64,000 nt of DNA, from NCBI RefSeq assembly GCF_900104795.1, contig NZ_FNTG01000002.1, positions 3,038,001 through 3,102,000 of the forward strand, given 5' to 3'. The notes under the pieces were generated by a model. The model was given only the letters and a program-made list of their open reading frames with translations, did no database searches and was not told the DNA's origin. Made by a program: the position numbers and the translations under genes. How positions within the stretch are numbered: position 1 is the first letter of the stretch; the number at the start of each line of letters is the position of its first letter. Shown here in pieces: positions 1 through 64,000 of the stretch. Source of the DNA: Burkholderia sp. WP9. GTDB taxonomy: Bacteria > Pseudomonadota > Gammaproteobacteria > Burkholderiales > Burkholderiaceae.

Positions 1-143
1 AGCTCACGCAACGCGGGCCGGCGCAGCGGATGAAAGTCCGGCGTTTCGGACGCGCGCAGCCCGAGTTCGAGCGAGCGGGCGTGCGCCTGCGCGATGACAT
101 CAGGCCGACCCACGGCGGGCGGCGTGGCAGAACGTTGGGTCAA
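1..143 (-). CDS. AcoR-like sigma-54-dependent regulator, N-terminal fragment
   Basis: The minus strand stays open from a TTG at 143 to the left edge, giving 47 codons. The translation contains IAQAHARSLELGLR, then PDFHPL and a run typical of the extreme N-terminus of AcoR-type activators (acetoin regulator family: GAF, sigma-54 AAA+, Fis HTH). A GGAGA stands 6-7 bases before the TTG, and no in-frame ATG lies upstream, which is why this start was chosen. The AAA+ and DNA-binding parts would lie outside the window, so the family call rests on this short segment only. The family activates sigma-54 promoters. No target or ligand can be named here. Confidence 0.6.
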   Translation of the reverse strand, partial: MTQRSATPPAVGRPDVIAQAHARSLELGLRASETPDFHPLRRPALRE

Positions 144-148
144 GGCAT

Positions 149-544
149 GTCTCCGGTGAAACGGACACGGCGGGTACGTTGCCCTCCGCTCGATGCCGCA
201 GCGCAACATCTGCGCAGACGGTCGAACACCGATCTTACAGGACGAAACGCGCAGCGCGCGGCAGGGAAAAAACGGAGGCGGCGCACACGTCTCGCCTCAA
301 AAAAACGCGGAGGGCACCAAAATCAGGCAAACCAAAAGGAAAACTTGCGCCGCGCCCGAACTCGTCTAAAGTGAATCAAATCACCTCCGCGGGCCGCGAA
401 CTACAGCGTCGCAGCCGCGAGGTGACGAGCCCGCGTCGTCAGCATTGGACAAGGAGGTTGGCGCTAGAGACGCGACCAGTTGCAACCGGCGTGCGCATTA
501 CCCGGCTAGACCATGCGCAGCACCTACCTTCCAGGTGAACTCCC
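149..544. other. Intergenic region between divergent genes, no gene seen
   Basis: About 400 bases separate the leftward AcoR-like gene from DUF1488. Two overlapping plus-strand frames are open here, but both give very Arg/Lys-rich, low-complexity translations without a ribosome binding site. They look like chance frames in GC-rich DNA. Short A-rich runs near 267-345 may belong to promoters for either side. I could not place a -24/-12 or -35/-10 site with confidence. Confidence 0.4.
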
Positions 545-835
545 ATGCAGATCCTTTTCCCGAAAGAAACTCCTGAATATTCAGGTCGCGAACTCACCTT
601 GGCTTTCCCCGCGATGGTCGATGGGCAGAGGGTGGAATGCATGATCACGGCTGAGGCACTGGAAGACCACTTCGGCGCCGCCTCGCCGCGCCTGGAAGAC
701 ATGGTCGGCGCATTCGACACGCATCGCGCCCGGATCGAAGCCGCCACGCGGCGTTTGCTCTCGGAAACGAGGGCGCAATGTCTCGTGCTCAGAAGCGGCT
801 ATGTGCGCTTCTACGAGGCCAACTGGCGCAATTGA
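545..835 (+). CDS. DUF1488 family protein
   Basis: A 96-residue protein with the hallmarks of DUF1488: an opening MQILFP, the central block RVECMITAEALEDHFGA, a helix with AFDTHRARIEAATRRLL, and a final LRSGYVRF. The family is small, cytoplasmic and of unknown function, and is common in Burkholderiaceae. AGGTGA stands about 8 bases before the ATG. It stands alone: cytochrome b561 downstream converges on it, with about 215 bases between them in which I see no gene. It is full length for the family. Confidence 0.8.
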   Translation: MQILFPKETPEYSGRELTLAFPAMVDGQRVECMITAEALEDHFGAASPRLEDMVGAFDTHRARIEAATRRLLSETRAQCLVLRSGYVRFYEANWRN

Positions 836-1050
836 TCGAGCGCGTTTCCGGCTGACGTTAGGGCCAACGCCGGAAGCAGATCGAAAGCCGCGCAAGAATC
901 AGAAGGTGTGGAAACCCGCGCGGCATTAATCGATCATTCGAAATTGCCTGCACGCCATGCGTGCCGCCGGTATCGGCACGAAACTCGCAAAGCACGAAAC
1001 ACGCAAAGCTCAGAACGCGCCCACGTTGTAGCGCGAGTGGCTGAGTGCGC

Positions 1051-1581
1051 TCAAACCATTCGCCGCAGCGTGCGATCCTTGAACACCACGTGATGCCCGA
1101 GCGCCGCCAATGTGTGCAGGCCGATCACCCAATAAAATGCGTTGCCGAGCCATTCATGCGCGGCCTTGAGCAATGGCCGCGCGACAGGATCGGCGCCGAC
1201 CAGCGTGTAATTGATATTGAGCCACGCGAGCGTGACAGGATGTCCGCCGGTGTTGATCATCAGAATGCCGAGCAACGGCTGCGCGAAGAAAAAAACGTAT
1301 AGCGCGAGATGCGTGGCGCGCGCGAGGAATGCGAGCACGCGGTTGCTATCCACTTCGGCGGGCGCGCCGGCCCACAAGCGCCACAGCAAACGCAGAGCGG
1401 CGAGCCCCAGCACGAGCGTGCCGCACCAGAAATGCACGCTACTCCAGAACGCGCGACTGTCGCTGCCCTTGGGTCCGCGAATCTCGATTGCCAGGTAGGC
1501 CAGCGCGATCAGCAGAAACATAACCCAGTGGAAGAAAATGGCGGGCGGCGTGTAGCGCTCCGAGGTGCGGCTGTAAGACAT
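1051..1581 (-). CDS. Cytochrome b561
   Basis: A 176-residue inner-membrane dihaem cytochrome of the b561 family. It has about four hydrophobic helices. Candidate haem-ligand histidines are H18 (IFFHWV), H50 (SSVHFW), H142 (AHEWLG), H156 (GLHTLA) and H163/H164. Proteins of this family pass electrons between the quinone pool and other carriers; YodB/CybB-like members can act as superoxide:ubiquinone oxidoreductases. The length is normal and the start MSYSRTSERY is typical. It lies alone between DUF1488 and the NCS2 permease, whose stop is about 125 bases upstream of its start. The exact electron donor is not deducible. Confidence 0.88.
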   Translation of the reverse strand: MSYSRTSERYTPPAIFFHWVMFLLIALAYLAIEIRGPKGSDSRAFWSSVHFWCGTLVLGLAALRLLWRLWAGAPAEVDSNRVLAFLARATHLALYVFFFAQPLLGILMINTGGHPVTLAWLNINYTLVGADPVARPLLKAAHEWLGNAFYWVIGLHTLAALGHHVVFKDRTLRRMV

Positions 1582-1705
1582 GAAGGGGGCTCCCGAGACC
1601 TGGTCGATCGTTTTTATGAATCATCAGATGATAAACGGTGCCTGACCGGAATGGCACCATCAATAAAATCGTGATCGATCCAGGCGAGAGCGTGCGGCGC
1701 GGAGC

Positions 1706-3007
1706 TTACTCGCTGCCGAGATAGAAATAGCGGAACAGGAAAATGGCCGCGATGATCCAAACCACCAGCTTCACCTTGCGCGCCTGGCCGGTGAGCAGTT
1801 TCAGGCCCGCATACGAGATGAAGCCGAACGCGACGCCATTGGCAATCGAATAGGTGAACGGCATCAGAAGCGCGGTGAGCGCGGCCGGCACCACCTCGGT
1901 GGCGTCGTCCCACGGCAGGTCGAGCATTTCGCGCAGCATCAGGCACGACACGTAGAGCAGCGCCGGCGCCGTCGCGTAGCCTGGCACCACGCCCGCCAGC
2001 GGCGCGAAAAAGAGCGCTGCAAGGAACAGCACGGCCACGGTGATGGCGGTCACGCCCGTGCGTCCGCCTGCCTGCACACCCGAAGCGCTTTCGATGTACG
2101 CGGTGGTCGACGAGGTGCCCAACATCGAGCCTGCCAGAATCGCCGTGCTGTCGGCGAGCAGCGCGCGGTTGAGCCGGTGCATCTTGCCTTCCACCAGCAA
2201 CCCGGCGCGATTGGCGACGCCCATCAGCGTGCCGGTCGCGTCGAACAATTCGACGAGGAAAAACACGAGGATCACGTTCAGCACGCCGCCCGACAGCGCG
2301 CCGCGAATGTCGAGTTGAAACAGTGTCGGCGCGATGGACGGCGGCGCCGAGACGATGCCGTGAAACTGGTTGCCGCCGAAGAAAAAGCTGAGCACCGTCA
2401 CGCCGACAATGCCGATCAGGATCGCGCCGCGCACCCGCAGGTGGTCCAGCGTGACGATCGCGAAGAAGCCGATCACGGCGAGAATCACGTGCGGATTGTG
2501 CAGGTCGCCGAGCGTCACGAGCGTGGCCGGATTGCCGACCACCACGCCGGCCGACTTCAATGAAATGATCGCGAGAAAGAGGCCGATACCGCCGGTAATG
2601 GCAATGCGTATCGAATGCGGAATGCCGTTGACGATCACTTCGCGCACGCGGAACAGCGTGACGATCATGAACAGGCAGCCGGAGATGAACACCGCGCCGA
2701 GCGCGGCCTGCCAGGTGAAGCCCATTCCCTTGACGACGGTGTACGCGAAGTACGCGTTCAGGCCCATGCCCGGCGCGAGCGCGATCGGATAGTTCGCGTA
2801 CAGACCCATGATCAGCGAGGCGAGCGCCGCCACGATGCAGGTCGCGACGAACACCGAGTCCTTCGGCATGCCGGCGTCGCCGAGAATCGCCGGATTCACG
2901 AAGATGATGTAGGCCATCGTGAGGAAGGTGGTCAGCCCAGCGAGCACTTCGGTGCGCAGGTTGGTGCCGGCGGCTTCGAAGCCGAAGTAGCGTTTTATGG
3001 AGTCCAT
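1706..3007 (-). CDS. NCS2 family purine permease (AzgA-like)
   Basis: A 433-residue polytopic membrane protein matching the AzgA/GhxP branch of NCS2 transporters, which import adenine, guanine or hypoxanthine with protons. It opens with the family signature (RYFGFEAAGTNLRTEVLAG, then FLTMAYIIFVNP) and has the conserved FFLVELFDATGTLMGV and GTSSTTAYIESASGV blocks in the second half. Roughly 12-14 membrane segments are visible. Length is normal. It is monocistronic by spacing (139 bases to the DUF188 gene). I looked for a purine riboswitch upstream and saw no convincing fold. Substrate preference within purines is not deducible. Confidence 0.9.
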   Translation of the reverse strand: MDSIKRYFGFEAAGTNLRTEVLAGLTTFLTMAYIIFVNPAILGDAGMPKDSVFVATCIVAALASLIMGLYANYPIALAPGMGLNAYFAYTVVKGMGFTWQAALGAVFISGCLFMIVTLFRVREVIVNGIPHSIRIAITGGIGLFLAIISLKSAGVVVGNPATLVTLGDLHNPHVILAVIGFFAIVTLDHLRVRGAILIGIVGVTVLSFFFGGNQFHGIVSAPPSIAPTLFQLDIRGALSGGVLNVILVFFLVELFDATGTLMGVANRAGLLVEGKMHRLNRALLADSTAILAGSMLGTSSTTAYIESASGVQAGGRTGVTAITVAVLFLAALFFAPLAGVVPGYATAPALLYVSCLMLREMLDLPWDDATEVVPAALTALLMPFTYSIANGVAFGFISYAGLKLLTGQARKVKLVVWIIAAIFLFRYFYLGSE

Positions 3008-3148
3008 GAGGCGGGTCTCTCGTCGTTCAGAAAGCTTTTTTGTGGTTGGAGCGGTGCTTGCGCGGCGTCGCCGCCGGCGTTACGGGCGGATTGTAGTCAG
3101 GATTGGCGGCGGCGTGCCGCTTCGTGTGGGCGAGCCGCCGCGTAAAGC

Positions 3149-3646
3149 TCATGCGATGGGCGGTTCGCCGGGAGACTGTGGCGCCGGCGCATCAGACTGC
3201 GGCCGTTGCCGTGCCAGCCAGCGGTCCAGCTCACCCGCGAAGCTTTTGCTGTCGCGCGCGCTGAAGGCGGCCGGGCCGCCGGTATCGACGCCGCTGCTGC
3301 GCAACTGGTCGAGCATGGAGCGCATGCGCAGCCGTTCTTCGATCGTACCGGGCGTGTACCAGTTGCCGCGCGGATCGAGCGCCTGAGCGTTCTTGGCCAG
3401 CACGGCGGCGGCGAGCGGGATGTCGGCGGTGATCACGAGGTCGCCCGCGGCGACTCGTTCGGCGATCAGATCGTCGGCGGCGTCGAAACCGGCCGGCACC
3501 TGGATTGCGCGGATCAGCGGCGAGGGCGGCACGCGCAGAAACGAATTGGCGACCAGCGTCAGCGTCATGCCGGTGCGGCGCGCGGCACGGTAGAGCATGT
3601 CCTTGATCACGACCGGACAGGCGTCGGCGTCAACCCAGATTGGCAT
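3149..3646 (-). CDS. YaiI/YqxD (DUF188) family protein
   Basis: A 165-residue protein starting [18 protein letters not shown], the diagnostic N-terminus of the DUF188 family (E. coli YaiI). Further family blocks are [15 protein letters not shown] and the ending [14 protein letters not shown]. The fold is thought to be PIN/NYN-like with acidic residues (D6, D8) suited to metal binding, but the biological role is unknown. It is full length with a short Pro-rich tail. An octanucleotide tandem array lies about 100 bases upstream of its start. Confidence 0.9.
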
Positions 3647-3745
3647 GGTTCGGATTCCGGCAGCGGGGTTGTCGAAGGGGCGAGATGATACCTTGCCAGC
3701 GCAAAGGGCGGCGCGGCAAGTGAATTTGCGAGGCGGGTGAAGGGG

Positions 3746-3809
3746 GCGAGGCGGCGAGGCGGCGAGGCGCTAAAGCGCTAAGGCGTTGAAACGGTAAAGC
3801 GGTAAAGCA
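3746..3809. repeat. Degenerate 8-bp tandem repeat array, eight units
   Basis: Eight consecutive octamers can be read: GCGAGGCG three times, CTAAAGCG, CTAAGGCG, TTGAAACG, GTAAAGCG and GTAAAGCA. The first three are exact; the rest drift but keep an xxxAAxCG/xxxAGGCG core. A related GCGAGGCGG also occurs a little upstream near 3728. The array sits between the divergence side of the DUF188 gene (start 3646) and the end of the DUF4148 gene (3909), so it is in the upstream region of the former. Confidence 0.75.
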
Positions 3810-3908
3810 CCGCAGAACGCAGCAAATCGGAACGGCATGCGGAGCCAACCTCGCCCACGACCATTGCAGTCGCAGGCGGCGCCGCATGCCGCGCGGTGTG
3901 GCTCGCGC

Positions 3909-4169
3909 TTACTGTGTCATCGTCGCGCCGGATTGCTGCGCCCGCCGCGCCGCGACGATGCTGCCCGCGCGCTGAGCATTCTGCGGATAGTCGATCCAGT
4001 CGAGCGGATCGTAGCCGGCGGCACGCCAGTCGGCCAGATCGGCCCGCACTTCGGCGCGCGTTTTCGGCGCCGACGGGTCGTAAGGCCGCGCCGAAGTCTG
4101 CGCAAACGCGGTGCTCATGCTCACGGCGGCCAACAGCGCGCCGAGTCCAACAGTAGAAACGATTTTCAT
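3909..4169 (-). CDS. DUF4148 domain exported small protein
   Basis: An 86-residue protein with a Sec signal peptide (MKIVSTVGLGALLAAVSMSTAFAQ, cleavage near residue 23). The DUF4148 core follows: KTRAEVRADLADWRAAGYDP and a short tail. Such proteins are abundant, periplasmic and of unknown function in Burkholderiaceae. AGGAG lies 8 bases before the ATG. It stands alone, with about 130 bases to the slipin gene. Confidence 0.88.
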   Translation of the reverse strand: MKIVSTVGLGALLAAVSMSTAFAQTSARPYDPSAPKTRAEVRADLADWRAAGYDPLDWIDYPQNAQRAGSIVAARRAQQSGATMTQ

Positions 4170-4298
4170 GACGAGCTCCTATGGAGCGGTTAAAAACGAC
4201 CTCGAGATTCTAGTTTTCACAGGCATTTCGAGTAAGGCGATTGAAGGCAATGCACCATTTCACCCAGTGAACCAAACCCAACTGGGCAAACCTGAGGT

Positions 4299-5072
4299 TC
4301 AGGGCGCCGAAGGCTTGCCAAAGCGGTCCAGCACGGCGCTCAGCAGATCGATCGGCAGCGGGAAAACGATCGTCGAATTCTTGTCGGCGGCAATCGTCGT
4401 CAGGGTTTGCAGGTAGCGCAACTGCATGGCCTGGGGCTGGCGCGACAGCGTTTGCGCCGCTTCCAGCAGGTGCTGCGAGGCCTGCAATTCGCCTTCCGCG
4501 TGAATCACCTTGGCGCGCCGCTCGCGCTCGGCTTCGGCCTGGCGGGCAATCGCACGGATCATCGTTTCGTTGATATCCACATGCTTGATTTCCACGATCG
4601 ATACCTTGATGCCCCACGCGTCGGTCTGAGCGTCGAGCACTTTCTGGATATCGGCGTTCAACTGCTCGCGATCGGCCAGCAGTTCGTCGAGTTCGTGTTT
4701 GCCGAGCACCGCGCGCAAAGTGGTCTGCGATAACTGGCTGGTCGCCTCGAAGTAGCGCGCCACCTGAATCACCGCTTTCTCCGGATCGACCACGCGGAAA
4801 TACACCACCGCGTTGACCTTCACCGAGACGTTGTCGCGCGTAATCACGTCCTGCGGCGGCACGTCGAACACAACGGTGCGCAGATCCATGCGCACGACCT
4901 GCTGCACGATCGGAATGATCAGCACGAGCCCCGGCCCCTTGACCTTCCAGAAGCGCCCGAGCATGAACACGACGCCGCGTTCATATTCCCGAAAAATCCG
5001 TATCGACGAAGCAATCAGCGCGGCCACCAGCAGAATCAGAATGCTGCTGAAGCCGAATGTAAAACCGATCAT
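4299..5072 (-). CDS. Slipin (stomatin/prohibitin, SPFH family)
   Basis: A 257-residue protein with an N-terminal membrane segment (about residues 8-26). An SPFH/Band-7 domain follows, with the strongly conserved [27 protein letters not shown] and the helical stretch [20 protein letters not shown]. Slipins oligomerise on the inner membrane and work with NfeD-type proteases in membrane quality control. Its ATG overlaps the NfeD stop codon (ATGA at 5069-5072), showing translational coupling. Length is normal. Confidence 0.92.
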
Positions 5073-6637
5073 GAAATTTCTCCTTGTTGTCGTACTTCCG
5101 TGGGCACCACGGTCAACGTCAGGCCGCGCCGCGCGGTGACGCGCACCGCGTGCCCTGCCGCAACCGGGGCCATGCTGGACACCCGCCAGCGTTCCCCATG
5201 CACGCGCGCCCAGCCGGCCAGCGCGCCACCGGCCGCGGGGTCCGCAGCGGCGGTCTCAGGCAGCAGGCCGCCGTCGAGCACCACGCCGACACTGCCGATC
5301 AGCGCTTCCGAGCCCGTCACCACCGGCCGGCGCCGCGCGCGCAGCGCGAGTCTCGACACGCCCAGCACGAACAGCACGCTGAAGACGACCACGGCGGCGA
5401 TCATCGGCAGCGGGATGCCGTAGCCGGGCACGTCGGTGTCGATCAGCATCAGCGCGCCGATCACGAACGCGACCACGCCGCCGAAGCCGAGCGAGCCGAA
5501 AGTGGGTAGAAACGCCTCGCCGATCAGGAAAGCTATGCCGAGAAAGATCAGACCGAGGCCGACGTAGTTGATCGGCATCATCTGCATGGCGAAGAGGCCG
5601 AGCAGCAGGCTGATTGCGCCGACCACGCCGGGCAGCAGGAAGCCCGGATTGGCGAACTCGAAGAACAGGCCGTACATGCCGATCATGAGCAGAATCAGCG
5701 CGACGTTGGGATCGGTGATCACGGCGAGGAAATGGCTGCGCCAGTCGGCTTCGAGCGTGACGACCGGCGCGCCGGCCGTGCCGAGCGTGACATTGCCGGC
5801 GCTCGTGACGATCGTGCGGCCGTCCACCTGGCGCAGCAGGTCGGGTACGTCGCGCGCATTCAGATCGACGACGTGCTGCGCGAGCGCGTCCGCCGCCGAC
5901 AGGCTCACGGCTTCGCGCACCGCGCGCTCGGCCCAGTCGGCGTTGCGCCCGCGCATTTGCGCGAGGCCGCGGATATAGGCGGCGGCGTCGTGAACCTGCT
6001 TGCGCATCTCGGTCGATTGGGTGTCGAGCGGCAAGGCGCTGGCCGAACGGGTGGGCGCCGAAGCCGAGGGTTGGGACGACCCGCCGGCACCGCCGCCGAC
6101 GCCGGGCAAACCCGGCGCTCCACCGCCCGCCGGCGGCTCGGCGCCGCCGATGCCCATCTGGATCGGCGTCGCCGCGCCGAGATTGGTGCCCGGCGCCATC
6201 GCCGCGATATGGCTCGCATAGACGATGTAAGTGCCGGCGCTCGCCGCACGCGCGCCGCTCGGCGCGATGAAGGTGGCGACCGGCACCGGCGAGGCGAGGA
6301 TCGCCTTGATGATCTGCCGCATCGACGTATCGAGGCCGCCCGGCGTATCGAGTTGCAGCACGGCGAGTTGCGCGTGCTCGTCGGCGGCGCGCTGCAGGCT
6401 GCGCACGATAAAGTCGGCACTCGCAGGACTGATCGCCCCGTCGACCGGAATGACCACCACGCCGTTGGGCGCGACGGCGGCGCGAAGCGGCACATTCGAT
6501 TCGCACGACGCGAACCCGATCGCCAATAGCATGCCGAGCACGGTCATGCCGCGCACCAACCGGCCCACGATATCGCCACGGATAAGCGAGAAGCGCGAGC
6601 CAGACTGCCGGAACGGGAGACGCGGATACGTGCTCAT
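5069..6637 (-). CDS. NfeD family membrane serine protease
   Basis: The long form of NfeD (522 residues from the chosen ATG). It has a hydrophobic N-terminal segment, a ClpP-like protease domain with [14 protein letters not shown] and the nucleophile region [16 protein letters not shown], then a Gly/Pro-rich insert, several membrane helices, and a C-terminal OB-fold region. The family partner is the slipin encoded next, and the two genes overlap by ATGA. The frame is also open upstream to 6697, but 6637 (MSTYPRLPF) is as good a start; a still shorter start just before [12 protein letters not shown] is possible. A Ser-Lys dyad is known for this family; I see the Ser and a plausible Lys downstream (EMRKQVHD). 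Confidence 0.88.
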
Positions 6638-6721
6638 CGCTGACGGCTGCCGCGCCCGGTCGAAGCGTATCGACTGGCGCGGGCCGATACCCCACAAGAA
6701 GGCTGGCCTGCTCCTTACAGC

Positions 6722-7759
6722 TTAGTCCGATTCCGCCCGGTGCGTGAAATCCGCCCGCGCCGGCCGGTAATCGGTCGGCCGCATGCCGGTCCATTTGCGG
6801 AACGCGCGATGAAACGCGCTCGGTTCGGCAAAGCCCACCGAGGTAGCAATGTCGGCGATGGTGCGGTTGGTGTCCTGCAACTCGCCGATAGCGATGTCGC
6901 GCCGCAGGTCGTCCTTGATCGACTGGTACGTGTAGCCTTCCTGTTTCAAACGCCGCCGCATGGTGGCCTCGGCCACATGCAGCCGTTCGGCCATCTGATC
7001 GGCGGCAGGCCAGCCGGCCATCGGCATGGCGCGCAGCATCCTGCGCACGCGCGCCGCGAGCGAGCCGGGATTGCGATATTTGACGATGAAGCTGCCCGGC
7101 GCATCGCGCAGGAAAGGCTTGACCGACTTGGTGGTCTGGATCACGGGGAGTTCCAGAAACACGGGTGCGAGATCGACGTACGACTCGGCCTGGTCGAAGC
7201 ACATGTGATCGCAGAACATCAGGCGGTATTCGTGCGCGGCGGGCGGCTCGGCGCAGCGAAAGCGCGCTTCGAGCAACGGAATGCGCCGCCCGACCAGCCA
7301 GCACAGCAGGCCGTACACGAGGATAAAGTAGGTCGCATAGGCGAACATGCCCGGCGCTCGCGCAGCGGGGTTCTCCACGAAGCGCAGCCTCACGCGCTGC
7401 GCGTCTGTTTCAATCTGCGTGCCGAGATCGTCCAGCACCAGCCGCATGAAGCCGACCGCGCGCGCCAGCGCCTGCGCGCCGTTGCGCGCGGTCAGCGCGG
7501 TTTGCGTCATGGCGATGAAGCTGCCGCTTTTCATGCGATGCGAATCCTGGCCGAAGAACTCGTCGTCCAGCGCGCGGGCAATCGCGGCCCACAGCGCGCC
7601 GTACTGCGCCGACGACACGCGGCTTTTCGGCGACGCCAGCATCGGCGCCGCGATGCCGGCGGCTTCGGCAAGCGGCAGCGCGTCGAGGCCGCGCGAGCGC
7701 GCCAGCGCGAGGGTTTCCTCGACCATGCTGACGGAAATCGTGCCTTTATCGTATTTCAT
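6722..7759 (-). CDS. AraC-family regulator, probable controller of the valine operon
   Basis: A 345-residue regulator: an N-terminal arabinose-binding-like (PF12625 type) ligand region over about residues 15-200, then a C-terminal double HTH (about 240-340) ending AFHRAFRKWTGMRPTDYR. The frame also opens 22 codons earlier at 7825, but MKYDKGTISVSMVEETL is the typical family start. It is transcribed away from the acyl-CoA dehydrogenase gene, across a 250-base gap that holds two matching 14-bp sites. Regulation of the valine operon is inferred from this arrangement and from the AraC-type MmsR known next to mmsAB in Pseudomonas. Confidence 0.88.
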   Translation of the reverse strand: MKYDKGTISVSMVEETLALARSRGLDALPLAEAAGIAAPMLASPKSRVSSAQYGALWAAIARALDDEFFGQDSHRMKSGSFIAMTQTALTARNGAQALARAVGFMRLVLDDLGTQIETDAQRVRLRFVENPAARAPGMFAYATYFILVYGLLCWLVGRRIPLLEARFRCAEPPAAHEYRLMFCDHMCFDQAESYVDLAPVFLELPVIQTTKSVKPFLRDAPGSFIVKYRNPGSLAARVRRMLRAMPMAGWPAADQMAERLHVAEATMRRRLKQEGYTYQSIKDDLRRDIAIGELQDTNRTIADIATSVGFAEPSAFHRAFRKWTGMRPTDYRPARADFTHRAESD

Positions 7760-7785
7760 GCGTGTCCGGCTGATTGGGGCGATCT

Positions 7786-7884
7786 GGCAAAAGCGCTCAA
7801 CATTTTGCTTCTGACGCTTCGCCAAGTCCTTGAAATTGCGGGTGGAGTCAGCTTCCCATCGTACCAGTATGGCAAATGCGCTCA
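7786..7884. promoter_or_regulatory. Pair of direct repeats between araC-type gene and valine operon
   Basis: GGCAAAAGCGCTCA at 7786-7799 and GGCAAATGCGCTCA at 7871-7884 agree at 13 of 14 positions and have the same orientation. Their spacing is exactly 85 bases, about eight turns of DNA. They lie in the divergent promoter region. AraC-type proteins bind direct repeats, so these are candidate operators, possibly bridged by a loop. This is inference from sequence alone. Confidence 0.5.
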
Positions 7885-8009
7885 GTCAGATTGATCGGGC
7901 TGAGCATCGAACCTGCACCGTGGCTTGCCTACACTGGGTCCGAACCGATCGCGCGCAGGCTGCCTTGGGCAACCACCGCGATCAGACGCACAGCACAGGA
8001 TCGAGCGCT

Positions 8010-9143
8010 ATGGACAGCTTCTACACCGACGAACAACGCATGATCCGCGACGCGGCGCGCGACTTTGCCACCGAGCGGCTCGCCCCGTACGCGGGTCAAT
8101 GGGACCGCGACGCGCAACTGCCCGCCGAGGTCGTCACGCAAATGGGCGAACTGGGCTTTCTCGGCATGATCGTGCCGGCGGAGTGGGGCGGCTCCTACAC
8201 CGACTACGTGGCTTACGCGCTCGCGCTCGAAGAGATCGCCGCGGGCTGTGCCGCCTGCGCCACGCTGATGAGCGTGCATAACTCGGTCGGCTGCGGGCCG
8301 ATCCTCAACTTCGGCACGGACGCGCAAAAAGACCGCTATCTGCAGGATCTGGCGGCCGGCCGCCGCATCGGCGCGTTCTGCCTGACCGAGCCGCAGGCAG
8401 GCTCCGAGGCGAACAATCTGCGCACCCGCGCCGTGTTGCGCGACGGCAAGTGGATTCTCAACGGCAGCAAGCAGTTCGTGACCAACGGTTCTCGCGCCGA
8501 CCTCGCGATCGTGTTCGCCGTCACCGATCCCGAGCGCGGCAAGCGTGGTCTGTCGGCCTTCATCGTGCCGACGGATACGCCGGGATTCAACGTCGGCAAG
8601 CCGGAACACAAGCTCGGCATTCGCGCCTCCGACACCTGCCCCATCTCGCTCGACGACTGCGCCGTGCCCGAAGCGAACCTGCTCGGCCAGCCGGGCGAGG
8701 GCTTGCGCATCGCGCTGTCGAATCTTGAAGGCGGCCGCATCGGCATTGCCGCGCAGGCGGTCGGCATCGCCCGGGCCGCGTTCGATGCCGCGCGTCTCTA
8801 TGCAAGCGAACGCATCCAGTTCGGCAAGGCGTTAAAGGAGCATCAGACCATCGCCAACATGCTTGCCGACATGGCCACGCGCCTGAACGCCGCGCGCCTG
8901 CTCGTGCATCACGCGGCGCGGTTGCGCACGGCGGGCAAGCCGTGTTTGTCGGAGGCTTCGCAGGCGAAGCTGTTCGCGTCGGAGCTGGCGGAGGAAATCT
9001 GCTCGAACGCCATCCAGATTCACGGCGGGTACGGTTATCTGGAGGACTATGCGGTGGAGCGGCACTATCGCGATGCGCGCATCACGCAGATTTACGAAGG
9101 GACGAGTGAAGTGCAACGCATGGTGATTGCGCGCCATGTGTAA
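8010..9143 (+). CDS. Acyl-CoA dehydrogenase, isobutyryl-CoA type
   Basis: A 377-residue FAD-dependent acyl-CoA dehydrogenase. The start at 8010 ([17 protein letters not shown]) matches the family; the frame stays open 60 codons further up without family similarity. Motifs: [30 protein letters not shown], and the C-terminal [20 protein letters not shown], with the catalytic Glu expected in IYEGTSE. As the first gene of a cluster holding all later steps of valine breakdown, it most likely oxidises isobutyryl-CoA to methacrylyl-CoA; 2-methylbutyryl-CoA is an alternative substrate. Confidence 0.9.
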
Positions 9144-9262
9144 TTGCGGCGCGATGCGGACGAGCTTGCGTTTGAGCGCAAAATAGCTTGCCCGTCGAGG
9201 CAACAAGTAGTGCAGCAGTGGGACAAAAAACGGAGCGCATACCGCGCCATCTGGAGACGACG

Positions 9263-10954
9263 ATGACTGCAGCGAAAGGCTTTTTCGAAGCGCGCGATCT
9301 GTTACTGCGCCATCGAACCGACTACGACCGCGCCTACAGCGAATTCGCGTGGCCGGCACTCGGCGAGTTCAACTGGGCGCTCGACTACTTCGACGTGATC
9401 GCGCGCAATAACGACAATCCCGCGCTGTGGATCGTCGACGATCCGGCCAGCGACGGTCTGCGCCTGTCGTACGCGCAGATGTCGGAGCGTTCGGCGCGCA
9501 TGGCGAATTTCCTGCGCGGTGTCGGCGTGGGTCGCGGCGACCGTGTGCTGTTGATGCTGCCGAACCGCGTCGAACTCTGGGACGTGATGCTCGCGGCCAT
9601 GAAGCTCGGCGCAATCGTGCTGCCCGCCACCACCCAGCTTTCCGCCGACGACGTGCGCGACCGCGTGCAGATCGGCGGCGCGAAGTTCGTGGTGGTCGAT
9701 AGCGCGGAGCTGGCCAAATTCGATACGCTGGAGACGCCGCTCACGCGCCTGTCCGTTGGCACGCCGTGCGACGGCTGGATCGATCTGGCCGCAGCCTATG
9801 ACGCATCGCCGCAATTCACGCCGCAAGGCGTGACGCATGCCACCGACCCGATGCTGCTGTACTTCACGTCGGGGACGACCTCCAAACCCAAGCTCGTCGA
9901 ACACACGCATCAAAGCTACCCGGTCGGCCATCTGTCGACGATGTACTGGATCGGCCTGCAGCCGAACGACATCCATTGGAATATCAGCTCGCCGGGCTGG
10001 GCCAAGCACGCGTGGAGCTGCTTCTTCGCGCCGTGGAATGCTCAGGCCTGCGTGTTCGTGTTCAACTTCCCGCGCTTCGTGCCGAAAGACACGCTGAACG
10101 TGCTGGTGCGTTTCAACGTCACCACGCTGTGCGCACCGCCGACCGTGTGGCGCATGCTCGTGCAGGAGCACCTCACCGAGTATCCGGTCAAGCTGCGCGA
10201 AATCGTCGGCGCGGGCGAGCCGTTGAATCCCGAGATCATCGAGCGCGTGAAGCATGCGTGGGGCATTACGATTCGCGATGGCTTCGGCCAGACCGAGACT
10301 ACCTGCCAGATCGGCAATTCGCCGGGGCAGCCGGTCGTGCCCGGTTCGATGGGACGTCCGCTGCCGGGCTACAGGATCGAGCTTCTGGATGCGGACGATC
10401 AGCCCGTCACCGAAGGCGAAATCGCGTTGCCGCTGGACGAGCGTCCGCTCGGCTTGATGACCGGCTATGCGAACAATGCCAATGCCACCGCGCAGGCCAT
10501 GCGCAACGGTTTCTACCGCACGTCCGACGTCGCGCTGCGCCGCGATGACGGTTACTACATCTACGTCGGCCGCGCCGACGATGTGTTCAAGTCGTCCGAT
10601 TACCGCCTGAGTCCGTTCGAACTCGAAAGCGTGCTGATCGAGCACGAAGCGATCGGCGAAGCCGCCGTGGTGCCGAGCGCGGACGCGCTGCGTCTGTCGG
10701 TGCCCAAGGCGTTCGTCACCGTGCGCCATGGCTTCGAAGCCGGGCCTGAACTCGCGCGCGCCGTGTTCGCGTTTTCGCGCGAAAAGCTCGCACCGTACAA
10801 GCGGATTCGCCGCCTGCAATTCAGCGAACTGCCCAAGACCATCTCCGGCAAGATCCGCCGCGTCGAATTGCGGCGCCGCGAAATGGAACGCGCGGCCGAG
10901 CCCGCGCGCCTGCCCGGCGAGTATTGGGAAGAGGACTTCCCGGATCTGCGTTGA
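9263..10954 (+). CDS. AMP-dependent acyl-CoA synthetase
   Basis: A 563-residue member of the ANL adenylating superfamily. The ATP-binding loop YFTSGTTSKPKLVEHTH, the adenylation motif DGFGQTET and the C-terminal catalytic Lys region PKTISGKIRRVELR are all present. It joins a carboxylate to CoA through an acyl-AMP. GGAG stands just before the ATG at 9263, so that start is preferred over the upstream frame extension. Position between the acyl-CoA dehydrogenase and mmsA suggests isobutyrate or a related branched acid as substrate, but medium-chain or acetate-like acids cannot be excluded. Confidence 0.88.
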   Translation: MTAAKGFFEARDLLLRHRTDYDRAYSEFAWPALGEFNWALDYFDVIARNNDNPALWIVDDPASDGLRLSYAQMSERSARMANFLRGVGVGRGDRVLLMLPNRVELWDVMLAAMKLGAIVLPATTQLSADDVRDRVQIGGAKFVVVDSAELAKFDTLETPLTRLSVGTPCDGWIDLAAAYDASPQFTPQGVTHATDPMLLYFTSGTTSKPKLVEHTHQSYPVGHLSTMYWIGLQPNDIHWNISSPGWAKHAWSCFFAPWNAQACVFVFNFPRFVPKDTLNVLVRFNVTTLCAPPTVWRMLVQEHLTEYPVKLREIVGAGEPLNPEIIERVKHAWGITIRDGFGQTETTCQIGNSPGQPVVPGSMGRPLPGYRIELLDADDQPVTEGEIALPLDERPLGLMTGYANNANATAQAMRNGFYRTSDVALRRDDGYYIYVGRADDVFKSSDYRLSPFELESVLIEHEAIGEAAVVPSADALRLSVPKAFVTVRHGFEAGPELARAVFAFSREKLAPYKRIRRLQFSELPKTISGKIRRVELRRREMERAAEPARLPGEYWEEDFPDLR

Positions 10955-11013
10955 TTCTTTTTATTCCCAGTCACTGCCCGGCCGCCTCGCGGCCACTGCA
11001 CAGGAGCTTCAGC

Positions 11014-12525
11014 ATGAGCGCAACTGCGGCCATTGCCACCGTCAAACTGTTGATCAACGGCGAGTTCGTCGAATCGAAGACCACCGAATGGCGCGACATC
11101 GTCAACCCCGCCACGCAGGAGGTGCTGGCGCGCGTACCGTTCGCCACCGCCGATGAGGTCAACGAAGCGATCCGTTCCGCCCACACCGCCTTCAAGACCT
11201 GGAAGGACACGCCGATCGGCGCGCGCATGCGCATCATGCTGAAGTACCAGGCACTGATCCGCGAGCATATGCCGCGTATCGCGAAGACCCTGAGCGCCGA
11301 GCAGGGCAAGACGATTCCCGACGCCGAAGGCGATATCTTCCGCGGCCTCGAAGTGGTCGAGCATGCGTGTTCGATCGGCACGCTGCAGCAGGGCGAATTT
11401 GCGGAGAACGTGGCGGGTGGCGTGGACACCTACACGTTGCGTCAGCCGATCGGCGTGTGCGCGGGCATTACGCCGTTCAATTTCCCGGCGATGATCCCGC
11501 TGTGGATGTTCCCGATGGCGATCGTGTGCGGCAATACGTTCGTGCTGAAGCCCTCGGAGCAGGATCCGCTCTCGACCATGCAACTGGTCGAACTCGCGCT
11601 CGAAGCCGGCGTGCCGAAGGGCGTGCTGAACGTGGTGCATGGCGGCAAGGACGTGGTCGACGCGCTCTGCACGCACGAACTCATCAAGGCTATTTCGTTC
11701 GTGGGCTCGACGGCCGTGGGCACGCATGTGTACCGCCTCGGCAGCGAGCATGGCAAGCGCGTTCAATCGATGATGGGCGCGAAAAATCACGCGGTCGTGC
11801 TGCCCGATGCGAACCGCGAGCAAACGCTGAATGCACTGGCCGGCGCGGGATTCGGCGCAGCCGGACAGCGTTGCATGGCGACCTCGGTGGTCGTGCTGGT
11901 CGGCGCCGCGCAGCAATGGCTGCCGGACCTGGTGGCGAAGGCGAAGACGCTGAAGGTCAACGCGGGCAACGAACCGAACACGGACATCGGCCCGGTAGTC
12001 TCGCGTGCCGCGAAGCAACGCATTCTCGGCTTGATCGAAACGGGCGTGAAAGAAGGCGCCACGCTGGCGCTGGATGGCCGCGATGTGAAAGTGCCGGGCT
12101 ACGAGCAAGGCAATTTCATCGGCCCGACGGTCTTCACCGACGTCACGACCGGGATGGAAATCTACCGCCAGGAAATCTTCGGCCCGGTGCTCGTGGTGCT
12201 CAACGTAGCGACGCTCGACGACGCGATCGAACTCGTCAACCGCAATCCGTTCGGCAACGGCGTGGGCCTCTTCACGCAGAGCGGCGCGGCGGCGCGCAAG
12301 TTCCAGAGCGAGATCGATATCGGCCAGGTCGGCATCAACATTCCGATTCCGGTGCCGGTGCCGTCCTTCAGCTTTACCGGCTCGCGTGGCTCGAAGCTCG
12401 GCGATCTCGGCCCCTACGGCAAACAGGTCGTGCAGTTCTACACGCAGACCAAGACCGTCACCGCCCGCTGGTTTGACGACGACACCGTGAACGACGGCGT
12501 CAACACGACTATCAGCCTGCGCTGA
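11014..12525 (+). CDS. mmsA: Methylmalonate-semialdehyde dehydrogenase (CoA-acylating)
   Basis: A 503-residue aldehyde dehydrogenase of the MmsA type. It has the substrate-approach motif GITPFNFPAMIPLWMFP, the NAD-site GSTAVGTHVYR, and the nucleophile in AAGQRCMATSVV. It converts methylmalonate semialdehyde to propionyl-CoA using NAD and CoA, the last step of the valine branch. AGGAG lies 8 bases before the ATG at 11014. The gene is 59 bases after the ligase and 38 before mmsB, and its length is normal. Confidence 0.94.
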   Translation: MSATAAIATVKLLINGEFVESKTTEWRDIVNPATQEVLARVPFATADEVNEAIRSAHTAFKTWKDTPIGARMRIMLKYQALIREHMPRIAKTLSAEQGKTIPDAEGDIFRGLEVVEHACSIGTLQQGEFAENVAGGVDTYTLRQPIGVCAGITPFNFPAMIPLWMFPMAIVCGNTFVLKPSEQDPLSTMQLVELALEAGVPKGVLNVVHGGKDVVDALCTHELIKAISFVGSTAVGTHVYRLGSEHGKRVQSMMGAKNHAVVLPDANREQTLNALAGAGFGAAGQRCMATSVVVLVGAAQQWLPDLVAKAKTLKVNAGNEPNTDIGPVVSRAAKQRILGLIETGVKEGATLALDGRDVKVPGYEQGNFIGPTVFTDVTTGMEIYRQEIFGPVLVVLNVATLDDAIELVNRNPFGNGVGLFTQSGAAARKFQSEIDIGQVGINIPIPVPVPSFSFTGSRGSKLGDLGPYGKQVVQFYTQTKTVTARWFDDDTVNDGVNTTISLR

Positions 12526-12563
12526 GCGCGTCCCGAGCGAGCGGACACACGGAGAACGACATC

Positions 12564-13469
12564 ATGAAAATAGGCTTTATCGGACTCGGCAACATGGGCG
12601 CGCCGATGGCGCACAACCTGCTCAAGGCGGGCCACGCGGTCAATGTGTTCGACCTCAGCGCGCAAGCCGTGCAGGCACTCGTCGATGCAGGCGCGAAAGC
12701 CGCCGCTTCGCCGAAAGCGGCCGTCACCGACGTGGAATGCGTGATCACCATGCTGCCCGCCGCGGCGCACGTGCGCAGCGTGCTGACGGCGGACGACGGC
12801 ATCTTCGCCGGCATTGCCAGCGGCGTGACCATCATCGATTCGAGCACGATCGACCCCGTGAGCGTCAAGGCGTTCGCCGAACTCGCGCAGCAACACGGCA
12901 ACAGCTTTGTCGATGCGCCCGTCTCGGGTGGCACCGGCGGCGCGGCGGCGGGCACGCTGACCTTCATGGTCGGCGGCAGCGCGAGCGCGTTCGAGCAGGT
13001 CAAGCCGGTGCTCTCGGCAATGGGCAAGAACATCGTGCATTGCGGCGACACTGGCACCGGCCAGGTCGCGAAGATCTGCAACAACCTGGTGCTCGGCATC
13101 ACGATGGCGGGCGTGGCCGAGGCCATGTCGCTCGGCGAGGCGCTCGGCATCGACGCGAAAGTGCTGGGCGGCATCATCAATACGTCGACGGGACGCTGCT
13201 GGAGTTCGGATACCTACAACCCGATGCCCGGCGTGATCGAGACGGCGCCGTCCACCCGTGGTTATACCGGCGGCTTCGGCACGGATCTGATGCTCAAAGA
13301 TCTGGGCCTCGCCACCGACGCCGCGAAAGCCGCGCGTCAGCCGGTCTATCTCGGCGCATTGGCGCAACAGCTTTATCAGACGATGAGCACGAAAGGCGCG
13401 GGACGCCTCGACTTTTCGGCGGTCATCAAGCTCTATCGTCAGGACGGCAAAGACGGAGGCGCGTCATGA
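12564..13469 (+). CDS. mmsB: 3-hydroxyisobutyrate dehydrogenase
   Basis: A 301-residue beta-hydroxyacid dehydrogenase. It has the NAD-binding loop GFIGLGNMGAPMAHNLLKAGH at the N-terminus, the substrate-binding DAPVSGGTGGAAAGTL, and the catalytic Lys in GQVAKICNN. It oxidises 3-hydroxyisobutyrate to methylmalonate semialdehyde, the substrate of MmsA. Its stop overlaps the start of the next gene (ATGA at 13466-13469). It is full length and in family-typical order after mmsA. Confidence 0.94.
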   Translation: MKIGFIGLGNMGAPMAHNLLKAGHAVNVFDLSAQAVQALVDAGAKAAASPKAAVTDVECVITMLPAAAHVRSVLTADDGIFAGIASGVTIIDSSTIDPVSVKAFAELAQQHGNSFVDAPVSGGTGGAAAGTLTFMVGGSASAFEQVKPVLSAMGKNIVHCGDTGTGQVAKICNNLVLGITMAGVAEAMSLGEALGIDAKVLGGIINTSTGRCWSSDTYNPMPGVIETAPSTRGYTGGFGTDLMLKDLGLATDAAKAARQPVYLGALAQQLYQTMSTKGAGRLDFSAVIKLYRQDGKDGGAS

Positions 13470-14281
13470 TCGAACTGGACTACGTGCACGACGGCGCCGT
13501 CGCGCAACTCACGCTCAAGCGGCCGCCCGCCAACGCGTTCACGCCCGAGGGTTTGTTGCAACTGCAACAGACGGTGGAACGACTGAACGGCGAAGCGCGC
13601 GTGAGGGCGATCGTGATTACCGGCGACGGCCCCAAGTTCTTCAGCGCGGGCGCCGATTTGAACACGTTCGCCGACGGCAATCGCGAAGTCGCACGCACGG
13701 CGGCGGCGCGCTTTGGCGCGGCGTTCGAAACCTTGCAGAACGCGCGGCCTGTGGTGATCGCGGCGATCAACGGCTATGCGATGGGCGGCGGGCTCGAATG
13801 CGCGCTGGCGTGCGATATCCGCATTGCGGAACAGCATGCGTTGCTGGCGTTGCCCGAGACCGCGGTCGGCTTGCTGCCGTGTGGTTGCGGCACGCAGACG
13901 CTGCCATGGCTGGTCGGCGAAGGCTGGGCCAAGCGGATGATTCTGACCGGCGAGCGCGTCGACGCAACGACGGCGTTGCGCATCGGTCTCGTCGAAGAGG
14001 TGGTGGAGAAGGGCGCGGCGCGCGAGGCCGCGCTGACCATGGCCGCGCGTGTCGCCACGTTGAGCCCGCAGGCGGTCGGCTTCAGCAAGACGCTGATTCA
14101 TCAGGCCCGCAACGGCGTGCCACGCACGGCGGCGCTGGCGCTGGAGCGCGAGCGCTTCGTCGACCTGTTCGACGGCGCCGATCAGCGCGAAGGCGTCAAT
14201 GCGTTCCTCGAAAAGCGCGCGCCACGCTGGCAGGTGACGCAGGCCACACAGGCCACGCAGGCCGATCAGGAGACGCGTTGA
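13466..14281 (+). CDS. Enoyl-CoA hydratase/isomerase family
   Basis: A 271-residue crotonase-fold protein. The oxyanion-hole region FFSAGADLNTFAD, the first catalytic Glu in GGGLECALACDIR and the second in ALPETAVGLLP are all present, as expected for a true hydratase. In this cluster it most probably hydrates methacrylyl-CoA to 3-hydroxyisobutyryl-CoA. The start overlaps the mmsB stop, and its own stop overlaps the next start (TGATG at 14279-14283). The tail has a short VTQATQATQ repeat outside the core, which looks harmless. Confidence 0.9.
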   Translation: MIELDYVHDGAVAQLTLKRPPANAFTPEGLLQLQQTVERLNGEARVRAIVITGDGPKFFSAGADLNTFADGNREVARTAAARFGAAFETLQNARPVVIAAINGYAMGGGLECALACDIRIAEQHALLALPETAVGLLPCGCGTQTLPWLVGEGWAKRMILTGERVDATTALRIGLVEEVVEKGAAREAALTMAARVATLSPQAVGFSKTLIHQARNGVPRTAALALERERFVDLFDGADQREGVNAFLEKRAPRWQVTQATQATQADQETR

Positions 14282-15429
14282 TGAGCGCCTTGCAAAGCGT
14301 GGCACCCGATACGAGTCTCGAAGTGGAGCGCGAGATTCTGTTTCGCGTCATCAACCGTGTGGCGATCATCACGCTGAACCGGCCGGCCGCGCTCAACGCG
14401 CTTTCGCACGCCATGGTGCGCGAGCTTGCCGTGCTGGTCGAACATTGCCGCACCGACGACGGCATCGTCGCGCTCGTGCTGAAAGGCGCGGGCACCAAAG
14501 GCTTCTGCGCCGGCGGCGACGTGCGCGAAGTGCAGCGGCTCGCGAAGAACGGCGACAGCCGCTGGCTCGCGTTCTTCGTCGACGAATACCGGCTCGACTA
14601 CGCGCTGCACACGTTTCCGAAGCCGGTGGTCGCGCTGCTCGATGGCATTGTGATGGGCGGTGGCATGGGGCTCGGGCAGGCGGCGCGGCTGCGCATCGTG
14701 ACCGAGCGCAGCAAGATCGCCATGCCGGAGACGCGCATCGGCTTTCTGCCGGACGTCGGCGCGACGCGCTTTCTGAGCGTGATGCCGGCGGAACTCGAGT
14801 TGTATGTCGGGCTGACTGGCGCTACCTTGTCCGGTGCCGATGCGTTGCGCCTGCATCTGGCGGATCTGTGCGTGCCGGCCGAATGGCTCGCCAGCTTTGA
14901 AGAGCGTTTGCAACGCATGTCGTTGGAAGGCGACCTGATGGCCGCCTTGCGCGGCGTGTTCGAGCCGCCGTGCAACATTGTTCCGCACGCGGCATTGGGG
15001 CCGTTTACGCAACTGATCCTGCGGCACTTCGATCGGCGCTCGAGTATCGAACGGATGGTCGCGACCGTGCGCCATGACCTGGAGCGCGAGCCGCCGCGCG
15101 AGGTGAAGCAATGGTTGCAGTCCACGTACGACGCACTGACCGGCCATTCGCCCACCATGCTTTACGTTACCCGCGAGGCGCTTTTGCGCGGCCGGCAGAT
15201 GACTTTGGCGGAGTGCTTCCGCATGGAGTTGGGCATTGTTAAACGCGTGATCGAGGAGGGCGACTTCTGCGAGGGCGTGCGAGCCCAGTTGATCGACAAG
15301 GATCGCAAGGCCCGCTGGGCCCCCGCCGCGCTCGCCGAAGTGCGGCCCGAACGCGTCAGGCACTTCCTTGCCTCGCCGTGGAAGCGGGAGTCGCATCCGC
15401 TCGCCGCGTTGGGCGCAGAGCAGGGCTGA
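14281..15429 (+). CDS. 3-hydroxyisobutyryl-CoA hydrolase
   Basis: A 382-residue crotonase-superfamily hydrolase of the HIBCH group, longer than a hydratase as expected. Motifs: FCAGGDVREVQ, GIVMGGGMGLG and the catalytic MPETRIGFLPDVGATRFL (Glu and Asp of HIBCH). It frees 3-hydroxyisobutyrate from CoA, supplying MmsB. Last gene of the six-gene run; the next gene converges on it 52 bases later, so transcription should end nearby, although I see no clear hairpin with a T run. Confidence 0.92.
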   Translation: MSALQSVAPDTSLEVEREILFRVINRVAIITLNRPAALNALSHAMVRELAVLVEHCRTDDGIVALVLKGAGTKGFCAGGDVREVQRLAKNGDSRWLAFFVDEYRLDYALHTFPKPVVALLDGIVMGGGMGLGQAARLRIVTERSKIAMPETRIGFLPDVGATRFLSVMPAELELYVGLTGATLSGADALRLHLADLCVPAEWLASFEERLQRMSLEGDLMAALRGVFEPPCNIVPHAALGPFTQLILRHFDRRSSIERMVATVRHDLEREPPREVKQWLQSTYDALTGHSPTMLYVTREALLRGRQMTLAECFRMELGIVKRVIEEGDFCEGVRAQLIDKDRKARWAPAALAEVRPERVRHFLASPWKRESHPLAALGAEQG

Positions 15430-15481
15430 AGAAAGGCGTGCGCTAGCGCGGCATGCCGTGCCGTGCTGGCGCACCGCCGCG

Positions 15482-15922
15482 TCACTGCATAGCCGCCAAC
15501 AGACACAGCGCGCCGATGGTGGTCAGCAACGCGCGCATGCGCAGATACCAGGTCGGCAGCGCATCGATTCGCCAGAGCGCCAGATCGACCAGCAGACAGG
15601 TCGCGAGCAGCGCCGCCATGCCAGGAAACGCGTAGCGCGTGCCGATTGCCAGCAACGCCCATGCGGCGATGGCCGGCAGGACACTCCAACTCAGCGCCAT
15701 TCCCGAATGCGGTGGCGGATCGGCTGCCGCCAGCCAGATTCCCCAATGCACCGCGCCCACGAACGACACAATGCACGCGCCGTACGCCAGCATGGCGTGG
15801 CGTAAAAAGTCCTCGTGCGCGCCGACTGTATTGACCAGCACGGCCAGTGCGACAAAGGGAATCGCACCTGCCAGGCCGAGCGTGATCGGCAGCGCCGGCG
15901 ATCTCGTAGCGGATGGCGTCAT
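15482..15922 (-). CDS. DUF3429 family membrane protein
   Basis: A 146-residue protein with about five hydrophobic helices and the DUF3429 signature region AYGACIVSFVGAVHWGIWLA. The family is found in proteobacterial inner membranes and has no known function. The start chosen is MTPSATRSPALPITLGLAG at 15922; the frame runs further upstream but through non-hydrophobic, non-conserved sequence. It is divergent from the PAS-LuxR gene across an AT-rich gap. Confidence 0.85.
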   Translation of the reverse strand: MTPSATRSPALPITLGLAGAIPFVALAVLVNTVGAHEDFLRHAMLAYGACIVSFVGAVHWGIWLAAADPPPHSGMALSWSVLPAIAAWALLAIGTRYAFPGMAALLATCLLVDLALWRIDALPTWYLRMRALLTTIGALCLLAAMQ

Positions 15923-16025
15923 GCTCCTACCTCTCCACCGATATTGCGTCAGTTTGACTCGTTTGAGTTCTAATAATAGGCCATATCGGATACAAATCGA
16001 AACGAAAAAATGAGTCAAAATGATG

Positions 16026-16047
16026 GTGTGAAACGGTAAATTCACAC
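16026..16047. promoter_or_regulatory. Perfect 7-8-7 inverted repeat in AT-rich promoter gap
   Basis: GTGTGAA at 16026-16032 and TTCACAC at 16041-16047 are perfectly complementary around an 8-base spacer. The site lies in an AT-rich island (about 15950-16070) that stands out from the GC-rich surroundings, between the divergent DUF3429 and PAS-LuxR genes. A second small dyad, ACTCgtttGAGT, lies near 15958. Good candidates for a dimeric repressor or LuxR-type operator. The binding protein is unknown. Confidence 0.5.
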
Positions 16048-16290
16048 TATTTGTAACGATAATCGGTTTTGCCCGGGTTTTGCATGTGCTGGCGCTTGCC
16101 GCCGGCGCAGTTCGTTTCGACGAGCCCGAAAGTCCGGCAACCAAAGCCTCCCGCTGCCGCCTCGCCGCCTGCACCTGGTGCGCATGCACCAGTCGGCCTG
16201 GTGCATTGGCGATTGGCGCTCTGCCGCGATTTCGGCGATTCTCCGTGCTGGACAGGCTTTCGCGCGCGCCGCTCGCGCTCATCACCCACA

Positions 16291-17868
16291 ATGACGACAA
16301 CACACTCCGCTGCACCCTTTACCGTGGTGCAATCCAACGATCCGGACGACGCTCCGCCCGCCGACGACAAGGTGCTCCGTTCGCAGACCGACCGTCGCCA
16401 GTTGCAGCAGATCATCACCGGGCTGACCGAGGGCGTGATTCTCGTCGAGCCGGACCAGACGATCGTCTGGGCGAATCAGGCCGCGCTCGACATGCACGGC
16501 ATCACCGAAGTCGCGCAATTGGGCGCCGACGTCACCGAATACCGCGAGCGCTTTCGTCTGCGCTATCGCAACAACCATCCGCTGCCGGAAGGCAGTTACC
16601 CGATCGAACGCGTGGTCGCGGGCGAGTGCTTCAGCGACGTGGTGGTCGAAGTCTTCCCGGCGCACGACGACGAGGTGAACTGGGTGCATCGCGTGCGCAG
16701 CCTCGTGCTGACCAACGCGCGCGGCGAGCCCGACTGTCTCGCGCTGATCCTGCACGACGCCAGCGAATGGGCAAGTGCCGAGAAGCGTTTCGAGAAGACC
16801 TTCAACGCCAATCCCGCGCCGGCCGTGATCTGCCGCCTGAGCGACCAGCGTTATATCAAGGTCAATCAGGGCTTTCTCGAGATGACCGGCTATGTACGCG
16901 AGGACGTGATCGGCCGCTCGGTGTACGAGCTCGACGTGTTCGAAGGCGCCGAGCGGCGCGAACTCGCGGTCGAACGGCTGAGCGAAGGCGCGACCATTCC
17001 GCAGATGGAAGCCTTGCTGCGCTTGCCCGAAGGCGGCACGAAATTCGTGGTGGTGGCGGGCCAGCCGATCGATATCGGTGAAGAGGCCTGCATGCTGTTC
17101 ACCTTCATGGATCTGGAGCCGCGCAAACGCGCCGAGAGCGCGCTGCGCCAGAGCGAGGAACGCTTCGAGAAGTCGTTCAGGATGACGCCCGTGTCCACCG
17201 CGCTCTTCGCGGCCGACGACTACACCACGCTCGATATCAACGACGCCTTCACCGCGACTACCGGCTTCACACCCGAGGAGTTGCTGGGCAAACCGCTCGA
17301 TCAGAGCCGCCTGTGGACCGACGACGCCTGCGCGCGGATCAGCGCGGCGCTGGAGGAGAGCGGCAGCCTGCGCAACATGGAGTTCCTCGTGAACAGCCAT
17401 GCCGGCGAAGCGCTGAATTGCCTCGTTTCCGCCGAGGCGGTCAGCATCCACGGCAAGGATTGCGTGTTGATGACCTTGCTCGACATTACCGATCGCAAAC
17501 GCTCCGAAATGGAGCTGGTGACAGCGATCGAAACCGTCATGCAGGACGCCTCGTGGTTCAGCCAGACGCTGATCGAAAAGCTGGTCAACGTGCGGCGCGC
17601 GAACGCGCCCGACGCGGGCGGCCATCTCGCCGATCTGACCGCGCGCGAGCGCGACGTGTTCGCCTGCCTGTGCGGTGGCCTCGCCGACAAGGAGATCGCC
17701 CGCGAACTCGGGCTGGCGCCAAACACGGTGCGCAATCACGTCGCCACGATCTACGCGAAGCTCGACGTGCACAGTCGTGCCGAGGCAATCGTGTGGGCGC
17801 GCGCGCGTGGCCATTTCGGCCTCGAACCCGGCAGCGCGCCGCGCCGCAAAGGACCGAAACCGGCATGA
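16291..17868 (+). CDS. Triple-PAS LuxR-family sensor regulator
   Basis: A 525-residue one-component regulator from the ATG at 16291. Three PAS domains sit at about residues 35-155, 165-275 and 288-402, each preceded or followed by the linking helix type (RAESALRQSEERFEKSF, DRKRSEMELV). A LuxR/FixJ-type HTH follows at 445-505 (LTARERDVFACLCGGLADKEIARELG, then TVRNHVATIYAKLDVHSR). No membrane segment and no receiver domain, so it should sense a cytoplasmic signal directly. The frame is open further upstream, but the extension lacks similarity. No strong ribosome site is seen, so the start is uncertain. Confidence 0.85.
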   Translation: MTTTHSAAPFTVVQSNDPDDAPPADDKVLRSQTDRRQLQQIITGLTEGVILVEPDQTIVWANQAALDMHGITEVAQLGADVTEYRERFRLRYRNNHPLPEGSYPIERVVAGECFSDVVVEVFPAHDDEVNWVHRVRSLVLTNARGEPDCLALILHDASEWASAEKRFEKTFNANPAPAVICRLSDQRYIKVNQGFLEMTGYVREDVIGRSVYELDVFEGAERRELAVERLSEGATIPQMEALLRLPEGGTKFVVVAGQPIDIGEEACMLFTFMDLEPRKRAESALRQSEERFEKSFRMTPVSTALFAADDYTTLDINDAFTATTGFTPEELLGKPLDQSRLWTDDACARISAALEESGSLRNMEFLVNSHAGEALNCLVSAEAVSIHGKDCVLMTLLDITDRKRSEMELVTAIETVMQDASWFSQTLIEKLVNVRRANAPDAGGHLADLTARERDVFACLCGGLADKEIARELGLAPNTVRNHVATIYAKLDVHSRAEAIVWARARGHFGLEPGSAPRRKGPKPA

Positions 17869-18170
17869 GCGTGCGGTCGTCCTGGCGGACTCGTCGACCG
17901 GTGAGGGCGGCCGGGAACGAACCGTGCTGATGAAGTCCGGCTGGCCGGAAGGGGGCGACGCGAAGCAAGGCGTCGTTCCGCGAATGGATGCATGCCGGGA
18001 CGCGTTCAAATGCACCAGGCGATCACGTGCATTCGCGACTGTCGGCAGGCGGGCTGAGCCGGGACAATGCAATCCTGGGTCGAGTGCCAGGTGTGGAGGC
18101 GGTCACGCTTTCCCACGTATGGTGAGCTCGGCGTCTTCTGTGCAACTCAACCTTTTTAAAGGAAGCCGTC

Positions 18171-18353
18171 ATGGACAAGAATCGTGTGGAAGGTGCAGCG
18201 AAACAGGTCAAGGGTTCCGTGAAGGAAGCGATTGGCAAGGTCACCGGCAACCGGACGGCTCAGGCCGAAGGCGCGGCTGAGAAACTGGCCGGCAAGGTGC
18301 AGTCGAAGGTCGGTGAAGCCGCGGATGCGGTACGCAACCGCGTGAAGCGGTAA
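18171..18353 (+). CDS. CsbD family stress protein, short form
   Basis: A 60-residue hydrophilic CsbD protein: MDKNRVEGAAKQVKGSVKEAIGKVTGN followed by a charged helix with AEKLAGKVQSKVGEAAD. The family is induced by general stress in many bacteria; its biochemical role is unknown. A strong AGGAAG precedes the ATG. It is followed 76 bases later by a second CsbD gene; between them lies a perfect hairpin (18380-18397, CGCCGGC loop TTCC) without a T run. Confidence 0.92.
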   Translation: MDKNRVEGAAKQVKGSVKEAIGKVTGNRTAQAEGAAEKLAGKVQSKVGEAADAVRNRVKR

Positions 18354-18379
18354 CGGTAGCGAAGGCGGTCACGATAGAG

Positions 18380-18397
18380 CGCCGGCTTCCGCCGGCG
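18380..18397 (+). terminator. Perfect 7-bp hairpin between the two CsbD genes
   Basis: CGCCGGC, loop TTCC, GCCGGCG gives a perfect stem of seven G/C-rich pairs. No T tract follows, so it is more likely an attenuator or an mRNA-stabilising hairpin than a full intrinsic terminator. Confidence 0.4.
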
Positions 18398-18429
18398 ACT
18401 GCCTGACCCCCTGTTCAAGGAGGATCACG

Positions 18430-18672
18430 ATGAATTCAAACCAGTTCGAAGGTTCTGTGAAAGATGTGGCCGGCAAGGTTCAGGATGCCGTCGGCGGCTT
18501 GACGGGCGATGTGGACCTCCAGGCCGAAGGCAAGGTCCGCCAGCTTGCCGGCAAGGCGCAGGCGAAATACGGCGACAGCGTCGATCAGGTCGCCGAAACG
18601 GCTCGCAACAATCCGCTCGGCGCGCTGCTGATTGCGCTCGGTGTCGGATTTCTGTTGGGCAAGCTGATGTAA
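18430..18672 (+). CDS. CsbD family protein with hydrophobic C-terminal tail
   Basis: An 80-residue CsbD homologue (MNSNQFEGSVKDVAGKVQDAVGG..., then LAGKAQAKYGDSVDQVAE) that carries an added C-terminal segment NNPLGALLIALGVGFLLGKLM. That segment can span or insert into a membrane, as in YqjD/ElaB-like proteins. AAGGAGG stands just before the ATG. It is paired with the shorter soluble CsbD upstream, and the two are probably co-expressed under stress. A GC-rich imperfect hairpin follows the stop near 18685-18718. Confidence 0.9.
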   Translation: MNSNQFEGSVKDVAGKVQDAVGGLTGDVDLQAEGKVRQLAGKAQAKYGDSVDQVAETARNNPLGALLIALGVGFLLGKLM

Positions 18673-18822
18673 ATCTGTCACGCTCGGCGCCGCCCGGTGC
18701 ATTCGCCACCCGGGCGCCGGCGCGTGTCGTTGGGCCCGCGGGTGCCTTGGTTATCCGATGTCCGTCCGATGTTCCCGGCGCGTTAGAGGCGCCGGATCTC
18801 ATCGTCTATTCGAGGAAGGTTC

Positions 18823-19908
18823 ATGCTGGGATTCGACGTAAGCACGGCCAGAAAGGTCTGGACCGCGTTTCTTATCGCGCTGCTGTTCTTCTGCATCTAT
18901 ATGGCGTCGTCCACTGTGCTGGTGGTGGTGTTCGCCGTCTTCTTCAGTTATCTCATCTACCCGATGGTCGAGCTGGTCGAGCGCATCCGGCCGCGCCGTG
19001 TGCCGCGAGTGGCGTCGATCGCGCTGGTGTTCGTGGTGGTGGTCGCAGTGATCGCGGTGGCCGGGTCGCTGTTCGGCGTGCAGTTGCAGGATCAGGCGTC
19101 GCATCTGTTCGCGCAGTTGCCGGCCTTGATGAAGTCCGACGTACCCAATCGCTTTCCATTGCCGCATTTTCTCGAACCGTTGCGCGAGCGGATCGTGGAT
19201 TTCGTGCGCAGCCAGATTGAAACCGGCTCCGACAAGGCCGTGCCGATGGCGCGCAGCGTCGGCCTCGGCGTGGTGCATGCGGCGAGCAATCTGATCTACC
19301 TCGTGCTGATTCCGATCCTGAGCTTCCTGTTGATCAAGGAAGGTCCGCAAATGCGCGACGCGTTTCTGGACCTGCTGACGGATCGGCACCGCACGTTGTG
19401 GGCGGAGATCGTGACCGATCTGAACGTGCTGCTGTCGAAATATGTGCGTGCGATGTTGTTCCTGTCGTTGGCCACGCTGATCTGTTACGGCGTGGCGTTC
19501 TCGCTGCTCGGCGTGCCGTACGCTTTCCTGCTGGCGGTGAGCGCGGGCTTGCTGGAGTTCGTGCCGTTTGCCGGGCCGCTCGGCGCCGTGGCCATCACGT
19601 TGGTGGTGGCCGTGTTCAGCGGCTATGCGCATCTGCTCTGGCTGGTGATCTTTATCGCGCTGTACCGGCTGTTCCAGGACTACGTGCTCAATCCTTATCT
19701 GATGAGCGAAGGCGTGGAGGTCAGTCCGTTTCTCGTCATTGTCGGATTGCTGGCCGGCGATCAGCTGGGCGGCGTGGCGGGCATCTTTCTGGCGGTGCCG
19801 GTGATCGCCATGTTGAAAATCATCATTGGCCGGGCACGCGTGTTTTATTCCGCTTCACGCGATGAAGGGGAAGTCGCGCGCCGCGCGTTGACCGGCAAAA
19901 CCGACTGA
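18823..19908 (+). CDS. AI-2E family transporter
   Basis: A 361-residue membrane protein of the AI-2E (PerM/TqsA/YdiK) exporter family, with about eight helices. Conserved parts are the paired N-terminal helices, the central amphipathic region DQASHLFAQLP, and the late ALYRLFQDYVLNPYLMSEGVEVSPFLVI followed by GDQLGGVAGIFLAVPVIAM. Family members move small molecules such as autoinducer-2 or sodium/protons; the substrate here cannot be read from sequence. It lies alone after the CsbD pair and converges on the ABC operon about 100 bases further on. Confidence 0.88.
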   Translation: MLGFDVSTARKVWTAFLIALLFFCIYMASSTVLVVVFAVFFSYLIYPMVELVERIRPRRVPRVASIALVFVVVVAVIAVAGSLFGVQLQDQASHLFAQLPALMKSDVPNRFPLPHFLEPLRERIVDFVRSQIETGSDKAVPMARSVGLGVVHAASNLIYLVLIPILSFLLIKEGPQMRDAFLDLLTDRHRTLWAEIVTDLNVLLSKYVRAMLFLSLATLICYGVAFSLLGVPYAFLLAVSAGLLEFVPFAGPLGAVAITLVVAVFSGYAHLLWLVIFIALYRLFQDYVLNPYLMSEGVEVSPFLVIVGLLAGDQLGGVAGIFLAVPVIAMLKIIIGRARVFYSASRDEGEVARRALTGKTD

Positions 19909-20009
19909 TGTTTTCGGTTTGCGCGGTCAGCGACGGCTGCAGTTGCCCACCCGCCGACCGGACGAGCAGCGACCGCGACGTCGGGTATCGATGTCAGCGA
20001 ACGGCGTTG

Positions 20010-21002
20010 CTATTTGACGAATTCTGTTTTTGACCGGTCGAGCAGCAAGGCCGTCGCGAGCACGACGAGCACACCCTTGATCGCGATCTGTGTAAATGAA
20101 TTGACCCCGCTCACGTCAAGTCCGTTGCTCATTACCGTCATCACCAGCACGCCAAAAAGCGCTCTGGATACGCCCCCGACACCACCCGAGAGCGCGGTGC
20201 CGCCGATGACGGCAGCGACGATCGCGTCGAGCATCAAGTCATCGCCCATACGGGTTGTTCCCGTACTGGTACGTGCAACCAGTAAGAATCCGGCCATACT
20301 CGCGAGCAGCCCGCTCATGAGAAACGCCCCAGTCTTCACCGCTGACACGTTCACGCCCGATAGCTTCGCGACCGCCTCTCCGCCGCCAACCGTTACCAGG
20401 TTCCGACCAAAGTGCGTACAGGCTCCAACGAACCCACACAGCAGAAACACCGCGATTGAGCAAAGGCCCACGTTCGGAATTCCATTTAGCAGGTGGCCGG
20501 ACGCCAGCCACGCAATTTTCTCGTCGTCGAAAACGATATTCGCTCCGCCACAAAGCCAGCTAGACACACCCGTGAAAATACTCATAGTGCCGAGCGTGGT
20601 CAGGAACGACGGGATACGCCCCACGAGATGCGCCGCCGCATTGAATGCGCCGGCCACAAGTCCGAGGAGCATCGTCACCGGAAGTGCCCACAATCCTAAT
20701 GAATGGTCCCGAACAAGAAGTGCCGTTGCGATTGCCGAGAGTGTGGCGACCGCTCCCACGGATAGATCGATCGAACCCGTGAGAATGACAAAGCTCGACC
20801 CTGTAGCGACCAGTAACACGATTGCCGATTGTCTGATCACATTGAAGAGGTTCGGAATTGACAGGAAGCGTTCGTTGGCAAGGCCAAAGACAAGCACCTC
20901 TATCAACAATAGTGTGACGGGGAACACGGTCACTAACAATGCTTGTTGCCTGAACACTCGGAGCCGGGTGCTAATGGGATTATCTATAGAGATGTTGGGC
21001 AC
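20010..21002 (-). CDS. Sugar-type ABC importer permease (RbsC family), second copy
   Basis: A 330-residue RbsC-like permease with about nine or ten helices and the family signatures FVILTGSIDLSVGAVATLSAI, GRIPSFLTTLGTMSIFTG and AAVIGGTALSGGVGGV. It is the last gene of the operon. The frame reaches up to a TTG at 21074 that overlaps the ATPase gene, but a GTG at 21002 has GGAG 8 bases ahead and gives a normal length, so it is preferred. The operon has two distinct permeases, suggesting a heterodimeric channel, as in the E. coli galactofuranose system (YtfT/YjfF). Confidence 0.85.
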   Translation of the reverse strand: MPNISIDNPISTRLRVFRQQALLVTVFPVTLLLIEVLVFGLANERFLSIPNLFNVIRQSAIVLLVATGSSFVILTGSIDLSVGAVATLSAIATALLVRDHSLGLWALPVTMLLGLVAGAFNAAAHLVGRIPSFLTTLGTMSIFTGVSSWLCGGANIVFDDEKIAWLASGHLLNGIPNVGLCSIAVFLLCGFVGACTHFGRNLVTVGGGEAVAKLSGVNVSAVKTGAFLMSGLLASMAGFLLVARTSTGTTRMGDDLMLDAIVAAVIGGTALSGGVGGVSRALFGVLVMTVMSNGLDVSGVNSFTQIAIKGVLVVLATALLLDRSKTEFVK

Positions 21003-21057
21003 GACCTGGTCTCCATTGAAAAGAACGTTTCCGTAGGCGCCCCTACGGCTGTCAGTT

Positions 21058-22647
21058 TCACACCATATGAGCAACCAGTTGCTCTTCGGTTGGTTTGGCG
21101 TGGGGCGGGGCCAGGTACTCTTTTACAACGCGACCTTCGCGCATCACCAGGACGCGGTCACTCAACCCGATCAGTTCAGGTAGATCGTCGGAAATGATCA
21201 GGATTGCCATTCCCTCGTCGGCGAGGTCGCGTATGAGCGAGTAAATCTCCTCTTTTACGCCGACGTCGATGCCTCTTGTTGGATTGTCCATCACCAGGAC
21301 TTTGGGATTTGCCAAAAGCCATTTGGCAAGCACGACCTTTTGTTGATTGCCGCCACTTAGATGCACGCAAAGTTGTGTTGCACTGGCGCATTTGATCCGC
21401 AGCCGCTCGATCCTGGCTCGAACCTCCCTATTTTCTCTGGCTACAGGAACGAGCGGCAGACCGAAGACCCGCATCTTCGGCAAGGCGACCAGACTGACGT
21501 TTGAGCGCACGGGAAGGTACAGTATTACGCCTTCAGTCTTTCGCTCACGTGGAACATAGGCGACGCCAGCGGCAATCGAAGAGCGTGCGCGATCGCGATC
21601 GTGCAGCGTTTGACCCGCAACACGTACCGAGCCATGACGCGGATAGGGCCACGCTCCCGCAATGGCGCGTCCAACGGCTTCCTTGCCACAACCCAGAAGG
21701 CCGCCAATTCCCAGCACCTCACCGCATCGCAGAGAAAACGAGACGTCGACAACGCCGTTGCCGGATATCCCGTCGATTTCCAGAATGGGCTGCGCCAACA
21801 CGTTATTGGCCCGTAGGCCTTGTCGTTCCTCCTTGTAGTAGTTTGCTGCACGCTTGCGGCCGACCATCAGTTCGTGCAGCCGTTTCTCCGTCATCTCCGG
21901 CTTCATCAGTTCGGCGACGTTTTCACCGTCCTTGAGCACGTACAGGCGATCGCAGTGTTCCGTGTACTCATGCAGGCGATGGGTAACCAGAACAAAGGAG
22001 GCCCGGTGCCTGAGGGCATTGACGCGTTTGAACAATGACTCAGCCCCATGTTCGCTAATCGCCGCTGATGGCTCATCGAGCAGAATGATGGGTGACTCCT
22101 TTCGATAAAGAGCCGCCAATGCGAACGCTCGCGCAATCTCGATCATCTGGCGATCCTCGAAGCCCAACGAGCCGACCAGAACCGTGGGACTGATATGTTC
22201 GAGGTCCAGGTCCACCAAGGCCTTGCTGGCGGCGTCGATCGCACCCTTGCGGTTGTTTCGCCCAAATGCACTCTTGAATGCGCTCTCGTGGGCCAGAAAA
22301 ATGTTCTCGTACACGGCGAGGTTTTGCACGAGTGCCTGGTCCTGAAACACCATCGAGATTCCGGCCCTGACCGATGCGCGGTAGCCTTGTGGCGCGTACG
22401 GGTTCGCATCGAGCGTGAGCGTACCTGAGTCCGGCCGGACAATTCCGCCCAGCACCTTCAGCGTAGTGGACTTGCCCGCGCCGTTCTCACCCGCGATCCC
22501 CAGAATCTCCCCCGCCTCGACGTGCAGGCTCACCGATCTGAGCACTGGAATGCCCGCATAGGCTTTACTGACGCGATCGGCTACGAGACGGGTCGAATCA
22601 CGCTTCACCGCGTCGATAACCGGTTCGACAGACTTCACGCCGTTCAT
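21058..22647 (-). CDS. Sugar-type ABC importer ATPase with two nucleotide-binding domains
   Basis: A 529-residue fused ATPase of the RbsA/MglA class. First domain: Walker A GENGAGKST, Walker B ending in ILLDEPSAAIS. Second domain: a degenerate Walker A (GLLGCGKEA) but a clear signature LSGGNQQKVVLAKWLLANP and Walker B VLVMDNPTRGIDVG. This asymmetry is usual for the class. The start at 22647 overlaps the stop of the permease upstream (ATGA at 22644-22647). The frame is open further upstream, but that part shadows the permease gene. Confidence 0.92.
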   Translation of the reverse strand: MNGVKSVEPVIDAVKRDSTRLVADRVSKAYAGIPVLRSVSLHVEAGEILGIAGENGAGKSTTLKVLGGIVRPDSGTLTLDANPYAPQGYRASVRAGISMVFQDQALVQNLAVYENIFLAHESAFKSAFGRNNRKGAIDAASKALVDLDLEHISPTVLVGSLGFEDRQMIEIARAFALAALYRKESPIILLDEPSAAISEHGAESLFKRVNALRHRASFVLVTHRLHEYTEHCDRLYVLKDGENVAELMKPEMTEKRLHELMVGRKRAANYYKEERQGLRANNVLAQPILEIDGISGNGVVDVSFSLRCGEVLGIGGLLGCGKEAVGRAIAGAWPYPRHGSVRVAGQTLHDRDRARSSIAAGVAYVPRERKTEGVILYLPVRSNVSLVALPKMRVFGLPLVPVARENREVRARIERLRIKCASATQLCVHLSGGNQQKVVLAKWLLANPKVLVMDNPTRGIDVGVKEEIYSLIRDLADEGMAILIISDDLPELIGLSDRVLVMREGRVVKEYLAPPHAKPTEEQLVAHMV

Positions 22648-23600
22648 TTCACCAACCCCGCGCGACGATCGTTCATCAGAATCACCGCGATCAAAACCAT
22701 CGCCCCCTTGATGATCGTTTGTAAATACGGTTGAACTGCCAGGAGGTCCAAGCCGTTGGCTACAAGGGCAATGATCAGTGTGCCGACCAACACGCGCCAT
22801 ACACTGCCGACGCCGCCGGTGACAAATATTCCTCCGAGGACGATAGCGGCAATCACTTGAAGCGTAAGTGAATCCCCCATGGATACAGTCGCCGTGCCCA
22901 GGCGTGCCGTCATTAGTGCTCCCGCCAGGCCGGCCACCGCACCGGACAGCGCAAAGACCAGGATCTTGCATCGACCCACGCGCACACCCAACAGCGCCGC
23001 TATACGTTCGTTGCCTCCGACGGCCATTACGTGACGGCCAAATAGAGTCCTCGTATTCAGCCAACCCAAAACGAGATACACGATCAACGCGCACAGACCA
23101 AGGTTTGGCAAGCCGTAGACCAGTTGCCCTCGTGCCAGCTGCTGAAAGTTTTCATCGATGACACGAATCGGTGAGCCGTTCGTCAGCATCAGCGCGACGC
23201 CACTCAGCGAGGTCATCATTCCTAGCGTGCCAAGAAATGATGGGATGCGCAATCCGACGTGGACAACGCCGTTTGCCGATCCCAATATGGCGCCCACAAG
23301 CACGCCTGCCAGAACGGCCGCGATGCCGAGTTGAGGAACGAGCATCGCTGTGATAATTCCAGCAACCGTCGCTACAGCGCCCACGGACAGGTCAATGCAT
23401 CCAAGAAGCACGACAAATGCGCTTGACGACGCAACTGTTAGCAGAATTGCGGCGTACAGAACAATGTTGCTGAGGTTCGCAATACTCAAAAATTCCCGGC
23501 TCTTTAACGAGAATGCGGCGTAAAGAGCTAGCAGTACGACCGTCGGCGCGACTCTTGTCGCCCTGGTGCGACTGCGTAGCGATGTGATCGATGTCGACAC
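22644..23600 (-). CDS. Sugar-type ABC importer permease (RbsC family), first copy
   Basis: A 318-residue RbsC-like permease with the same architecture as the other permease of this operon (FVVLLGCIDLSVGAVATVAGI, GLRIPSFLGTLGMMTSLSG, IVLGGIFVTGGVGSV) but clearly divergent from it. It begins 13 bases after the binding-protein stop and overlaps the ATPase start by four bases, so translation is coupled. Likely partner of the second permease in one transporter. Confidence 0.9.
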   Translation of the reverse strand: MSTSITSLRSRTRATRVAPTVVLLALYAAFSLKSREFLSIANLSNIVLYAAILLTVASSSAFVVLLGCIDLSVGAVATVAGIITAMLVPQLGIAAVLAGVLVGAILGSANGVVHVGLRIPSFLGTLGMMTSLSGVALMLTNGSPIRVIDENFQQLARGQLVYGLPNLGLCALIVYLVLGWLNTRTLFGRHVMAVGGNERIAALLGVRVGRCKILVFALSGAVAGLAGALMTARLGTATVSMGDSLTLQVIAAIVLGGIFVTGGVGSVWRVLVGTLIIALVANGLDLLAVQPYLQTIIKGAMVLIAVILMNDRRAGLVK

Positions 23601-23613
23601 GGTTTACATGGAC

Positions 23614-24828
23614 TCAGAAAGTGAGTTTCTGTTTATAGTGATCTGCGTATTCCGCGCGGATCTTCTGGTCGTCATGGTTCTTGATCGCGTCCTGGTAGGC
23701 TGCCGGTAGCTGATATCCTGCCGGCCGCGGCGTTTTTGCGTAGCCCCATATCTTCACGGGATCCATCGGCCACATGGAGTTTTGCGGGTCCCAGTCGTTC
23801 GGGTGCAGAACGTGTGACATTTTTCGCCAGTCATACGGAAGCTTCCCGCTATTGAAAACCTTCTCATAGGCGTCCACATTGTTTGAGCTGATGAGCACCG
23901 CGCCGGTATACATCATCGACTCGGTCGGGCTGGGCTTCCATCCATGCGCTACGTCGTACGCCCAAACCATTGCATAGCCGGATTGCCACGCGGGCAGGCT
24001 GCTTATGGTGGCGAGAATGCGGCCCTCCCTGATCAGTTTGATGGTCTCCACGCTGCCGTCAAAGCCGATGATAGGAACTTTCAGGCCTGCTTCCTCGTTC
24101 GCCTGCAATACGCCAATGGCCTCTGAATCATTTTCGGCGAAGACGCCATCGATCTTCGGATGCGCGACGATGGCATCTTCCATTACTTTGCGCGAGTCGA
24201 TCTGGTTCCAGTTGCCGGACTGCGAAGCAACGACCTTGATGGCTGGGAACTCTTTCAACGCGCGGTCGAACCCGGTGTTTCTGACCATCACGGCTGATGA
24301 CCCCGGGTAGCCGGTAATCTGGACAACGTTGCCTTTTCCGCCCATCTTCTGAAAGAGAAGCTTGGCGATCTGATAGGCATTGGCGTCGTCGTCGGGTTCG
24401 AAGAAGCCGGCATAGGCGTGGTTCGGGACGTCGAGAGGGTGATACCACGGCACGGTATCCCAGACACCAACGTAATATCCGCCGGCGTCACGGACCTTGC
24501 TGACGAACGCAGGAATGTTGCCGATGTTCTGTGCGTTGCCAAAGAACAGCTTCGTCCCTGCCTGAAGTTGCGACTCATAGTTCTGGAGTTGTTTGGTGGG
24601 ATCGCCTTCGTTGGTCAACGCCCGATATTCGATGCCCAGCGCATCGGCGGCGGAACGTGCGCCGCGGTCCCAGTTAGAGAAGTATTCGATATTCAGGCTG
24701 GTCACTTCTCCAACAACCACTTTTTGCCCCAGCGCCTCAGTAGAAGCCACGAGTAACGCGGCCGTCAGAATCGCCGGGGCGAAAGCACAAGCGGTCACGA
24801 AAAGGCCGCAACGAGAGGAGTTTGCCAT
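23614..24828 (-). CDS. Periplasmic sugar-type binding protein of the ABC importer
   Basis: A 404-residue exported protein with a signal peptide of about 35 residues (hydrophobic stretch FVTACAFAPAILTAALLVAS). A type I periplasmic binding fold follows: VVVGEVTSLNIEYFSNWDRGA, TKLFFGNAQNIGNIPAFVSK, VVQITGYPGSSAVMVRN, DGVFAENDSEAIGVL. It is longer than RbsB at the C-terminus, with a Pro/Trp-rich end. AGGAGA lies at good distance from the ATG. The ligand is unknown. It starts 54 bases after the giant sensor gene in the same direction. Confidence 0.88.
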   Translation of the reverse strand: MANSSRCGLFVTACAFAPAILTAALLVASTEALGQKVVVGEVTSLNIEYFSNWDRGARSAADALGIEYRALTNEGDPTKQLQNYESQLQAGTKLFFGNAQNIGNIPAFVSKVRDAGGYYVGVWDTVPWYHPLDVPNHAYAGFFEPDDDANAYQIAKLLFQKMGGKGNVVQITGYPGSSAVMVRNTGFDRALKEFPAIKVVASQSGNWNQIDSRKVMEDAIVAHPKIDGVFAENDSEAIGVLQANEEAGLKVPIIGFDGSVETIKLIREGRILATISSLPAWQSGYAMVWAYDVAHGWKPSPTESMMYTGAVLISSNNVDAYEKVFNSGKLPYDWRKMSHVLHPNDWDPQNSMWPMDPVKIWGYAKTPRPAGYQLPAAYQDAIKNHDDQKIRAEYADHYKQKLTF

Positions 24829-24882
24829 TTCATGTCTCCTGCTGTTTGAGGGTTTTGTCCGCGAGCGTAACGAGTCAAGACT

Positions 24883-27800
24883 TCATCGACGGTCCGCAAC
24901 GATCGCGGGCAACGTGAATTGAAAAGTCGCGCCTCGTCCAGTGACTTCGGCGACCCACAAGCGCCCGCCATGCGATTCGACAATCGAACGGCTGATACGA
25001 AGCCCCATGCCGGTGCCGTGGGATTTGGTTGTAAAGAACGGGTCGAAAATCTGTTCCGCAAGCAGCGGCGGAACCCCTATGCCGGTGTCACTGACTGAAA
25101 CCAGAATCTGGTCGTTTTCGGCGCGCCGCGACCTGATCGCCATCTGACGCATTCCATCGACTTCCTTCATGGCTTCGATGCTGTTGACGATCAGATTCAT
25201 CGCGACCTGCTGCAACTGCACCCGATCGCCAATGATAGGAGGAAGCCCTGCGGGCAGTTCAGTGCGGACCGATATGTCGTATCGCGCTGCCTCGCCGCGC
25301 AGAAGGGCGGCAGTTTCCCGGATGATTTCGCTTATGTCGACAACCTCGCGATTTAGCGCGCCTTTTTCGAATTGTGTGCGAATCCTGCCGATAATCTGGG
25401 CTGCGCGTTGTTCGTCACTGACGATTCTGGTGGCGGCCGCCCGCGCTTCATCGAGATTCGGCATGTCACGATCAAGCCATCGCAGGCAAGCGTTCGCATA
25501 GGCGATAGCAGCAGTAATCGGTTGATTGAGCTCGTGTGCCAGGGAAGCGGTGAGTTCTCCCATGGTTGTCGCCCGGTTGATGCGCGCCAGATCGGTCAGC
25601 GCCTGGCGCAAGACCTCTTCTGCCCGCTTGCGTTCCGTGATGTCACGAACGGCTCCGATAAATTCAAGGTTGCCGATATTGACCGCCCGGCCCGTGGCAT
25701 GGACATGCTTGATTCTCCCGTCCGGCATGACGAAACGATGTTCGCTGTCGAAATCTTTCTTCTCGGTGATGGCCGCTTCAAGCGTTCGGCGAACAGCGTC
25801 CCGGTCTTCGGGGTGCATGCGTTGTACTGCGAGGTTGACGGAGGGCGTAACTCCGCGATCATATTCAAGTATGTTGTAACCTTCCTCCGACCAGTAATGC
25901 TCTCCGCTTGCAATGTTCCAGCCGAAGCTGCCTGTGTGACTGATCCTTTGCCCTTCGGCCAGGAAGGCTTCGCTGCGTTGCAGGTCGGTAAAAAGAGCGG
26001 CATTGGCCAGCGAAATAGCCGCTTGCGAAGCCAGCAACCGCAGTACCGCAACCCGGTCCGACGTGAAGACGCCCGGCGCCAGGTTGTTCTCCAGATAGAG
26101 TGCGCCGACAAGCTTCTTCTGCTTGATGATCGGCAGACACAGCATGGACCGGGCACCGCGCTGACGAATGTATTCGTCGGTCGAGAAGGCACTGTCGGCT
26201 GCGGCGTCGTGCAGGAGCAAACTCTCCTTGGTCCGCAAAACGAACTGGAAGACGGATGCCGGAAGATCCGCGCCAGTTATGGTCGCCTGGCGCAGCGCAA
26301 CGATCAGCCCATCTACGCCGGTTGTGGCCTCCGCTTCGATCCGATATTCTTTCGCGCGCGGCAGAATCAATATTCCACGTTCGGCGCCGGCATATTCAAT
26401 GGCCGTGCGCATGAGCGTATCGATCAGCTTTTCGTGCTCGATCTCGCCCGATACGGCCTCAGATACGCGGATGACTGTCGCCAGATCGAACTGTTCGACG
26501 GGGGCGAGAATCGTGCTCGTGTCGGACGACGTATTCTCTGCTCTAAACTGCGGATGTCGCTCCTCGATCTGCCGCACCTTCGCGTTCGCACCCCAGCGTA
26601 GATAGCAGTCCCGGGCGTCCCGGAAATAAGCATGCGCGATGCGTGCAAAGCCGCGTGCCAGATAAAAGCGAGCAGTGATCTCGTTGGCGGTGGCTTCGTT
26701 GTGGACGAGGCCTGCGGCGTGTGCTGAACTGATGGCGCGCTCGTACAGCCCTTCTGCGTCGAGCGCCCGCCCTTCGATGCGCGCCAGCTCCGCCGCGACC
26801 AGTGCCGCCCGGCTGGCAAAATTCTCGGGGCAATTCAGTGCCCATATGTTGAGCTTTTCCAGATGTTCCGCCAACCTCGCGCGATGAAATGTGCGATTCC
26901 CGGACGCGGCGAGATCATGAACGGCCGCATGGCTTAGCGCGGCGTAAAAGCGGTACTCGACGGTCTCGAGGGAAAACACGAAATTCCACAGCAATGGCTG
27001 CGCCTTTGAAGCCGCTTGCAAAGCGTCCTCGTAATCGCCCGCAAGGAAACGTGCCTGCAGCTTGCAAATGTAGTACCAGAATATCGGGAATGTCAGCGTG
27101 GGTGCGTCAGCCAGCTTGCGCTCAAAATCGGGTTCACTGAACCCGGCGTCGTTGAAAGAGCCAAGGCGGGCGGTCAATCCCCGCAGGCTGCGAATGAGAC
27201 CGAGTTGGCTCGAGATCCATGCCTCGGCTGTTCCGATGCGGACTTTACGAGCGAACACCAGTGCGGATTCAGCTTGCTTCTGAGTCTCGGCCAACGGGTC
27301 GCCGGCCATGAGATAGTTGGTATTGATCTGGCCACACGCGTATCCCGCGTAACTTATCTCACCACTTTGGCTGGCGAGGTCGAAGGCACGAAACAGGAAC
27401 GCCCGCCCATTTCGGACATGCTGAGTCCAGGCTATGATGAAACCAAATGCCTCGAATGTTCTCGCTTGATAGCGCCGGAACCCCGGTCGTCCGACCAGAT
27501 CGCATCCCAGCCGGCCGAAGCGGTAACCCGCGTCGAATTGGCCGAAGACCGGTCCTGCCAGATAACCCACCTGCGCGTAGGCGATACACGAAGCATCGCT
27601 GTGACCTCGCTCAAGTCCTAAGCCAACAGCCGTACAAACGATCACGGCGAGCAGATGAATGGATTCGAAGTGATGCCCTGGGACTGCAACCCGGATCAGA
27701 AGATCCAGAGCGGCCAATGCGTCCGGATCGCTCGCGAGCGGCAGATCGACAAGGTCTTCGATGGTGCGAGTACCTAACCGGCTCCAGATACCGTCGTACG

Positions 27801-30378
27801 CCTGTCGAGCGTCGGCTTGCGTCGGATGCTCGGGAATGTCGACGCCGAGGTGTTGTAACGCAAGCAAACCCACTGCGACCGCATCACCGTTACGATCGAT
27901 TGCCTGATAGAGATCAACTTGCACGCAGGCCACCGCGGCGCGCTCTCCGGCTGTGACGGCACGAATGGCAAGGCCGCGCAGACGCTCTTCGGCTTTCGCG
28001 ATCGCACCGGACGCAAACTCGCACTGCGCGGTGCTCAACTCCAGCGCAAAGATGAGTTCACGACGCTGCTGCCAGCTATCCTCCGTGAGCAATGCGGATC
28101 CTGCGGTCAAGTAGTTCAATGCGGATATAGAGGCAGACGAGGCTTGGGCACGCTTGCCGGCAAGCAGATTGAATTCTGCCAGCCGCTCGCGCTCTCGCGG
28201 CGCCGTCATTAGGGACGACGCGCGGTTGAGCTGATTGACGATATCGAAGAGGGCTTCGTCCAGCAAACCGGGGGGCGTATGGGCGACGAGCATCCTGCCA
28301 ACGCGCAGATGCATGGCGGCGCGCCGCTCGGTGGGAATCAGCGCATAAGCAGCCTCGTGGACGCGATCGTGAACGAACCGGTACGAGTTTTCGAGGAAAT
28401 CGACCAACTCCTGACGACGTGCCTCAACGAAGTTCGCGTGCAACTCCTGCTCGGTCATGTCGTGAACCATCGCCAACATCGCGGTAGTCGCGATGTTGCC
28501 CAGACAGGCCAGTTGTTGCAGTGCCTGCTGGGTCGCGGCGGGGAGCCGGACCAGCTTGTCTATCATCAGGTCGACCACATTGTCGGTGTAACCCTTTGCG
28601 TTGATGCGTTCGATATCCCAAAACCAGCGCGAATGCGCGGCATCGAACGCTATCAAACCTTCGTCCGTCAAGGCCGACAGGAACTGATTGACGAAGAAGG
28701 GGTTGCCACCGGTCTTTTGCAGAATCAGCTGGGCCAGATCGGTTGTTCTATGCGCTTCACAATGCAACGCGTCCGCGATCAACTGGGAAACGTGCTCGGC
28801 ATCGAGTGTGCCCAGCGTGATCTCCTCGACGGTGGACACGCCAGCTGTTTTGATCGCGTCGAGCTTACGCATCAGCGGATGCGAGGCGTCCACCTCGTTG
28901 TCGCGATAGGCGCCAATGAGAAGCAGGTGTGGGAGGCAGTCGTGGGTGAGGAGATCCTCGAGCAGATCCAGAGTAGCTGTGTCGAGCCACTGCAGGTCGT
29001 CGAAGAACAGGGCGAGCGGATGCTCAGGGCGCGCGAAGACACCAATGAAACGCCGCAGTAGCGATTGAAAGCGTCGTTGGGCATCGACCGCCGCCAACTC
29101 AGGAACCGGCTCCTGCTCTCCGATGATGAGCTTGAGTTCCGGAACCAGATCGACGATAAGGCCCGCTTGCGACCCAAGTGCATCGCGCAACTTCTCCCGC
29201 CACTGGTCGAATTCGGCTTCACTCTTGCCGAGAACAGGACGGATCAACCGTTGAAAGGCCTGCGCAAAAGTTGCATACGGAATGTCGCGCTTGTATTGGT
29301 CGAACTTGCCCGATGCAAATAGACCGCGGGGCGGAACCAGAGCCTTGTGAAGTTCATTGACCAACGACGACTTGCCAATTCCCGTATAGCCCGACACGAG
29401 AATCAATGCCGTCGTCGGGCATTCGACTATGCTGTCAAAGGCATTGTGCAATGCGGCGATTTCGCGCGCGCGTCCGTACAGTTTCTCGGGAATCAAAAGC
29501 CGCCCGGGCGGCTCGCGTCGAGCGAGGGCGAAGGGCTTGATGCGCTGCCGGCTTTCCCACTGAATCACACACTCACGCAGATCCTGCACCAGTCCAACCG
29601 CTGTCTGGTAGCGCTCCTCCGCCGTCTTCGCGAGAAGCTTCATAACAATATCCGACACAGGCGTGGGTATGTCGGTGAACCGCTGGTTCGGCGCGAGCGG
29701 CTTACGTGCGATATGACAGTGCACCCATTCCATCGGATCGGCACCCGTGAAAGGAAGGGTGCCGGTCAATACTTCGTACAGCGTGATACCGAGCGAATAG
29801 AGATCGCTGCGGGAATCGACCGATCGGTTCATACGCCCTGTCTGTTCGGGTGACATGTAAGCCAGGGTGCCGGCAATGATCTCGGGGGGCTCGGGCGGCA
29901 GGCGTTCACGGGGCAACTGGGAGGCGATGCCAAAGCCGGTAAGCCACACGTGGCCGGCATGGTCAACCAGTGCGTTGGCAGGTTTGACGTCCCTATGGAT
30001 GAGCCCGCGCCGGTGGGCCTCGCCAACCGCTGCCGCAAGACCAATGGCGATGCGCAAAAAACAGATCGGTTCGAGCGGATGTTCCTTGTGCTGCTCGATG
30101 ATGTGGTCCAGGGGTTCGCCGCCCGGATCCTTGAGAATGAGGGTCGCGCGACCTTGATGGCGGGTCAGTTCGAGTGGCTGAGCTGACCACGCATCATCGA
30201 GTTTCGACGCAAGCGACCATTCGTGTTCGAGCCGCCGAATGCTCGTAGGGGACGGCTGCTCCGAGGCGACCGCCAACGCCAAAACCTGCATCTGGTTGCC
30301 GAGCTCCCTGCCGCGGTAGAGCGTGAAGTCCGCCGATTCTCGAATCGGCGCCAGCAAGTACCCGGAATCCTCTGCCAT
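24883..30378 (-). CDS. Kinase-like/AAA ATPase/GAF-PAS histidine kinase giant protein
   Basis: 1831 residues. Order: Ser/Thr kinase-like fold (about 10-275; HRDVKPAN at 128-135, GFG at 148-150 in place of DFG, then GTLAYMSPEQTGRMN); AAA_16-type ATPase (Walker A GYTGIGKSS at 330-338, Walker B LALFFDDLQW near 455-464); a long helical, TPR-like middle (about 650-1280); GAF (about 1310-1460); PAS (about 1475-1590); HisKA with phospho-acceptor His near 1615 (SLAHELNQP); and HATPase (NLIVNSIEAM, DTGIGVPP, GTGMGLRI). No membrane helices, so cytoplasmic. The family is known as trifunctional kinase/ATP-binding/histidine kinase. The Lys of strand 3 is also not recognisable (VLALAVAS), so the first domain looks like a pseudokinase. 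It probably shares a transcript with the ABC genes downstream. Two response regulators lie nearby at 36-37 kb. Confidence 0.92.
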   Translation of the reverse strand: MAEDSGYLLAPIRESADFTLYRGRELGNQMQVLALAVASEQPSPTSIRRLEHEWSLASKLDDAWSAQPLELTRHQGRATLILKDPGGEPLDHIIEQHKEHPLEPICFLRIAIGLAAAVGEAHRRGLIHRDVKPANALVDHAGHVWLTGFGIASQLPRERLPPEPPEIIAGTLAYMSPEQTGRMNRSVDSRSDLYSLGITLYEVLTGTLPFTGADPMEWVHCHIARKPLAPNQRFTDIPTPVSDIVMKLLAKTAEERYQTAVGLVQDLRECVIQWESRQRIKPFALARREPPGRLLIPEKLYGRAREIAALHNAFDSIVECPTTALILVSGYTGIGKSSLVNELHKALVPPRGLFASGKFDQYKRDIPYATFAQAFQRLIRPVLGKSEAEFDQWREKLRDALGSQAGLIVDLVPELKLIIGEQEPVPELAAVDAQRRFQSLLRRFIGVFARPEHPLALFFDDLQWLDTATLDLLEDLLTHDCLPHLLLIGAYRDNEVDASHPLMRKLDAIKTAGVSTVEEITLGTLDAEHVSQLIADALHCEAHRTTDLAQLILQKTGGNPFFVNQFLSALTDEGLIAFDAAHSRWFWDIERINAKGYTDNVVDLMIDKLVRLPAATQQALQQLACLGNIATTAMLAMVHDMTEQELHANFVEARRQELVDFLENSYRFVHDRVHEAAYALIPTERRAAMHLRVGRMLVAHTPPGLLDEALFDIVNQLNRASSLMTAPRERERLAEFNLLAGKRAQASSASISALNYLTAGSALLTEDSWQQRRELIFALELSTAQCEFASGAIAKAEERLRGLAIRAVTAGERAAVACVQVDLYQAIDRNGDAVAVGLLALQHLGVDIPEHPTQADARQAYDGIWSRLGTRTIEDLVDLPLASDPDALAALDLLIRVAVPGHHFESIHLLAVIVCTAVGLGLERGHSDASCIAYAQVGYLAGPVFGQFDAGYRFGRLGCDLVGRPGFRRYQARTFEAFGFIIAWTQHVRNGRAFLFRAFDLASQSGEISYAGYACGQINTNYLMAGDPLAETQKQAESALVFARKVRIGTAEAWISSQLGLIRSLRGLTARLGSFNDAGFSEPDFERKLADAPTLTFPIFWYYICKLQARFLAGDYEDALQAASKAQPLLWNFVFSLETVEYRFYAALSHAAVHDLAASGNRTFHRARLAEHLEKLNIWALNCPENFASRAALVAAELARIEGRALDAEGLYERAISSAHAAGLVHNEATANEITARFYLARGFARIAHAYFRDARDCYLRWGANAKVRQIEERHPQFRAENTSSDTSTILAPVEQFDLATVIRVSEAVSGEIEHEKLIDTLMRTAIEYAGAERGILILPRAKEYRIEAEATTGVDGLIVALRQATITGADLPASVFQFVLRTKESLLLHDAAADSAFSTDEYIRQRGARSMLCLPIIKQKKLVGALYLENNLAPGVFTSDRVAVLRLLASQAAISLANAALFTDLQRSEAFLAEGQRISHTGSFGWNIASGEHYWSEEGYNILEYDRGVTPSVNLAVQRMHPEDRDAVRRTLEAAITEKKDFDSEHRFVMPDGRIKHVHATGRAVNIGNLEFIGAVRDITERKRAEEVLRQALTDLARINRATTMGELTASLAHELNQPITAAIAYANACLRWLDRDMPNLDEARAAATRIVSDEQRAAQIIGRIRTQFEKGALNREVVDISEIIRETAALLRGEAARYDISVRTELPAGLPPIIGDRVQLQQVAMNLIVNSIEAMKEVDGMRQMAIRSRRAENDQILVSVSDTGIGVPPLLAEQIFDPFFTTKSHGTGMGLRISRSIVESHGGRLWVAEVTGRGATFQFTLPAIVADRR

Positions 30379-31124
30379 TGAGAGCCCCCGTGTTGTCAGG
30401 AGGAGAAACCGTTTCTTTCATAGAGAAAGAACCCGATTCCCGAAATGCTGCAATCGTGGGCAATCCTATGATCAATTCGTTAGACGCGCTGATGTTCGGA
30501 GGAGCCTCGGCTCGTTGCTGCAAATGTGTCAGATGTAGACACATTCCGGCCCGCATCCGAGAAGTGGAAAGTAACTCCTGTCGAAAAGATTCGCGTCGCG
30601 TGACGCTTTACCGGAAGAAACACTCAAGGGTAGAGTGGCTGGTGCACGCCCGATCCGCAAGAGGATTTCTCCTAGGTGAGCACCGCCAGCTTCGACCAGT
30701 CGTCGATCACGCAAGCCGTCTCCGATAGCAAGGATCCCTCGCGGTAGCCAGCCAGTGCCATTCGACTGGAGATCACCGCAATCGGGCCCGCTTCGCGACA
30801 TCCGATCTGCCTTTTCCAATAGCCAGTTTGATAGTGTATTGCCGTATGCGCCGCATCATCCTTGGCGCGGATGCTCTGTGCGGACATTGGGCATGCTCGT
30901 ACCGTTGGGGCGCGATAGTTGAAACGCCAGCCATCCACGAACAGCGTCACAATCTCTGGCACTCCTGGATATTGGGAACATCGGGGCCTGCGGAGCAATT
31001 GCGACTGACATCCACATAAGCTTAACGCGCTCTGCGGAATTTGGCGCCACGCACATTCGGGTAGCTTTCACAGCGCGGACGGTTCGTAGCCAATCGTGAG
31101 TGCTTGCGAAGCCGGTGAGCTGGA
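30379..31124. other. Gene-poor stretch upstream of the giant sensor gene
   Basis: About 750 bases with only short, mutually overlapping frames. The longest are minus-strand frames at 30672-30998 and 30856-31128, which read the same DNA in different frames and match nothing I recognise. Close to the sensor gene a dyad GTTTCTTTC...GAAAGAAC (30411-30432, one bulge) may be an operator or leader hairpin. The right part merges into the IS21 relic. Confidence 0.4.
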
Positions 31125-31376
31125 CCACGCCTACCGCTATACGTAGTTCTGCGAAAACGACAAGGCGTTGACGAAAGACTGAAGCGCTCGATACGTCAGA
31201 TCCGCCGCGCTGGCAACACGCTGGTTGTCTAGTTTGCCGCTCCTATGTTGCCGCTGACCACCGGGTCGCCGCGTATCTCTTTGTGACCGCCACGGGTCCC
31301 GCTAACGGCGCGAGTGAAACGAGGGCGGACTGGCTGGGCGGCATCCGGCGGTTGTCAACGTACTTGTCGCGTCACT

Positions 31377-32435
31377 TCATGCGGACTGCTTTAGTTCTTC
31401 CGGCTGCATGCGCTCCGGATTGAGCCAGACTTCATCCTTCAATTTCCAGTTGCGCGTCGATCGGGACCAACGCCGTGGATTGCGCTGCCTGGCCTGTGCA
31501 TAAACGGCCTCACGTTGCGCAAGCACTGCAGTCGCCACGCCGTTATGGCGCTGCACCGGCGTGACGAATTTCAGGCCGCTGTGTTTGTGCTCATGGTTGT
31601 ACCAGCGCACAAACTGCTGCGTCCAGGCCCGTGCCTCATCCACGTTGCCGAACGGCTTGCGTGGGTAGTCGGGCCGGTACTTGCAGGTCCGGAACAGCGA
31701 CTCCGCGTACGGGTTGTCGTTACTCACACGCGGCCGGCTAAACGAGGCCACGACCCCCAGGTTTTCCAGGGTGGCGAGCATCGTCGCACCCTTCATCGGG
31801 CTGCCGTTATCCGAGTGCAGCACCAGAGGACGTCCTGCCAGGCCCTCGGCCAGACTGGCACGCCGCATCAGCAACGCGGCCAGTTCCGCCGATTCGGCTT
31901 CATGCACTTCGTGAGCAACAATCTTGCGGCTGAACACGTCCAGCATCATGTACCAGTAGTAGTACTGGCCCTTGACCGCCGCCGGCATCCACGTGATGTC
32001 CCACGACCAGACCTGGTTCGGCGCCGTCGCACAATGACTGGTAACCACCCGGGCCGAGGGCTTGCGCGCACGACCCCGGTGGTGCTGCTGCGAAGCGCTG
32101 CGCAGCACGCGGTAAAAGCTCGATTCCGACGCGACATACACGCCGCGATCCGCCAGACTCGGCACGATCTGGCTGGGTGGCAGGCTGGCAAACTCCGCAC
32201 AGTTTGCGACCTCCAGAATCTGCTGCCGTTCGGCCTCACTCAGTTTGTTTCGCGGCGGCGGCCGCCCGGTCATCGTGCGGCCATCGGCGAGCACCGCGTC
32301 GCCGTTACCCACCCAGCGCTGGAACGTGCGCAGGCTCAGGCCCAGCTCGTTGCAGGCCTGCTCCAGCCGGCAGCCTGACTGCGCCGCCTCGCGTATCAAC
32401 GATACACATAACAGGCGATCCGGGACGTTGATCAA
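31377..32435 (-). CDS. IS3-family transposase OrfB (DDE domain), copy 1
   Basis: The 352-residue second frame of the element. The DDE integrase core is intact: WSWDITWMP (first Asp), VLHSDNGSPMKG (second Asp), NPYAESLFRTCKY (Glu). A helix-turn-helix-like part precedes it. The TTG at 32435 overlaps the orfA stop (TTGA), but the usual product is an OrfAB fusion made by -1 slippage on the A7 run at 32468-32474 (A AAA AAA, then G). The shifted frame reads KKSPGDLGRQRGRLINVPDRL without stops. The fusion is about 517 residues. Confidence 0.9.
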   Translation of the reverse strand: MINVPDRLLCVSLIREAAQSGCRLEQACNELGLSLRTFQRWVGNGDAVLADGRTMTGRPPPRNKLSEAERQQILEVANCAEFASLPPSQIVPSLADRGVYVASESSFYRVLRSASQQHHRGRARKPSARVVTSHCATAPNQVWSWDITWMPAAVKGQYYYWYMMLDVFSRKIVAHEVHEAESAELAALLMRRASLAEGLAGRPLVLHSDNGSPMKGATMLATLENLGVVASFSRPRVSNDNPYAESLFRTCKYRPDYPRKPFGNVDEARAWTQQFVRWYNHEHKHSGLKFVTPVQRHNGVATAVLAQREAVYAQARQRNPRRWSRSTRNWKLKDEVWLNPERMQPEELKQSA

Positions 32436-32929
32436 TCGTCCTCTTTGTCTCCCCAGATCGCCTGGGCTTTTTTTCTCAGAATCAGCAGCGCAGCCGCTTC
32501 CGCCAGCGCCTTCTCCTTGCGCTGCAATTCCTTCTCGAGCTGCTGGATGCGCTTTTTGTCGTCCTTCGACTGCTGGCGCTGCTCGCGTGCCTGCTCCGTG
32601 GCATTCGCATTGGCCGAACGGCAAGCGGCCCGCCAGGCGGCTATCTGTTCTGGATAAAGACCCTTCCGGCGGCAATACTCGGCCAGCTCCGCTGCATTGA
32701 GCGGCGCGCTCTCCAGCACTACTGCAAACTTGTCCTCCGAAGACCATCCTTCGGGATTCTTCCCATCGCCAGGCACGACCAACCCTTGTCCTTTCGCCTG
32801 TCGGCGCCACGTGTACAACGTCTGTTCGGTAATTCCCGTTTCCCTGGCCAGCGCCGACACCAGCGCGTTTTCCGGCGGCATCATGCGCCGCACCAGCGCT
32901 TCTTTTCTTTCTGCTGAGTAGGCTTTCAT
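32432..32929 (-). CDS. IS3-family OrfA (HTH, leucine zipper), copy 1
   Basis: A 165-residue DNA-binding subunit: HTH with ALARETGITEQTLYTWRRQAKGQG, a second HTH-like part (ELAEYCRRKGLYPEQIAAWR), then a coiled coil rich in Lys/Glu (DDKKRIQQLEKELQRKEKALAEA). It is longer than most IS3 OrfA proteins because of the second HTH. It recognises the element ends and regulates transposition; the slippery run for OrfAB lies near its C-terminus. Confidence 0.9.
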   Translation of the reverse strand: MKAYSAERKEALVRRMMPPENALVSALARETGITEQTLYTWRRQAKGQGLVVPGDGKNPEGWSSEDKFAVVLESAPLNAAELAEYCRRKGLYPEQIAAWRAACRSANANATEQAREQRQQSKDDKKRIQQLEKELQRKEKALAEAAALLILRKKAQAIWGDKEDD

Positions 32930-33190
32930 TCACCCTGATTTTACCGCCCCCGGACCATGTCTATAGGAATCAGATAACACGACAAGTAGTCTGACGCCGG
33001 GGGCATCTCGCGTGCGTTGACCTTCTACGGTGCGCTGCCGCAGATGACCGGACATGGAGGTTGTGATCCAGGTGGCCGAACGCTGGATCATGGCGCGTGT
33101 GTCATCAGCGGTTTGCCTCGGTCCAATCGGTCAACGAGGGGATCGGTCCGCTAATCAGGAACGTGAACGAGCGTGCGGATCGGACTCAAG

Positions 33191-33982
33191 CTCCATGCTC
33201 GCATCATCAGTGGCAGTTTCGAACTTCTGCATCGTCGTCGCTGTGTCGCGAGCCCCGGCTCATCGTCTCAGGACGGATTGCGTTCGACGTCGAAGCGCCA
33301 CCGCATTGAAGCGCTCAGAGCGCCCGTGTGATGACAATCTTGAGGGTTCTTGAGTGTGCAGCGCGCCGGATTGCGTGAGTAACGTGCAGTCGTAGAACTG
33401 AAGGGGCAGTCCGCGGCACATTGGTCATTCAAGACTGAAACGAGTTCTAATGCGCGACGGTCCACACCGTTTTCGACGCCGACGAGCGCTGCCGGACAAG
33501 CGGCGGCCACGCTGTCGCGTGCGAGTACGTCCTTCTCTTTCTCACGTACGGGTCGGTCTTGCCGATCGGGCCTGTACGCACCATATACCGCTATGCCACG
33601 GTCGCTGTGATCTAAAAGATTGTAGAAGTTCAGGCGCAAACGTGTGACGCTCGTCTGTCGATAAGCAGTCTTGCAGTATGACAATGCACCTATTCCATCG
33701 GATCGGAACCGTTGAACGGGCGGCGGCCAGTCAATATCTGGTTCAGTGCGCGTGATTCCAGCGCACATCACATCACCGCAAAGGTTGGGCTGGCGAGCGC
33801 TACCGCAGAATTGCGATGTGTTCTTCTTGCGCAAGATCATTTGGCCGGTGCGGAGATCCGAAATCCAGGTCAATGCGCCTATATTTGCCTCCATCGGGGC
33901 CGACGGCCCGATCGGCGTTGAAGCCGAACGACCAATGTCCGAAGGGAACCATGAACACATCACGCCAGTTGGTCGTAGTCAC
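33191..33982. other. Non-coding spacer between IS copies 1 and 2
   Basis: About 790 bases without an intact gene. A minus-strand frame covering 33268-33963 is open but has no ribosome site and no recognisable family. A second minus-strand frame at 33800-33982 (containing WRDVFMVPFGHWSFGF and VGPDGGKYRRIDLDFG) reads more like protein but is cut by IS copy 2 and I cannot name it. A fragment of a second giant kinase is listed separately. Confidence 0.4.
33676..33760 (-). pseudogene. Relic of a second giant kinase gene (kinase-domain fragment)
   Basis: The DNA here matches 29711-29785 of the giant sensor gene closely, for example CCATTCCATCGGATCGG versus CCATTCCATCGGATCGG and CAATGCACC versus CAGTGCACC. 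On the minus strand it reads GRRPFNGSDPME*VHCHT, against GTLPFTGADPMEWVHCHI in the intact protein. So the Trp codon has become a stop. Similarity fades on both sides within about 100 bases. A paralogue or partial duplication of the kinase once lay here. Confidence 0.7.
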
Positions 33983-34056
33983 CCCCCGGCGTCAGACTAC
34001 TTGTCGTGTTATCTGATTCCTATAGACATGGTCCGGGGGCGGTAAAATCAGGGTGA

Positions 34057-34554
34057 ATGAAAGCCTACTCAGCAGAAAGAAAAGAAGCGCTGGTGCGGCG
34101 CATGATGCCGCCGGAAAACGCGCTGGTGTCGGCGCTGGCCAGGGAAACGGGAATTACCGAACAGACGTTGTACACGTGGCGCCGACAGGCGAAAGGACAA
34201 GGGTTGGTCGTGCCTGGCGATGGGAAGAATCCCGAAGGATGGTCTTCGGAGGACAAGTTTGCAGTAGTGCTGGAGAGCGCGCCGCTCAATGCAGCGGAGC
34301 TGGCCGAGTATTGCCGCCGGAAGGGTCTTTATCCAGAACAGATAGCCGCCTGGCGGGCCGCTTGCCGTTCGGCCAATGCGAATGCCACGGAGCAGGCACG
34401 CGAGCAGCGCCAGCAGTCGAAGGACGACAAAAAGCGCATCCAGCAGCTCGAGAAGGAATTGCAGCGCAAGGAGAAGGCGCTGGCGGAAGCGGCTGCGCTG
34501 CTGATTCTGAGAAAAAAAGCCCAGGCGATCTGGGGAGACAAAGAGGACGATTGA
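34057..34554 (+). CDS. IS3-family OrfA, copy 2
   Basis: Identical in translation to the OrfA of copy 1 (165 residues: HTH, second HTH-like region, coiled coil). The A7-G slippery run is at 34512-34518, with the zero frame reading AGA AAA AAA GCC. The stop TGA at 34552-34554 overlaps the TTG of orfB. Confidence 0.9.
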   Translation: MKAYSAERKEALVRRMMPPENALVSALARETGITEQTLYTWRRQAKGQGLVVPGDGKNPEGWSSEDKFAVVLESAPLNAAELAEYCRRKGLYPEQIAAWRAACRSANANATEQAREQRQQSKDDKKRIQQLEKELQRKEKALAEAAALLILRKKAQAIWGDKEDD

Positions 34555-35609
34555 TCAACGTCCCGGATCGCCTGTTATGTGTATCGTTGATACGCGAGGC
34601 GGCGCAGTCAGGCTGCCGGCTGGAGCAGGCCTGCAACGAGCTGGGCCTGAGCCTGCGCACGTTCCAGCGCTGGGTGGGTAACGGCGACGCGGTGCTCGCC
34701 GATGGCCGCACGATGACCGGGCGGCCGCCGCCGCGAAACAAACTGAGTGAGGCCGAACGGCAGCAGATTCTGGAGGTCGCAAACTGTGCGGAGTTTGCCA
34801 GCCTGCCACCCAGCCAGATCGTGCCGAGTCTGGCGGATCGCGGCGTGTATGTCGCGTCGGAATCGAGCTTTTACCGCGTGCTGCGCAGCGCTTCGCAGCA
34901 GCACCACCGGGGTCGTGCGCGCAAGCCCTCGGCCCGGGTGGTTACCAGTCATTGTGCGACGGCGCCGAACCAGGTCTGGTCGTGGGACATCACGTGGATG
35001 CCGGCGGCGGTCAAGGGCCAGTACTACTACTGGTACATGATGCTGGACGTGTTCAGCCGCAAGATTGTTGCTCACGAAGTGCATGAAGCCGAATCGGCGG
35101 AACTGGCCGCGTTGCTGATGCGGCGTGCCAGTCTGGCCGAGGGCCTGGCAGGACGTCCTCTGGTGCTGCACTCGGATAACGGCAGCCCGATGAAGGGTGC
35201 GACGATGCTCGCCACCCTGGAAAACCTGGGGGTCGTGGCCTCGTTTAGCCGGCCGCGTGTGAGTAACGACAACCCGTACGCGGAGTCGCTGTTCCGGACC
35301 TGCAAGTACCGGCCCGACTACCCACGCAAGCCGTTCGGCAACGTGGATGAGGCACGGGCCTGGACGCAGCAGTTTGTGCGCTGGTACAACCATGAGCACA
35401 AACACAGCGGCCTGAAATTCGTCACGCCGGTGCAGCGCCATAACGGCGTGGCGACTGCAGTGCTTGCGCAACGTGAGGCCGTTTATGCACAGGCCAGGCA
35501 GCGCAATCCACGGCGTTGGTCCCGATCGACGCGCAACTGGAAATTGAAGGATGAAGTCTGGCTCAATCCGGAGCGCATGCAGCCGGAAGAACTAAAGCAG
35601 TCCGCATGA
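34551..35609 (+). CDS. IS3-family transposase OrfB, copy 2
   Basis: Identical in translation to the OrfB of copy 1 (352 residues if begun at TTG 34551; DDE residues in WDITW, HSDNGSP and YAESLF). Probably made mainly as an OrfAB fusion by -1 frameshifting. Nothing suggests damage, so the element should be active. Confidence 0.9.
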   Translation: MINVPDRLLCVSLIREAAQSGCRLEQACNELGLSLRTFQRWVGNGDAVLADGRTMTGRPPPRNKLSEAERQQILEVANCAEFASLPPSQIVPSLADRGVYVASESSFYRVLRSASQQHHRGRARKPSARVVTSHCATAPNQVWSWDITWMPAAVKGQYYYWYMMLDVFSRKIVAHEVHEAESAELAALLMRRASLAEGLAGRPLVLHSDNGSPMKGATMLATLENLGVVASFSRPRVSNDNPYAESLFRTCKYRPDYPRKPFGNVDEARAWTQQFVRWYNHEHKHSGLKFVTPVQRHNGVATAVLAQREAVYAQARQRNPRRWSRSTRNWKLKDEVWLNPERMQPEELKQSA

Positions 35610-35644
35610 AGTGACGCGACAAGTACGTTGACAACCGCCGTCAC

Positions 35645-36083
35645 CGTACATCGCAAGTCATTGGTGTCGAAGTCATGATGGCATTTTCGATGGCTCGGCC
35701 AACGAGATGTGACGACCGCGCTTTCGACCAGGCTGTCGGATGACGCAAACATATCAGATGCCCGGTGACGGCTTGAGAGTTGCCTGCCATCAACCGGTTG
35801 CGATGAAAGTGGCGAAGGGGAATTGAACGGGCGCACGGCGGCTATCGCGAACCGCCTTCGACTTCCGTTCCCGCTGAACGGTTCGGCGCATGGATTTAGA
35901 CTCGGCTGAGACGGCATTCGACGGTGGAAACATCGCGGATGACGATTATGGGTGACGTCGCATTTCTTTGGGGGCGCGATGGTTCAGTTCACGTTGCTTG
36001 CGTAAGGCAACGTACCGCAGCCAGGCGTCAATCAGGCAGGCGATCGTGATTTACGCCACTCAACCGGCCAGGCTTCGATCCAG
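35645..36083. other. Spacer after IS copy 2, no gene seen
   Basis: About 440 bases with no supported gene. The only longer frame is on the minus strand and runs into the IS. I see no match to the IS21 relic or to the giant kinase here. Confidence 0.4.
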
Positions 36084-36461
36084 TCACTCTCGCAATATTT
36101 CGCCAATCAGCGCTAGCAGTCGCGCGTCGTCCAACGGCTTCGAGAAGAACCCAGCGGCTCCTCCGGCTTCGGCTTGCTCGAGAAGTTGCTGCGTCGCGTA
36201 GGCGGTAATGAAAATGACAGGGATTGGCCGTTGCCATAGCTTGATCGACTCGAGCAGCGCAAAGCCGTCCATGCCTGGCATGTGAATATCCGCGACAACG
36301 AGTTTCAGCTCTGTCCGGCGCATATCACCTAGAAGATGGTTGGCGGACTCATAGGCAACGACCTTCCAGTTTGCCGAGCGAAGCAGGCTGGATGTGGCCA
36401 TCCGGACGGATTCGTCGTCGTCCACCACCCCAATAACTGCTGGAGAGCCCTTTGATGTCAT
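36084..36461 (-). CDS. Single-domain response regulator (CheY-like)
   Basis: A 125-residue receiver domain alone. The acidic pocket is VVDDDES (14-16), the phospho-acceptor is D58 in VVADIHMPGMDG, the Thr is in VIFITAY, and the Lys is in FSKPLDD. It has no output domain, so it would act by protein contact or as a phosphate relay or sink. A dyad GGATTC...GAATCC lies 24-44 bases upstream of the ATG. With the FixJ-like gene upstream it probably takes phosphate from a histidine kinase such as the giant sensor. Confidence 0.9.
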   Translation of the reverse strand: MTSKGSPAVIGVVDDDESVRMATSSLLRSANWKVVAYESANHLLGDMRRTELKLVVADIHMPGMDGFALLESIKLWQRPIPVIFITAYATQQLLEQAEAGGAAGFFSKPLDDARLLALIGEILRE

Positions 36462-36634
36462 CTCGAGTCCGCGGGTCAGCGAAGGGATTCAGAAAGGCCG
36501 AATCCTCTAGGCAAATTACAGGCCAACGGACGAGGCGACAATAAGACCTTAGAGTGATCTTAGTGATAGTTCGTATTAGCGGGGAACGTTCCGGTCTGAA
36601 GACGGCGGCCGCAGCGCAGTGAGCGCAAAGGCTT

Positions 36635-37294
36635 TTACCTGGCGTCCTGGTGGACAGGCAGCACCTGCTGCAACATCCTGACGACATCGGGCACCGAGCG
36701 TGCTTTCAGCTTGTGCATCGCCTGCGCGCGATGGATTTTGACCGTCACTTCGCTAAGACACAGGCGGTCGGCGATCTGCTTGTTCAACAGCCCTTCGGCG
36801 ACCAGGCTGATGACTTCCCGCTCCCGTGCTGTCAGCGAATCGTAGGTTTGGCGGATGCCGGCAACGATCTTTTCCTGGCACTTCAATTCACTATCCCTTT
36901 TCAGGGCCGCGGCGATCGTATCGATCAGGTCCTGTTCCCTGAACGGCTTTGTCATGAAATCGAAAGCACCCGCTTTCATTGCCTTCACGGACATCTCAAT
37001 GTCACCGTGCCCGGTCAGAAATATGACCGGAAATCGAACACTCTCTTTAAATGGCTCCCGCTGCAGGGTCAGGCCACTCGTGCCTCGCAGCCGAACGTCA
37101 AGAATGAGGCAACTCGGCACGTCTGGCATTTCCGCGGCGAGAAAATCGTCGGCCGATTCGTACGCCCGTACCTGAATTCCGATGGACATCAGCAAGGAGG
37201 TGAGGGCGCCTCGAACAGACTCGTCATCGTCAACCACATAAACGAGCGAGTCCGGCAATGATTCACTTCCTTGCCCAACGTTGTCATGTTTCAT
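36635..37294 (-). CDS. FixJ/NarL-family response regulator
   Basis: A 219-residue two-domain regulator. The receiver has VVDDDESVRG, phospho-acceptor D66 (LILDVRL), FLTGHGD and K116 (TKPF). A LuxR-type HTH follows (LTAREREVISLVAEGLLNKQIADRLCLSEVTVKIHRAQAMHKL). The FixJ branch pairs with PAS histidine kinases. It lies 173 bases upstream of the CheY-like gene on the same strand; the two together with the giant kinase 6 kb away could form one system now pulled apart by IS insertions. The pairing is inference. Confidence 0.92.
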   Translation of the reverse strand: MKHDNVGQGSESLPDSLVYVVDDDESVRGALTSLLMSIGIQVRAYESADDFLAAEMPDVPSCLILDVRLRGTSGLTLQREPFKESVRFPVIFLTGHGDIEMSVKAMKAGAFDFMTKPFREQDLIDTIAAALKRDSELKCQEKIVAGIRQTYDSLTAREREVISLVAEGLLNKQIADRLCLSEVTVKIHRAQAMHKLKARSVPDVVRMLQQVLPVHQDAR

Positions 37295-37561
37295 CGCTCG
37301 ATCTTCGCAAAGTTCGTTGCGCTAAGATAACGCCGATACTCTGCGTATAGTAAGCAATGCTCGGGCTTATCGCCACATATTGCTTACGGTCTTCCCTTTG
37401 TTATGGTGATCGAGGGCATACCGTTAGCTCATCGCCTGATCGCCGAAAAAAATTACGCCGTTTCTACTGATGAATCAACCAGTCCGCGTAAGAGGCGTCA
37501 CATCTCCCGATGATCTCCTGCGTCCATTCCGGGCGCGACCCGGAGACTGCGCGTCGTTGAT

Positions 37562-37690
37562 CTACTGCAGGCAAACGCGACTCAGGTCGACTGTCCGGCG
37601 ATAAACGTTCTTGTTGATCCACGGGACGAAGGTGTACTCGTCGTACGCGTTACTGCCAATAAATATCCAGTTGTGCAATACGTAAGACAT
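37562..37690 (-). CDS. Small ORF, 42 residues, strong ribosome site
   Basis: A short minus-strand frame MSYVLHNWIFIGSNAYDEY..., ending VDLSRVCLQ. It is preceded by GAGGAG at an ideal 7-base distance. The composition (several Tyr, Trp, Asn) is normal for a protein rather than for noise in GC-rich DNA. I do not recognise a family and see no signal peptide or membrane segment. It lies between the FixJ-like regulator and a membrane protein gene on the same strand. Confidence 0.5.
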   Translation of the reverse strand: MSYVLHNWIFIGSNAYDEYTFVPWINKNVYRRTVDLSRVCLQ

Positions 37691-37759
37691 ATCCAACTCC
37701 TCAAACAAATGCGCTGACGCGCAACTGGATTGCTACCAGGGACGCTGTGGCTGGCGCGA

Positions 37760-38203
37760 CTACTTTTCTCGCGACGATGCGATGCCGAACGCCACTGCGC
37801 ATATAGCCTTGATGAAGCATTCGACCAACGAGAAAATTGCTATTGCGAAGGACTGGTTGAATTCCGTCGGGAGTACGGGTGCGATGGCCAACACGCTCGC
37901 ACCGCAGAGGAAGGCAAACGTCTCGCGAGCAAAGCGTGCTTTGGCCACGGCGGCCAGACCTGTGCCGACCACGACGAGCTTCGACAGGAGCAAGGCCGGC
38001 AGACCGGCGTGTACCTCTGACTGACCCAGTTCTAGCGGTGCTTCAATCAACGACCAAGCACAGACGACAAGCACGAGTGTTTTGAATACCCGCTCGGAAA
38101 GTGCATTCGCCGTGCCGGCGTCGCCCTGAATCCAGCGTGGCCTTAAGGGAAGCGCGTCGCCGTGCAGACTCGTCACTGAATAGGTCGTTTCCTTTGCATT
38201 CAC
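37760..38203 (-). CDS. Hypothetical inner-membrane protein
   Basis: A 147-residue protein from a GTG start (GAGGAG 8 bases ahead). After about 35 polar residues come roughly three hydrophobic helices (VFKTLVLVVCAWSLIEAPL, ALLLSKLVVVGTGLAAVA, FAIAIFSLVECFIKAICAVAF). No family is recognised. Its start region and upstream DNA are repeated in degenerate form at 54.25 kb next to the universal stress protein gene. Confidence 0.7.
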   Translation of the reverse strand: MNAKETTYSVTSLHGDALPLRPRWIQGDAGTANALSERVFKTLVLVVCAWSLIEAPLELGQSEVHAGLPALLLSKLVVVGTGLAAVAKARFARETFAFLCGASVLAIAPVLPTEFNQSFAIAIFSLVECFIKAICAVAFGIASSREK

Positions 38204-38375
38204 GGCTCGTTCTCCTCGTCGGCTGTACGCGAGACGGCCGCGTTTGCCATGAGATCAAGGTAGACGGCTCAGCCGTGGAAAACCATTGTACGAACGGGTG
38301 GCACTGCCTCTGACAAAGCGTATGGAACTCATACGGCCGCATATCCAATAGGACCCGACGTCCGCCTCGTGGACG
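38184..38375. repeat. Dispersed ~190-bp segment, copy A
   Basis: Matches 54241-54437. Shared blocks include TTGCATTCAC, GATCAAGGTAGAC versus AATCAAGGTAGAC, TCAGCCG, GAAAACCA and GAACGGGTGGC. It covers the start codon and the upstream region of the membrane protein gene at 37760-38203. Small substitutions and a few indels show that the copies have been apart for some time. Confidence 0.7.
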
Positions 38376-38652
38376 TCAATACCAGTGGCCTGTCCTCGTC
38401 ATACAGGAGCGAAAGCGTCCGGACGCGCGGCATCTTCCACACCTTGGTATGGGTTTCGCAACCGAAGTGCGGCTGCCCGGCATCCCTTGGATGTATGGTC
38501 TGCCGACGCTATTCGAAGTAGGGTTCATTACGCCTGCTCAAACGATTTATTGAGTGAAGGCCGCTATCGTCATAACCGGGCGAGGACATCTTTTTAGAAC
38601 GTGCCCCAGCCATACCCTCACAGGCATTCGTCTCACCGAACGGAGACTGAAA
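38376..38652. other. Upstream region of the PfpI-like gene
   Basis: Just under 300 bases without a gene between copy A of the dispersed repeat and the DJ-1/PfpI gene. It should hold that gene's promoter; I could not assign -35/-10 boxes. Confidence 0.35.
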
Positions 38653-39330
38653 ATGAAGATTCTGATGGTTTTGACTTCGCACAACGTGCTTGGAAACACC
38701 GGCAAGCCGACGGGTTTTTGGCTTGAGGAGTTCACGGCTCCCTACTATGCCTTCATAGATGCCGGTGCAGAGGTCACCGTGGCTTCGGTCAAAGGCGGTC
38801 AGCCTCCGATCGATCCAAAAAGCGACGAGCCGGGCAACCAGACCGACTCGATGGAACGCTTCAAGAAAGACCCTGCAAACCAGAAGGTCCTCGCCAATAC
38901 CGTCAAGCTTTCCGAAGTAACATCGGACAGCTATGATGCGATCTTCTATCCTGGTGGCCACGGCCCGTTGTGGGATCTGGTTGGCGACAAGAAATCGATC
39001 GCTCTGATCGAGGAGTTTTATAACGCCGGCAAGCCAGTGGCCGCCGTCTGTCACGCTCCCGCCGTCTTTAAAAACGTCACCTATCAGGGGCAGCCCATCG
39101 TCAAGGAAAAGCGCGTCACGGGCTTTAGCAATAGCGAGGAGGAAGCCGTGCAACTTACTACGGTCGTGCCGTTCCTCGTAGAGGACGAACTGAAGCGGCT
39201 AGGCGGTCTCTATGAAAAAGGTCCCGACTGGTCGATTTATACGATCGTCGACGGGCGGCTGATCACAGGTCAGAACCCTGCCTCATCTGGCCCGGCTGCG
39301 AGGGAACTGATCAAGCTCCTGCAGGCCTAG
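38653..39330 (+). CDS. DJ-1/PfpI superfamily protein, Hsp31-like
   Basis: A 225-residue class I glutamine amidotransferase-like protein of the Hsp31/DJ-1 group. The N-terminal MKILMVLTSHNVLGNTGKPTGFWLEE supplies the conserved Glu. The nucleophile elbow is AAVCHAPAVF (Cys), and PGGHGPLWDL is the other family loop. Such proteins act as glyoxalase III, deglycase or chaperones against carbonyl and other stress. The start at 38653 follows GGAGACTGAAA; the upstream extension of the frame has no similarity. It is followed by the SucA-like gene about 225 bases on. Confidence 0.9.
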   Translation: MKILMVLTSHNVLGNTGKPTGFWLEEFTAPYYAFIDAGAEVTVASVKGGQPPIDPKSDEPGNQTDSMERFKKDPANQKVLANTVKLSEVTSDSYDAIFYPGGHGPLWDLVGDKKSIALIEEFYNAGKPVAAVCHAPAVFKNVTYQGQPIVKEKRVTGFSNSEEEAVQLTTVVPFLVEDELKRLGGLYEKGPDWSIYTIVDGRLITGQNPASSGPAARELIKLLQA

Positions 39331-39555
39331 TTTCATTTCGGTGGGGGCTCTGCGGCCCGCGCACGCGTCAAAAGGGGACGGCCGTCCGATCTTGCACAGG
39401 AGTCGCCCATCCCGGGACACAGTCCACTTGCTCATTCGGGTCTTTGTTGTGGAGTACACGCGGGTGTGTTGGATTGACCAGGGCGATGACCGGTATTGCC
39501 TTGGGTAAATTCGTGGCGGATACCGGGTATGTGCCCGACTGAGGACAGGGTCATC

Positions 39556-42381
39556 ATGATGATGCGGAGTCGGAGTACCTCCTTCCTGTTTGGAGGCAAT
39601 GCTCCTTATGTCGAGGAGCAATACGAGGCATACCTTGCCGACGTGAACACGGTGTCGGAGGAATGGCGTGGCTATTTCGACGCGTTGCAGGAAGTGCCGG
39701 CGGCTGATGGATCAGACTCGGGTGATGTCGCGCACGCGCCCGTCGTGTCGCGCTTTATCGAGTTGGCCCGGCAGGCGCGAACCCGAGGACCCTCGGAGGG
39801 CGACGTGCTCCGTTTCGCCCGGAAGCAGGTCGCCGTGCAGGCCCTGGTTTCAGCCTATCGCATGGTTGGCACCCGCAATGCTCATCTGGATCCGCTACGT
39901 TGGGCCGTGCCGGTGCCGGTGCCTGAATTAAACCCGAGTTACTACGATCTGTCCCACGCGGACATGAATACGAAGTTCAGCACGTCGGGCACTTACTTTT
40001 CCGACGACGACGCGACGCTCGGCGATCTGGTGCAGGCGCTGACAGAAACGTATTGCGGGACGCTGGGCGGCGAGTTCATGCATCTTGCCGATCCCGATCA
40101 GCGAGGCTGGTGGCAAATGCGTCTCGAATCTTCGCGTACGAAGGCGACCCTGGACACCGGTGACAAGCTGCACATCCTCGAACGGTTGACAGCGGCCGAG
40201 GGCCTTGAAAAATACCTCCATGCCCGCTACGTCGGTCAGAAACGCTTTTCGCTCGAGGGTGGCGAGTCGCTCATCGTGCTGCTGGATGAGCTGGTTGCAT
40301 ACGGCGCCACCAAGGGCATCAAGAGCTCGATTCTCAGCATGGCCCACCGTGGGCGACTGAACGTTCTCGTCAATATTGTCGGAAAGCCGCCGGCTGCGTT
40401 GTTCGACGAGTTCGACGGAAAAACCGCGCATCTTCTGCCGGCGGGTGACGTCAAATATCACAAGGGCTTTACCGGCCTGCTCCCGACTGCAACCGGGCCA
40501 GCGGAAGTCACACTCGCGTTCAACCCTTCGCACCTCGAAATTGTAAACCCGGTTATTCAAGGGATCGCTCGCGCGCGCGCCGAAGTATTGGGGCAAGGCG
40601 CGGCTGCGGTCCTGCCAGTGGAGATTCACGGGGACGCCGCGATTTCGGGGCAAGGTATCGTCATGGAGACGATGAACCTGTCGAATACCAGAGGCTACGG
40701 CACCGGCGGCACGATCCATGTGGTGGTGAATAACCAGGTCGGCTTCACCACGTCCGATCCGCGCGATGTCCGGTCGTCGTTCTATTGCACCGACATCGCC
40801 AAGATGATCGAGGCGCCGATCCTGCACGTGAACGGCGATGACCCTGAGGCGGTTGTTGCGGCGACGCGCCTCGCTATCGATTTTCGCGTGATGTTCAGGA
40901 AGAGCGTCGTTATCGATCTGGTCTGCTTCCGCCGTCATGGTCACCAGGAACAGGACACGCCGAACATCACCCAACCGTTGATGTATCGCTCCATTGCAGG
41001 TCATCCGGGTGTCCGCACGCTCTACGCGAAGAAGCTCGTGGACGAACGGGTCGTGACGACGGAAGACGTGGAGAGATATGTCCACGATTACCGTGAGCAT
41101 CTTGACGCTGCGCAAGCCAACGAAGAGAAGAAGCCGGTCGATACAAAGAGCGAAGAGGTGACCTGGCCGCAGGTGCTCGATGGAAACGTTGGCCGTATCT
41201 ATTACGCACCACCGTTGCCGGACCACGTTCGGAAACTCGCATTCAAGATTACAAGCGTTCCCGAGCAGTATTCACTGCATCCGCTCGTAGGGAAAGTGAT
41301 GAGCGCCCGCCGCGAGATGGCGGAAGGCAAGCGTCCGCTGGACTGGGGTATGGCGGAGCATTTGGCCTTTGCCTCTCTTCTGTCTGCGGGGATTGACGTG
41401 CGTTTGAGCGGCCAGGACAGTGAACGCGGTACGTTCAGCCATCGTCACGCGGTAATTCACGATCAGAAGCGGTCCATTCGCGGAGAAGGCACGTACGTCC
41501 CGCTGCACAATGTGTCGGATGACCAGGGCCGATTTGCGCTTACTAACTCGATTCTGTCGGAGGCGGCGGTCCTGGCCTTCGAGTATGGATACTCGATTGT
41601 TCGACAGAACGCACTCGTATTATGGGAGGCGCAGTTTGGCGACTTTGCGAACGGGGCGCAGGTCGTTATCGACAATTTTCTGTCGGCAGGCGCTGCAAAG
41701 TGGGGGCAGCATAGTGGTGTAACAATGCTGCTTCCCCACGGCCAGGAAGGGGAAGGTCCGGAACACGCGTCCGCACGCCTCGAACGTTACCTGCAACTTT
41801 GTGCGCAGGACAACATGAGGGTTGTTCAGCCCACGACACCGGCGCAGATTTTTCACCTGCTGCGGATGCAGGCAGTGCTCCCCGATCGCGTTCCACTCAT
41901 TGTGATGACGCCAAAATCCCTTCTGCGCCACCCGGATGCTATCAGCAGCCTCGAGGACCTTGCGAAAGGCCGATTCAACGAAATTCTTGCCGAACCGCCG
42001 ACGACGGAAGCAGCGTCCAGGGTCGACCGGGTCATCCTGTGTTCGGGCAAAGTCTACTTCGAACTTCTAGGGCGTCAGCGTAAGGTTAAAAGGGACAATA
42101 TCGCGCTGATTCGCATTGAGCAGTTGTATCCGTTCCCCGCAAAGCAAATCAGTTCGGGGCTGGAGCGCTATCCTAATCTGAAGTGCGTCGTCTGGTGTCA
42201 GGAAGAGTCAAAAAACCAGGGTGCGCGGAATTATGTGCTGGAGCAGATGCTGGAAATCGTGAAGGCTCCTGCGACGCTGCGTTATATCGGACCTGATGCA
42301 ACCGCATCAACTGCGCCGGGTTACCGGTCGATACACGTAGCGCGTCAGGAAACGTATTTGCACGCAGCGATCGATGAGTAA
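39556..42381 (+). CDS. 2-oxoglutarate dehydrogenase E1-like protein, orphan
   Basis: About 941 residues, as in E. coli SucA (933). It opens with SFLFGGNAPYVEEQYEAYL. The ThDP-binding half has SMAHRGRLNVLVNI, FNPSHLEIVNPVIQG, IHGDAAISGQGIVMET and VNNQVGFTT; the C-terminal half has HGQEGEGPEHASARLERYLQLC and SLLRHPDA. It would decarboxylate 2-oxoglutarate (or another 2-oxoacid) and hand succinyl to an E2. Neither odhB/sucB nor lpd is nearby, unlike the usual sucA-sucB-lpd operon, so it must borrow an E2 or do something else. Three ATGs stand in a row at the start (39556, 39559, 39562); the first is given. Confidence 0.9.
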   Translation: MMMRSRSTSFLFGGNAPYVEEQYEAYLADVNTVSEEWRGYFDALQEVPAADGSDSGDVAHAPVVSRFIELARQARTRGPSEGDVLRFARKQVAVQALVSAYRMVGTRNAHLDPLRWAVPVPVPELNPSYYDLSHADMNTKFSTSGTYFSDDDATLGDLVQALTETYCGTLGGEFMHLADPDQRGWWQMRLESSRTKATLDTGDKLHILERLTAAEGLEKYLHARYVGQKRFSLEGGESLIVLLDELVAYGATKGIKSSILSMAHRGRLNVLVNIVGKPPAALFDEFDGKTAHLLPAGDVKYHKGFTGLLPTATGPAEVTLAFNPSHLEIVNPVIQGIARARAEVLGQGAAAVLPVEIHGDAAISGQGIVMETMNLSNTRGYGTGGTIHVVVNNQVGFTTSDPRDVRSSFYCTDIAKMIEAPILHVNGDDPEAVVAATRLAIDFRVMFRKSVVIDLVCFRRHGHQEQDTPNITQPLMYRSIAGHPGVRTLYAKKLVDERVVTTEDVERYVHDYREHLDAAQANEEKKPVDTKSEEVTWPQVLDGNVGRIYYAPPLPDHVRKLAFKITSVPEQYSLHPLVGKVMSARREMAEGKRPLDWGMAEHLAFASLLSAGIDVRLSGQDSERGTFSHRHAVIHDQKRSIRGEGTYVPLHNVSDDQGRFALTNSILSEAAVLAFEYGYSIVRQNALVLWEAQFGDFANGAQVVIDNFLSAGAAKWGQHSGVTMLLPHGQEGEGPEHASARLERYLQLCAQDNMRVVQPTTPAQIFHLLRMQAVLPDRVPLIVMTPKSLLRHPDAISSLEDLAKGRFNEILAEPPTTEAASRVDRVILCSGKVYFELLGRQRKVKRDNIALIRIEQLYPFPAKQISSGLERYPNLKCVVWCQEESKNQGARNYVLEQMLEIVKAPATLRYIGPDATASTAPGYRSIHVARQETYLHAAIDE

Positions 42382-42962
42382 GGCGACGGCAAGGGCGACC
42401 CGGAGACGAGGCAATCAATTCACTCTCGTTGGTAGGTTCAAAGTGTCGGGTCTGAGCTTGCGTGTCCATGGATTCCTCGGCCGTGTCCATATGATGCTTC
42501 GTCGCATTGAATTCGAGGTTCGACGTTTCAAGTGTTTTTGGCGGCGATACATGTCCGCACGGCGGAAGAACCGTTACTCTGATTTGAATTTCTAATGAAA
42601 TCGCATGGATAGATGCGAGCGCCTCTCGGCGAACCAGAGTCGGCAGTCCACGACATTCCTTTGAGATCGGATTCGGGATGCGGTCGCGTGTTCCGCGAAC
42701 ACGAACTGACGGTTGGTCTCATTTCGCGGTTCTACGCACCTCAACTCTTCGCTGGTCATGATGCGCGATCACGTGGCGATGGCGCCCGATACTGCTGGTC
42801 TTGGTTACATGGTGTAAAAAGTGAATTGAGCCTGGCCTGGTTCGTGGCGCCACGCTTCACCTCTATGATCCTCTCAGCGAACGTCACCCGAAGGCATATC
42901 ACGGTTTTCTTGAAGACTGGCGAGATGGGCCTGTGCAATAGAGAAATTTTGCGGAATTAGTT
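42382..42962. other. Gene-free spacer after the E1 gene
   Basis: About 580 bases, somewhat lower in GC than the surroundings. Two plus-strand frames (42374-42595 and 42613-42960) are open but show no ribosome site and no recognisable similarity. I treat them as chance. Confidence 0.4.
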
Positions 42963-43595
42963 ATGAAACTTATATTTGTAGGCGATCCAATGTGCTCCTG
43001 GTGTTATGGCTTCCAACGGGAGATGACAACGATTGCAGAGGCGATGCCTACCCTTGAAGTGCAGGTGGTGCTGGGCGGCCTGGCCGCGGGTTCCACACAG
43101 GTTCTGGACGACGCGGGTAAGCAGTTCCGCTTGGGTCACTGGGCACGCGTCGAGCAACTCAGCGGTGCGCAATTCAATCGTGAAGCGTTGCTCGCGAGGA
43201 AGAACTTTGTCTATGACACTGAGCCAGTTTGCCGTGCTGTGGTTACGGCACGTCTGATTGAGCCTTCGGCCAATCTGCTGACGGTCTTCGGTGCATTCCA
43301 GCGGGCTTTCTATGTTGATGGCCTGGATACCACCGACGCTAAGGTTCTGGCGGCGATTGGCGCGTCGGCGTTGAAGGCGGTGGGGTTTGATGTCGACGCC
43401 GATGCGTTCCTCTCCGTCTGGTCTTCTGAGGAAGCGGTGCGGGTAACTCGTGAGGATTTCGCGCTGACCCGGCGCCTGGGTGTGTCAGGCTTCCCTTCGC
43501 TGTTTGCAGAGCTGAACGGAAAGATAGGGCTGCTCAGCTCGGGATACACATCGGCGGCCAGCGTTCAACAAACGCTCATGCGCCTCGCCGCATAA
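42963..43595 (+). CDS. DsbA-family thioredoxin-fold protein
   Basis: A 210-residue protein of the DsbA/FrnE-like cytoplasmic group. The active site is CSWC at residues 11-14 (VGDPMCSWCYGFQREM). The all-helical insert and the cis-Pro loop GVSGFPSL are typical. No signal peptide, so it should be a cytoplasmic oxidoreductase or an isomerase-like enzyme, possibly related to oxidative or electrophile stress. The ribosome site is weak. Alone in its transcription unit. Confidence 0.88.
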   Translation: MKLIFVGDPMCSWCYGFQREMTTIAEAMPTLEVQVVLGGLAAGSTQVLDDAGKQFRLGHWARVEQLSGAQFNREALLARKNFVYDTEPVCRAVVTARLIEPSANLLTVFGAFQRAFYVDGLDTTDAKVLAAIGASALKAVGFDVDADAFLSVWSSEEAVRVTREDFALTRRLGVSGFPSLFAELNGKIGLLSSGYTSAASVQQTLMRLAA

Positions 43596-44258
43596 CGAAC
43601 CAACGGGGTCTGGAAGGTAGGCACGTCGCGCGAGAATCCGATGGTGCCGACGCTGGGCGTGGGCGCATGTAAGCACCGAAGGATATGGGGCCATGCTGGA
43701 AGTGTTGTCCCGGAAAGAACCCTTTTCCTAAACGCGCGTTCTATCCTCAACTGAGTAGCCCTATCATGTCCTTGGAGCAAATACGCAGACGCGAGAACCG
43801 ATAGGTGGACAGGCCGCTGCATCGAATATCGCAGAGAGCTAAAGGGAGAGCCGCGGGACGGTCGCCCAAATCGAATCAATTCTGCCGCATATCCCCATGA
43901 CGGCGGGTGGCATGTTCAATGTGGCAGTGTCGATTAAGACGAGACTGCGAGCTGTCGATTGCTGATTGAAAAGGTCAGTACTGGTACCGGCGACGCGGAC
44001 ACCTTGAACGCATGGCCAGCACCTGAAACGACTTGTGCGAGCGTATGACGAGGTTGAGCGATGGAAGTGTTTTGTACATCCATTCCAACGACCTGCGACG
44101 CTGTGGAACACCGGATATCTCGCCGTGACGCACAAGCTGCCGTCCGGATGCGGGTGGGTCACACGCATCCGTTCGGTGCGCTGAAAGTGCTGGTGCCAAC
44201 GTGGTGTCCTGCTCGGCGAGAGTGAAACGTCACGGTTCTATTCGTAAGGAGCGGGGCC
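43596..44258. other. Gene-free spacer, possible old debris
   Basis: About 660 bases with only short, overlapping frames in both directions. The stretch around 43900-44230 has the look of decayed coding sequence, with frames that run for 80-100 codons. I could not match it to any transposase or enzyme family. Confidence 0.35.
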
Positions 44259-44675
44259 ATGCTGATTAGCCGAGTTGATCCTTGGTCTCAGACGATACAG
44301 CTGTTGTCATCGGGACTGCGATGTCCAGATGCGGGTACCGATAGGATGTCCGTGGTAAAGCGCGGGACATTTTATGGCGGTGGGGCCACGTCAAGCACCA
44401 GTCAGTTGCCTCGCCTGAGTCTGATTGAGCGAACCACCTCGCTAACCGTGACGATTGCGTGGCGCGATTCTACGAGCTGTTTCTACGGCGCGCAGATCTG
44501 GCGGGTCGCAAAGGCCAGGGTATCAGGTATATGCGCGTTGAGCGGGCAACGGATCAGGCGCGGTGACCGCATATTTCATCCGCAGCGCTCCAAACCTGAA
44601 CCGGTCAATGCTCGGGCGATGATCCTCGAATCGGTCCTCAACGCGATTGAACCGCTGGAGACAAGCCAGATGTAG
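44259..44675 (+). CDS. DUF3331-like protein
   Basis: A 138-residue protein with the pattern I associate with DUF3331 of Burkholderiaceae: VTIAWRDSTSCFYGAQIW, then SGICALSGQRIRRGDRIFHP and a C-terminal NARAMILESVLNAIE. AAGGAG lies at a suitable distance before the ATG. Function is unknown; the CALSG...RGD part suggests a small zinc-finger-like or recognition module. It lies alone in a gene-poor stretch, upstream of the LysR gene. The family call is from memory of the motif pattern, so moderately secure. Confidence 0.65.
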   Translation: MLISRVDPWSQTIQLLSSGLRCPDAGTDRMSVVKRGTFYGGGATSSTSQLPRLSLIERTTSLTVTIAWRDSTSCFYGAQIWRVAKARVSGICALSGQRIRRGDRIFHPQRSKPEPVNARAMILESVLNAIEPLETSQM

Positions 44676-44997
44676 ATGCTCTTCGTTTCGCCAATCGATA
44701 TGCGGCTTGTATTCGCGCCTTCGCCGAGTGCCAACCCGCCTCGCTAGCCCATGATGAAGGGCGATGGCGTCCTGCAACCACGAAAGTTTTCGAAGGTCCA
44801 ATTCTACTGAATGGATGCGCGCATCCGATCGTATTAGATGCGCACGCGAGCGCACGGTGCGTTACACCTTATCGGACGATGGCACCACGCCGCGTTCGCG
44901 GTTACCCTGCATTCGTTTCCCGGCTGTTTAGATTTTGTCGTCAAAGACGAATCATGGCACCTGGATATTCACTCTATATTGACCAGTGAGGTGCGAG
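44676..44997. other. Spacer upstream of the LysR gene
   Basis: About 320 bases with no supported gene; the end near 44930-44997 is AT-richer and should carry the LysR promoter. Assignment of boxes was not possible. Confidence 0.35.
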
Positions 44998-45996
44998 ATG
45001 GACCAGCTTTCCATGTTACGTGCATTCGTTGCTGCCGCACGGTATCAGAGCTTTAGCAAGGCTGCAGAATCGCTGAATGTCACCACAGGGTCAGTATCGA
45101 AAGCGATCGCCAAGCTCGAAGAGTGCATCCAGACCAGGCTGTTGCTCAGGACAACAAGGTCTGTTTCTTTGACTGAGGCGGCACAAACCTACTATCACAG
45201 TTGCTGCCGCCTGCTCGAGGAACTCGACGAGGCGAATCGGCGCATTACGCGGGAGCGTGAAGTCGACGGCGGAAAGCTGCGGTTGATCGTGCACCCGATG
45301 CTGATGAGCGAAACATTTTCACGTCTCGTGCGGGGCTATCACGCCATTGCTCCCAATGTGAACCTGATCGTTTCCGTCCAGGAGGGAGCCGCAAACCTGT
45401 ACGACGGCAGATTTGACATGGCAATTCTTCCGCCGCACCTTGTCGAGCAGTCAGCAGTGATTCGCCGGACGTTGTCGAAGTCACAGCGCATTTTCGTCGC
45501 AGCGCCCGCCTATCTGAAGCAGTTCGGTGTTCCGCAAAGCGCCGCCGACCTGACCCATCACTTTCTTCTGTTGGACGCGAGTTTACGGAAGAAAGGTGTA
45601 GACGTTGTCGATCTGCTGGAGAGCGAAACACGCGTAACAGTATCTCCAATGTCGTCGATGGACGGGAATGAAATATTGCTCAGGACGGCGGCGCTATTGG
45701 GGGCTGGCGTCGCTGCATTGCCTGAATCCATGGTGCGCGAAGATATCGAAGCGTGCCAGCTTACGCATATCTTGCCGCGGTGCACTACATTCGACAGCAA
45801 GGTTGAGATCTGCCTGTTCTACTCGCATCGGGAGATGCTGCCCGCGAGGCTCAGGACATTTGTCGATTATTGCACTCAGTTTTTCAGATCGTCGACTCAA
45901 TGTGGCGTCAAGGATGCAGCCACGCTTTTGCCAGAAAAAGGCTATCGGGAAGACTACGATTGGCGACCTTCGCCGTTGGAAGCGGTGGGGCAGTGA
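44998..45996 (+). CDS. LysR-family transcriptional regulator
   Basis: A 332-residue LysR protein: N-terminal winged HTH (MDQLSMLRAFVAAARYQSFSKAAESLNVTTGSVSKAIAKLEE, residues 1-42, with TRLLLRTTRSVSLTEA after) and a periplasmic-binding-like effector domain of the CrgA-type. The start at 44998 is the family-typical one; the frame opens four codons earlier. It converges on the tautomerase/SDR pair, the nearest candidates for regulation, though LysR proteins usually act on a divergent neighbour. Confidence 0.9.
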   Translation: MDQLSMLRAFVAAARYQSFSKAAESLNVTTGSVSKAIAKLEECIQTRLLLRTTRSVSLTEAAQTYYHSCCRLLEELDEANRRITREREVDGGKLRLIVHPMLMSETFSRLVRGYHAIAPNVNLIVSVQEGAANLYDGRFDMAILPPHLVEQSAVIRRTLSKSQRIFVAAPAYLKQFGVPQSAADLTHHFLLLDASLRKKGVDVVDLLESETRVTVSPMSSMDGNEILLRTAALLGAGVAALPESMVREDIEACQLTHILPRCTTFDSKVEICLFYSHREMLPARLRTFVDYCTQFFRSSTQCGVKDAATLLPEKGYREDYDWRPSPLEAVGQ

Positions 45997-46254
45997 CGCC
46001 GGGATCGGTCTGTCAGGTCATCGCTGGCCACCTGCCTGATATGAGGCGCCGCCTTGCGAAGGCCTGTCCAGAATCTGCGCAGTCACGCAAGATCCGTTGG
46101 CGTCTGCGCCGCTCCCCGGCGCTTATGCCGGCCCATGGCGCTCATCGCTTCAATGGCGTTGATGAAGGAAAATTAATGCTACTTCGTTTCAATGAGGCTC
46201 TCAGCGCGTAGAACTGGTAACGGCGTCGCGGGGCCACGCGCTGGGCGAACACCC

Positions 46255-46485
46255 CTATTTCAGGGCTCGCTGCTTGCCATATTGGTCAGTCGGCAGACCG
46301 CCCCAGCCCCAGTTCTCCGTTTCCACCTCCTGGACAGCCACGAAGGTTGCTTCGAGCGGCTTTTTCAACACATCGAGTAACAGGTAGCTGACTCCCTTGA
46401 TGAGCTCAGCCTTTTTCTCTGCTGTGACCGAGTCGACGCCCGGCTTGGCGCCCTCGCGGGTCACCTGAATCGTGACGATTGGCAT
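46255..46485 (-). CDS. 4-oxalocrotonate tautomerase family protein
   Basis: A 76-residue tautomerase beginning MPIVTIQVTREG, so processed Pro1 can serve as the catalytic base. The family segment KKAELIKGVSYLLLDVLKKPLEATFVAVQEV follows. Such enzymes interconvert keto and enol forms in aromatic or halogenated compound breakdown. It lies 91 bases after the SDR gene on the same strand, probably in one transcript. Substrate unknown. Confidence 0.88.
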   Translation of the reverse strand: MPIVTIQVTREGAKPGVDSVTAEKKAELIKGVSYLLLDVLKKPLEATFVAVQEVETENWGWGGLPTDQYGKQRALK

Positions 46486-46576
46486 GATGCTCTCCTTGCG
46501 TGATTGACGACACGGACGCCATCAGGCGGTGGCGGCCGGCCGCGTGGGATGTTTGCCTGGTAGTGTGTGGCTGCGC

Positions 46577-47287
46577 CTAGTGCCCAGCGCTCTGGCCGCC
46601 GTCGACGTGCAGGATCTCGCCGGTAACGAATGGCGCGGAATCCAGATACACGATCGCGTTGACGATATCGCTCATTTCGCCCATATGACCAAGCGGGTGG
46701 AGCGCGCCGAGTGCCGCATGCGTTTCCGGCGCATGCATCGGGGACTTGATGATGCCAGGCGAGACCGCATTCGCTCGGATGCCGCGTTTTGCATATTCGA
46801 TGGCAAGGGACCTGGTTGCTGCGTTCAGGCCTCCCTTGGTGAGCGAGGCGAGTACCGACGGCACGCCGTCGATCGCGGAATCGGCGAGGGTGGTGGTGAT
46901 GTTGACGACGTGGCCGCTCAAACGCTTTTCCATTTCTGCAATGGCGAGCTGGGTGATGTAGAAGAAGCCGTTCAGGTTCACGCCAATGACCGCTGCATAG
47001 TCTTCCGCGGTGTAGGCGGTAAAAGGCTTGGCGATGAAGATGCCGGCGTTGTTGACGAGCGTATCGACACGGCCGAATTGCACCATGGCTTCGCTGATCA
47101 CCCCGCGTGCGGTTTCGGGGGCGGCGATGTCGCCGGCAACGGTGAGGACATTGGGATCCTCGGATGGTTTGATGCCGCGAGCGGTGGCGACAACGCGATA
47201 GTCGAGCTCACGGAACGCCTTGACGATTTCCGCGCCAATGCCTTGCGATGCGCCGGTAACGACGACGACTTTGTGTGACGTGCTCAT
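46577..47287 (-). CDS. SDR-family oxidoreductase lacking the usual Tyr
   Basis: A 236-residue Rossmann-fold SDR. The cofactor loop VVVTGASQGIGAEIV and NNAGIFIA are intact, as is the late SPGIIKSPMH. In the active site the usual YxxxK is replaced: PSVLASLTKGG keeps the Lys but has Ala where Tyr belongs, and the Ser position reads VNITTTLADSA. So the standard Ser-Tyr-Lys triad is not visible. The start MSTSHKVVV at 47287 is preferred to the one six codons up. Probably in operon with the tautomerase gene. Confidence 0.88.
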   Translation of the reverse strand: MSTSHKVVVVTGASQGIGAEIVKAFRELDYRVVATARGIKPSEDPNVLTVAGDIAAPETARGVISEAMVQFGRVDTLVNNAGIFIAKPFTAYTAEDYAAVIGVNLNGFFYITQLAIAEMEKRLSGHVVNITTTLADSAIDGVPSVLASLTKGGLNAATRSLAIEYAKRGIRANAVSPGIIKSPMHAPETHAALGALHPLGHMGEMSDIVNAIVYLDSAPFVTGEILHVDGGQSAGH

Positions 47288-47689
47288 GTAAAGCCTCCGA
47301 ATCAATTGAGTTGGATCTGTTGCCGGTTGGGCCTGCGGCTCGCGTAGAGGCCCAATCTAGGCTTTTTGACCTGGAGTTTGAATACTCGGGCTGGACAAAC
47401 ACTTGTGATTGGGAGGAAGAAAACCGGGCACAACGGATTTATTCATGGGCGACACAACAGTTGTTCTACTCCGGCGGTTTACCCGGAGAGCTTGCTTCCG
47501 CACAATCGCTTCAACCACCTGAACTACGGCTTGTGGTCTGTCACGGTGGGAACGATATGAGACTCACCTACCGTTCGTCAGCAAGGACTGTTCAATTGAG
47601 CGATCGTGAAAGCGTCCAACCGGGATATTGCGTTGCTGTGGCATTCATCGCTCCCCCCCGACTCGTACTTATTGAAAATAGGAGCTTGT
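47288..47689. other. Divergent promoter region between SDR and epoxide hydrolase
   Basis: About 400 bases without a gene. Short frames overlap here in several phases. The two flanking genes diverge, so both promoters should be inside. I did not find a clear LysR-type T-N11-A dyad that stands above background. Confidence 0.35.
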
Positions 47690-49015
47690 ATGCAAAACGA
47701 CATCCTTCCCCCGACATCGTCGCGCCGTCGCTTTCTTCGTGTGGCAGCAGCGGCCGCCGTTACGGGCTCATTGAGTCAGTTCGCGTTCGCAGCAACGAAT
47801 CGATCCATCACTGAGGTCGTACAGTCGACAGACGGTGACAAGGCCGCTATTCGCGCCCTTCGTGTACATGCGCCGGAATCGCAGCTCGTCGATCTGAAAA
47901 GGCGTATTGAGGCGGCAAGGTGGCCGGAGCGGGAGACGGTGACTGACGCATCGCAAGGCGTTCAGCTCGCGACGATGCAAAACCTCTTGCGTTATTGGGC
48001 GACCGATTATGACTGGCGCAAAGTTGAAGCGAGATTGAACGCCGTGCCGCAGTTCGTCACGGAGATCGATGGGCTCGACATTCATTTCATTCACGTTCGT
48101 TCGAAGCATAAAGATGCGTTGCCGGTCATCATCACGCACGGGTGGCCCGGCTCGATTATTGAGCAGTTGAAGATCATCGATCCGCTGACAAACCCGACGG
48201 CACATGGCGCGGCTGGATCGGATGCCTTCGACGTGGTGATTCCGTCTCTCCCGGGTCACGGGTTCTCAGGCAAGCCGGTAACGACTGGATGGGATCCTGC
48301 TCGCATCGCACGTGCATGGGTCGTACTGATGAAGCGCCTCGGGTACACGCGATATGTCGCGCAAGGCGGCGATTGGGGAAATGCTGTCACGGAGCAAATG
48401 TCCCTTCTGGCGCCGCCGGAACTGCTGGGCATGCATACCAACATGCCGGCTACCGTACCGGACAATATTGCAGAGGTACTTAAGCTGGGCGAGCCGGCGC
48501 CTGCAGGCCTCTCAGCCGACGAGAAGCACGCGTTCAATCAGCTCGACTATTTCTACAAGCACGGTCTCGGTTACGCACAAGAAATGACGAACCGCCCGCA
48601 GACGCTGTACGGAATTGAAGATTCACCTGTCGGCCTCGCCGCGTGGATGCTCGATCACGACGCCGCCAGCCAGGCACTTATCGCACGTGTGTTTGCCGGT
48701 CAGACCGAGGGGCTTTCGCGCGACGACGTTCTCGACAACGTGACGCTCTATTGGCTCACGAGCACGGCAATTTCTTCGGCTCGTTTGTATTGGGAAAACA
48801 AGCTCAACTTCTTTGCCCCGAAGCACGTTGTCATTCCGGTTGCCGTTAGCGTCTTTCCGGATGAGATATACGCTGCCCCGCAAAGCTGGGCGGCGAAGGC
48901 GTATCCCAATCTGATTCACTATAACCGCCTTCCCGAAGGTGGACACTTTGCGGCCTGGGAGCAGCCTCGTGCTTTCTCGGAAGAGATTCGCGTAAGCTTC
49001 CGTTCGCTGCGTTGA
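47690..49015 (+). CDS. Tat-exported epoxide hydrolase, EHN type
   Basis: A 441-residue alpha/beta hydrolase with the epoxide hydrolase N-terminal (EHN) domain. It starts with a twin-arginine signal (SSRRRFLRVAAAAAVTGS, then SQFAFA). Next come the EHN region ESQLVDLKRRIEAARWPE, oxyanion motif HGWPGS, nucleophile Asp in GGDWGNAV, and the late His in GGHFAAWEQP. It hydrolyses epoxides to diols, after folded export through Tat. GGAG lies just before the ATG. The likely substrate is an organic epoxide of external origin. Confidence 0.9.
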   Translation: MQNDILPPTSSRRRFLRVAAAAAVTGSLSQFAFAATNRSITEVVQSTDGDKAAIRALRVHAPESQLVDLKRRIEAARWPERETVTDASQGVQLATMQNLLRYWATDYDWRKVEARLNAVPQFVTEIDGLDIHFIHVRSKHKDALPVIITHGWPGSIIEQLKIIDPLTNPTAHGAAGSDAFDVVIPSLPGHGFSGKPVTTGWDPARIARAWVVLMKRLGYTRYVAQGGDWGNAVTEQMSLLAPPELLGMHTNMPATVPDNIAEVLKLGEPAPAGLSADEKHAFNQLDYFYKHGLGYAQEMTNRPQTLYGIEDSPVGLAAWMLDHDAASQALIARVFAGQTEGLSRDDVLDNVTLYWLTSTAISSARLYWENKLNFFAPKHVVIPVAVSVFPDEIYAAPQSWAAKAYPNLIHYNRLPEGGHFAAWEQPRAFSEEIRVSFRSLR

Positions 49016-49194
49016 AGGCAAAGATGCGGGCGCTGCCTTCCCGGGTCGCCCTCGGCGAGCAAGTATCGGGGCATGTGGGAAGAGCTGCTTTCGCGAAGGC
49101 CTCGTCGCGCGGAGAAGAGAAGAGTACCGCAAGGATGGTCGCGCCGTCCGACGCTTTGATCGAAGGGACCGTTGCTGCGCAATCGACAGCGCGC

Positions 49195-49370
49195 GCTGGT
49201 TCAGGCTAACGATCGTTGTTGGGCAATCGCGCCGCCGCTGTTTTGCGTCATAGACGATGAGAGCGTCGTTCACCTCTCGCCAGGCTTCGAGTACGGTTCG
49301 TTTGTAGACAATCGAGGCTTCCTGCTGTTGCGCCTCGACCAATTGGAGTGTTTCCTTGAGGTGTCGATGG
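49195..49370 (-). pseudogene. Relic of an RND-efflux outer-membrane factor (NodT family)
   Basis: On the minus strand the frame reads LKETLQLVEAQQQEASIVYKRTVLEAWREVNDALIVYDAKQRR..., ending ALSIAQQR. This is the conserved C-terminal helical part of NodT/OprM-type outer-membrane channel proteins (TLQL..QQQEA...Y..TVL.AW.EV..AL..Y). The rest is missing on both sides; beyond QQR the frame is unrelated. No start, no signal peptide and no pump genes nearby. It is an old fragment. Confidence 0.7.
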
Positions 49371-49411
49371 GTTCTGCTTTATTCAAGCGTTTTTGACTGG
49401 AGGAGTAGCAA

Positions 49412-49612
49412 ATGAAATTCTCGATAGAAAATGAAATCCGCTCAGACGATGTTTCAGGAATCGAACGTGCGATGAGAACCGTCGATAGCGACGCGAAGGT
49501 CAAAGTTGACACCGACGCGAAGACGGTGAGCGTCGAATCATGGCTGATGCCTGAAGAGTTTCTCGTCGCATTCGAAGACGAGAACTACGACGTGATCATT
49601 GTTGAAGCGTAG
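49412..49612 (+). CDS. HMA-like small protein without the metal cysteines
   Basis: A 66-residue protein (MKFSIENEIRSDDVSGIERAMRTVDSDAKVKVDTDAKTVSVESWLMPEEFLVAFEDENYDVIIVEA) shaped like a heavy-metal-associated ferredoxin-like fold (beta-alpha-beta-beta-alpha-beta). It has no Cys at all, so the CxxC metal site is lost. GGAGGAG precedes the ATG. Known HMA proteins carry copper or similar metals; this one cannot do so in the usual way. It stands alone. Confidence 0.7.
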   Translation: MKFSIENEIRSDDVSGIERAMRTVDSDAKVKVDTDAKTVSVESWLMPEEFLVAFEDENYDVIIVEA

Positions 49613-49811
49613 ACAGGCACGAAATTCGGTCCGGTGGTGGCGTGCGACGCACGCAGCTACTTGAGGACGTCGGGTCGCACCGTATTCGAACATTGCAGTG
49701 TATAAACGTACTCTGACGCGGCGAAGCTTGCATAGGCACGGGTCGATGTTCGCGTTACTGCCTCCTACTGATCGGTTGCAACTGTCTACCGCGGCACCGC
49801 GAGGTATAACC

Positions 49812-50333
49812 ATGAAAAATTTTAGTTTGACCGGGCAGCTGTGCGTTGCATTGTTAATATCACCGGCAATTCAGGCGCAAGAGCCGCCGGCGCCGGGCTA
49901 TCACTACACATTGCCGCTCGACGTGGCTCTCGATGCCGCGAAAGAAGCGATTCGCGTGTGCGAAACAAAGCATTACTGGGTGACTGCTACCGTGCTCGAT
50001 ATGGACGGCGTACCGCAAGTGATACTGCGCGGAGACAGGAGCACTGTACACACTGCTGAATCGAGCATGCGTAAAGCGTTCACCGTCGTGACGCTAGGTC
50101 CGGAGTTCGGCTTCGACCGGTCGAGTGGCTTCTTCGATTTGATGAAGACGAGCCCATACGCGCCGCAACTCGCAACCGTGCACAACGTCATGGCGTTGCC
50201 GGGGGCAGTAGCCTTCAAGGTGAGGGGAGAGATGGTCGGCGCGCTCGGCGTCGGCGGGGCGCCCGGCGGTGACAAGGATGAGGTGTGTGCCGCCGCGGGC
50301 GTGGCGAAAGTCACGGACCGCTTACCACACTGA
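49812..50333 (+). CDS. GlcG/HbpS-like exported protein
   Basis: A 173-residue protein with a signal peptide (LTGQLCVALLISPAIQAQ), then the GlcG/HbpS fold: LPLDVALDAAKEAIRVCETKHYWVTATVLDMDGVPQVILRGD, SMRKAFTVVTLG, and GEMVGALGVGGAPGGDKDEVCAAAG. Members bind haem, corrinoid or small ligands in the periplasm. The start at 49812 is chosen because it begins the signal peptide; the longer frame has no sense. Alone in its unit. Confidence 0.82.
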   Translation: MKNFSLTGQLCVALLISPAIQAQEPPAPGYHYTLPLDVALDAAKEAIRVCETKHYWVTATVLDMDGVPQVILRGDRSTVHTAESSMRKAFTVVTLGPEFGFDRSSGFFDLMKTSPYAPQLATVHNVMALPGAVAFKVRGEMVGALGVGGAPGGDKDEVCAAAGVAKVTDRLPH

Positions 50334-50484
50334 ACCCGCTGTACGGCACGTTTCAAGCAGGAACCTCGAAGCCAGAGGCTTGCGATGAGTCATGCTTTTT
50401 GATCGCCGAGTTTCACTGAACGTCCGCGCTGCATGCCGGGTCGGCAAGAGGATCGTCCAGCGAGATCCGGCTAATAGCGTGTGC

Positions 50485-50907
50485 TCAAGCGGCAGGGGTT
50501 CGAGGATCGAAGTCAAACTCAATCCGAATCCCGCCGGGTTCAAAAATCATTGCGTGCCGCTTTGGGCCGGCTCCCATGAGTTCGGGTGCAAATTGAACTT
50601 CGACGCCGGGCCATTTAGACACCTTCGAGAATACGTCCTCGAGCGCTGTTTCGCTTCCGACGCGCAATGCCAAGTGGTGCAGACCCACGTTTGTTTTGCG
50701 GTCGAACTCTACCCGACCCGATTGATTCTGCACTTCCCACAGCGTCAGCATCACCTGCCCGTCAGACACGAATGCAGCTGGATAGCTCGGTCTCTCGCCG
50801 ATTTGCGTCCATCCCAGACAGTTGATGAAAAAATCGCGAGTGAGATTCAGATTGCGAACGGTCAAGCCGATGTGATCGATCCCAAGCGTAAGTGGTTTCG
50901 CCGTCAT
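50485..50907 (-). CDS. VOC (glyoxalase/dioxygenase fold) protein
   Basis: A 140-residue vicinal oxygen chelate protein with two half-modules. Metal ligands are suggested by GIDHIGLTV (His), VGLHHLALRV (His) and GIRIEFDFD (Glu). The family includes glyoxalases, fosfomycin-type resistance enzymes and extradiol dioxygenases; which one applies here cannot be told. It is 127 bases downstream of the enolase-superfamily gene on the same strand, so co-transcription is possible. Confidence 0.85.
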   Translation of the reverse strand: MTAKPLTLGIDHIGLTVRNLNLTRDFFINCLGWTQIGERPSYPAAFVSDGQVMLTLWEVQNQSGRVEFDRKTNVGLHHLALRVGSETALEDVFSKVSKWPGVEVQFAPELMGAGPKRHAMIFEPGGIRIEFDFDPRTPAA

Positions 50908-51034
50908 TCGAGCCTCCGGGTTGTGGTGACGATGTTACCGCAGAAAGGCAACGTGCATCGATTGCGCGCAGGGGCTGCGCTCAGATCGAGATTGATGTAG
51001 TTGAGGCGCGGACTCGTAGTGGTAGCTTTGAACC

Positions 51035-52141
51035 TCACAGGTCGATCGAATAGTCGCGGATGACGTCCATATCCGGCTCCAGCCCAAGTCCGGGTCCCTG
51101 AGGCACGGCAATGTGTCCTGCCTTCGGGATAATGGCGTCGCCGTAGAGTTGCGCCATCAGGTCAAAAGAACGCCACTCAATGAGCGACTTTCCACCACCC
51201 AGCGCCGCACTCGCATGAACGCTCGCGAGCAGGCCGGGACCGTCGTAGAAGGTATGTACCATCACGGTCGCGTTATGGGCTGCCGCCAGCGGAAACACCT
51301 TTTGCAGTTCTGTGATTCCGCCCATCTTCGCCGGACTAGGCTGGATAAAGTCAACCGAATCAGCCTCGAGGAGATGCTGGAAATCCATCAACGTGGAGGC
51401 ATTCTCCCCAGCGGCCACAGGGATACGCCCTTGCTTTCGCACGATTGCGAGACCCGAATAATTTTCTGGCGGCCACACCGGCTCTTCGAACCAACGCAGA
51501 TTGAAGGGGCGAAACTTCTCCGCCATGTCTATTGCTTCCCGTACCGACCAGGGACAGTTCACGTCCAGCATTATCTCCACGTCTTGACCTGCCGCCTCTC
51601 TGGCTGCTGCCACGGCTTCAACCGTAATCTCGTGCAGCTTCAGGCGTTCGTAGCCAGCATCGATTGAACGCTTTACGTTGTGCGCGACAAGTTCGGGGTC
51701 CGAGTATCGAATCAAACTTGCGTAGCATGGCAAGTGTGTCTGAGCACTGCCACCCAGCAGCTTATAGACCGGTTGCCCGATCGACTTTCCTGCAATATCC
51801 CAGAGTGCTATATCAATTGCCGACATCGCGTACATCAACGCGCCGCTACGGCCGAATACATGAAGTTTTTTCTGAATCTCAAGCATCGCCAGTTCACGCT
51901 GGGACGCGTCACGACCGATATATTCGGGGCCGACGATCTTGTCGACAGCCACTCGCACTGAAGGGATAGCGGTAAACCCAAAGGTTTCTCCCCAGCCAAT
52001 AATGCCGTCGTCCGTCGTTACCTTCACGACAAGAGAGTCAGTGGCGTTGAGATTTCCGCTTCCCCATGCCGCAGGCTCGGACTTCCCGTCAACCGTATAC
52101 GGAATACGTAGGGGAAACGTCTCAATCATTTCTATTTTCAT
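51035..52141 (-). CDS. Enolase-superfamily sugar-acid dehydratase/racemase (MR/MLE)
   Basis: A 368-residue MR/MLE protein: N-terminal capping region, then the barrel with metal ligands in MLDVNCPW (Asp), FEEPVWP (Glu) and AAGENAS (Glu). MVHTFYDGPGLL carries the likely general-acid His. The first catalytic motif reads LKLHEI (KxH instead of KxK), which hints at an acid-sugar dehydratase variant. Divergent from the broken AEC transporter. Substrate not deducible. Confidence 0.86.
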   Translation of the reverse strand: MKIEMIETFPLRIPYTVDGKSEPAAWGSGNLNATDSLVVKVTTDDGIIGWGETFGFTAIPSVRVAVDKIVGPEYIGRDASQRELAMLEIQKKLHVFGRSGALMYAMSAIDIALWDIAGKSIGQPVYKLLGGSAQTHLPCYASLIRYSDPELVAHNVKRSIDAGYERLKLHEITVEAVAAAREAAGQDVEIMLDVNCPWSVREAIDMAEKFRPFNLRWFEEPVWPPENYSGLAIVRKQGRIPVAAGENASTLMDFQHLLEADSVDFIQPSPAKMGGITELQKVFPLAAAHNATVMVHTFYDGPGLLASVHASAALGGGKSLIEWRSFDLMAQLYGDAIIPKAGHIAVPQGPGLGLEPDMDVIRDYSIDL

Positions 52142-52613
52142 TTCAAGTCACCCAGCTGTTCACCGCGGTCACAAGATTTTCTGTCTGATGGAATTCGCAA
52201 TGGCAAGGCATTGCTCGAGGCCTCGACCACCTCGTGGTGCGGGTAGATGCCGATATGAAGAGATCTTTAGGCTCCTACACCTGTTTGAATTCTAGACAAT
52301 TGTTGGATCGAATATCTTTTTCACGTTGGAAAGGCAATCTTTCCTGACGAACGAAAATCCTAATTTGACTGATTCATAGGCTATAGGCTGGATTTAATTA
52401 TCTATTCGAGGAAATTCAGCTTAGCTTCGCGGGAGTAGAAAAATATAGAGTGGATATTTTCCGTTATGCAAAAGTAGGTTTTTCGATCGGCATGCTAGAC
52501 TGAAAAATGATATGTAAAGCGGAGGATCAATGTTGCGCCGCTACTCAATCATCAATCTGCACATGAAATCGTCGATCAGGTGATGAATGTGCCCACTACA
52601 GTAAAGCGAATCC
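52142..52613. other. AT-rich intergenic region, no gene seen
   Basis: About 470 bases; the part 52280-52520 is strikingly AT-rich for this genome (for instance around 52310-52400 and 52440-52500). It lies between divergent genes (enolase-superfamily enzyme and AEC transporter relic). No gene or repeat is recognised. Such islands often hold promoters and are also frequent IS or H-NS targets. Confidence 0.45.
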
Positions 52614-53539
52614 ATGTTCGAGCGAATCGTTGGGCCGCTTCTTCCAGTCGCGTTGATTATCGCCTTGGGCTACATCGCGGGAAAGCGTCGGAGGCTCAGT
52701 CATGCCGATAGTCTTCTGATAAGCAGACTTATTCTTACGTGGATATTTCCTTCGCTTCTCCTCATCGGAATGGCGACCACTCCTAGGGCACAGATCCTTG
52801 ACTACCATTTCGTTGCAGCGACGTTTGTAGGGATCATGGGCATGTACCTACTCGTTCTCGCACTGGGTTGGTTGCAACTTCGCAAACTCGACTCAGCAAC
52901 GATCAAGGCGCTTGTTTGTGCCTACCCCGACGCGGCCTTTATGGGAATCCCGATCCTCCTGAGCATGTTCGGCCCGGAAGCATCTATTCCGTCCTGGTAC
53001 TGAATATCATCGCAGCGCTGTTGATGCTCCCGTTGACCGCGATGCTTTTGACTCTGACGCAAGGAAGGGTAAGTGGTGGTGCTGCTTTCATGAGCAGCCT
53101 GAGACAAATGCTTACCAAGCCGCTCGTGTGGGCTCCTGCCCTTGGCATAGCGCTGTCGCTGTTGGGGATAAAGGTTCCGGCTATTCTGTCATCGGCTCTG
53201 GATCTGTTAGGAAAGGCAACGCCAGGCGTGTCGTTGCTATGCCTCGGAGTCATCATGTCAGCTGTGAAGCTCACCATGTCGCGGGAGGTCATCGCCAATC
53301 TTGGTCTCAAGCTCATAGCGCAGCCGCTATTGATGTATGGAGCAACCATTTTATTTTCAGTCAAAGGCGAATTCGCTCAGCAGATGATTCTGCTATGTGC
53401 GTTGCCCTCGGCTACCATTTCCGCGATGTTTGCAAACGAAGCGGGTGTTTATCGAAGCGAGGCCGCTACGTCCATCCTCGCGGGCACGGTGTCGTCGGTC
53501 GTCACGTTCGCGATCTCTATCGCGTTGACTTCGTCGTGA
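52614..53539 (+). pseudogene. AEC (auxin efflux carrier) family transporter, frameshifted
   Basis: Frame one (52614-53003) encodes the start of an AEC permease (MFERIVGPLLPVALIIALGYIAGKRR..., AAFMGIPILLSMFGPEA). It then ends in the wrong frame at IPSWY. The continuation IYSVLVLNIIAALLMLPL to the normal end (CALPSATISAMFANEAG..., SSVVTFAISIALTSS) is in another frame, beginning at about 52985. One indel near 52975-52990 breaks the gene. The rest is intact, so the lesion is recent or a sequencing error. AEC proteins export or exchange organic acids and similar solutes. Confidence 0.8.
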
Positions 53540-53622
53540 AGATATTTCGCAATCCGGCCGTGTTCTTGAGCTTATCGCTCTGATGCGAGCTCGCCCAAAT
53601 ACCACCAACTCGGCTCATCGGA

Positions 53623-54078
53623 TTAGCTTTCGTCCCGCGTTTCGATTAGTACCGCGCAGCGCGACCGTTCGATGACTTCTCCGGAGGCCGACGGGTGGGC
53701 CCATCGGCGTATGCGCGACAAATGGTGATGGCCCATCACGATGACCTCCGCGGTCCGCAACTGAGCTTGTTCGACGATAACGTCGGCGGGATATCCCGCG
53801 CAAAGGTGTTGCTCCACCGTTAGATCCCGGTCGGCAAGCTGTTGCGCTGCGGCAGCCAGGACGGATTGTGCGAATGCTGTCTGCGCATGTGCGGGCGGAT
53901 AGATCAGGCCGTCAGGCGCGACACCGTTTTCGAACCCGGGAGGCAACGCGTAGGATGGATCGACTACGCATAGAAGATGTACGGTTGCCGTACCTGGCGC
54001 CGCGACGCGGCTGACCAGGTCGATGACGTGGGTACTCTGGGGCGAGCCGTCCAGCGGAACGATGAGAATATTGAACAT
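53623..54078 (-). CDS. Universal stress protein (UspA family)
   Basis: A 151-residue UspA domain: MFNILIVPLDGSPQSTHVIDL at the start (Asp of the nucleotide site), AEVIVMGHHHLSRIRR and ASGEVIERSRCAVLIE. The ATP loop is less canonical than the G-x2-G-x9-G(S/T) form, because the second glycine is His, so nucleotide binding is uncertain. Upstream (54241 onward) lies copy B of the dispersed repeat. These proteins help survival under stress, often low oxygen in Burkholderia. Confidence 0.88.
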   Translation of the reverse strand: MFNILIVPLDGSPQSTHVIDLVSRVAAPGTATVHLLCVVDPSYALPPGFENGVAPDGLIYPPAHAQTAFAQSVLAAAAQQLADRDLTVEQHLCAGYPADVIVEQAQLRTAEVIVMGHHHLSRIRRWAHPSASGEVIERSRCAVLIETRDES

Positions 54079-54832
54079 GATTGGGGATACCCCTTGAACT
54101 TTGGATTGACATGGCGGCTGCTATCGTTGCCAGAAAGCGTGTCGGGCGTTGGCGGGGCGCTCAAATTAGTTCAGCCATTGGTGGAACTCTCGTACGACGC
54201 GGAGCCCGTCGCGGCATGCCTTCGGGACAAGCGCTCGAATCTGCCGTTTCCCTTGCATTCACCGCACGCCTTCTAGGTCGTCTCGCTCGAAATGATCACG
54301 CTCGCCGTGAAATCAAGGTAGACCGTTCAGCCGCTGAAAACCACTGTGCGAACGGGTGGCGTTGCCTTCAAAAGGGCGTGCCGAAATCATGCGCTTGTAT
54401 ATCCGATTGATTCGATGGTCTGCCTTGCGGATGTCGAGGCGAATTGACGTCCTGCCTCGTACAAACCGGCGGGCGCAAACCGAAGAGTTTCCGAAATTCT
54501 TGGGGCAGGCCACCGCTGCTATACGACCGTATGAGCAGCTAACGCTATTGCTGCAGCGACGTATCCGTTAGAAGAGTGGATATGCCTTGCGGCCAAACCT
54601 ATGCTGCTCTCATCGAGACAGCGATTCAGTAATAACAGGCGAAAGAGAATAACTTGGCGAATGCCAACTCCGCCGCTTCCCCGGCTGGGCCCAACCCATT
54701 TCCATGCTCGTCATCAGGTTGATGGTGTGGGCGGTTTTCAATAGCTGGAGACCTAAAGAAGCAACGCTTATCCAATCACGAATATCAACCTTCATTGTCC
54801 GTTACAAAGCGTTCCTTAGTGTAGGGGGGAGC
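54079..54832. other. Spacer between UspA gene and the aceE relic
   Basis: About 750 bases without an intact gene. It contains copy B of the dispersed repeat (54241-54437). The frame at 54081-54410 spans that repeat and has no other support. The last part should carry the old aceE promoter. Confidence 0.4.
54241..54437. repeat. Dispersed ~190-bp segment, copy B
   Basis: Degenerate match to 38184-38375. It includes the equivalent of the start codon (CAC at 54260-54262) and five following codons (NARET versus NAKET), but the coding part beyond is not conserved and stops early. So it looks like the upstream region plus the first codons of a lost paralogue of the membrane protein at 37760-38203. 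The non-coding part is better kept than the coding part. Confidence 0.65.
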
Positions 54833-56260
54833 ATGTCCGCAGTCGTGAATGATGTGTTGACGTACGTTCGTGACCCGCAGAATGATGATGATCCGCAAGA
54901 GACTGCCGAATGGCTAGGTGCTCTTGACGGTGTCATCGAACACGTTGGCATGGATCGCGCACATTTTCTCATCCAGCAGCAGATCGAATTCGCTCGGGCG
55001 AATGGTGAATATCTACCGTTTTCCGCCAGTACGCCTTATATCAACACCATCCCGACAGGGATGCAAAAGAAGATTCCGGGCGACCAGGCCATCGAGCATA
55101 CGATTCGCTCATACACTCGCTGGAATGCTATAGCGATGGTGCTTCGAGCGGGAAAAGAGACTAACGTGGGCGGTCACATTGCCTCGTTCGCATCTGCAGC
55201 GACCTTGTATGACGTTGGTTTTAATCATTTCTGGCATGCCGCTTCGGATGATCACGGGGGCGACCTGCTTTTCTTTCAGGGTCACTCGTCGCCTGGGATG
55301 TATTCGCGCGCCTTTCTTGAGGGCCGTCTGACGGAGTCGCAACTCGAGAATTTCCGGCAGGAAGTGGGCGGTCAAGGGATGCCATCGTATCCGCATCCAT
55401 GGCTCATGCCAGATTTCTGGCAATTCCCGACTGTGTCGATGGGCCTTGGGCCCATCATGTCGATCTACCAAGCGAGGTTCATGAAGTACATCCTTACATT
55501 CGACGAGCACTCGAAGGAGTACAAGTATATGCATGCTCGTCGTCACGACCTGGGTGGCTATCTCCCATCGCGTCGAAGAAAGGCTGAATCTTTACCCACT
55601 CCGGCATTGAGTACCTTCGAGGCCCTCTTAAAGGGAAGCGGCGAGGGACGCGGAATGTCCACCACAATGGCGTTCGTGCGTTTCCTCAACATCGTTCTGA
55701 AAGATAAGGCACTGGGTAAGCGCGTGGTGCCAATCGTGCCAGACGAGTCACGTACTTTCGGCATGGAAGGTTTATTCCGCCAGATTGGTATCTGGAATCA
55801 GGACGGTCAGAAGTATGAGCCTGAAGACTCTGGTCAGTTGATGTTCTATCGTGAATCTGAAACAGGTCAGATTCTGCAGGAAGGAATAAACGAAGCTGGA
55901 GGGATGTCAGACTGGATCGCGGCTGCTACGTCGTATTCGACACACGGCGAGATAATGATCCCGTTCTACATCTTTTACTCGATGTTTGGGTTTCAACGCA
56001 TTGGCGATCTGGCATGGGCGGCCGGTACATGCGCTCACGCGGCTTCCTGCTTGGCGGCACGGCAGGTCGCACGACGCTTAACGGCGAAGGCCTGCAGCAC
56101 GAAGATGGCCATTCCCTTTTGTGGGCGTCGGGCGTACCCAATTGTGTCAGCTATGACCCGACATTTGGCTACGAGCTCGCGGTCATCCCCCGGCGTCAGA
56201 CTACTTGTCGTGTTATCTGATTCCTATAGACATGGTCCGGGGGCGGTAAAATCAGGGTGA

Positions 56261-56758
56261 ATGAAAGCCTACTCAGCAGAAAGAAAAGAAGCGCTGGTGC
56301 GGCGCATGATGCCGCCGGAAAACGCGCTGGTGTCGGCGCTGGCCAGGGAAACGGGAATTACCGAACAGACGTTGTACACGTGGCGCCGACAGGCGAAAGG
56401 ACAAGGGTTGGTCGTGCCTGGCGATGGGAAGAATCCCGAAGGATGGTCTTCGGAGGACAAGTTTGCAGTAGTGCTGGAGAGCGCGCCGCTCAATGCAGCG
56501 GAGCTGGCCGAGTATTGCCGCCGGAAGGGTCTTTATCCAGAACAGATAGCCGCCTGGCGGGCCGCTTGCCGTTCGGCCAATGCGAATGCCACGGAGCAGG
56601 CACGCGAGCAGCGCCAGCAGTCGAAGGACGACAAAAAGCGCATCCAGCAGCTCGAGAAGGAATTGCAGCGCAAGGAGAAGGCGCTGGCGGAAGCGGCTGC
56701 GCTGCTGATTCTGAGAAAAAAAGCCCAGGCGATCTGGGGAGACAAAGAGGACGATTGA
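56261..56758 (+). CDS. IS3-family OrfA, copy 3
   Basis: Identical in translation to the other two OrfA copies (165 residues). Ends TGA at 56756-56758, overlapping the TTG of orfB; the slippery A7-G run lies about 40 bases before that stop. Confidence 0.9.
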   Translation: MKAYSAERKEALVRRMMPPENALVSALARETGITEQTLYTWRRQAKGQGLVVPGDGKNPEGWSSEDKFAVVLESAPLNAAELAEYCRRKGLYPEQIAAWRAACRSANANATEQAREQRQQSKDDKKRIQQLEKELQRKEKALAEAAALLILRKKAQAIWGDKEDD

Positions 56759-57813
56759 TCAACGTCCCGGATCGCCTGTTATGTGTATCGTTGATACGCG
56801 AGGCGGCGCAGTCAGGCTGCCGGCTGGAGCAGGCCTGCAACGAGCTGGGCCTGAGCCTGCGCACGTTCCAGCGCTGGGTGGGTAACGGCGACGCGGTGCT
56901 CGCCGATGGCCGCACGATGACCGGGCGGCCGCCGCCGCGAAACAAACTGAGTGAGGCCGAACGGCAGCAGATTCTGGAGGTCGCAAACTGTGCGGAGTTT
57001 GCCAGCCTGCCACCCAGCCAGATCGTGCCGAGTCTGGCGGATCGCGGCGTGTATGTCGCGTCGGAATCGAGCTTTTACCGCGTGCTGCGCAGCGCTTCGC
57101 AGCAGCACCACCGGGGTCGTGCGCGCAAGCCCTCGGCCCGGGTGGTTACCAGTCATTGTGCGACGGCGCCGAACCAGGTCTGGTCGTGGGACATCACGTG
57201 GATGCCGGCGGCGGTCAAGGGCCAGTACTACTACTGGTACATGATGCTGGACGTGTTCAGCCGCAAGATTGTTGCTCACGAAGTGCATGAAGCCGAATCG
57301 GCGGAACTGGCCGCGTTGCTGATGCGGCGTGCCAGTCTGGCCGAGGGCCTGGCAGGACGTCCTCTGGTGCTGCACTCGGATAACGGCAGCCCGATGAAGG
57401 GTGCGACGATGCTCGCCACCCTGGAAAACCTGGGGGTCGTGGCCTCGTTTAGCCGGCCGCGTGTGAGTAACGACAACCCGTACGCGGAGTCGCTGTTCCG
57501 GACCTGCAAGTACCGGCCCGACTACCCACGCAAGCCGTTCGGCAACGTGGATGAGGCACGGGCCTGGACGCAGCAGTTTGTGCGCTGGTACAACCATGAG
57601 CACAAACACAGCGGCCTGAAATTCGTCACGCCGGTGCAGCGCCATAACGGCGTGGCGACTGCAGTGCTTGCGCAACGTGAGGCCGTTTATGCACAGGCCA
57701 GGCAGCGCAATCCACGGCGTTGGTCCCGATCGACGCGCAACTGGAAATTGAAGGATGAAGTCTGGCTCAATCCGGAGCGCATGCAGCCGGAAGAACTAAA
57801 GCAGTCCGCATGA
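56755..57813 (+). CDS. IS3-family transposase OrfB, copy 3
   Basis: Identical in translation to the OrfB of copies 1 and 2, with the DDE residues intact (WDITW, HSDNGSP, YAESLF). Its continued integrity suggests the element is still able to move. Confidence 0.9.
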   Translation: MINVPDRLLCVSLIREAAQSGCRLEQACNELGLSLRTFQRWVGNGDAVLADGRTMTGRPPPRNKLSEAERQQILEVANCAEFASLPPSQIVPSLADRGVYVASESSFYRVLRSASQQHHRGRARKPSARVVTSHCATAPNQVWSWDITWMPAAVKGQYYYWYMMLDVFSRKIVAHEVHEAESAELAALLMRRASLAEGLAGRPLVLHSDNGSPMKGATMLATLENLGVVASFSRPRVSNDNPYAESLFRTCKYRPDYPRKPFGNVDEARAWTQQFVRWYNHEHKHSGLKFVTPVQRHNGVATAVLAQREAVYAQARQRNPRRWSRSTRNWKLKDEVWLNPERMQPEELKQSA

Positions 57814-58699
57814 AGTGACGCGACAAGTACGTTGACAACCGCCGTCATCATGCAAGATGGTTTGCGACGAATGATAACGGAGCAGGAAGACGTGTTCTAT
57901 TACGTCACCGTGATGAACGAAAATTATGAGCATCCGGCCATTCCATCCGGTGACAGCGTCGTAGCCGACATCATCAAGGGGATGTACTCGTTCAGGAAGG
58001 CGGAAGCCGACGAGAGCGCGCCGCGCGTACAACTGATAGGTGCAGGCACGATTTTCAATGAAGTGATCGCGGCAGCGGATCTGTTGAAGAATGATTGGGG
58101 CGTCGTCGCTGACCTGTGGAGCGCACCAGGCATTACAGAGCTGGCGCGTGAAGGGCGTGAAAGTGCAGCGTTGGAATCTGTTGCATCCGATCGAAGAGCA
58201 GAAGGTTTCGCACGTCGAGAAGTTGCTGAAGAACTCCAAAGGGCCTGTTATTGCGTCTACCGACTACATTCGGGCACTGACCGAGCAAATTCGGGCGTTT
58301 ATCCCACAACGCTTCGTCGTTCTTGGCGCTGACGGTTTCGGCGGTTCCGATACACGAGAGAAACTTCGCCATTTTTTCGAATTGGATCGGTATTGGATCG
58401 CTGTTGCGGCCTTGAAGGCGCTTGCCGATGAGAGAGCGATTGAAAGCAAGGTCGTGGCGGACGCTCTGAGGAAGTACCGGCTCGATCCGTGCACGCCCAA
58501 TCCGATGACCGTCTAAACGTGCGCACAGAGCGCCTGGCGTTCGCGCAATTGAGGTCAAGGCTGGCGACGGTGTTTCCATGGGCGATTGATGAACCTCGAT
58601 TGCCCCAAGGGGGCGCGCCTTAAGAGTTAGATCCGATCTCTGCGGGTCATGATTTTGTTGTGCGCCTGAGTGCGTACTCTTCTATGAGGGGAAGCGTGG

Positions 58700-59797
58700 A
58701 TGTGGAACGCAACAGCTATCTCCCAGCGTTTGAACATTGAATATCCAATTATTCAAGGGCCATTTGGTGGTGGCGGATCATCCGTTGATCTCGTGGCGGC
58801 GGTTTCGAACGCCGGCGGCCTTGGTTCTTTCGGCTTGCAAAGCGTAGAAGCCGACGAGATTGGCACAATCGTCGGACATATCCGGAAAGTGACTGAACGT
58901 CCTTTCTCAGTCAACCTCTGGGTTTCAACGCCCGGAAGCATTCCGGAACTCGATGATGTAATGGCCGTAAAGGTCCGCGACATCCTTGCGCCGCACTTCG
59001 AATATCTTGGACTTGAAGTGCCCGCGCTTGCGGAGAGGCTTATTCCCGATTCTGACCAGCAAATGGAAGCAATGCTCGATGCGTGCCCTCCGGTGGTCAG
59101 CTTCGTGTATGGTGTTCCGCCTGAATGGGTGGTGGAGCAATGTCGTTTGCGGGGGATCACCATGATGGGTACTGCGACCACGATCGAGGAGGCGATGGCA
59201 CTTGAGTCGGCTAACGTTGACTGCATTATCGCTTCATCGTTTGAGGCCGGCGGTCATCGTGGCTCGTTCAGCACGTCTGCAGAAGACTCGCTTTCGGGAG
59301 CCATGTCTCTGATCCCGCAGGTTGTGGACAATGTAAAGCTACCAGTTGTCGCCGCCGGCGGAATTGCAGACGCTCGAGGTATCGCAGCAGCGTTCGCGCT
59401 CGGTGCCCAAGGTGTCCAGATCGGAACTGCATTCCTGGCTTGTAACGAGTCGAACGCGAGTGACCTGCATCGCGCAGCGTTATTTTCTGCGCATGCGAAA
59501 AATACAAAACTGTCGAGGGCAATTACGGGGCGGCTCGCGAGAAACATTCAGAGTGATTTCATCGACGAGATCCATGTTAACGGATTGAATATCCCGCCGT
59601 ATCCAGTGGAAGCGTGGTTTATCAAACAGCTTCAGGCAGCTGCTTTAGAGCAGAAGCGGTATGAGTACCTGTCATTCTCGGCAGGCCAGACGGCATCACT
59701 CATCCGTCACAAAAAGGCGAGCGAATTGATGGCCGATCTGATTCGCGATACCCCGCGTCTTCTCGAAAGAATCTTGCGCGGTTCGGTTGCAGCGTGA
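58700..59797 (+). CDS. Nitronate monooxygenase (2-nitropropane dioxygenase family)
   Basis: A 365-residue FMN-dependent TIM-barrel protein: IEYPIIQGPFGGG at the start, VVSFVYGVPPEWVVEQC, SSFEAGGHRGSF (phosphate-binding/catalytic loop) and AAGGIADARGIAAAFALGAQGVQIGTAFLA. It oxidises propionate 3-nitronate or other alkyl nitronates to protect against toxic nitro compounds. AGGGGAAG stands before the ATG. It follows the aceE relic by about 180 bases in the same direction and seems intact. Confidence 0.9.
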   Translation: MWNATAISQRLNIEYPIIQGPFGGGGSSVDLVAAVSNAGGLGSFGLQSVEADEIGTIVGHIRKVTERPFSVNLWVSTPGSIPELDDVMAVKVRDILAPHFEYLGLEVPALAERLIPDSDQQMEAMLDACPPVVSFVYGVPPEWVVEQCRLRGITMMGTATTIEEAMALESANVDCIIASSFEAGGHRGSFSTSAEDSLSGAMSLIPQVVDNVKLPVVAAGGIADARGIAAAFALGAQGVQIGTAFLACNESNASDLHRAALFSAHAKNTKLSRAITGRLARNIQSDFIDEIHVNGLNIPPYPVEAWFIKQLQAAALEQKRYEYLSFSAGQTASLIRHKKASELMADLIRDTPRLLERILRGSVAA

Positions 59798-60069
59798 CGT
59801 TTCTCGGTGGTCAGAAGAGGACTGATCCTGGCGGGCATAGGGACCTGGTGCCATGAGTCGTGGGGCCTTGCACAGGTTGAGTGGGACGCGTGTAATGGCT
59901 CCGCCTCATGCGCTCGCCTACAACACCGCCGTAGCGGATGAGGCTGGGAGCCGAATCGCCAGGCCGTTAGACGAGCCATTGCACGCACACGGTGCGTCGC
60001 ACGAAAGCAACTTTGATATACAAGCGCACAAAAAACCTCAGATGCTCCCTTCCTCGTCGCTGCTGACTT

Positions 60070-60848
<779 letters not shown>

Positions 60849-60852
<4 letters not shown>

Positions 60853-61727
60853 GCTGATTCTCCTGCCGGTTGCGTGAGCCATGCCGCGTCCCGCTTCAGC
60901 ACGGGCAGTTCATCGGGCGGATTGACGAGCGGTGGATTCGCCGCGAGGAGGGCGCGCGTATAGGGATGCTGGGCGTGGATGAGATCGCGCGCCGCGCAGG
61001 TTTCCACCACACGCCCCGCAAACATTACGACGACGCGGTCGCAGAACGACATGACGAGGGGCAGGTCGTGGCTGATAAAAATGAGGCCAGTATCGTGCTT
61101 ATCGATCATCTCGTCGAGAATTCCGAGTACCTGCATCGAGACGAGCACGTCGAGCGCGCTGGTCGGCTCGTCGGCAATGAGCAGACGCGGTCCGGACGAC
61201 ACCATCATGGCGATCATTACACGCTGCCCCATGCCACCCGACAACTCGTGCGGGTAAGAGTCCGCGACACGCTCCGGATGGCGGATATGCACCGCGGCCA
61301 GCGCCTCGATAATCTTCTCGCGCATCTCGCGCCGGCTGAACTTCGGACCGTGCAGTTCGAACGCTTCGCGCATCTGTTGCGCGACCGTCATCACCGGGTT
61401 CAGTGAGAATTTCGGATCTTGCAGGATCATGCCCATCTGCTGGCCGCATAGTTGCCGGCGCTTGCGCACCGACATCGCTAGCAGATCCTGACCGTCGAAC
61501 TTCATCGCCTTCGCATGGCATTGCGCCGCGGTCGGCAGCAGGCCGAGCAGCGCCCGCCCGGTGAGCGATTTGCCCGAACCGGATTCACCGACGATGCCAA
61601 GGCGCTCGCCGCGCTGCAGCGTGAGCGAAAGGCCTCGTACTGCTTCGGTCAATTCACCGTCGTGACCGCGAAAGCCGATTCGCAGGTCGTCGATTTCACA
61701 CAGGGGTTGGGTCGTCGCGGCTGGCAT
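60849..61727 (-). CDS. Oligopeptide-type ABC importer ATPase (DppD/OppD-like)
   Basis: A 292-residue ATPase: Walker A GESGSGKSLTGRALLG, signature LSGGMGQRVMIAMM, Walker B RLLIADEPTSALDV and LIFISHDL. The C-terminus has the oligopeptide-transporter extension (HPYTRALLAANPPL). Start 61727 is preferred because GGAGG lies 5 bases ahead; an ATG at 61739 is the alternative and would overlap the permease stop. Forms a heterodimer with the neighbouring ATPase. Confidence 0.92.
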
Positions 61728-61728
61728 G

Positions 61729-62688
61729 TCAGCCTCCATGGCGCGGATCGAAGACGTCTCGCAGACCGTCGCCGAGCAGGTTGAAGGCGAGGCTCACCAG
61801 CAGAATGGCAAAGCCTGGAATGGTAGCCACCCACCACGAATCGAGCAGCACGTTGCGGCCCGACGCGACCATGAAACCCCATTCAGGGCTCGGCGGTTGC
61901 GCGCCGAGGCCGAGGAATCCAAGACCCGCGACAGTGAGAATGATGCCGGCCATATCGAGCGTCGCGCGCACGATCACCGACGACGAGCAGAGCGGCATGA
62001 TATAGCGCAGGAGGATGCGCATCCGCGAGGCGCCCTGCAAGCGCGCGACGTGAATGAAATCGGCCTGCACGAGCCGGAGCGTTTCCGCTCGCGCGAGGCG
62101 TGCATAGGCCGGCCAGGCCGTAATCGAAATGGCGATCACCGCGTTGATCACACCGGGTCCCAGCGCGGCCGCGAAAGCGAGCGCGAGCACGATCTTCGGA
62201 AACGCTAGCGCTACGTCGGTGATCCGCATCAGCACGTTGTCGACCCAGCCGCCAAAGAAGCCCGCCGTGGTGCCAATCAGCAGACCCACCGGAACCACGA
62301 TCACCACAACGAGAATCGCAATCGACAGCGTGAGGCGCGAGCCGTACACAAGACGTGAGAGGATGTCGCGGCCAAGCTGGTCGGTGCCGAACCAGTGAGA
62401 CGGCGAACCGGGCGGCAGCAGGCGGTCGGAGAGCACTTGTTGCAACGGATCGTGCGGCGCGATCAGCGGCCCGATTGCCGCGATGACGATCAGCAAGGCC
62501 AGAATCACCAGCCCGAAGACCGACAGCGGATTGCCCGCGAAGCGCCGCCAGCGCCGGTAAGCGAGGCCGAGCGCGGCCTGCTTGCGCGACGCGGGTGTGT
62601 CGCTCAGCAGCCAGTCTTTCCATCGTCGGGGCGCGGCATTCATCGGCCAGTCCTGCGGTTGCGTAGATTGATCGGTTGGGGGAAGCAC
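61729..62688 (-). CDS. Oligopeptide-type ABC importer permease (DppC/OppC-like)
   Basis: A 319-residue permease with an N-terminal RRFAGNPLSVFGLVILALLI segment, the inner loop typical of DppC (GTDQLGRDILSRLVYGSRLTL) and the EAA loop LARAETLRLVQADFIHVARLQGAS. The GTG at 62688 has GGAGG 8 bases ahead; an ATG at 62643 with a weaker AGGA is also possible. Heterodimer partner of the DppB-like permease. Confidence 0.88.
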   Translation of the reverse strand: MLPPTDQSTQPQDWPMNAAPRRWKDWLLSDTPASRKQAALGLAYRRWRRFAGNPLSVFGLVILALLIVIAAIGPLIAPHDPLQQVLSDRLLPPGSPSHWFGTDQLGRDILSRLVYGSRLTLSIAILVVVIVVPVGLLIGTTAGFFGGWVDNVLMRITDVALAFPKIVLALAFAAALGPGVINAVIAISITAWPAYARLARAETLRLVQADFIHVARLQGASRMRILLRYIMPLCSSSVIVRATLDMAGIILTVAGLGFLGLGAQPPSPEWGFMVASGRNVLLDSWWVATIPGFAILLVSLAFNLLGDGLRDVFDPRHGG

Positions 62689-62707
62689 GAAAGAGACCTC
62701 CGGAACA

Positions 62708-63778
62708 TCAGCGGGCGCGCGGATCGAACACGCGATAAAGCGCGTCGGTCAGCAGGTTGAGCGCGATGAACGTGACGCCGATTACGAGCGTGCTGCCGAG
62801 CACCGCGTTCATATCGGCGTTCAGCAGGGCGCCGGTCAGATACGATCCGATTCCCGGCCACGCGAAGACGATTTCGGTGAGCACCGAGCCTTCGAGCAGA
62901 TAGCTGTATGTGAGGGCGATCACGGTCAGCAGCGGCACGGCGATATTGCCGAACGCGTGGCGCCAGATCACCCGGCGCTCGGGCAAGCCTTTCGCGCGTG
63001 CCGTGGTGATGTACTCCTGGCTGAGTTGTTCGAGCATGAACGAACGCGTCATGCGGCTCAGATAGGCGACCGAGTAGTAGCCGAGAATGGCAGCAGGCAG
63101 CGCGATATGCGAGAACGCATTGAAAAACACGTCCCATTCGCCCGCCATGAGCGAATCGATGAGCAGGCTGCCCGTGTGCGTATCGACCATCCCGTCGAAT
63201 ACCGGATCGACGCGTCCCGGACCCGCTACCCAGTGCAGCTTCGCATAGAACAGCAGCAGGCCCATCAGCCCGAGCCAGAACACCGGAACCGAACTGCCGA
63301 CGAGGCCGACGAAGCGCGCCACGTGATCGATCCAGCGATTGTGGCGCACGGCGGCGATCACGCCCAGCGGCACACCGATCAGCACGCCGATGATGGTGGA
63401 CAGCGTCGCGAGTTCGAGCGTCGCGGGAAACACACGCTGGATGTCTTCGATAACAGGGTGCGCGGTTAGCAGCGACATGCCGAAGTTGCCATGCAGCACA
63501 TCGCGCACATAGATCAGGAACTGCACGGCGAGCGGCTTGTCGAGCCCGAGCTGCAGACGCGCCGTCGCGTAGGCCGTCGCCGACGCGCGATCGCCGAGAA
63601 TAGCCAGCACCGGATCGATCGGTATTTTGCGGCCGATCACGAACGTGACCGCCAGCAACCCGGTGAAGGTGATCACGAGCGTGATGAGCCAGCGCACGAG
63701 GCGCAAGGTCCAGCGCACGCTGGCGCTTTCAGCCGAAAGCGCGCGCATGCGCTCGAAAGTCGTGAGGGGAGTCGACAT
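62708..63778 (-). CDS. Oligopeptide-type ABC importer permease (DppB/OppB-like)
   Basis: A 356-residue permease: N-terminal helix, LGLDKPLAVQFLIYVRDVLHGNFGMSLL, and the EAA region YITTARAKGLPERRVIWRHAFGNIAVPLL. About six helices. AGGA stands 8 bases before the ATG. The two permeases, two ATPases and the binding protein (to the right) form one operon on the minus strand. Confidence 0.92.
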   Translation of the reverse strand: MSTPLTTFERMRALSAESASVRWTLRLVRWLITLVITFTGLLAVTFVIGRKIPIDPVLAILGDRASATAYATARLQLGLDKPLAVQFLIYVRDVLHGNFGMSLLTAHPVIEDIQRVFPATLELATLSTIIGVLIGVPLGVIAAVRHNRWIDHVARFVGLVGSSVPVFWLGLMGLLLFYAKLHWVAGPGRVDPVFDGMVDTHTGSLLIDSLMAGEWDVFFNAFSHIALPAAILGYYSVAYLSRMTRSFMLEQLSQEYITTARAKGLPERRVIWRHAFGNIAVPLLTVIALTYSYLLEGSVLTEIVFAWPGIGSYLTGALLNADMNAVLGSTLVIGVTFIALNLLTDALYRVFDPRAR

Positions 63779-63833
63779 GATGAGTTCCTGGGTCGAAGGC
63801 GAAGCCTGGACAGTATCGCCTTCGCCGCCAACG

Positions 63834-64000
63834 TTACTGCTTCTTCAGATCACGATACGACACGAGGTCGTTGATCGGACCCACCTCGAGTCCCGTCACA
63901 CCCGGTCGCGCCGCGACCTGCGAGACCTGCTGGAACATGATCACGAAGGGTGAGTTCGCGAGCACCTGCTTCTGCATGGTCTGGTACAACTCGGCGCGCT
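63834..64000 (-). CDS. ABC peptide-type substrate-binding protein, C-terminal end
   Basis: The last 55 codons of a gene entering from the right. The translation (RAELYQTMQKQVLANSPFVIMFQQVSQVAARPGVTGLEVGPINDLVSYRDLKKQ) is typical of the C-terminus of family 5 (DppA/OppA-like) binding proteins. It ends TAA at 63834-63836, about 55 bases before the permease gene. Only the end is in the window, so signal peptide and ligand region are not seen. Confidence 0.85.
   Translation of the reverse strand, partial: RAELYQTMQKQVLANSPFVIMFQQVSQVAARPGVTGLEVGPINDLVSYRDLKKQ

Follow-up and report, generated by a model that had tools for sequence, protein, structure and literature searches.

A giant predicted histidine kinase beside a sugar-type importer in Burkholderia sp. 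WP9: an adjacency that looks like a lineage-specific join of separate units

Background

Proteins that combine a Ser/Thr-kinase-type domain with the parts of a sensor histidine kinase have been described from more than one branch of life. The cyanobacterial HstK or cbSTKIII dual kinases (e.g., Alr2258) carry a Ser/Thr-kinase-type domain, a GAF domain and a HisKA domain in one protein (PMC2176072), and the fungal group X hybrid histidine kinases, such as Mak2 and Mak3 of S. pombe and Chk1 of C. albicans, unite a Ser/Thr-kinase or kinase-related domain with GAF and histidine kinase domains and have been tied to oxidative stress (PMC5383687 and PMC4965123). Homologues of the bacterial sensor that is the subject of this report bear the name "trifunctional serine/threonine-protein kinase/ATP-binding protein/sensor histidine kinase" in plasmid records and in our protein search. 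This class is large and common: in the protein search, every one of the 8000 candidates that were scored, 8000 of 8000, lay beyond E 1e-200. Under the annotation name, no study on an input of this class in bacteria was seen among the papers listed. A precedent for a link between a regulator and an importer is provided by MalT, a STAND regulator that binds maltotriose and is bound and controlled by MalK, the ATPase of an importer (PMC6468293).

In Burkholderia sp. WP9, a gene for a giant sensor of this class lies directly upstream of a cluster of genes for an importer that resembles the RbsABC, AraFGH and XylFGH (CUT2) systems. The window analysed here is the whole stretch of 64,000 nucleotides that contains both units, and all positions refer to it. 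An earlier note on this DNA described a sensor of 1831 residues ending 54 bases before the gene for a substrate-binding protein (SBP), followed by coupled or closely spaced importer genes on one strand, and this description was borne out by the open reading frames and their order:

24883-30378, minus strand: giant sensor, 1831 aa, intact frame
23614-24828, minus strand: CUT2-type SBP, 404 aa, Peripla_BP_4
22644-23600, minus strand: importer permease 1, BPD_transp_2, GTG start
21058-22647, minus strand: importer ATPase, 529 aa, ABC_tran in two stretches
20010 to about 21002, minus strand: importer permease 2, BPD_transp_2, start codon uncertain (longest frame from 21074)

The importer block (20010-24828, minus strand) thus has the order SBP-permease-ATPase-permease, and its frames, like that of the sensor, are intact. 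The gap between the sensor stop and the SBP start is 54 bp, the SBP gene and permease 1 are 13 bp apart, the ATG of the ATPase gene overlaps the permease stop by 4 bp, and about 55 bp separate the ATPase gene from permease 2; a longer frame of the ATPase that reaches 23094 is merely open.

The giant sensor

By its predicted domains, the sensor is a histidine kinase with many parts that resembles the HstK and Chk1 proteins. Pfam places the following domains in it:

residues 49-258: Pkinase-like
residues 299-488: AAA_16
residues 1316-1457: GAF
residues 1494-1566: PAS_3
residues 1606-1667: HisKA
residues 1717-1825: HATPase_c

The domain order of the HstK/trifunctional class (kinase-like, AAA ATPase, GAF, HisKA/HATPase) is therefore present, and the middle region behind the ATPase gives a weak TPR-type match (PF25503, TPR_CHK1) of 25.3 bits, below the cut-off of 27. 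The Ser/Thr-kinase-type, GAF and HisKA domains are shared with the HstK/cbSTKIII proteins as described in the literature, but the window sensor is proteobacterial and has neither a beta3 Lys nor a DFG Asp in its kinase-type domain. With the fungal group X proteins it has in common the same domain types and the weak TPR_CHK1 match, but it is without their fused receiver domain. It also stands apart from the trifunctional annotation group, in that it falls below the cut-off of all 25 NCBIfam models shown (of 88 matching).

The motifs of the histidine kinase and of the STAND-type ATPase are well preserved. The H, N and G boxes are all found (AHELNQP at 1614, MNLIVNSIEAM at 1727, DTGIG at 1764 and GTGMGL at 1788), and among 114 sensors, whose selection is given below, the H-box pattern occurs in 105; the pattern for the last G box fits merely 9 of them, and no family-wide claim is made for that box. 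Walker A (GYTGIGKSS at 330) and Walker B (LFFDDLQWLD at 457) have patterns that recur in 114 and 110 of the 114 sensors, respectively.

Structure modelling gives the first domain a kinase fold like that of PknB (pLDDT 89; best match 5u94, TM 0.77). It keeps H128-R129-D130, K132 and N135, but has no beta3 Lys and shows G148-F149-G150 where the DFG motif would supply its Asp. The same pattern extends across an alignment of 214 sensors (not dereplicated), in which the HRD Asp is kept in 97% and the DFG Asp is replaced by Gly in 96%, and in which no column corresponds to a beta3 Lys: up to residue 70, Lys never exceeds 36%, and the column that reaches this value is residue 57, behind the third strand. 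These percentages were taken from alignment columns instead of from an HRD regular expression, which missed 70 of the 214 sensors. The complete active site of a Ser/Thr kinase (beta3 Lys, HRD Asp and DFG Asp) is thus lacking, so we do not claim the domain as a Ser/Thr kinase; "pseudokinase-like module" describes it best, and this character is family-wide and not peculiar to the window protein. The suggestion that this domain lacks recognisable catalytic residues is right for the beta3 Lys and the DFG Asp and wrong for the HRD Asp, K132 and N135, and a fully non-catalytic-looking first domain is rejected because the HRD Asp is retained.

A mean Kyte-Doolittle value of 1.6 is often used as a cut-off for hydrophobic stretches. 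The window sensor has a single 19-residue stretch above this value, at 904-922 between the ATPase and GAF domains (mean 1.93), and Pfam recognises no periplasmic domain in the protein. Stretches above 1.6 occur in 67 of the 114 sensors and above 2.0 in 4. The sensor is probably soluble.

The sugar-type importer

The Peripla_BP_4-type SBP, the tandem ABC ATPase and the BPD_transp_2 permeases identify the importer, by sequence, as a CUT2-type system with a predicted sugar-like substrate. It differs from RbsABC, AraFGH and XylFGH in its longer SBP with a conserved C-terminal extension and in having two different permease genes. The SBP model (pLDDT 88) matches ribose-type or similar SBPs over about 300 of its 404 residues (2rjo), and the extension, encoded at 23614-23856 in the window, has invariant W346, D347, Q349 and W361 in 27 aligned sequences of the family. 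The order SBP-permease-ATPase-permease is kept in 10 of the 11 nearest SBP-family loci, the eleventh (L050) being cut by a contig end. None of the NCBIfam models shown for substrate subfamilies (ribose, xylose, arabinose, galactose or allose) reaches its cut-off with the importer, 25 of 188 models having been shown for the ATPase. Of 12 loci with relatives of the importer, 8 have an amidase gene nearby and 5 a Tm-1-like/PEP-hydrolase pair (annotation names), and the importer of Paraburkholderia sp. LEh10 is accompanied by an SDR gene and a GFO/IDH/MocA gene; these neighbours point to no substrate, and hence none is claimed.

Two further observations concern the importers. In the second Walker B of ABC ATPases, the Asp is usually followed by Glu (DEP). 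The window ATPase differs from this, and from its RbsABC, AraFGH and XylFGH counterparts, by an Asn in that position (DNP), as do 6 of 8 other ATPases examined; the pattern was not found in the remaining 2. Upstream of the LEh10 importer (L015:11148-12845), there is a gene for a 565-aa protein, possibly a sugar-binding regulator, in which an SBP_bac_1 domain is joined by a MarR-type match that is weak and stays below the cut-off.

The junction and the nearest relatives of each unit

The nearest readable relatives of the sensor and of the importer come from different genomes, and their homologies to the window meet in one short interval:

24868-24905, minus strand: sensor/importer junction, with the sensor stop codon inside it

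Homology to the nearest readable sensor orthologue (G073, L018; 76%) ends at 24905, and homology to the importer of LEh10 (L015; SBP 74%) starts at 24868, a leader of 37 nt included. The match between the window and LEh10 leaders scores 52, as compared to a highest score of 22 among 500 shuffles of the letters, and the DNA that follows the sensor in G073 reaches 15, inside the range of its shuffles. The LEh10 upstream region beyond these 37 nt has not been retained in the window, and a Bradyrhizobium leader (L043) resembles neither the window nor the LEh10 leader. In G073, the sensor is followed on the same strand by a YdcZ-family gene, and no SBP of the window type was found in that genome at E<=1e-80. 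The LEh10 importer has its own intergenic region, with the SDR gene sitting between SBP and permease. No sensor lies within 10 kb of this nearest readable importer orthologue (L048); among the matches listed, its contig carries two giant sensors, the nearest about 119 kb away. We infer that the LEh10 layout is ancestral.

The two units also differ in their distribution. At E<=1e-60 the SBP was found in 2 of 144 genus genomes (its own and LEh10), and at E<=1e-250 the sensor was found, among the matches listed, in 74 of 117. Among plasmid records, a single relative of the importer passed E<=1e-60; it is from Bradyrhizobium sp. 62B, and the part read around it contains no sensor. In protein searches, relatives of sensor and SBP turned up at matched divergence, at 91/92% (both metagenomic, from different sources) and at 82/86% (both named Paraburkholderia sediminicola), and the join may for this reason predate this one genome. 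The P. sediminicola sensor relative is on a contig of 45,890 and the SBP relative on three contigs, the longest of 57,240, which does not settle their adjacency.

A variable stretch around both units

Both units lie within a long stretch that is missing next to the same flank gene in relatives:

19,909 to about 75,867 (window-based numbering; 19909-64000 inside the window): variable stretch, about 56 kb, absent beside the same flank gene in relatives
31346-33003, minus strand: IS copy, 1658 bp, with an rve transposase ORF
33983-35640, plus strand: second IS copy, 1658 bp, inverted, 100% identical
56187-57844: third IS copy, 1658 bp, identical

The flank gene, of AI-2E type (18823-19908), was found in 32 of 141 genomes, its own included, and 8 of the 31 others were read for the comparison. 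Homology stops at 19,908-19,926 in all 8. In 6 of them it is picked up again at 75,864-75,870, with 1.4-1.5 kb of other DNA in between in 5 cases and 10.9 kb in 1, and in the other 2 no resumption was seen within the stretch read. The GC content falls at 20 kb, from 0.645 (1-19,908) to 0.576 (19,909-60,000). It is also low in the right flank (0.582 at 75,871-84,000), so that composition marks the left border only. No tRNA gene was found in the window, in the WP9 DNA up to 84 kb or in the stretches of 5 relatives, nor was an integrase established at the borders. This IS-rich variable stretch is probably a genomic island. A gene for a 2-oxoglutarate dehydrogenase E1-like protein of 961 aa (39496-42381) is also among its contents.

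Neighbourhoods of 114 sensors and 80 importer loci

The 114 sensors were drawn from the window, from 79 genus loci, from 20 loci elsewhere in the family and from 9 loci on plasmids. The regions were selected: most are full-length matches with the higher scores among those listed, away from contig ends, and near-duplicates (e.g., L164/L165) are included. Neighbours were counted if they were gene-called or visible to BLAST, and expectations by position are our own arithmetic from gene counts in the WP9 genome. A scan of the genome collection with the single SBP as query gave no relatives; an alignment of 27 SBPs did find them, and the best 80 loci were taken, with flanks of up to 10 kb and often shorter.

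The next gene after the sensor is convergent in 66 of the 114 cases and uncalled in 2. Followers on the same strand lie within 100 bp of 9 sensors, 101-300 bp from 21 and beyond 300 bp from 16. A close same-strand follower, as in the window, is thus uncommon and not unique. Apart from the window importer, these followers are LuxR-type response regulators (L164, L165, L226), histidine kinases (L016, L162), a GNAT protein (L169), an alpha/beta hydrolase (L017) and, by annotation, a MerR regulator (L042), i.e., two-component proteins in 5 of 8.

Close relatives of the importer parts were found within 7 kb of none of the 113 other sensors, and a giant sensor in none of the 80 SBP-family loci, 3 of which match just its histidine-kinase part. 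CUT2-like parts lie within 7 kb of 4 of the 114 sensors, window included, a lower bound inasmuch as the search saw homologues of the window importer parts; 5 further sensors have nothing but matches to other ABC ATPases (24-30%) at this distance. With 34 SBP genes in the 9 Mb of the WP9 genome, about 8% would be expected by position, and 4 of 114 is not in excess of this; a systematic association of sensor and importer is rejected on these grounds. One other sensor does precede an importer: in G065 (L024:11359-18081; L035), 81-141 bp, according to the start codon taken, separate a giant sensor from another kind of CUT2-type importer behind it, which is about 30% identical to that of the window and whose ATPase and permease form one 844-aa frame. 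In G004 (L206:1656-9037), genes for a BPD_transp_2 permease, a GMC oxidoreductase, an Fe-ADH, an SBP and a cupin lie on one strand upstream of a giant sensor.

In the earlier note, the importer had been proposed to feed or monitor the sensor, an idea that homologues in which the two units never lie together were to count against. The surveys lend it no support, and in the loci that could be searched, G073 and LEh10 among them, the two units are indeed apart, with the G065 sensor preceding another importer.

Probable response-regulator partners

The same note contrasted this sensor, next to an importer, with the response regulators usually associated with its class. The contrast fails, as two such genes lie in the window itself, 5.7-6.9 kb upstream of the sensor and on its strand:

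36635-37294, minus strand: LuxR-type response regulator, probable native partner of the sensor (from neighbourhood)
36084-36428, minus strand: lone receiver-domain protein, 114 aa, probable partner (from neighbourhood)

The two inverted IS copies, with 979 bp between them, intervene between these genes and the sensor. The regulator and receiver are 86% and 80% identical to a pair upstream of the L019 sensor on the same strand, and 89-91% and 86-87% identical to pairs downstream of the L148-L150 sensors, where the regulator is on the opposite strand. LuxR-type regulators (>=40% identity, >=180 aa) lie within 4.5 kb of 42 of the 114 sensors, the window regulator (at 6.3 kb) not being counted; the WP9 genome has 6 full-length matches at >=39%, the window regulator itself included, in 9.02 Mb, from which about 1% would be expected by position. 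Judged by these neighbourhoods, the LuxR-type regulator and the lone receiver are likely to be native partners of the sensor.

Origin and expression of the adjacent units

The adjacency looks like a lineage-specific join, and the explanation that we hold to be probable is that two independent systems were joined by recombination inside the IS-rich variable stretch. The sensor and the importer would then be separate, ordinary systems. The STAND-type ATPase, the middle region and the GAF/PAS part of the sensor would probably take a cytosolic signal, and its kinase would most likely phosphorylate the LuxR-type regulator and/or the lone receiver (36084-37294), as the neighbourhoods suggest. Transcription of the importer would probably come from read-through out of the sensor gene or start at a promoter within the sensor 3' end, given that the join kept just 37 nt resembling the LEh10 leader.

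Co-transcription of sensor and importer is plausible, in view of the single strand, the 54-bp gap, the coupled importer genes and the outcome of a weak consensus scan, which showed neither a sigma-70-like promoter nor a terminator-like site on the sensor strand from 24600 to 25300. A strong promoter and terminator at 24829-24882, which had been named as evidence against a joint transcript, were accordingly not seen, by a scan that is too weak to decide the matter. It also showed no promoter upstream of the sensor or upstream of the LEh10 importer, and for that reason says little about the junction. A promoter invisible to it may therefore sit within the sensor 3' end and serve the importer alone, leaving the units adjacent and not co-expressed; the blank scan of the junction and the loss of the LEh10 upstream region beyond 37 nt speak against this arrangement, which we consider rather unlikely.

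A functional link between the two units is unproven and, by comparison of loci, appears improbable. Were the sensor to read the importer, either the imported sugar or the ATPase of the transporter would be bound in the cytosol by the STAND ATPase of the sensor and the region that follows it, as in MalT, and the kinase output would control sugar uptake or use. The Walker A and B motifs of the ATPase, the weak TPR-type match behind it, the 54-bp spacing on one strand, the relative pairs at matched divergence and the second neighbour pair in G065 are consistent with such a design, for which MalT and MalK offer the precedent (PMC6468293). The likeness is an analogy of working only, a STAND-type ATPase beside an importer; the output of the window sensor is a histidine kinase, as opposed to the transcription activation of MalT, and there is no conserved genetic link (0 of 113 sensors and 0 of 80 importer loci). 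The CUT2-like parts near sensors also stay within the positional expectation, and the G065 importer is just about 30% identical, so we judge this reading improbable. Its evolutionary version, in which a histidine kinase of the STAND type whose kinase domain is degenerate captured the importer into its transcription unit, used the importer ATPase or imported sugar as the input of a MalT/MalK-like switch with phosphotransfer to the LuxR-type regulator, and was kept by a young clade represented by the 91/92% and 82/86% pairs, seems to us very improbable. Contact in the periplasm, with the SBP presenting its ligand to the sensor as in XylFII-LytS/AgtS-type systems, can call on known SBP genes beside sensor kinases (PMC11113362) and on the stretch at 904-922, but we give it almost no weight and reject it, as that stretch is the only one, lies between ATPase and GAF domain, belongs to a family in which such values are distributed as buried helices would give, and is accompanied by no recognised periplasmic ligand-binding part.

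Significance

If the adjacency in WP9 is a mere join of separate units, it provides a clean example of how a foreign gene can come to stand in front of a transporter through recombination, and it cautions against deducing function from a single pair of genes. Should a clade instead have kept the two together, this would give a first input for a large and common class of sensors.
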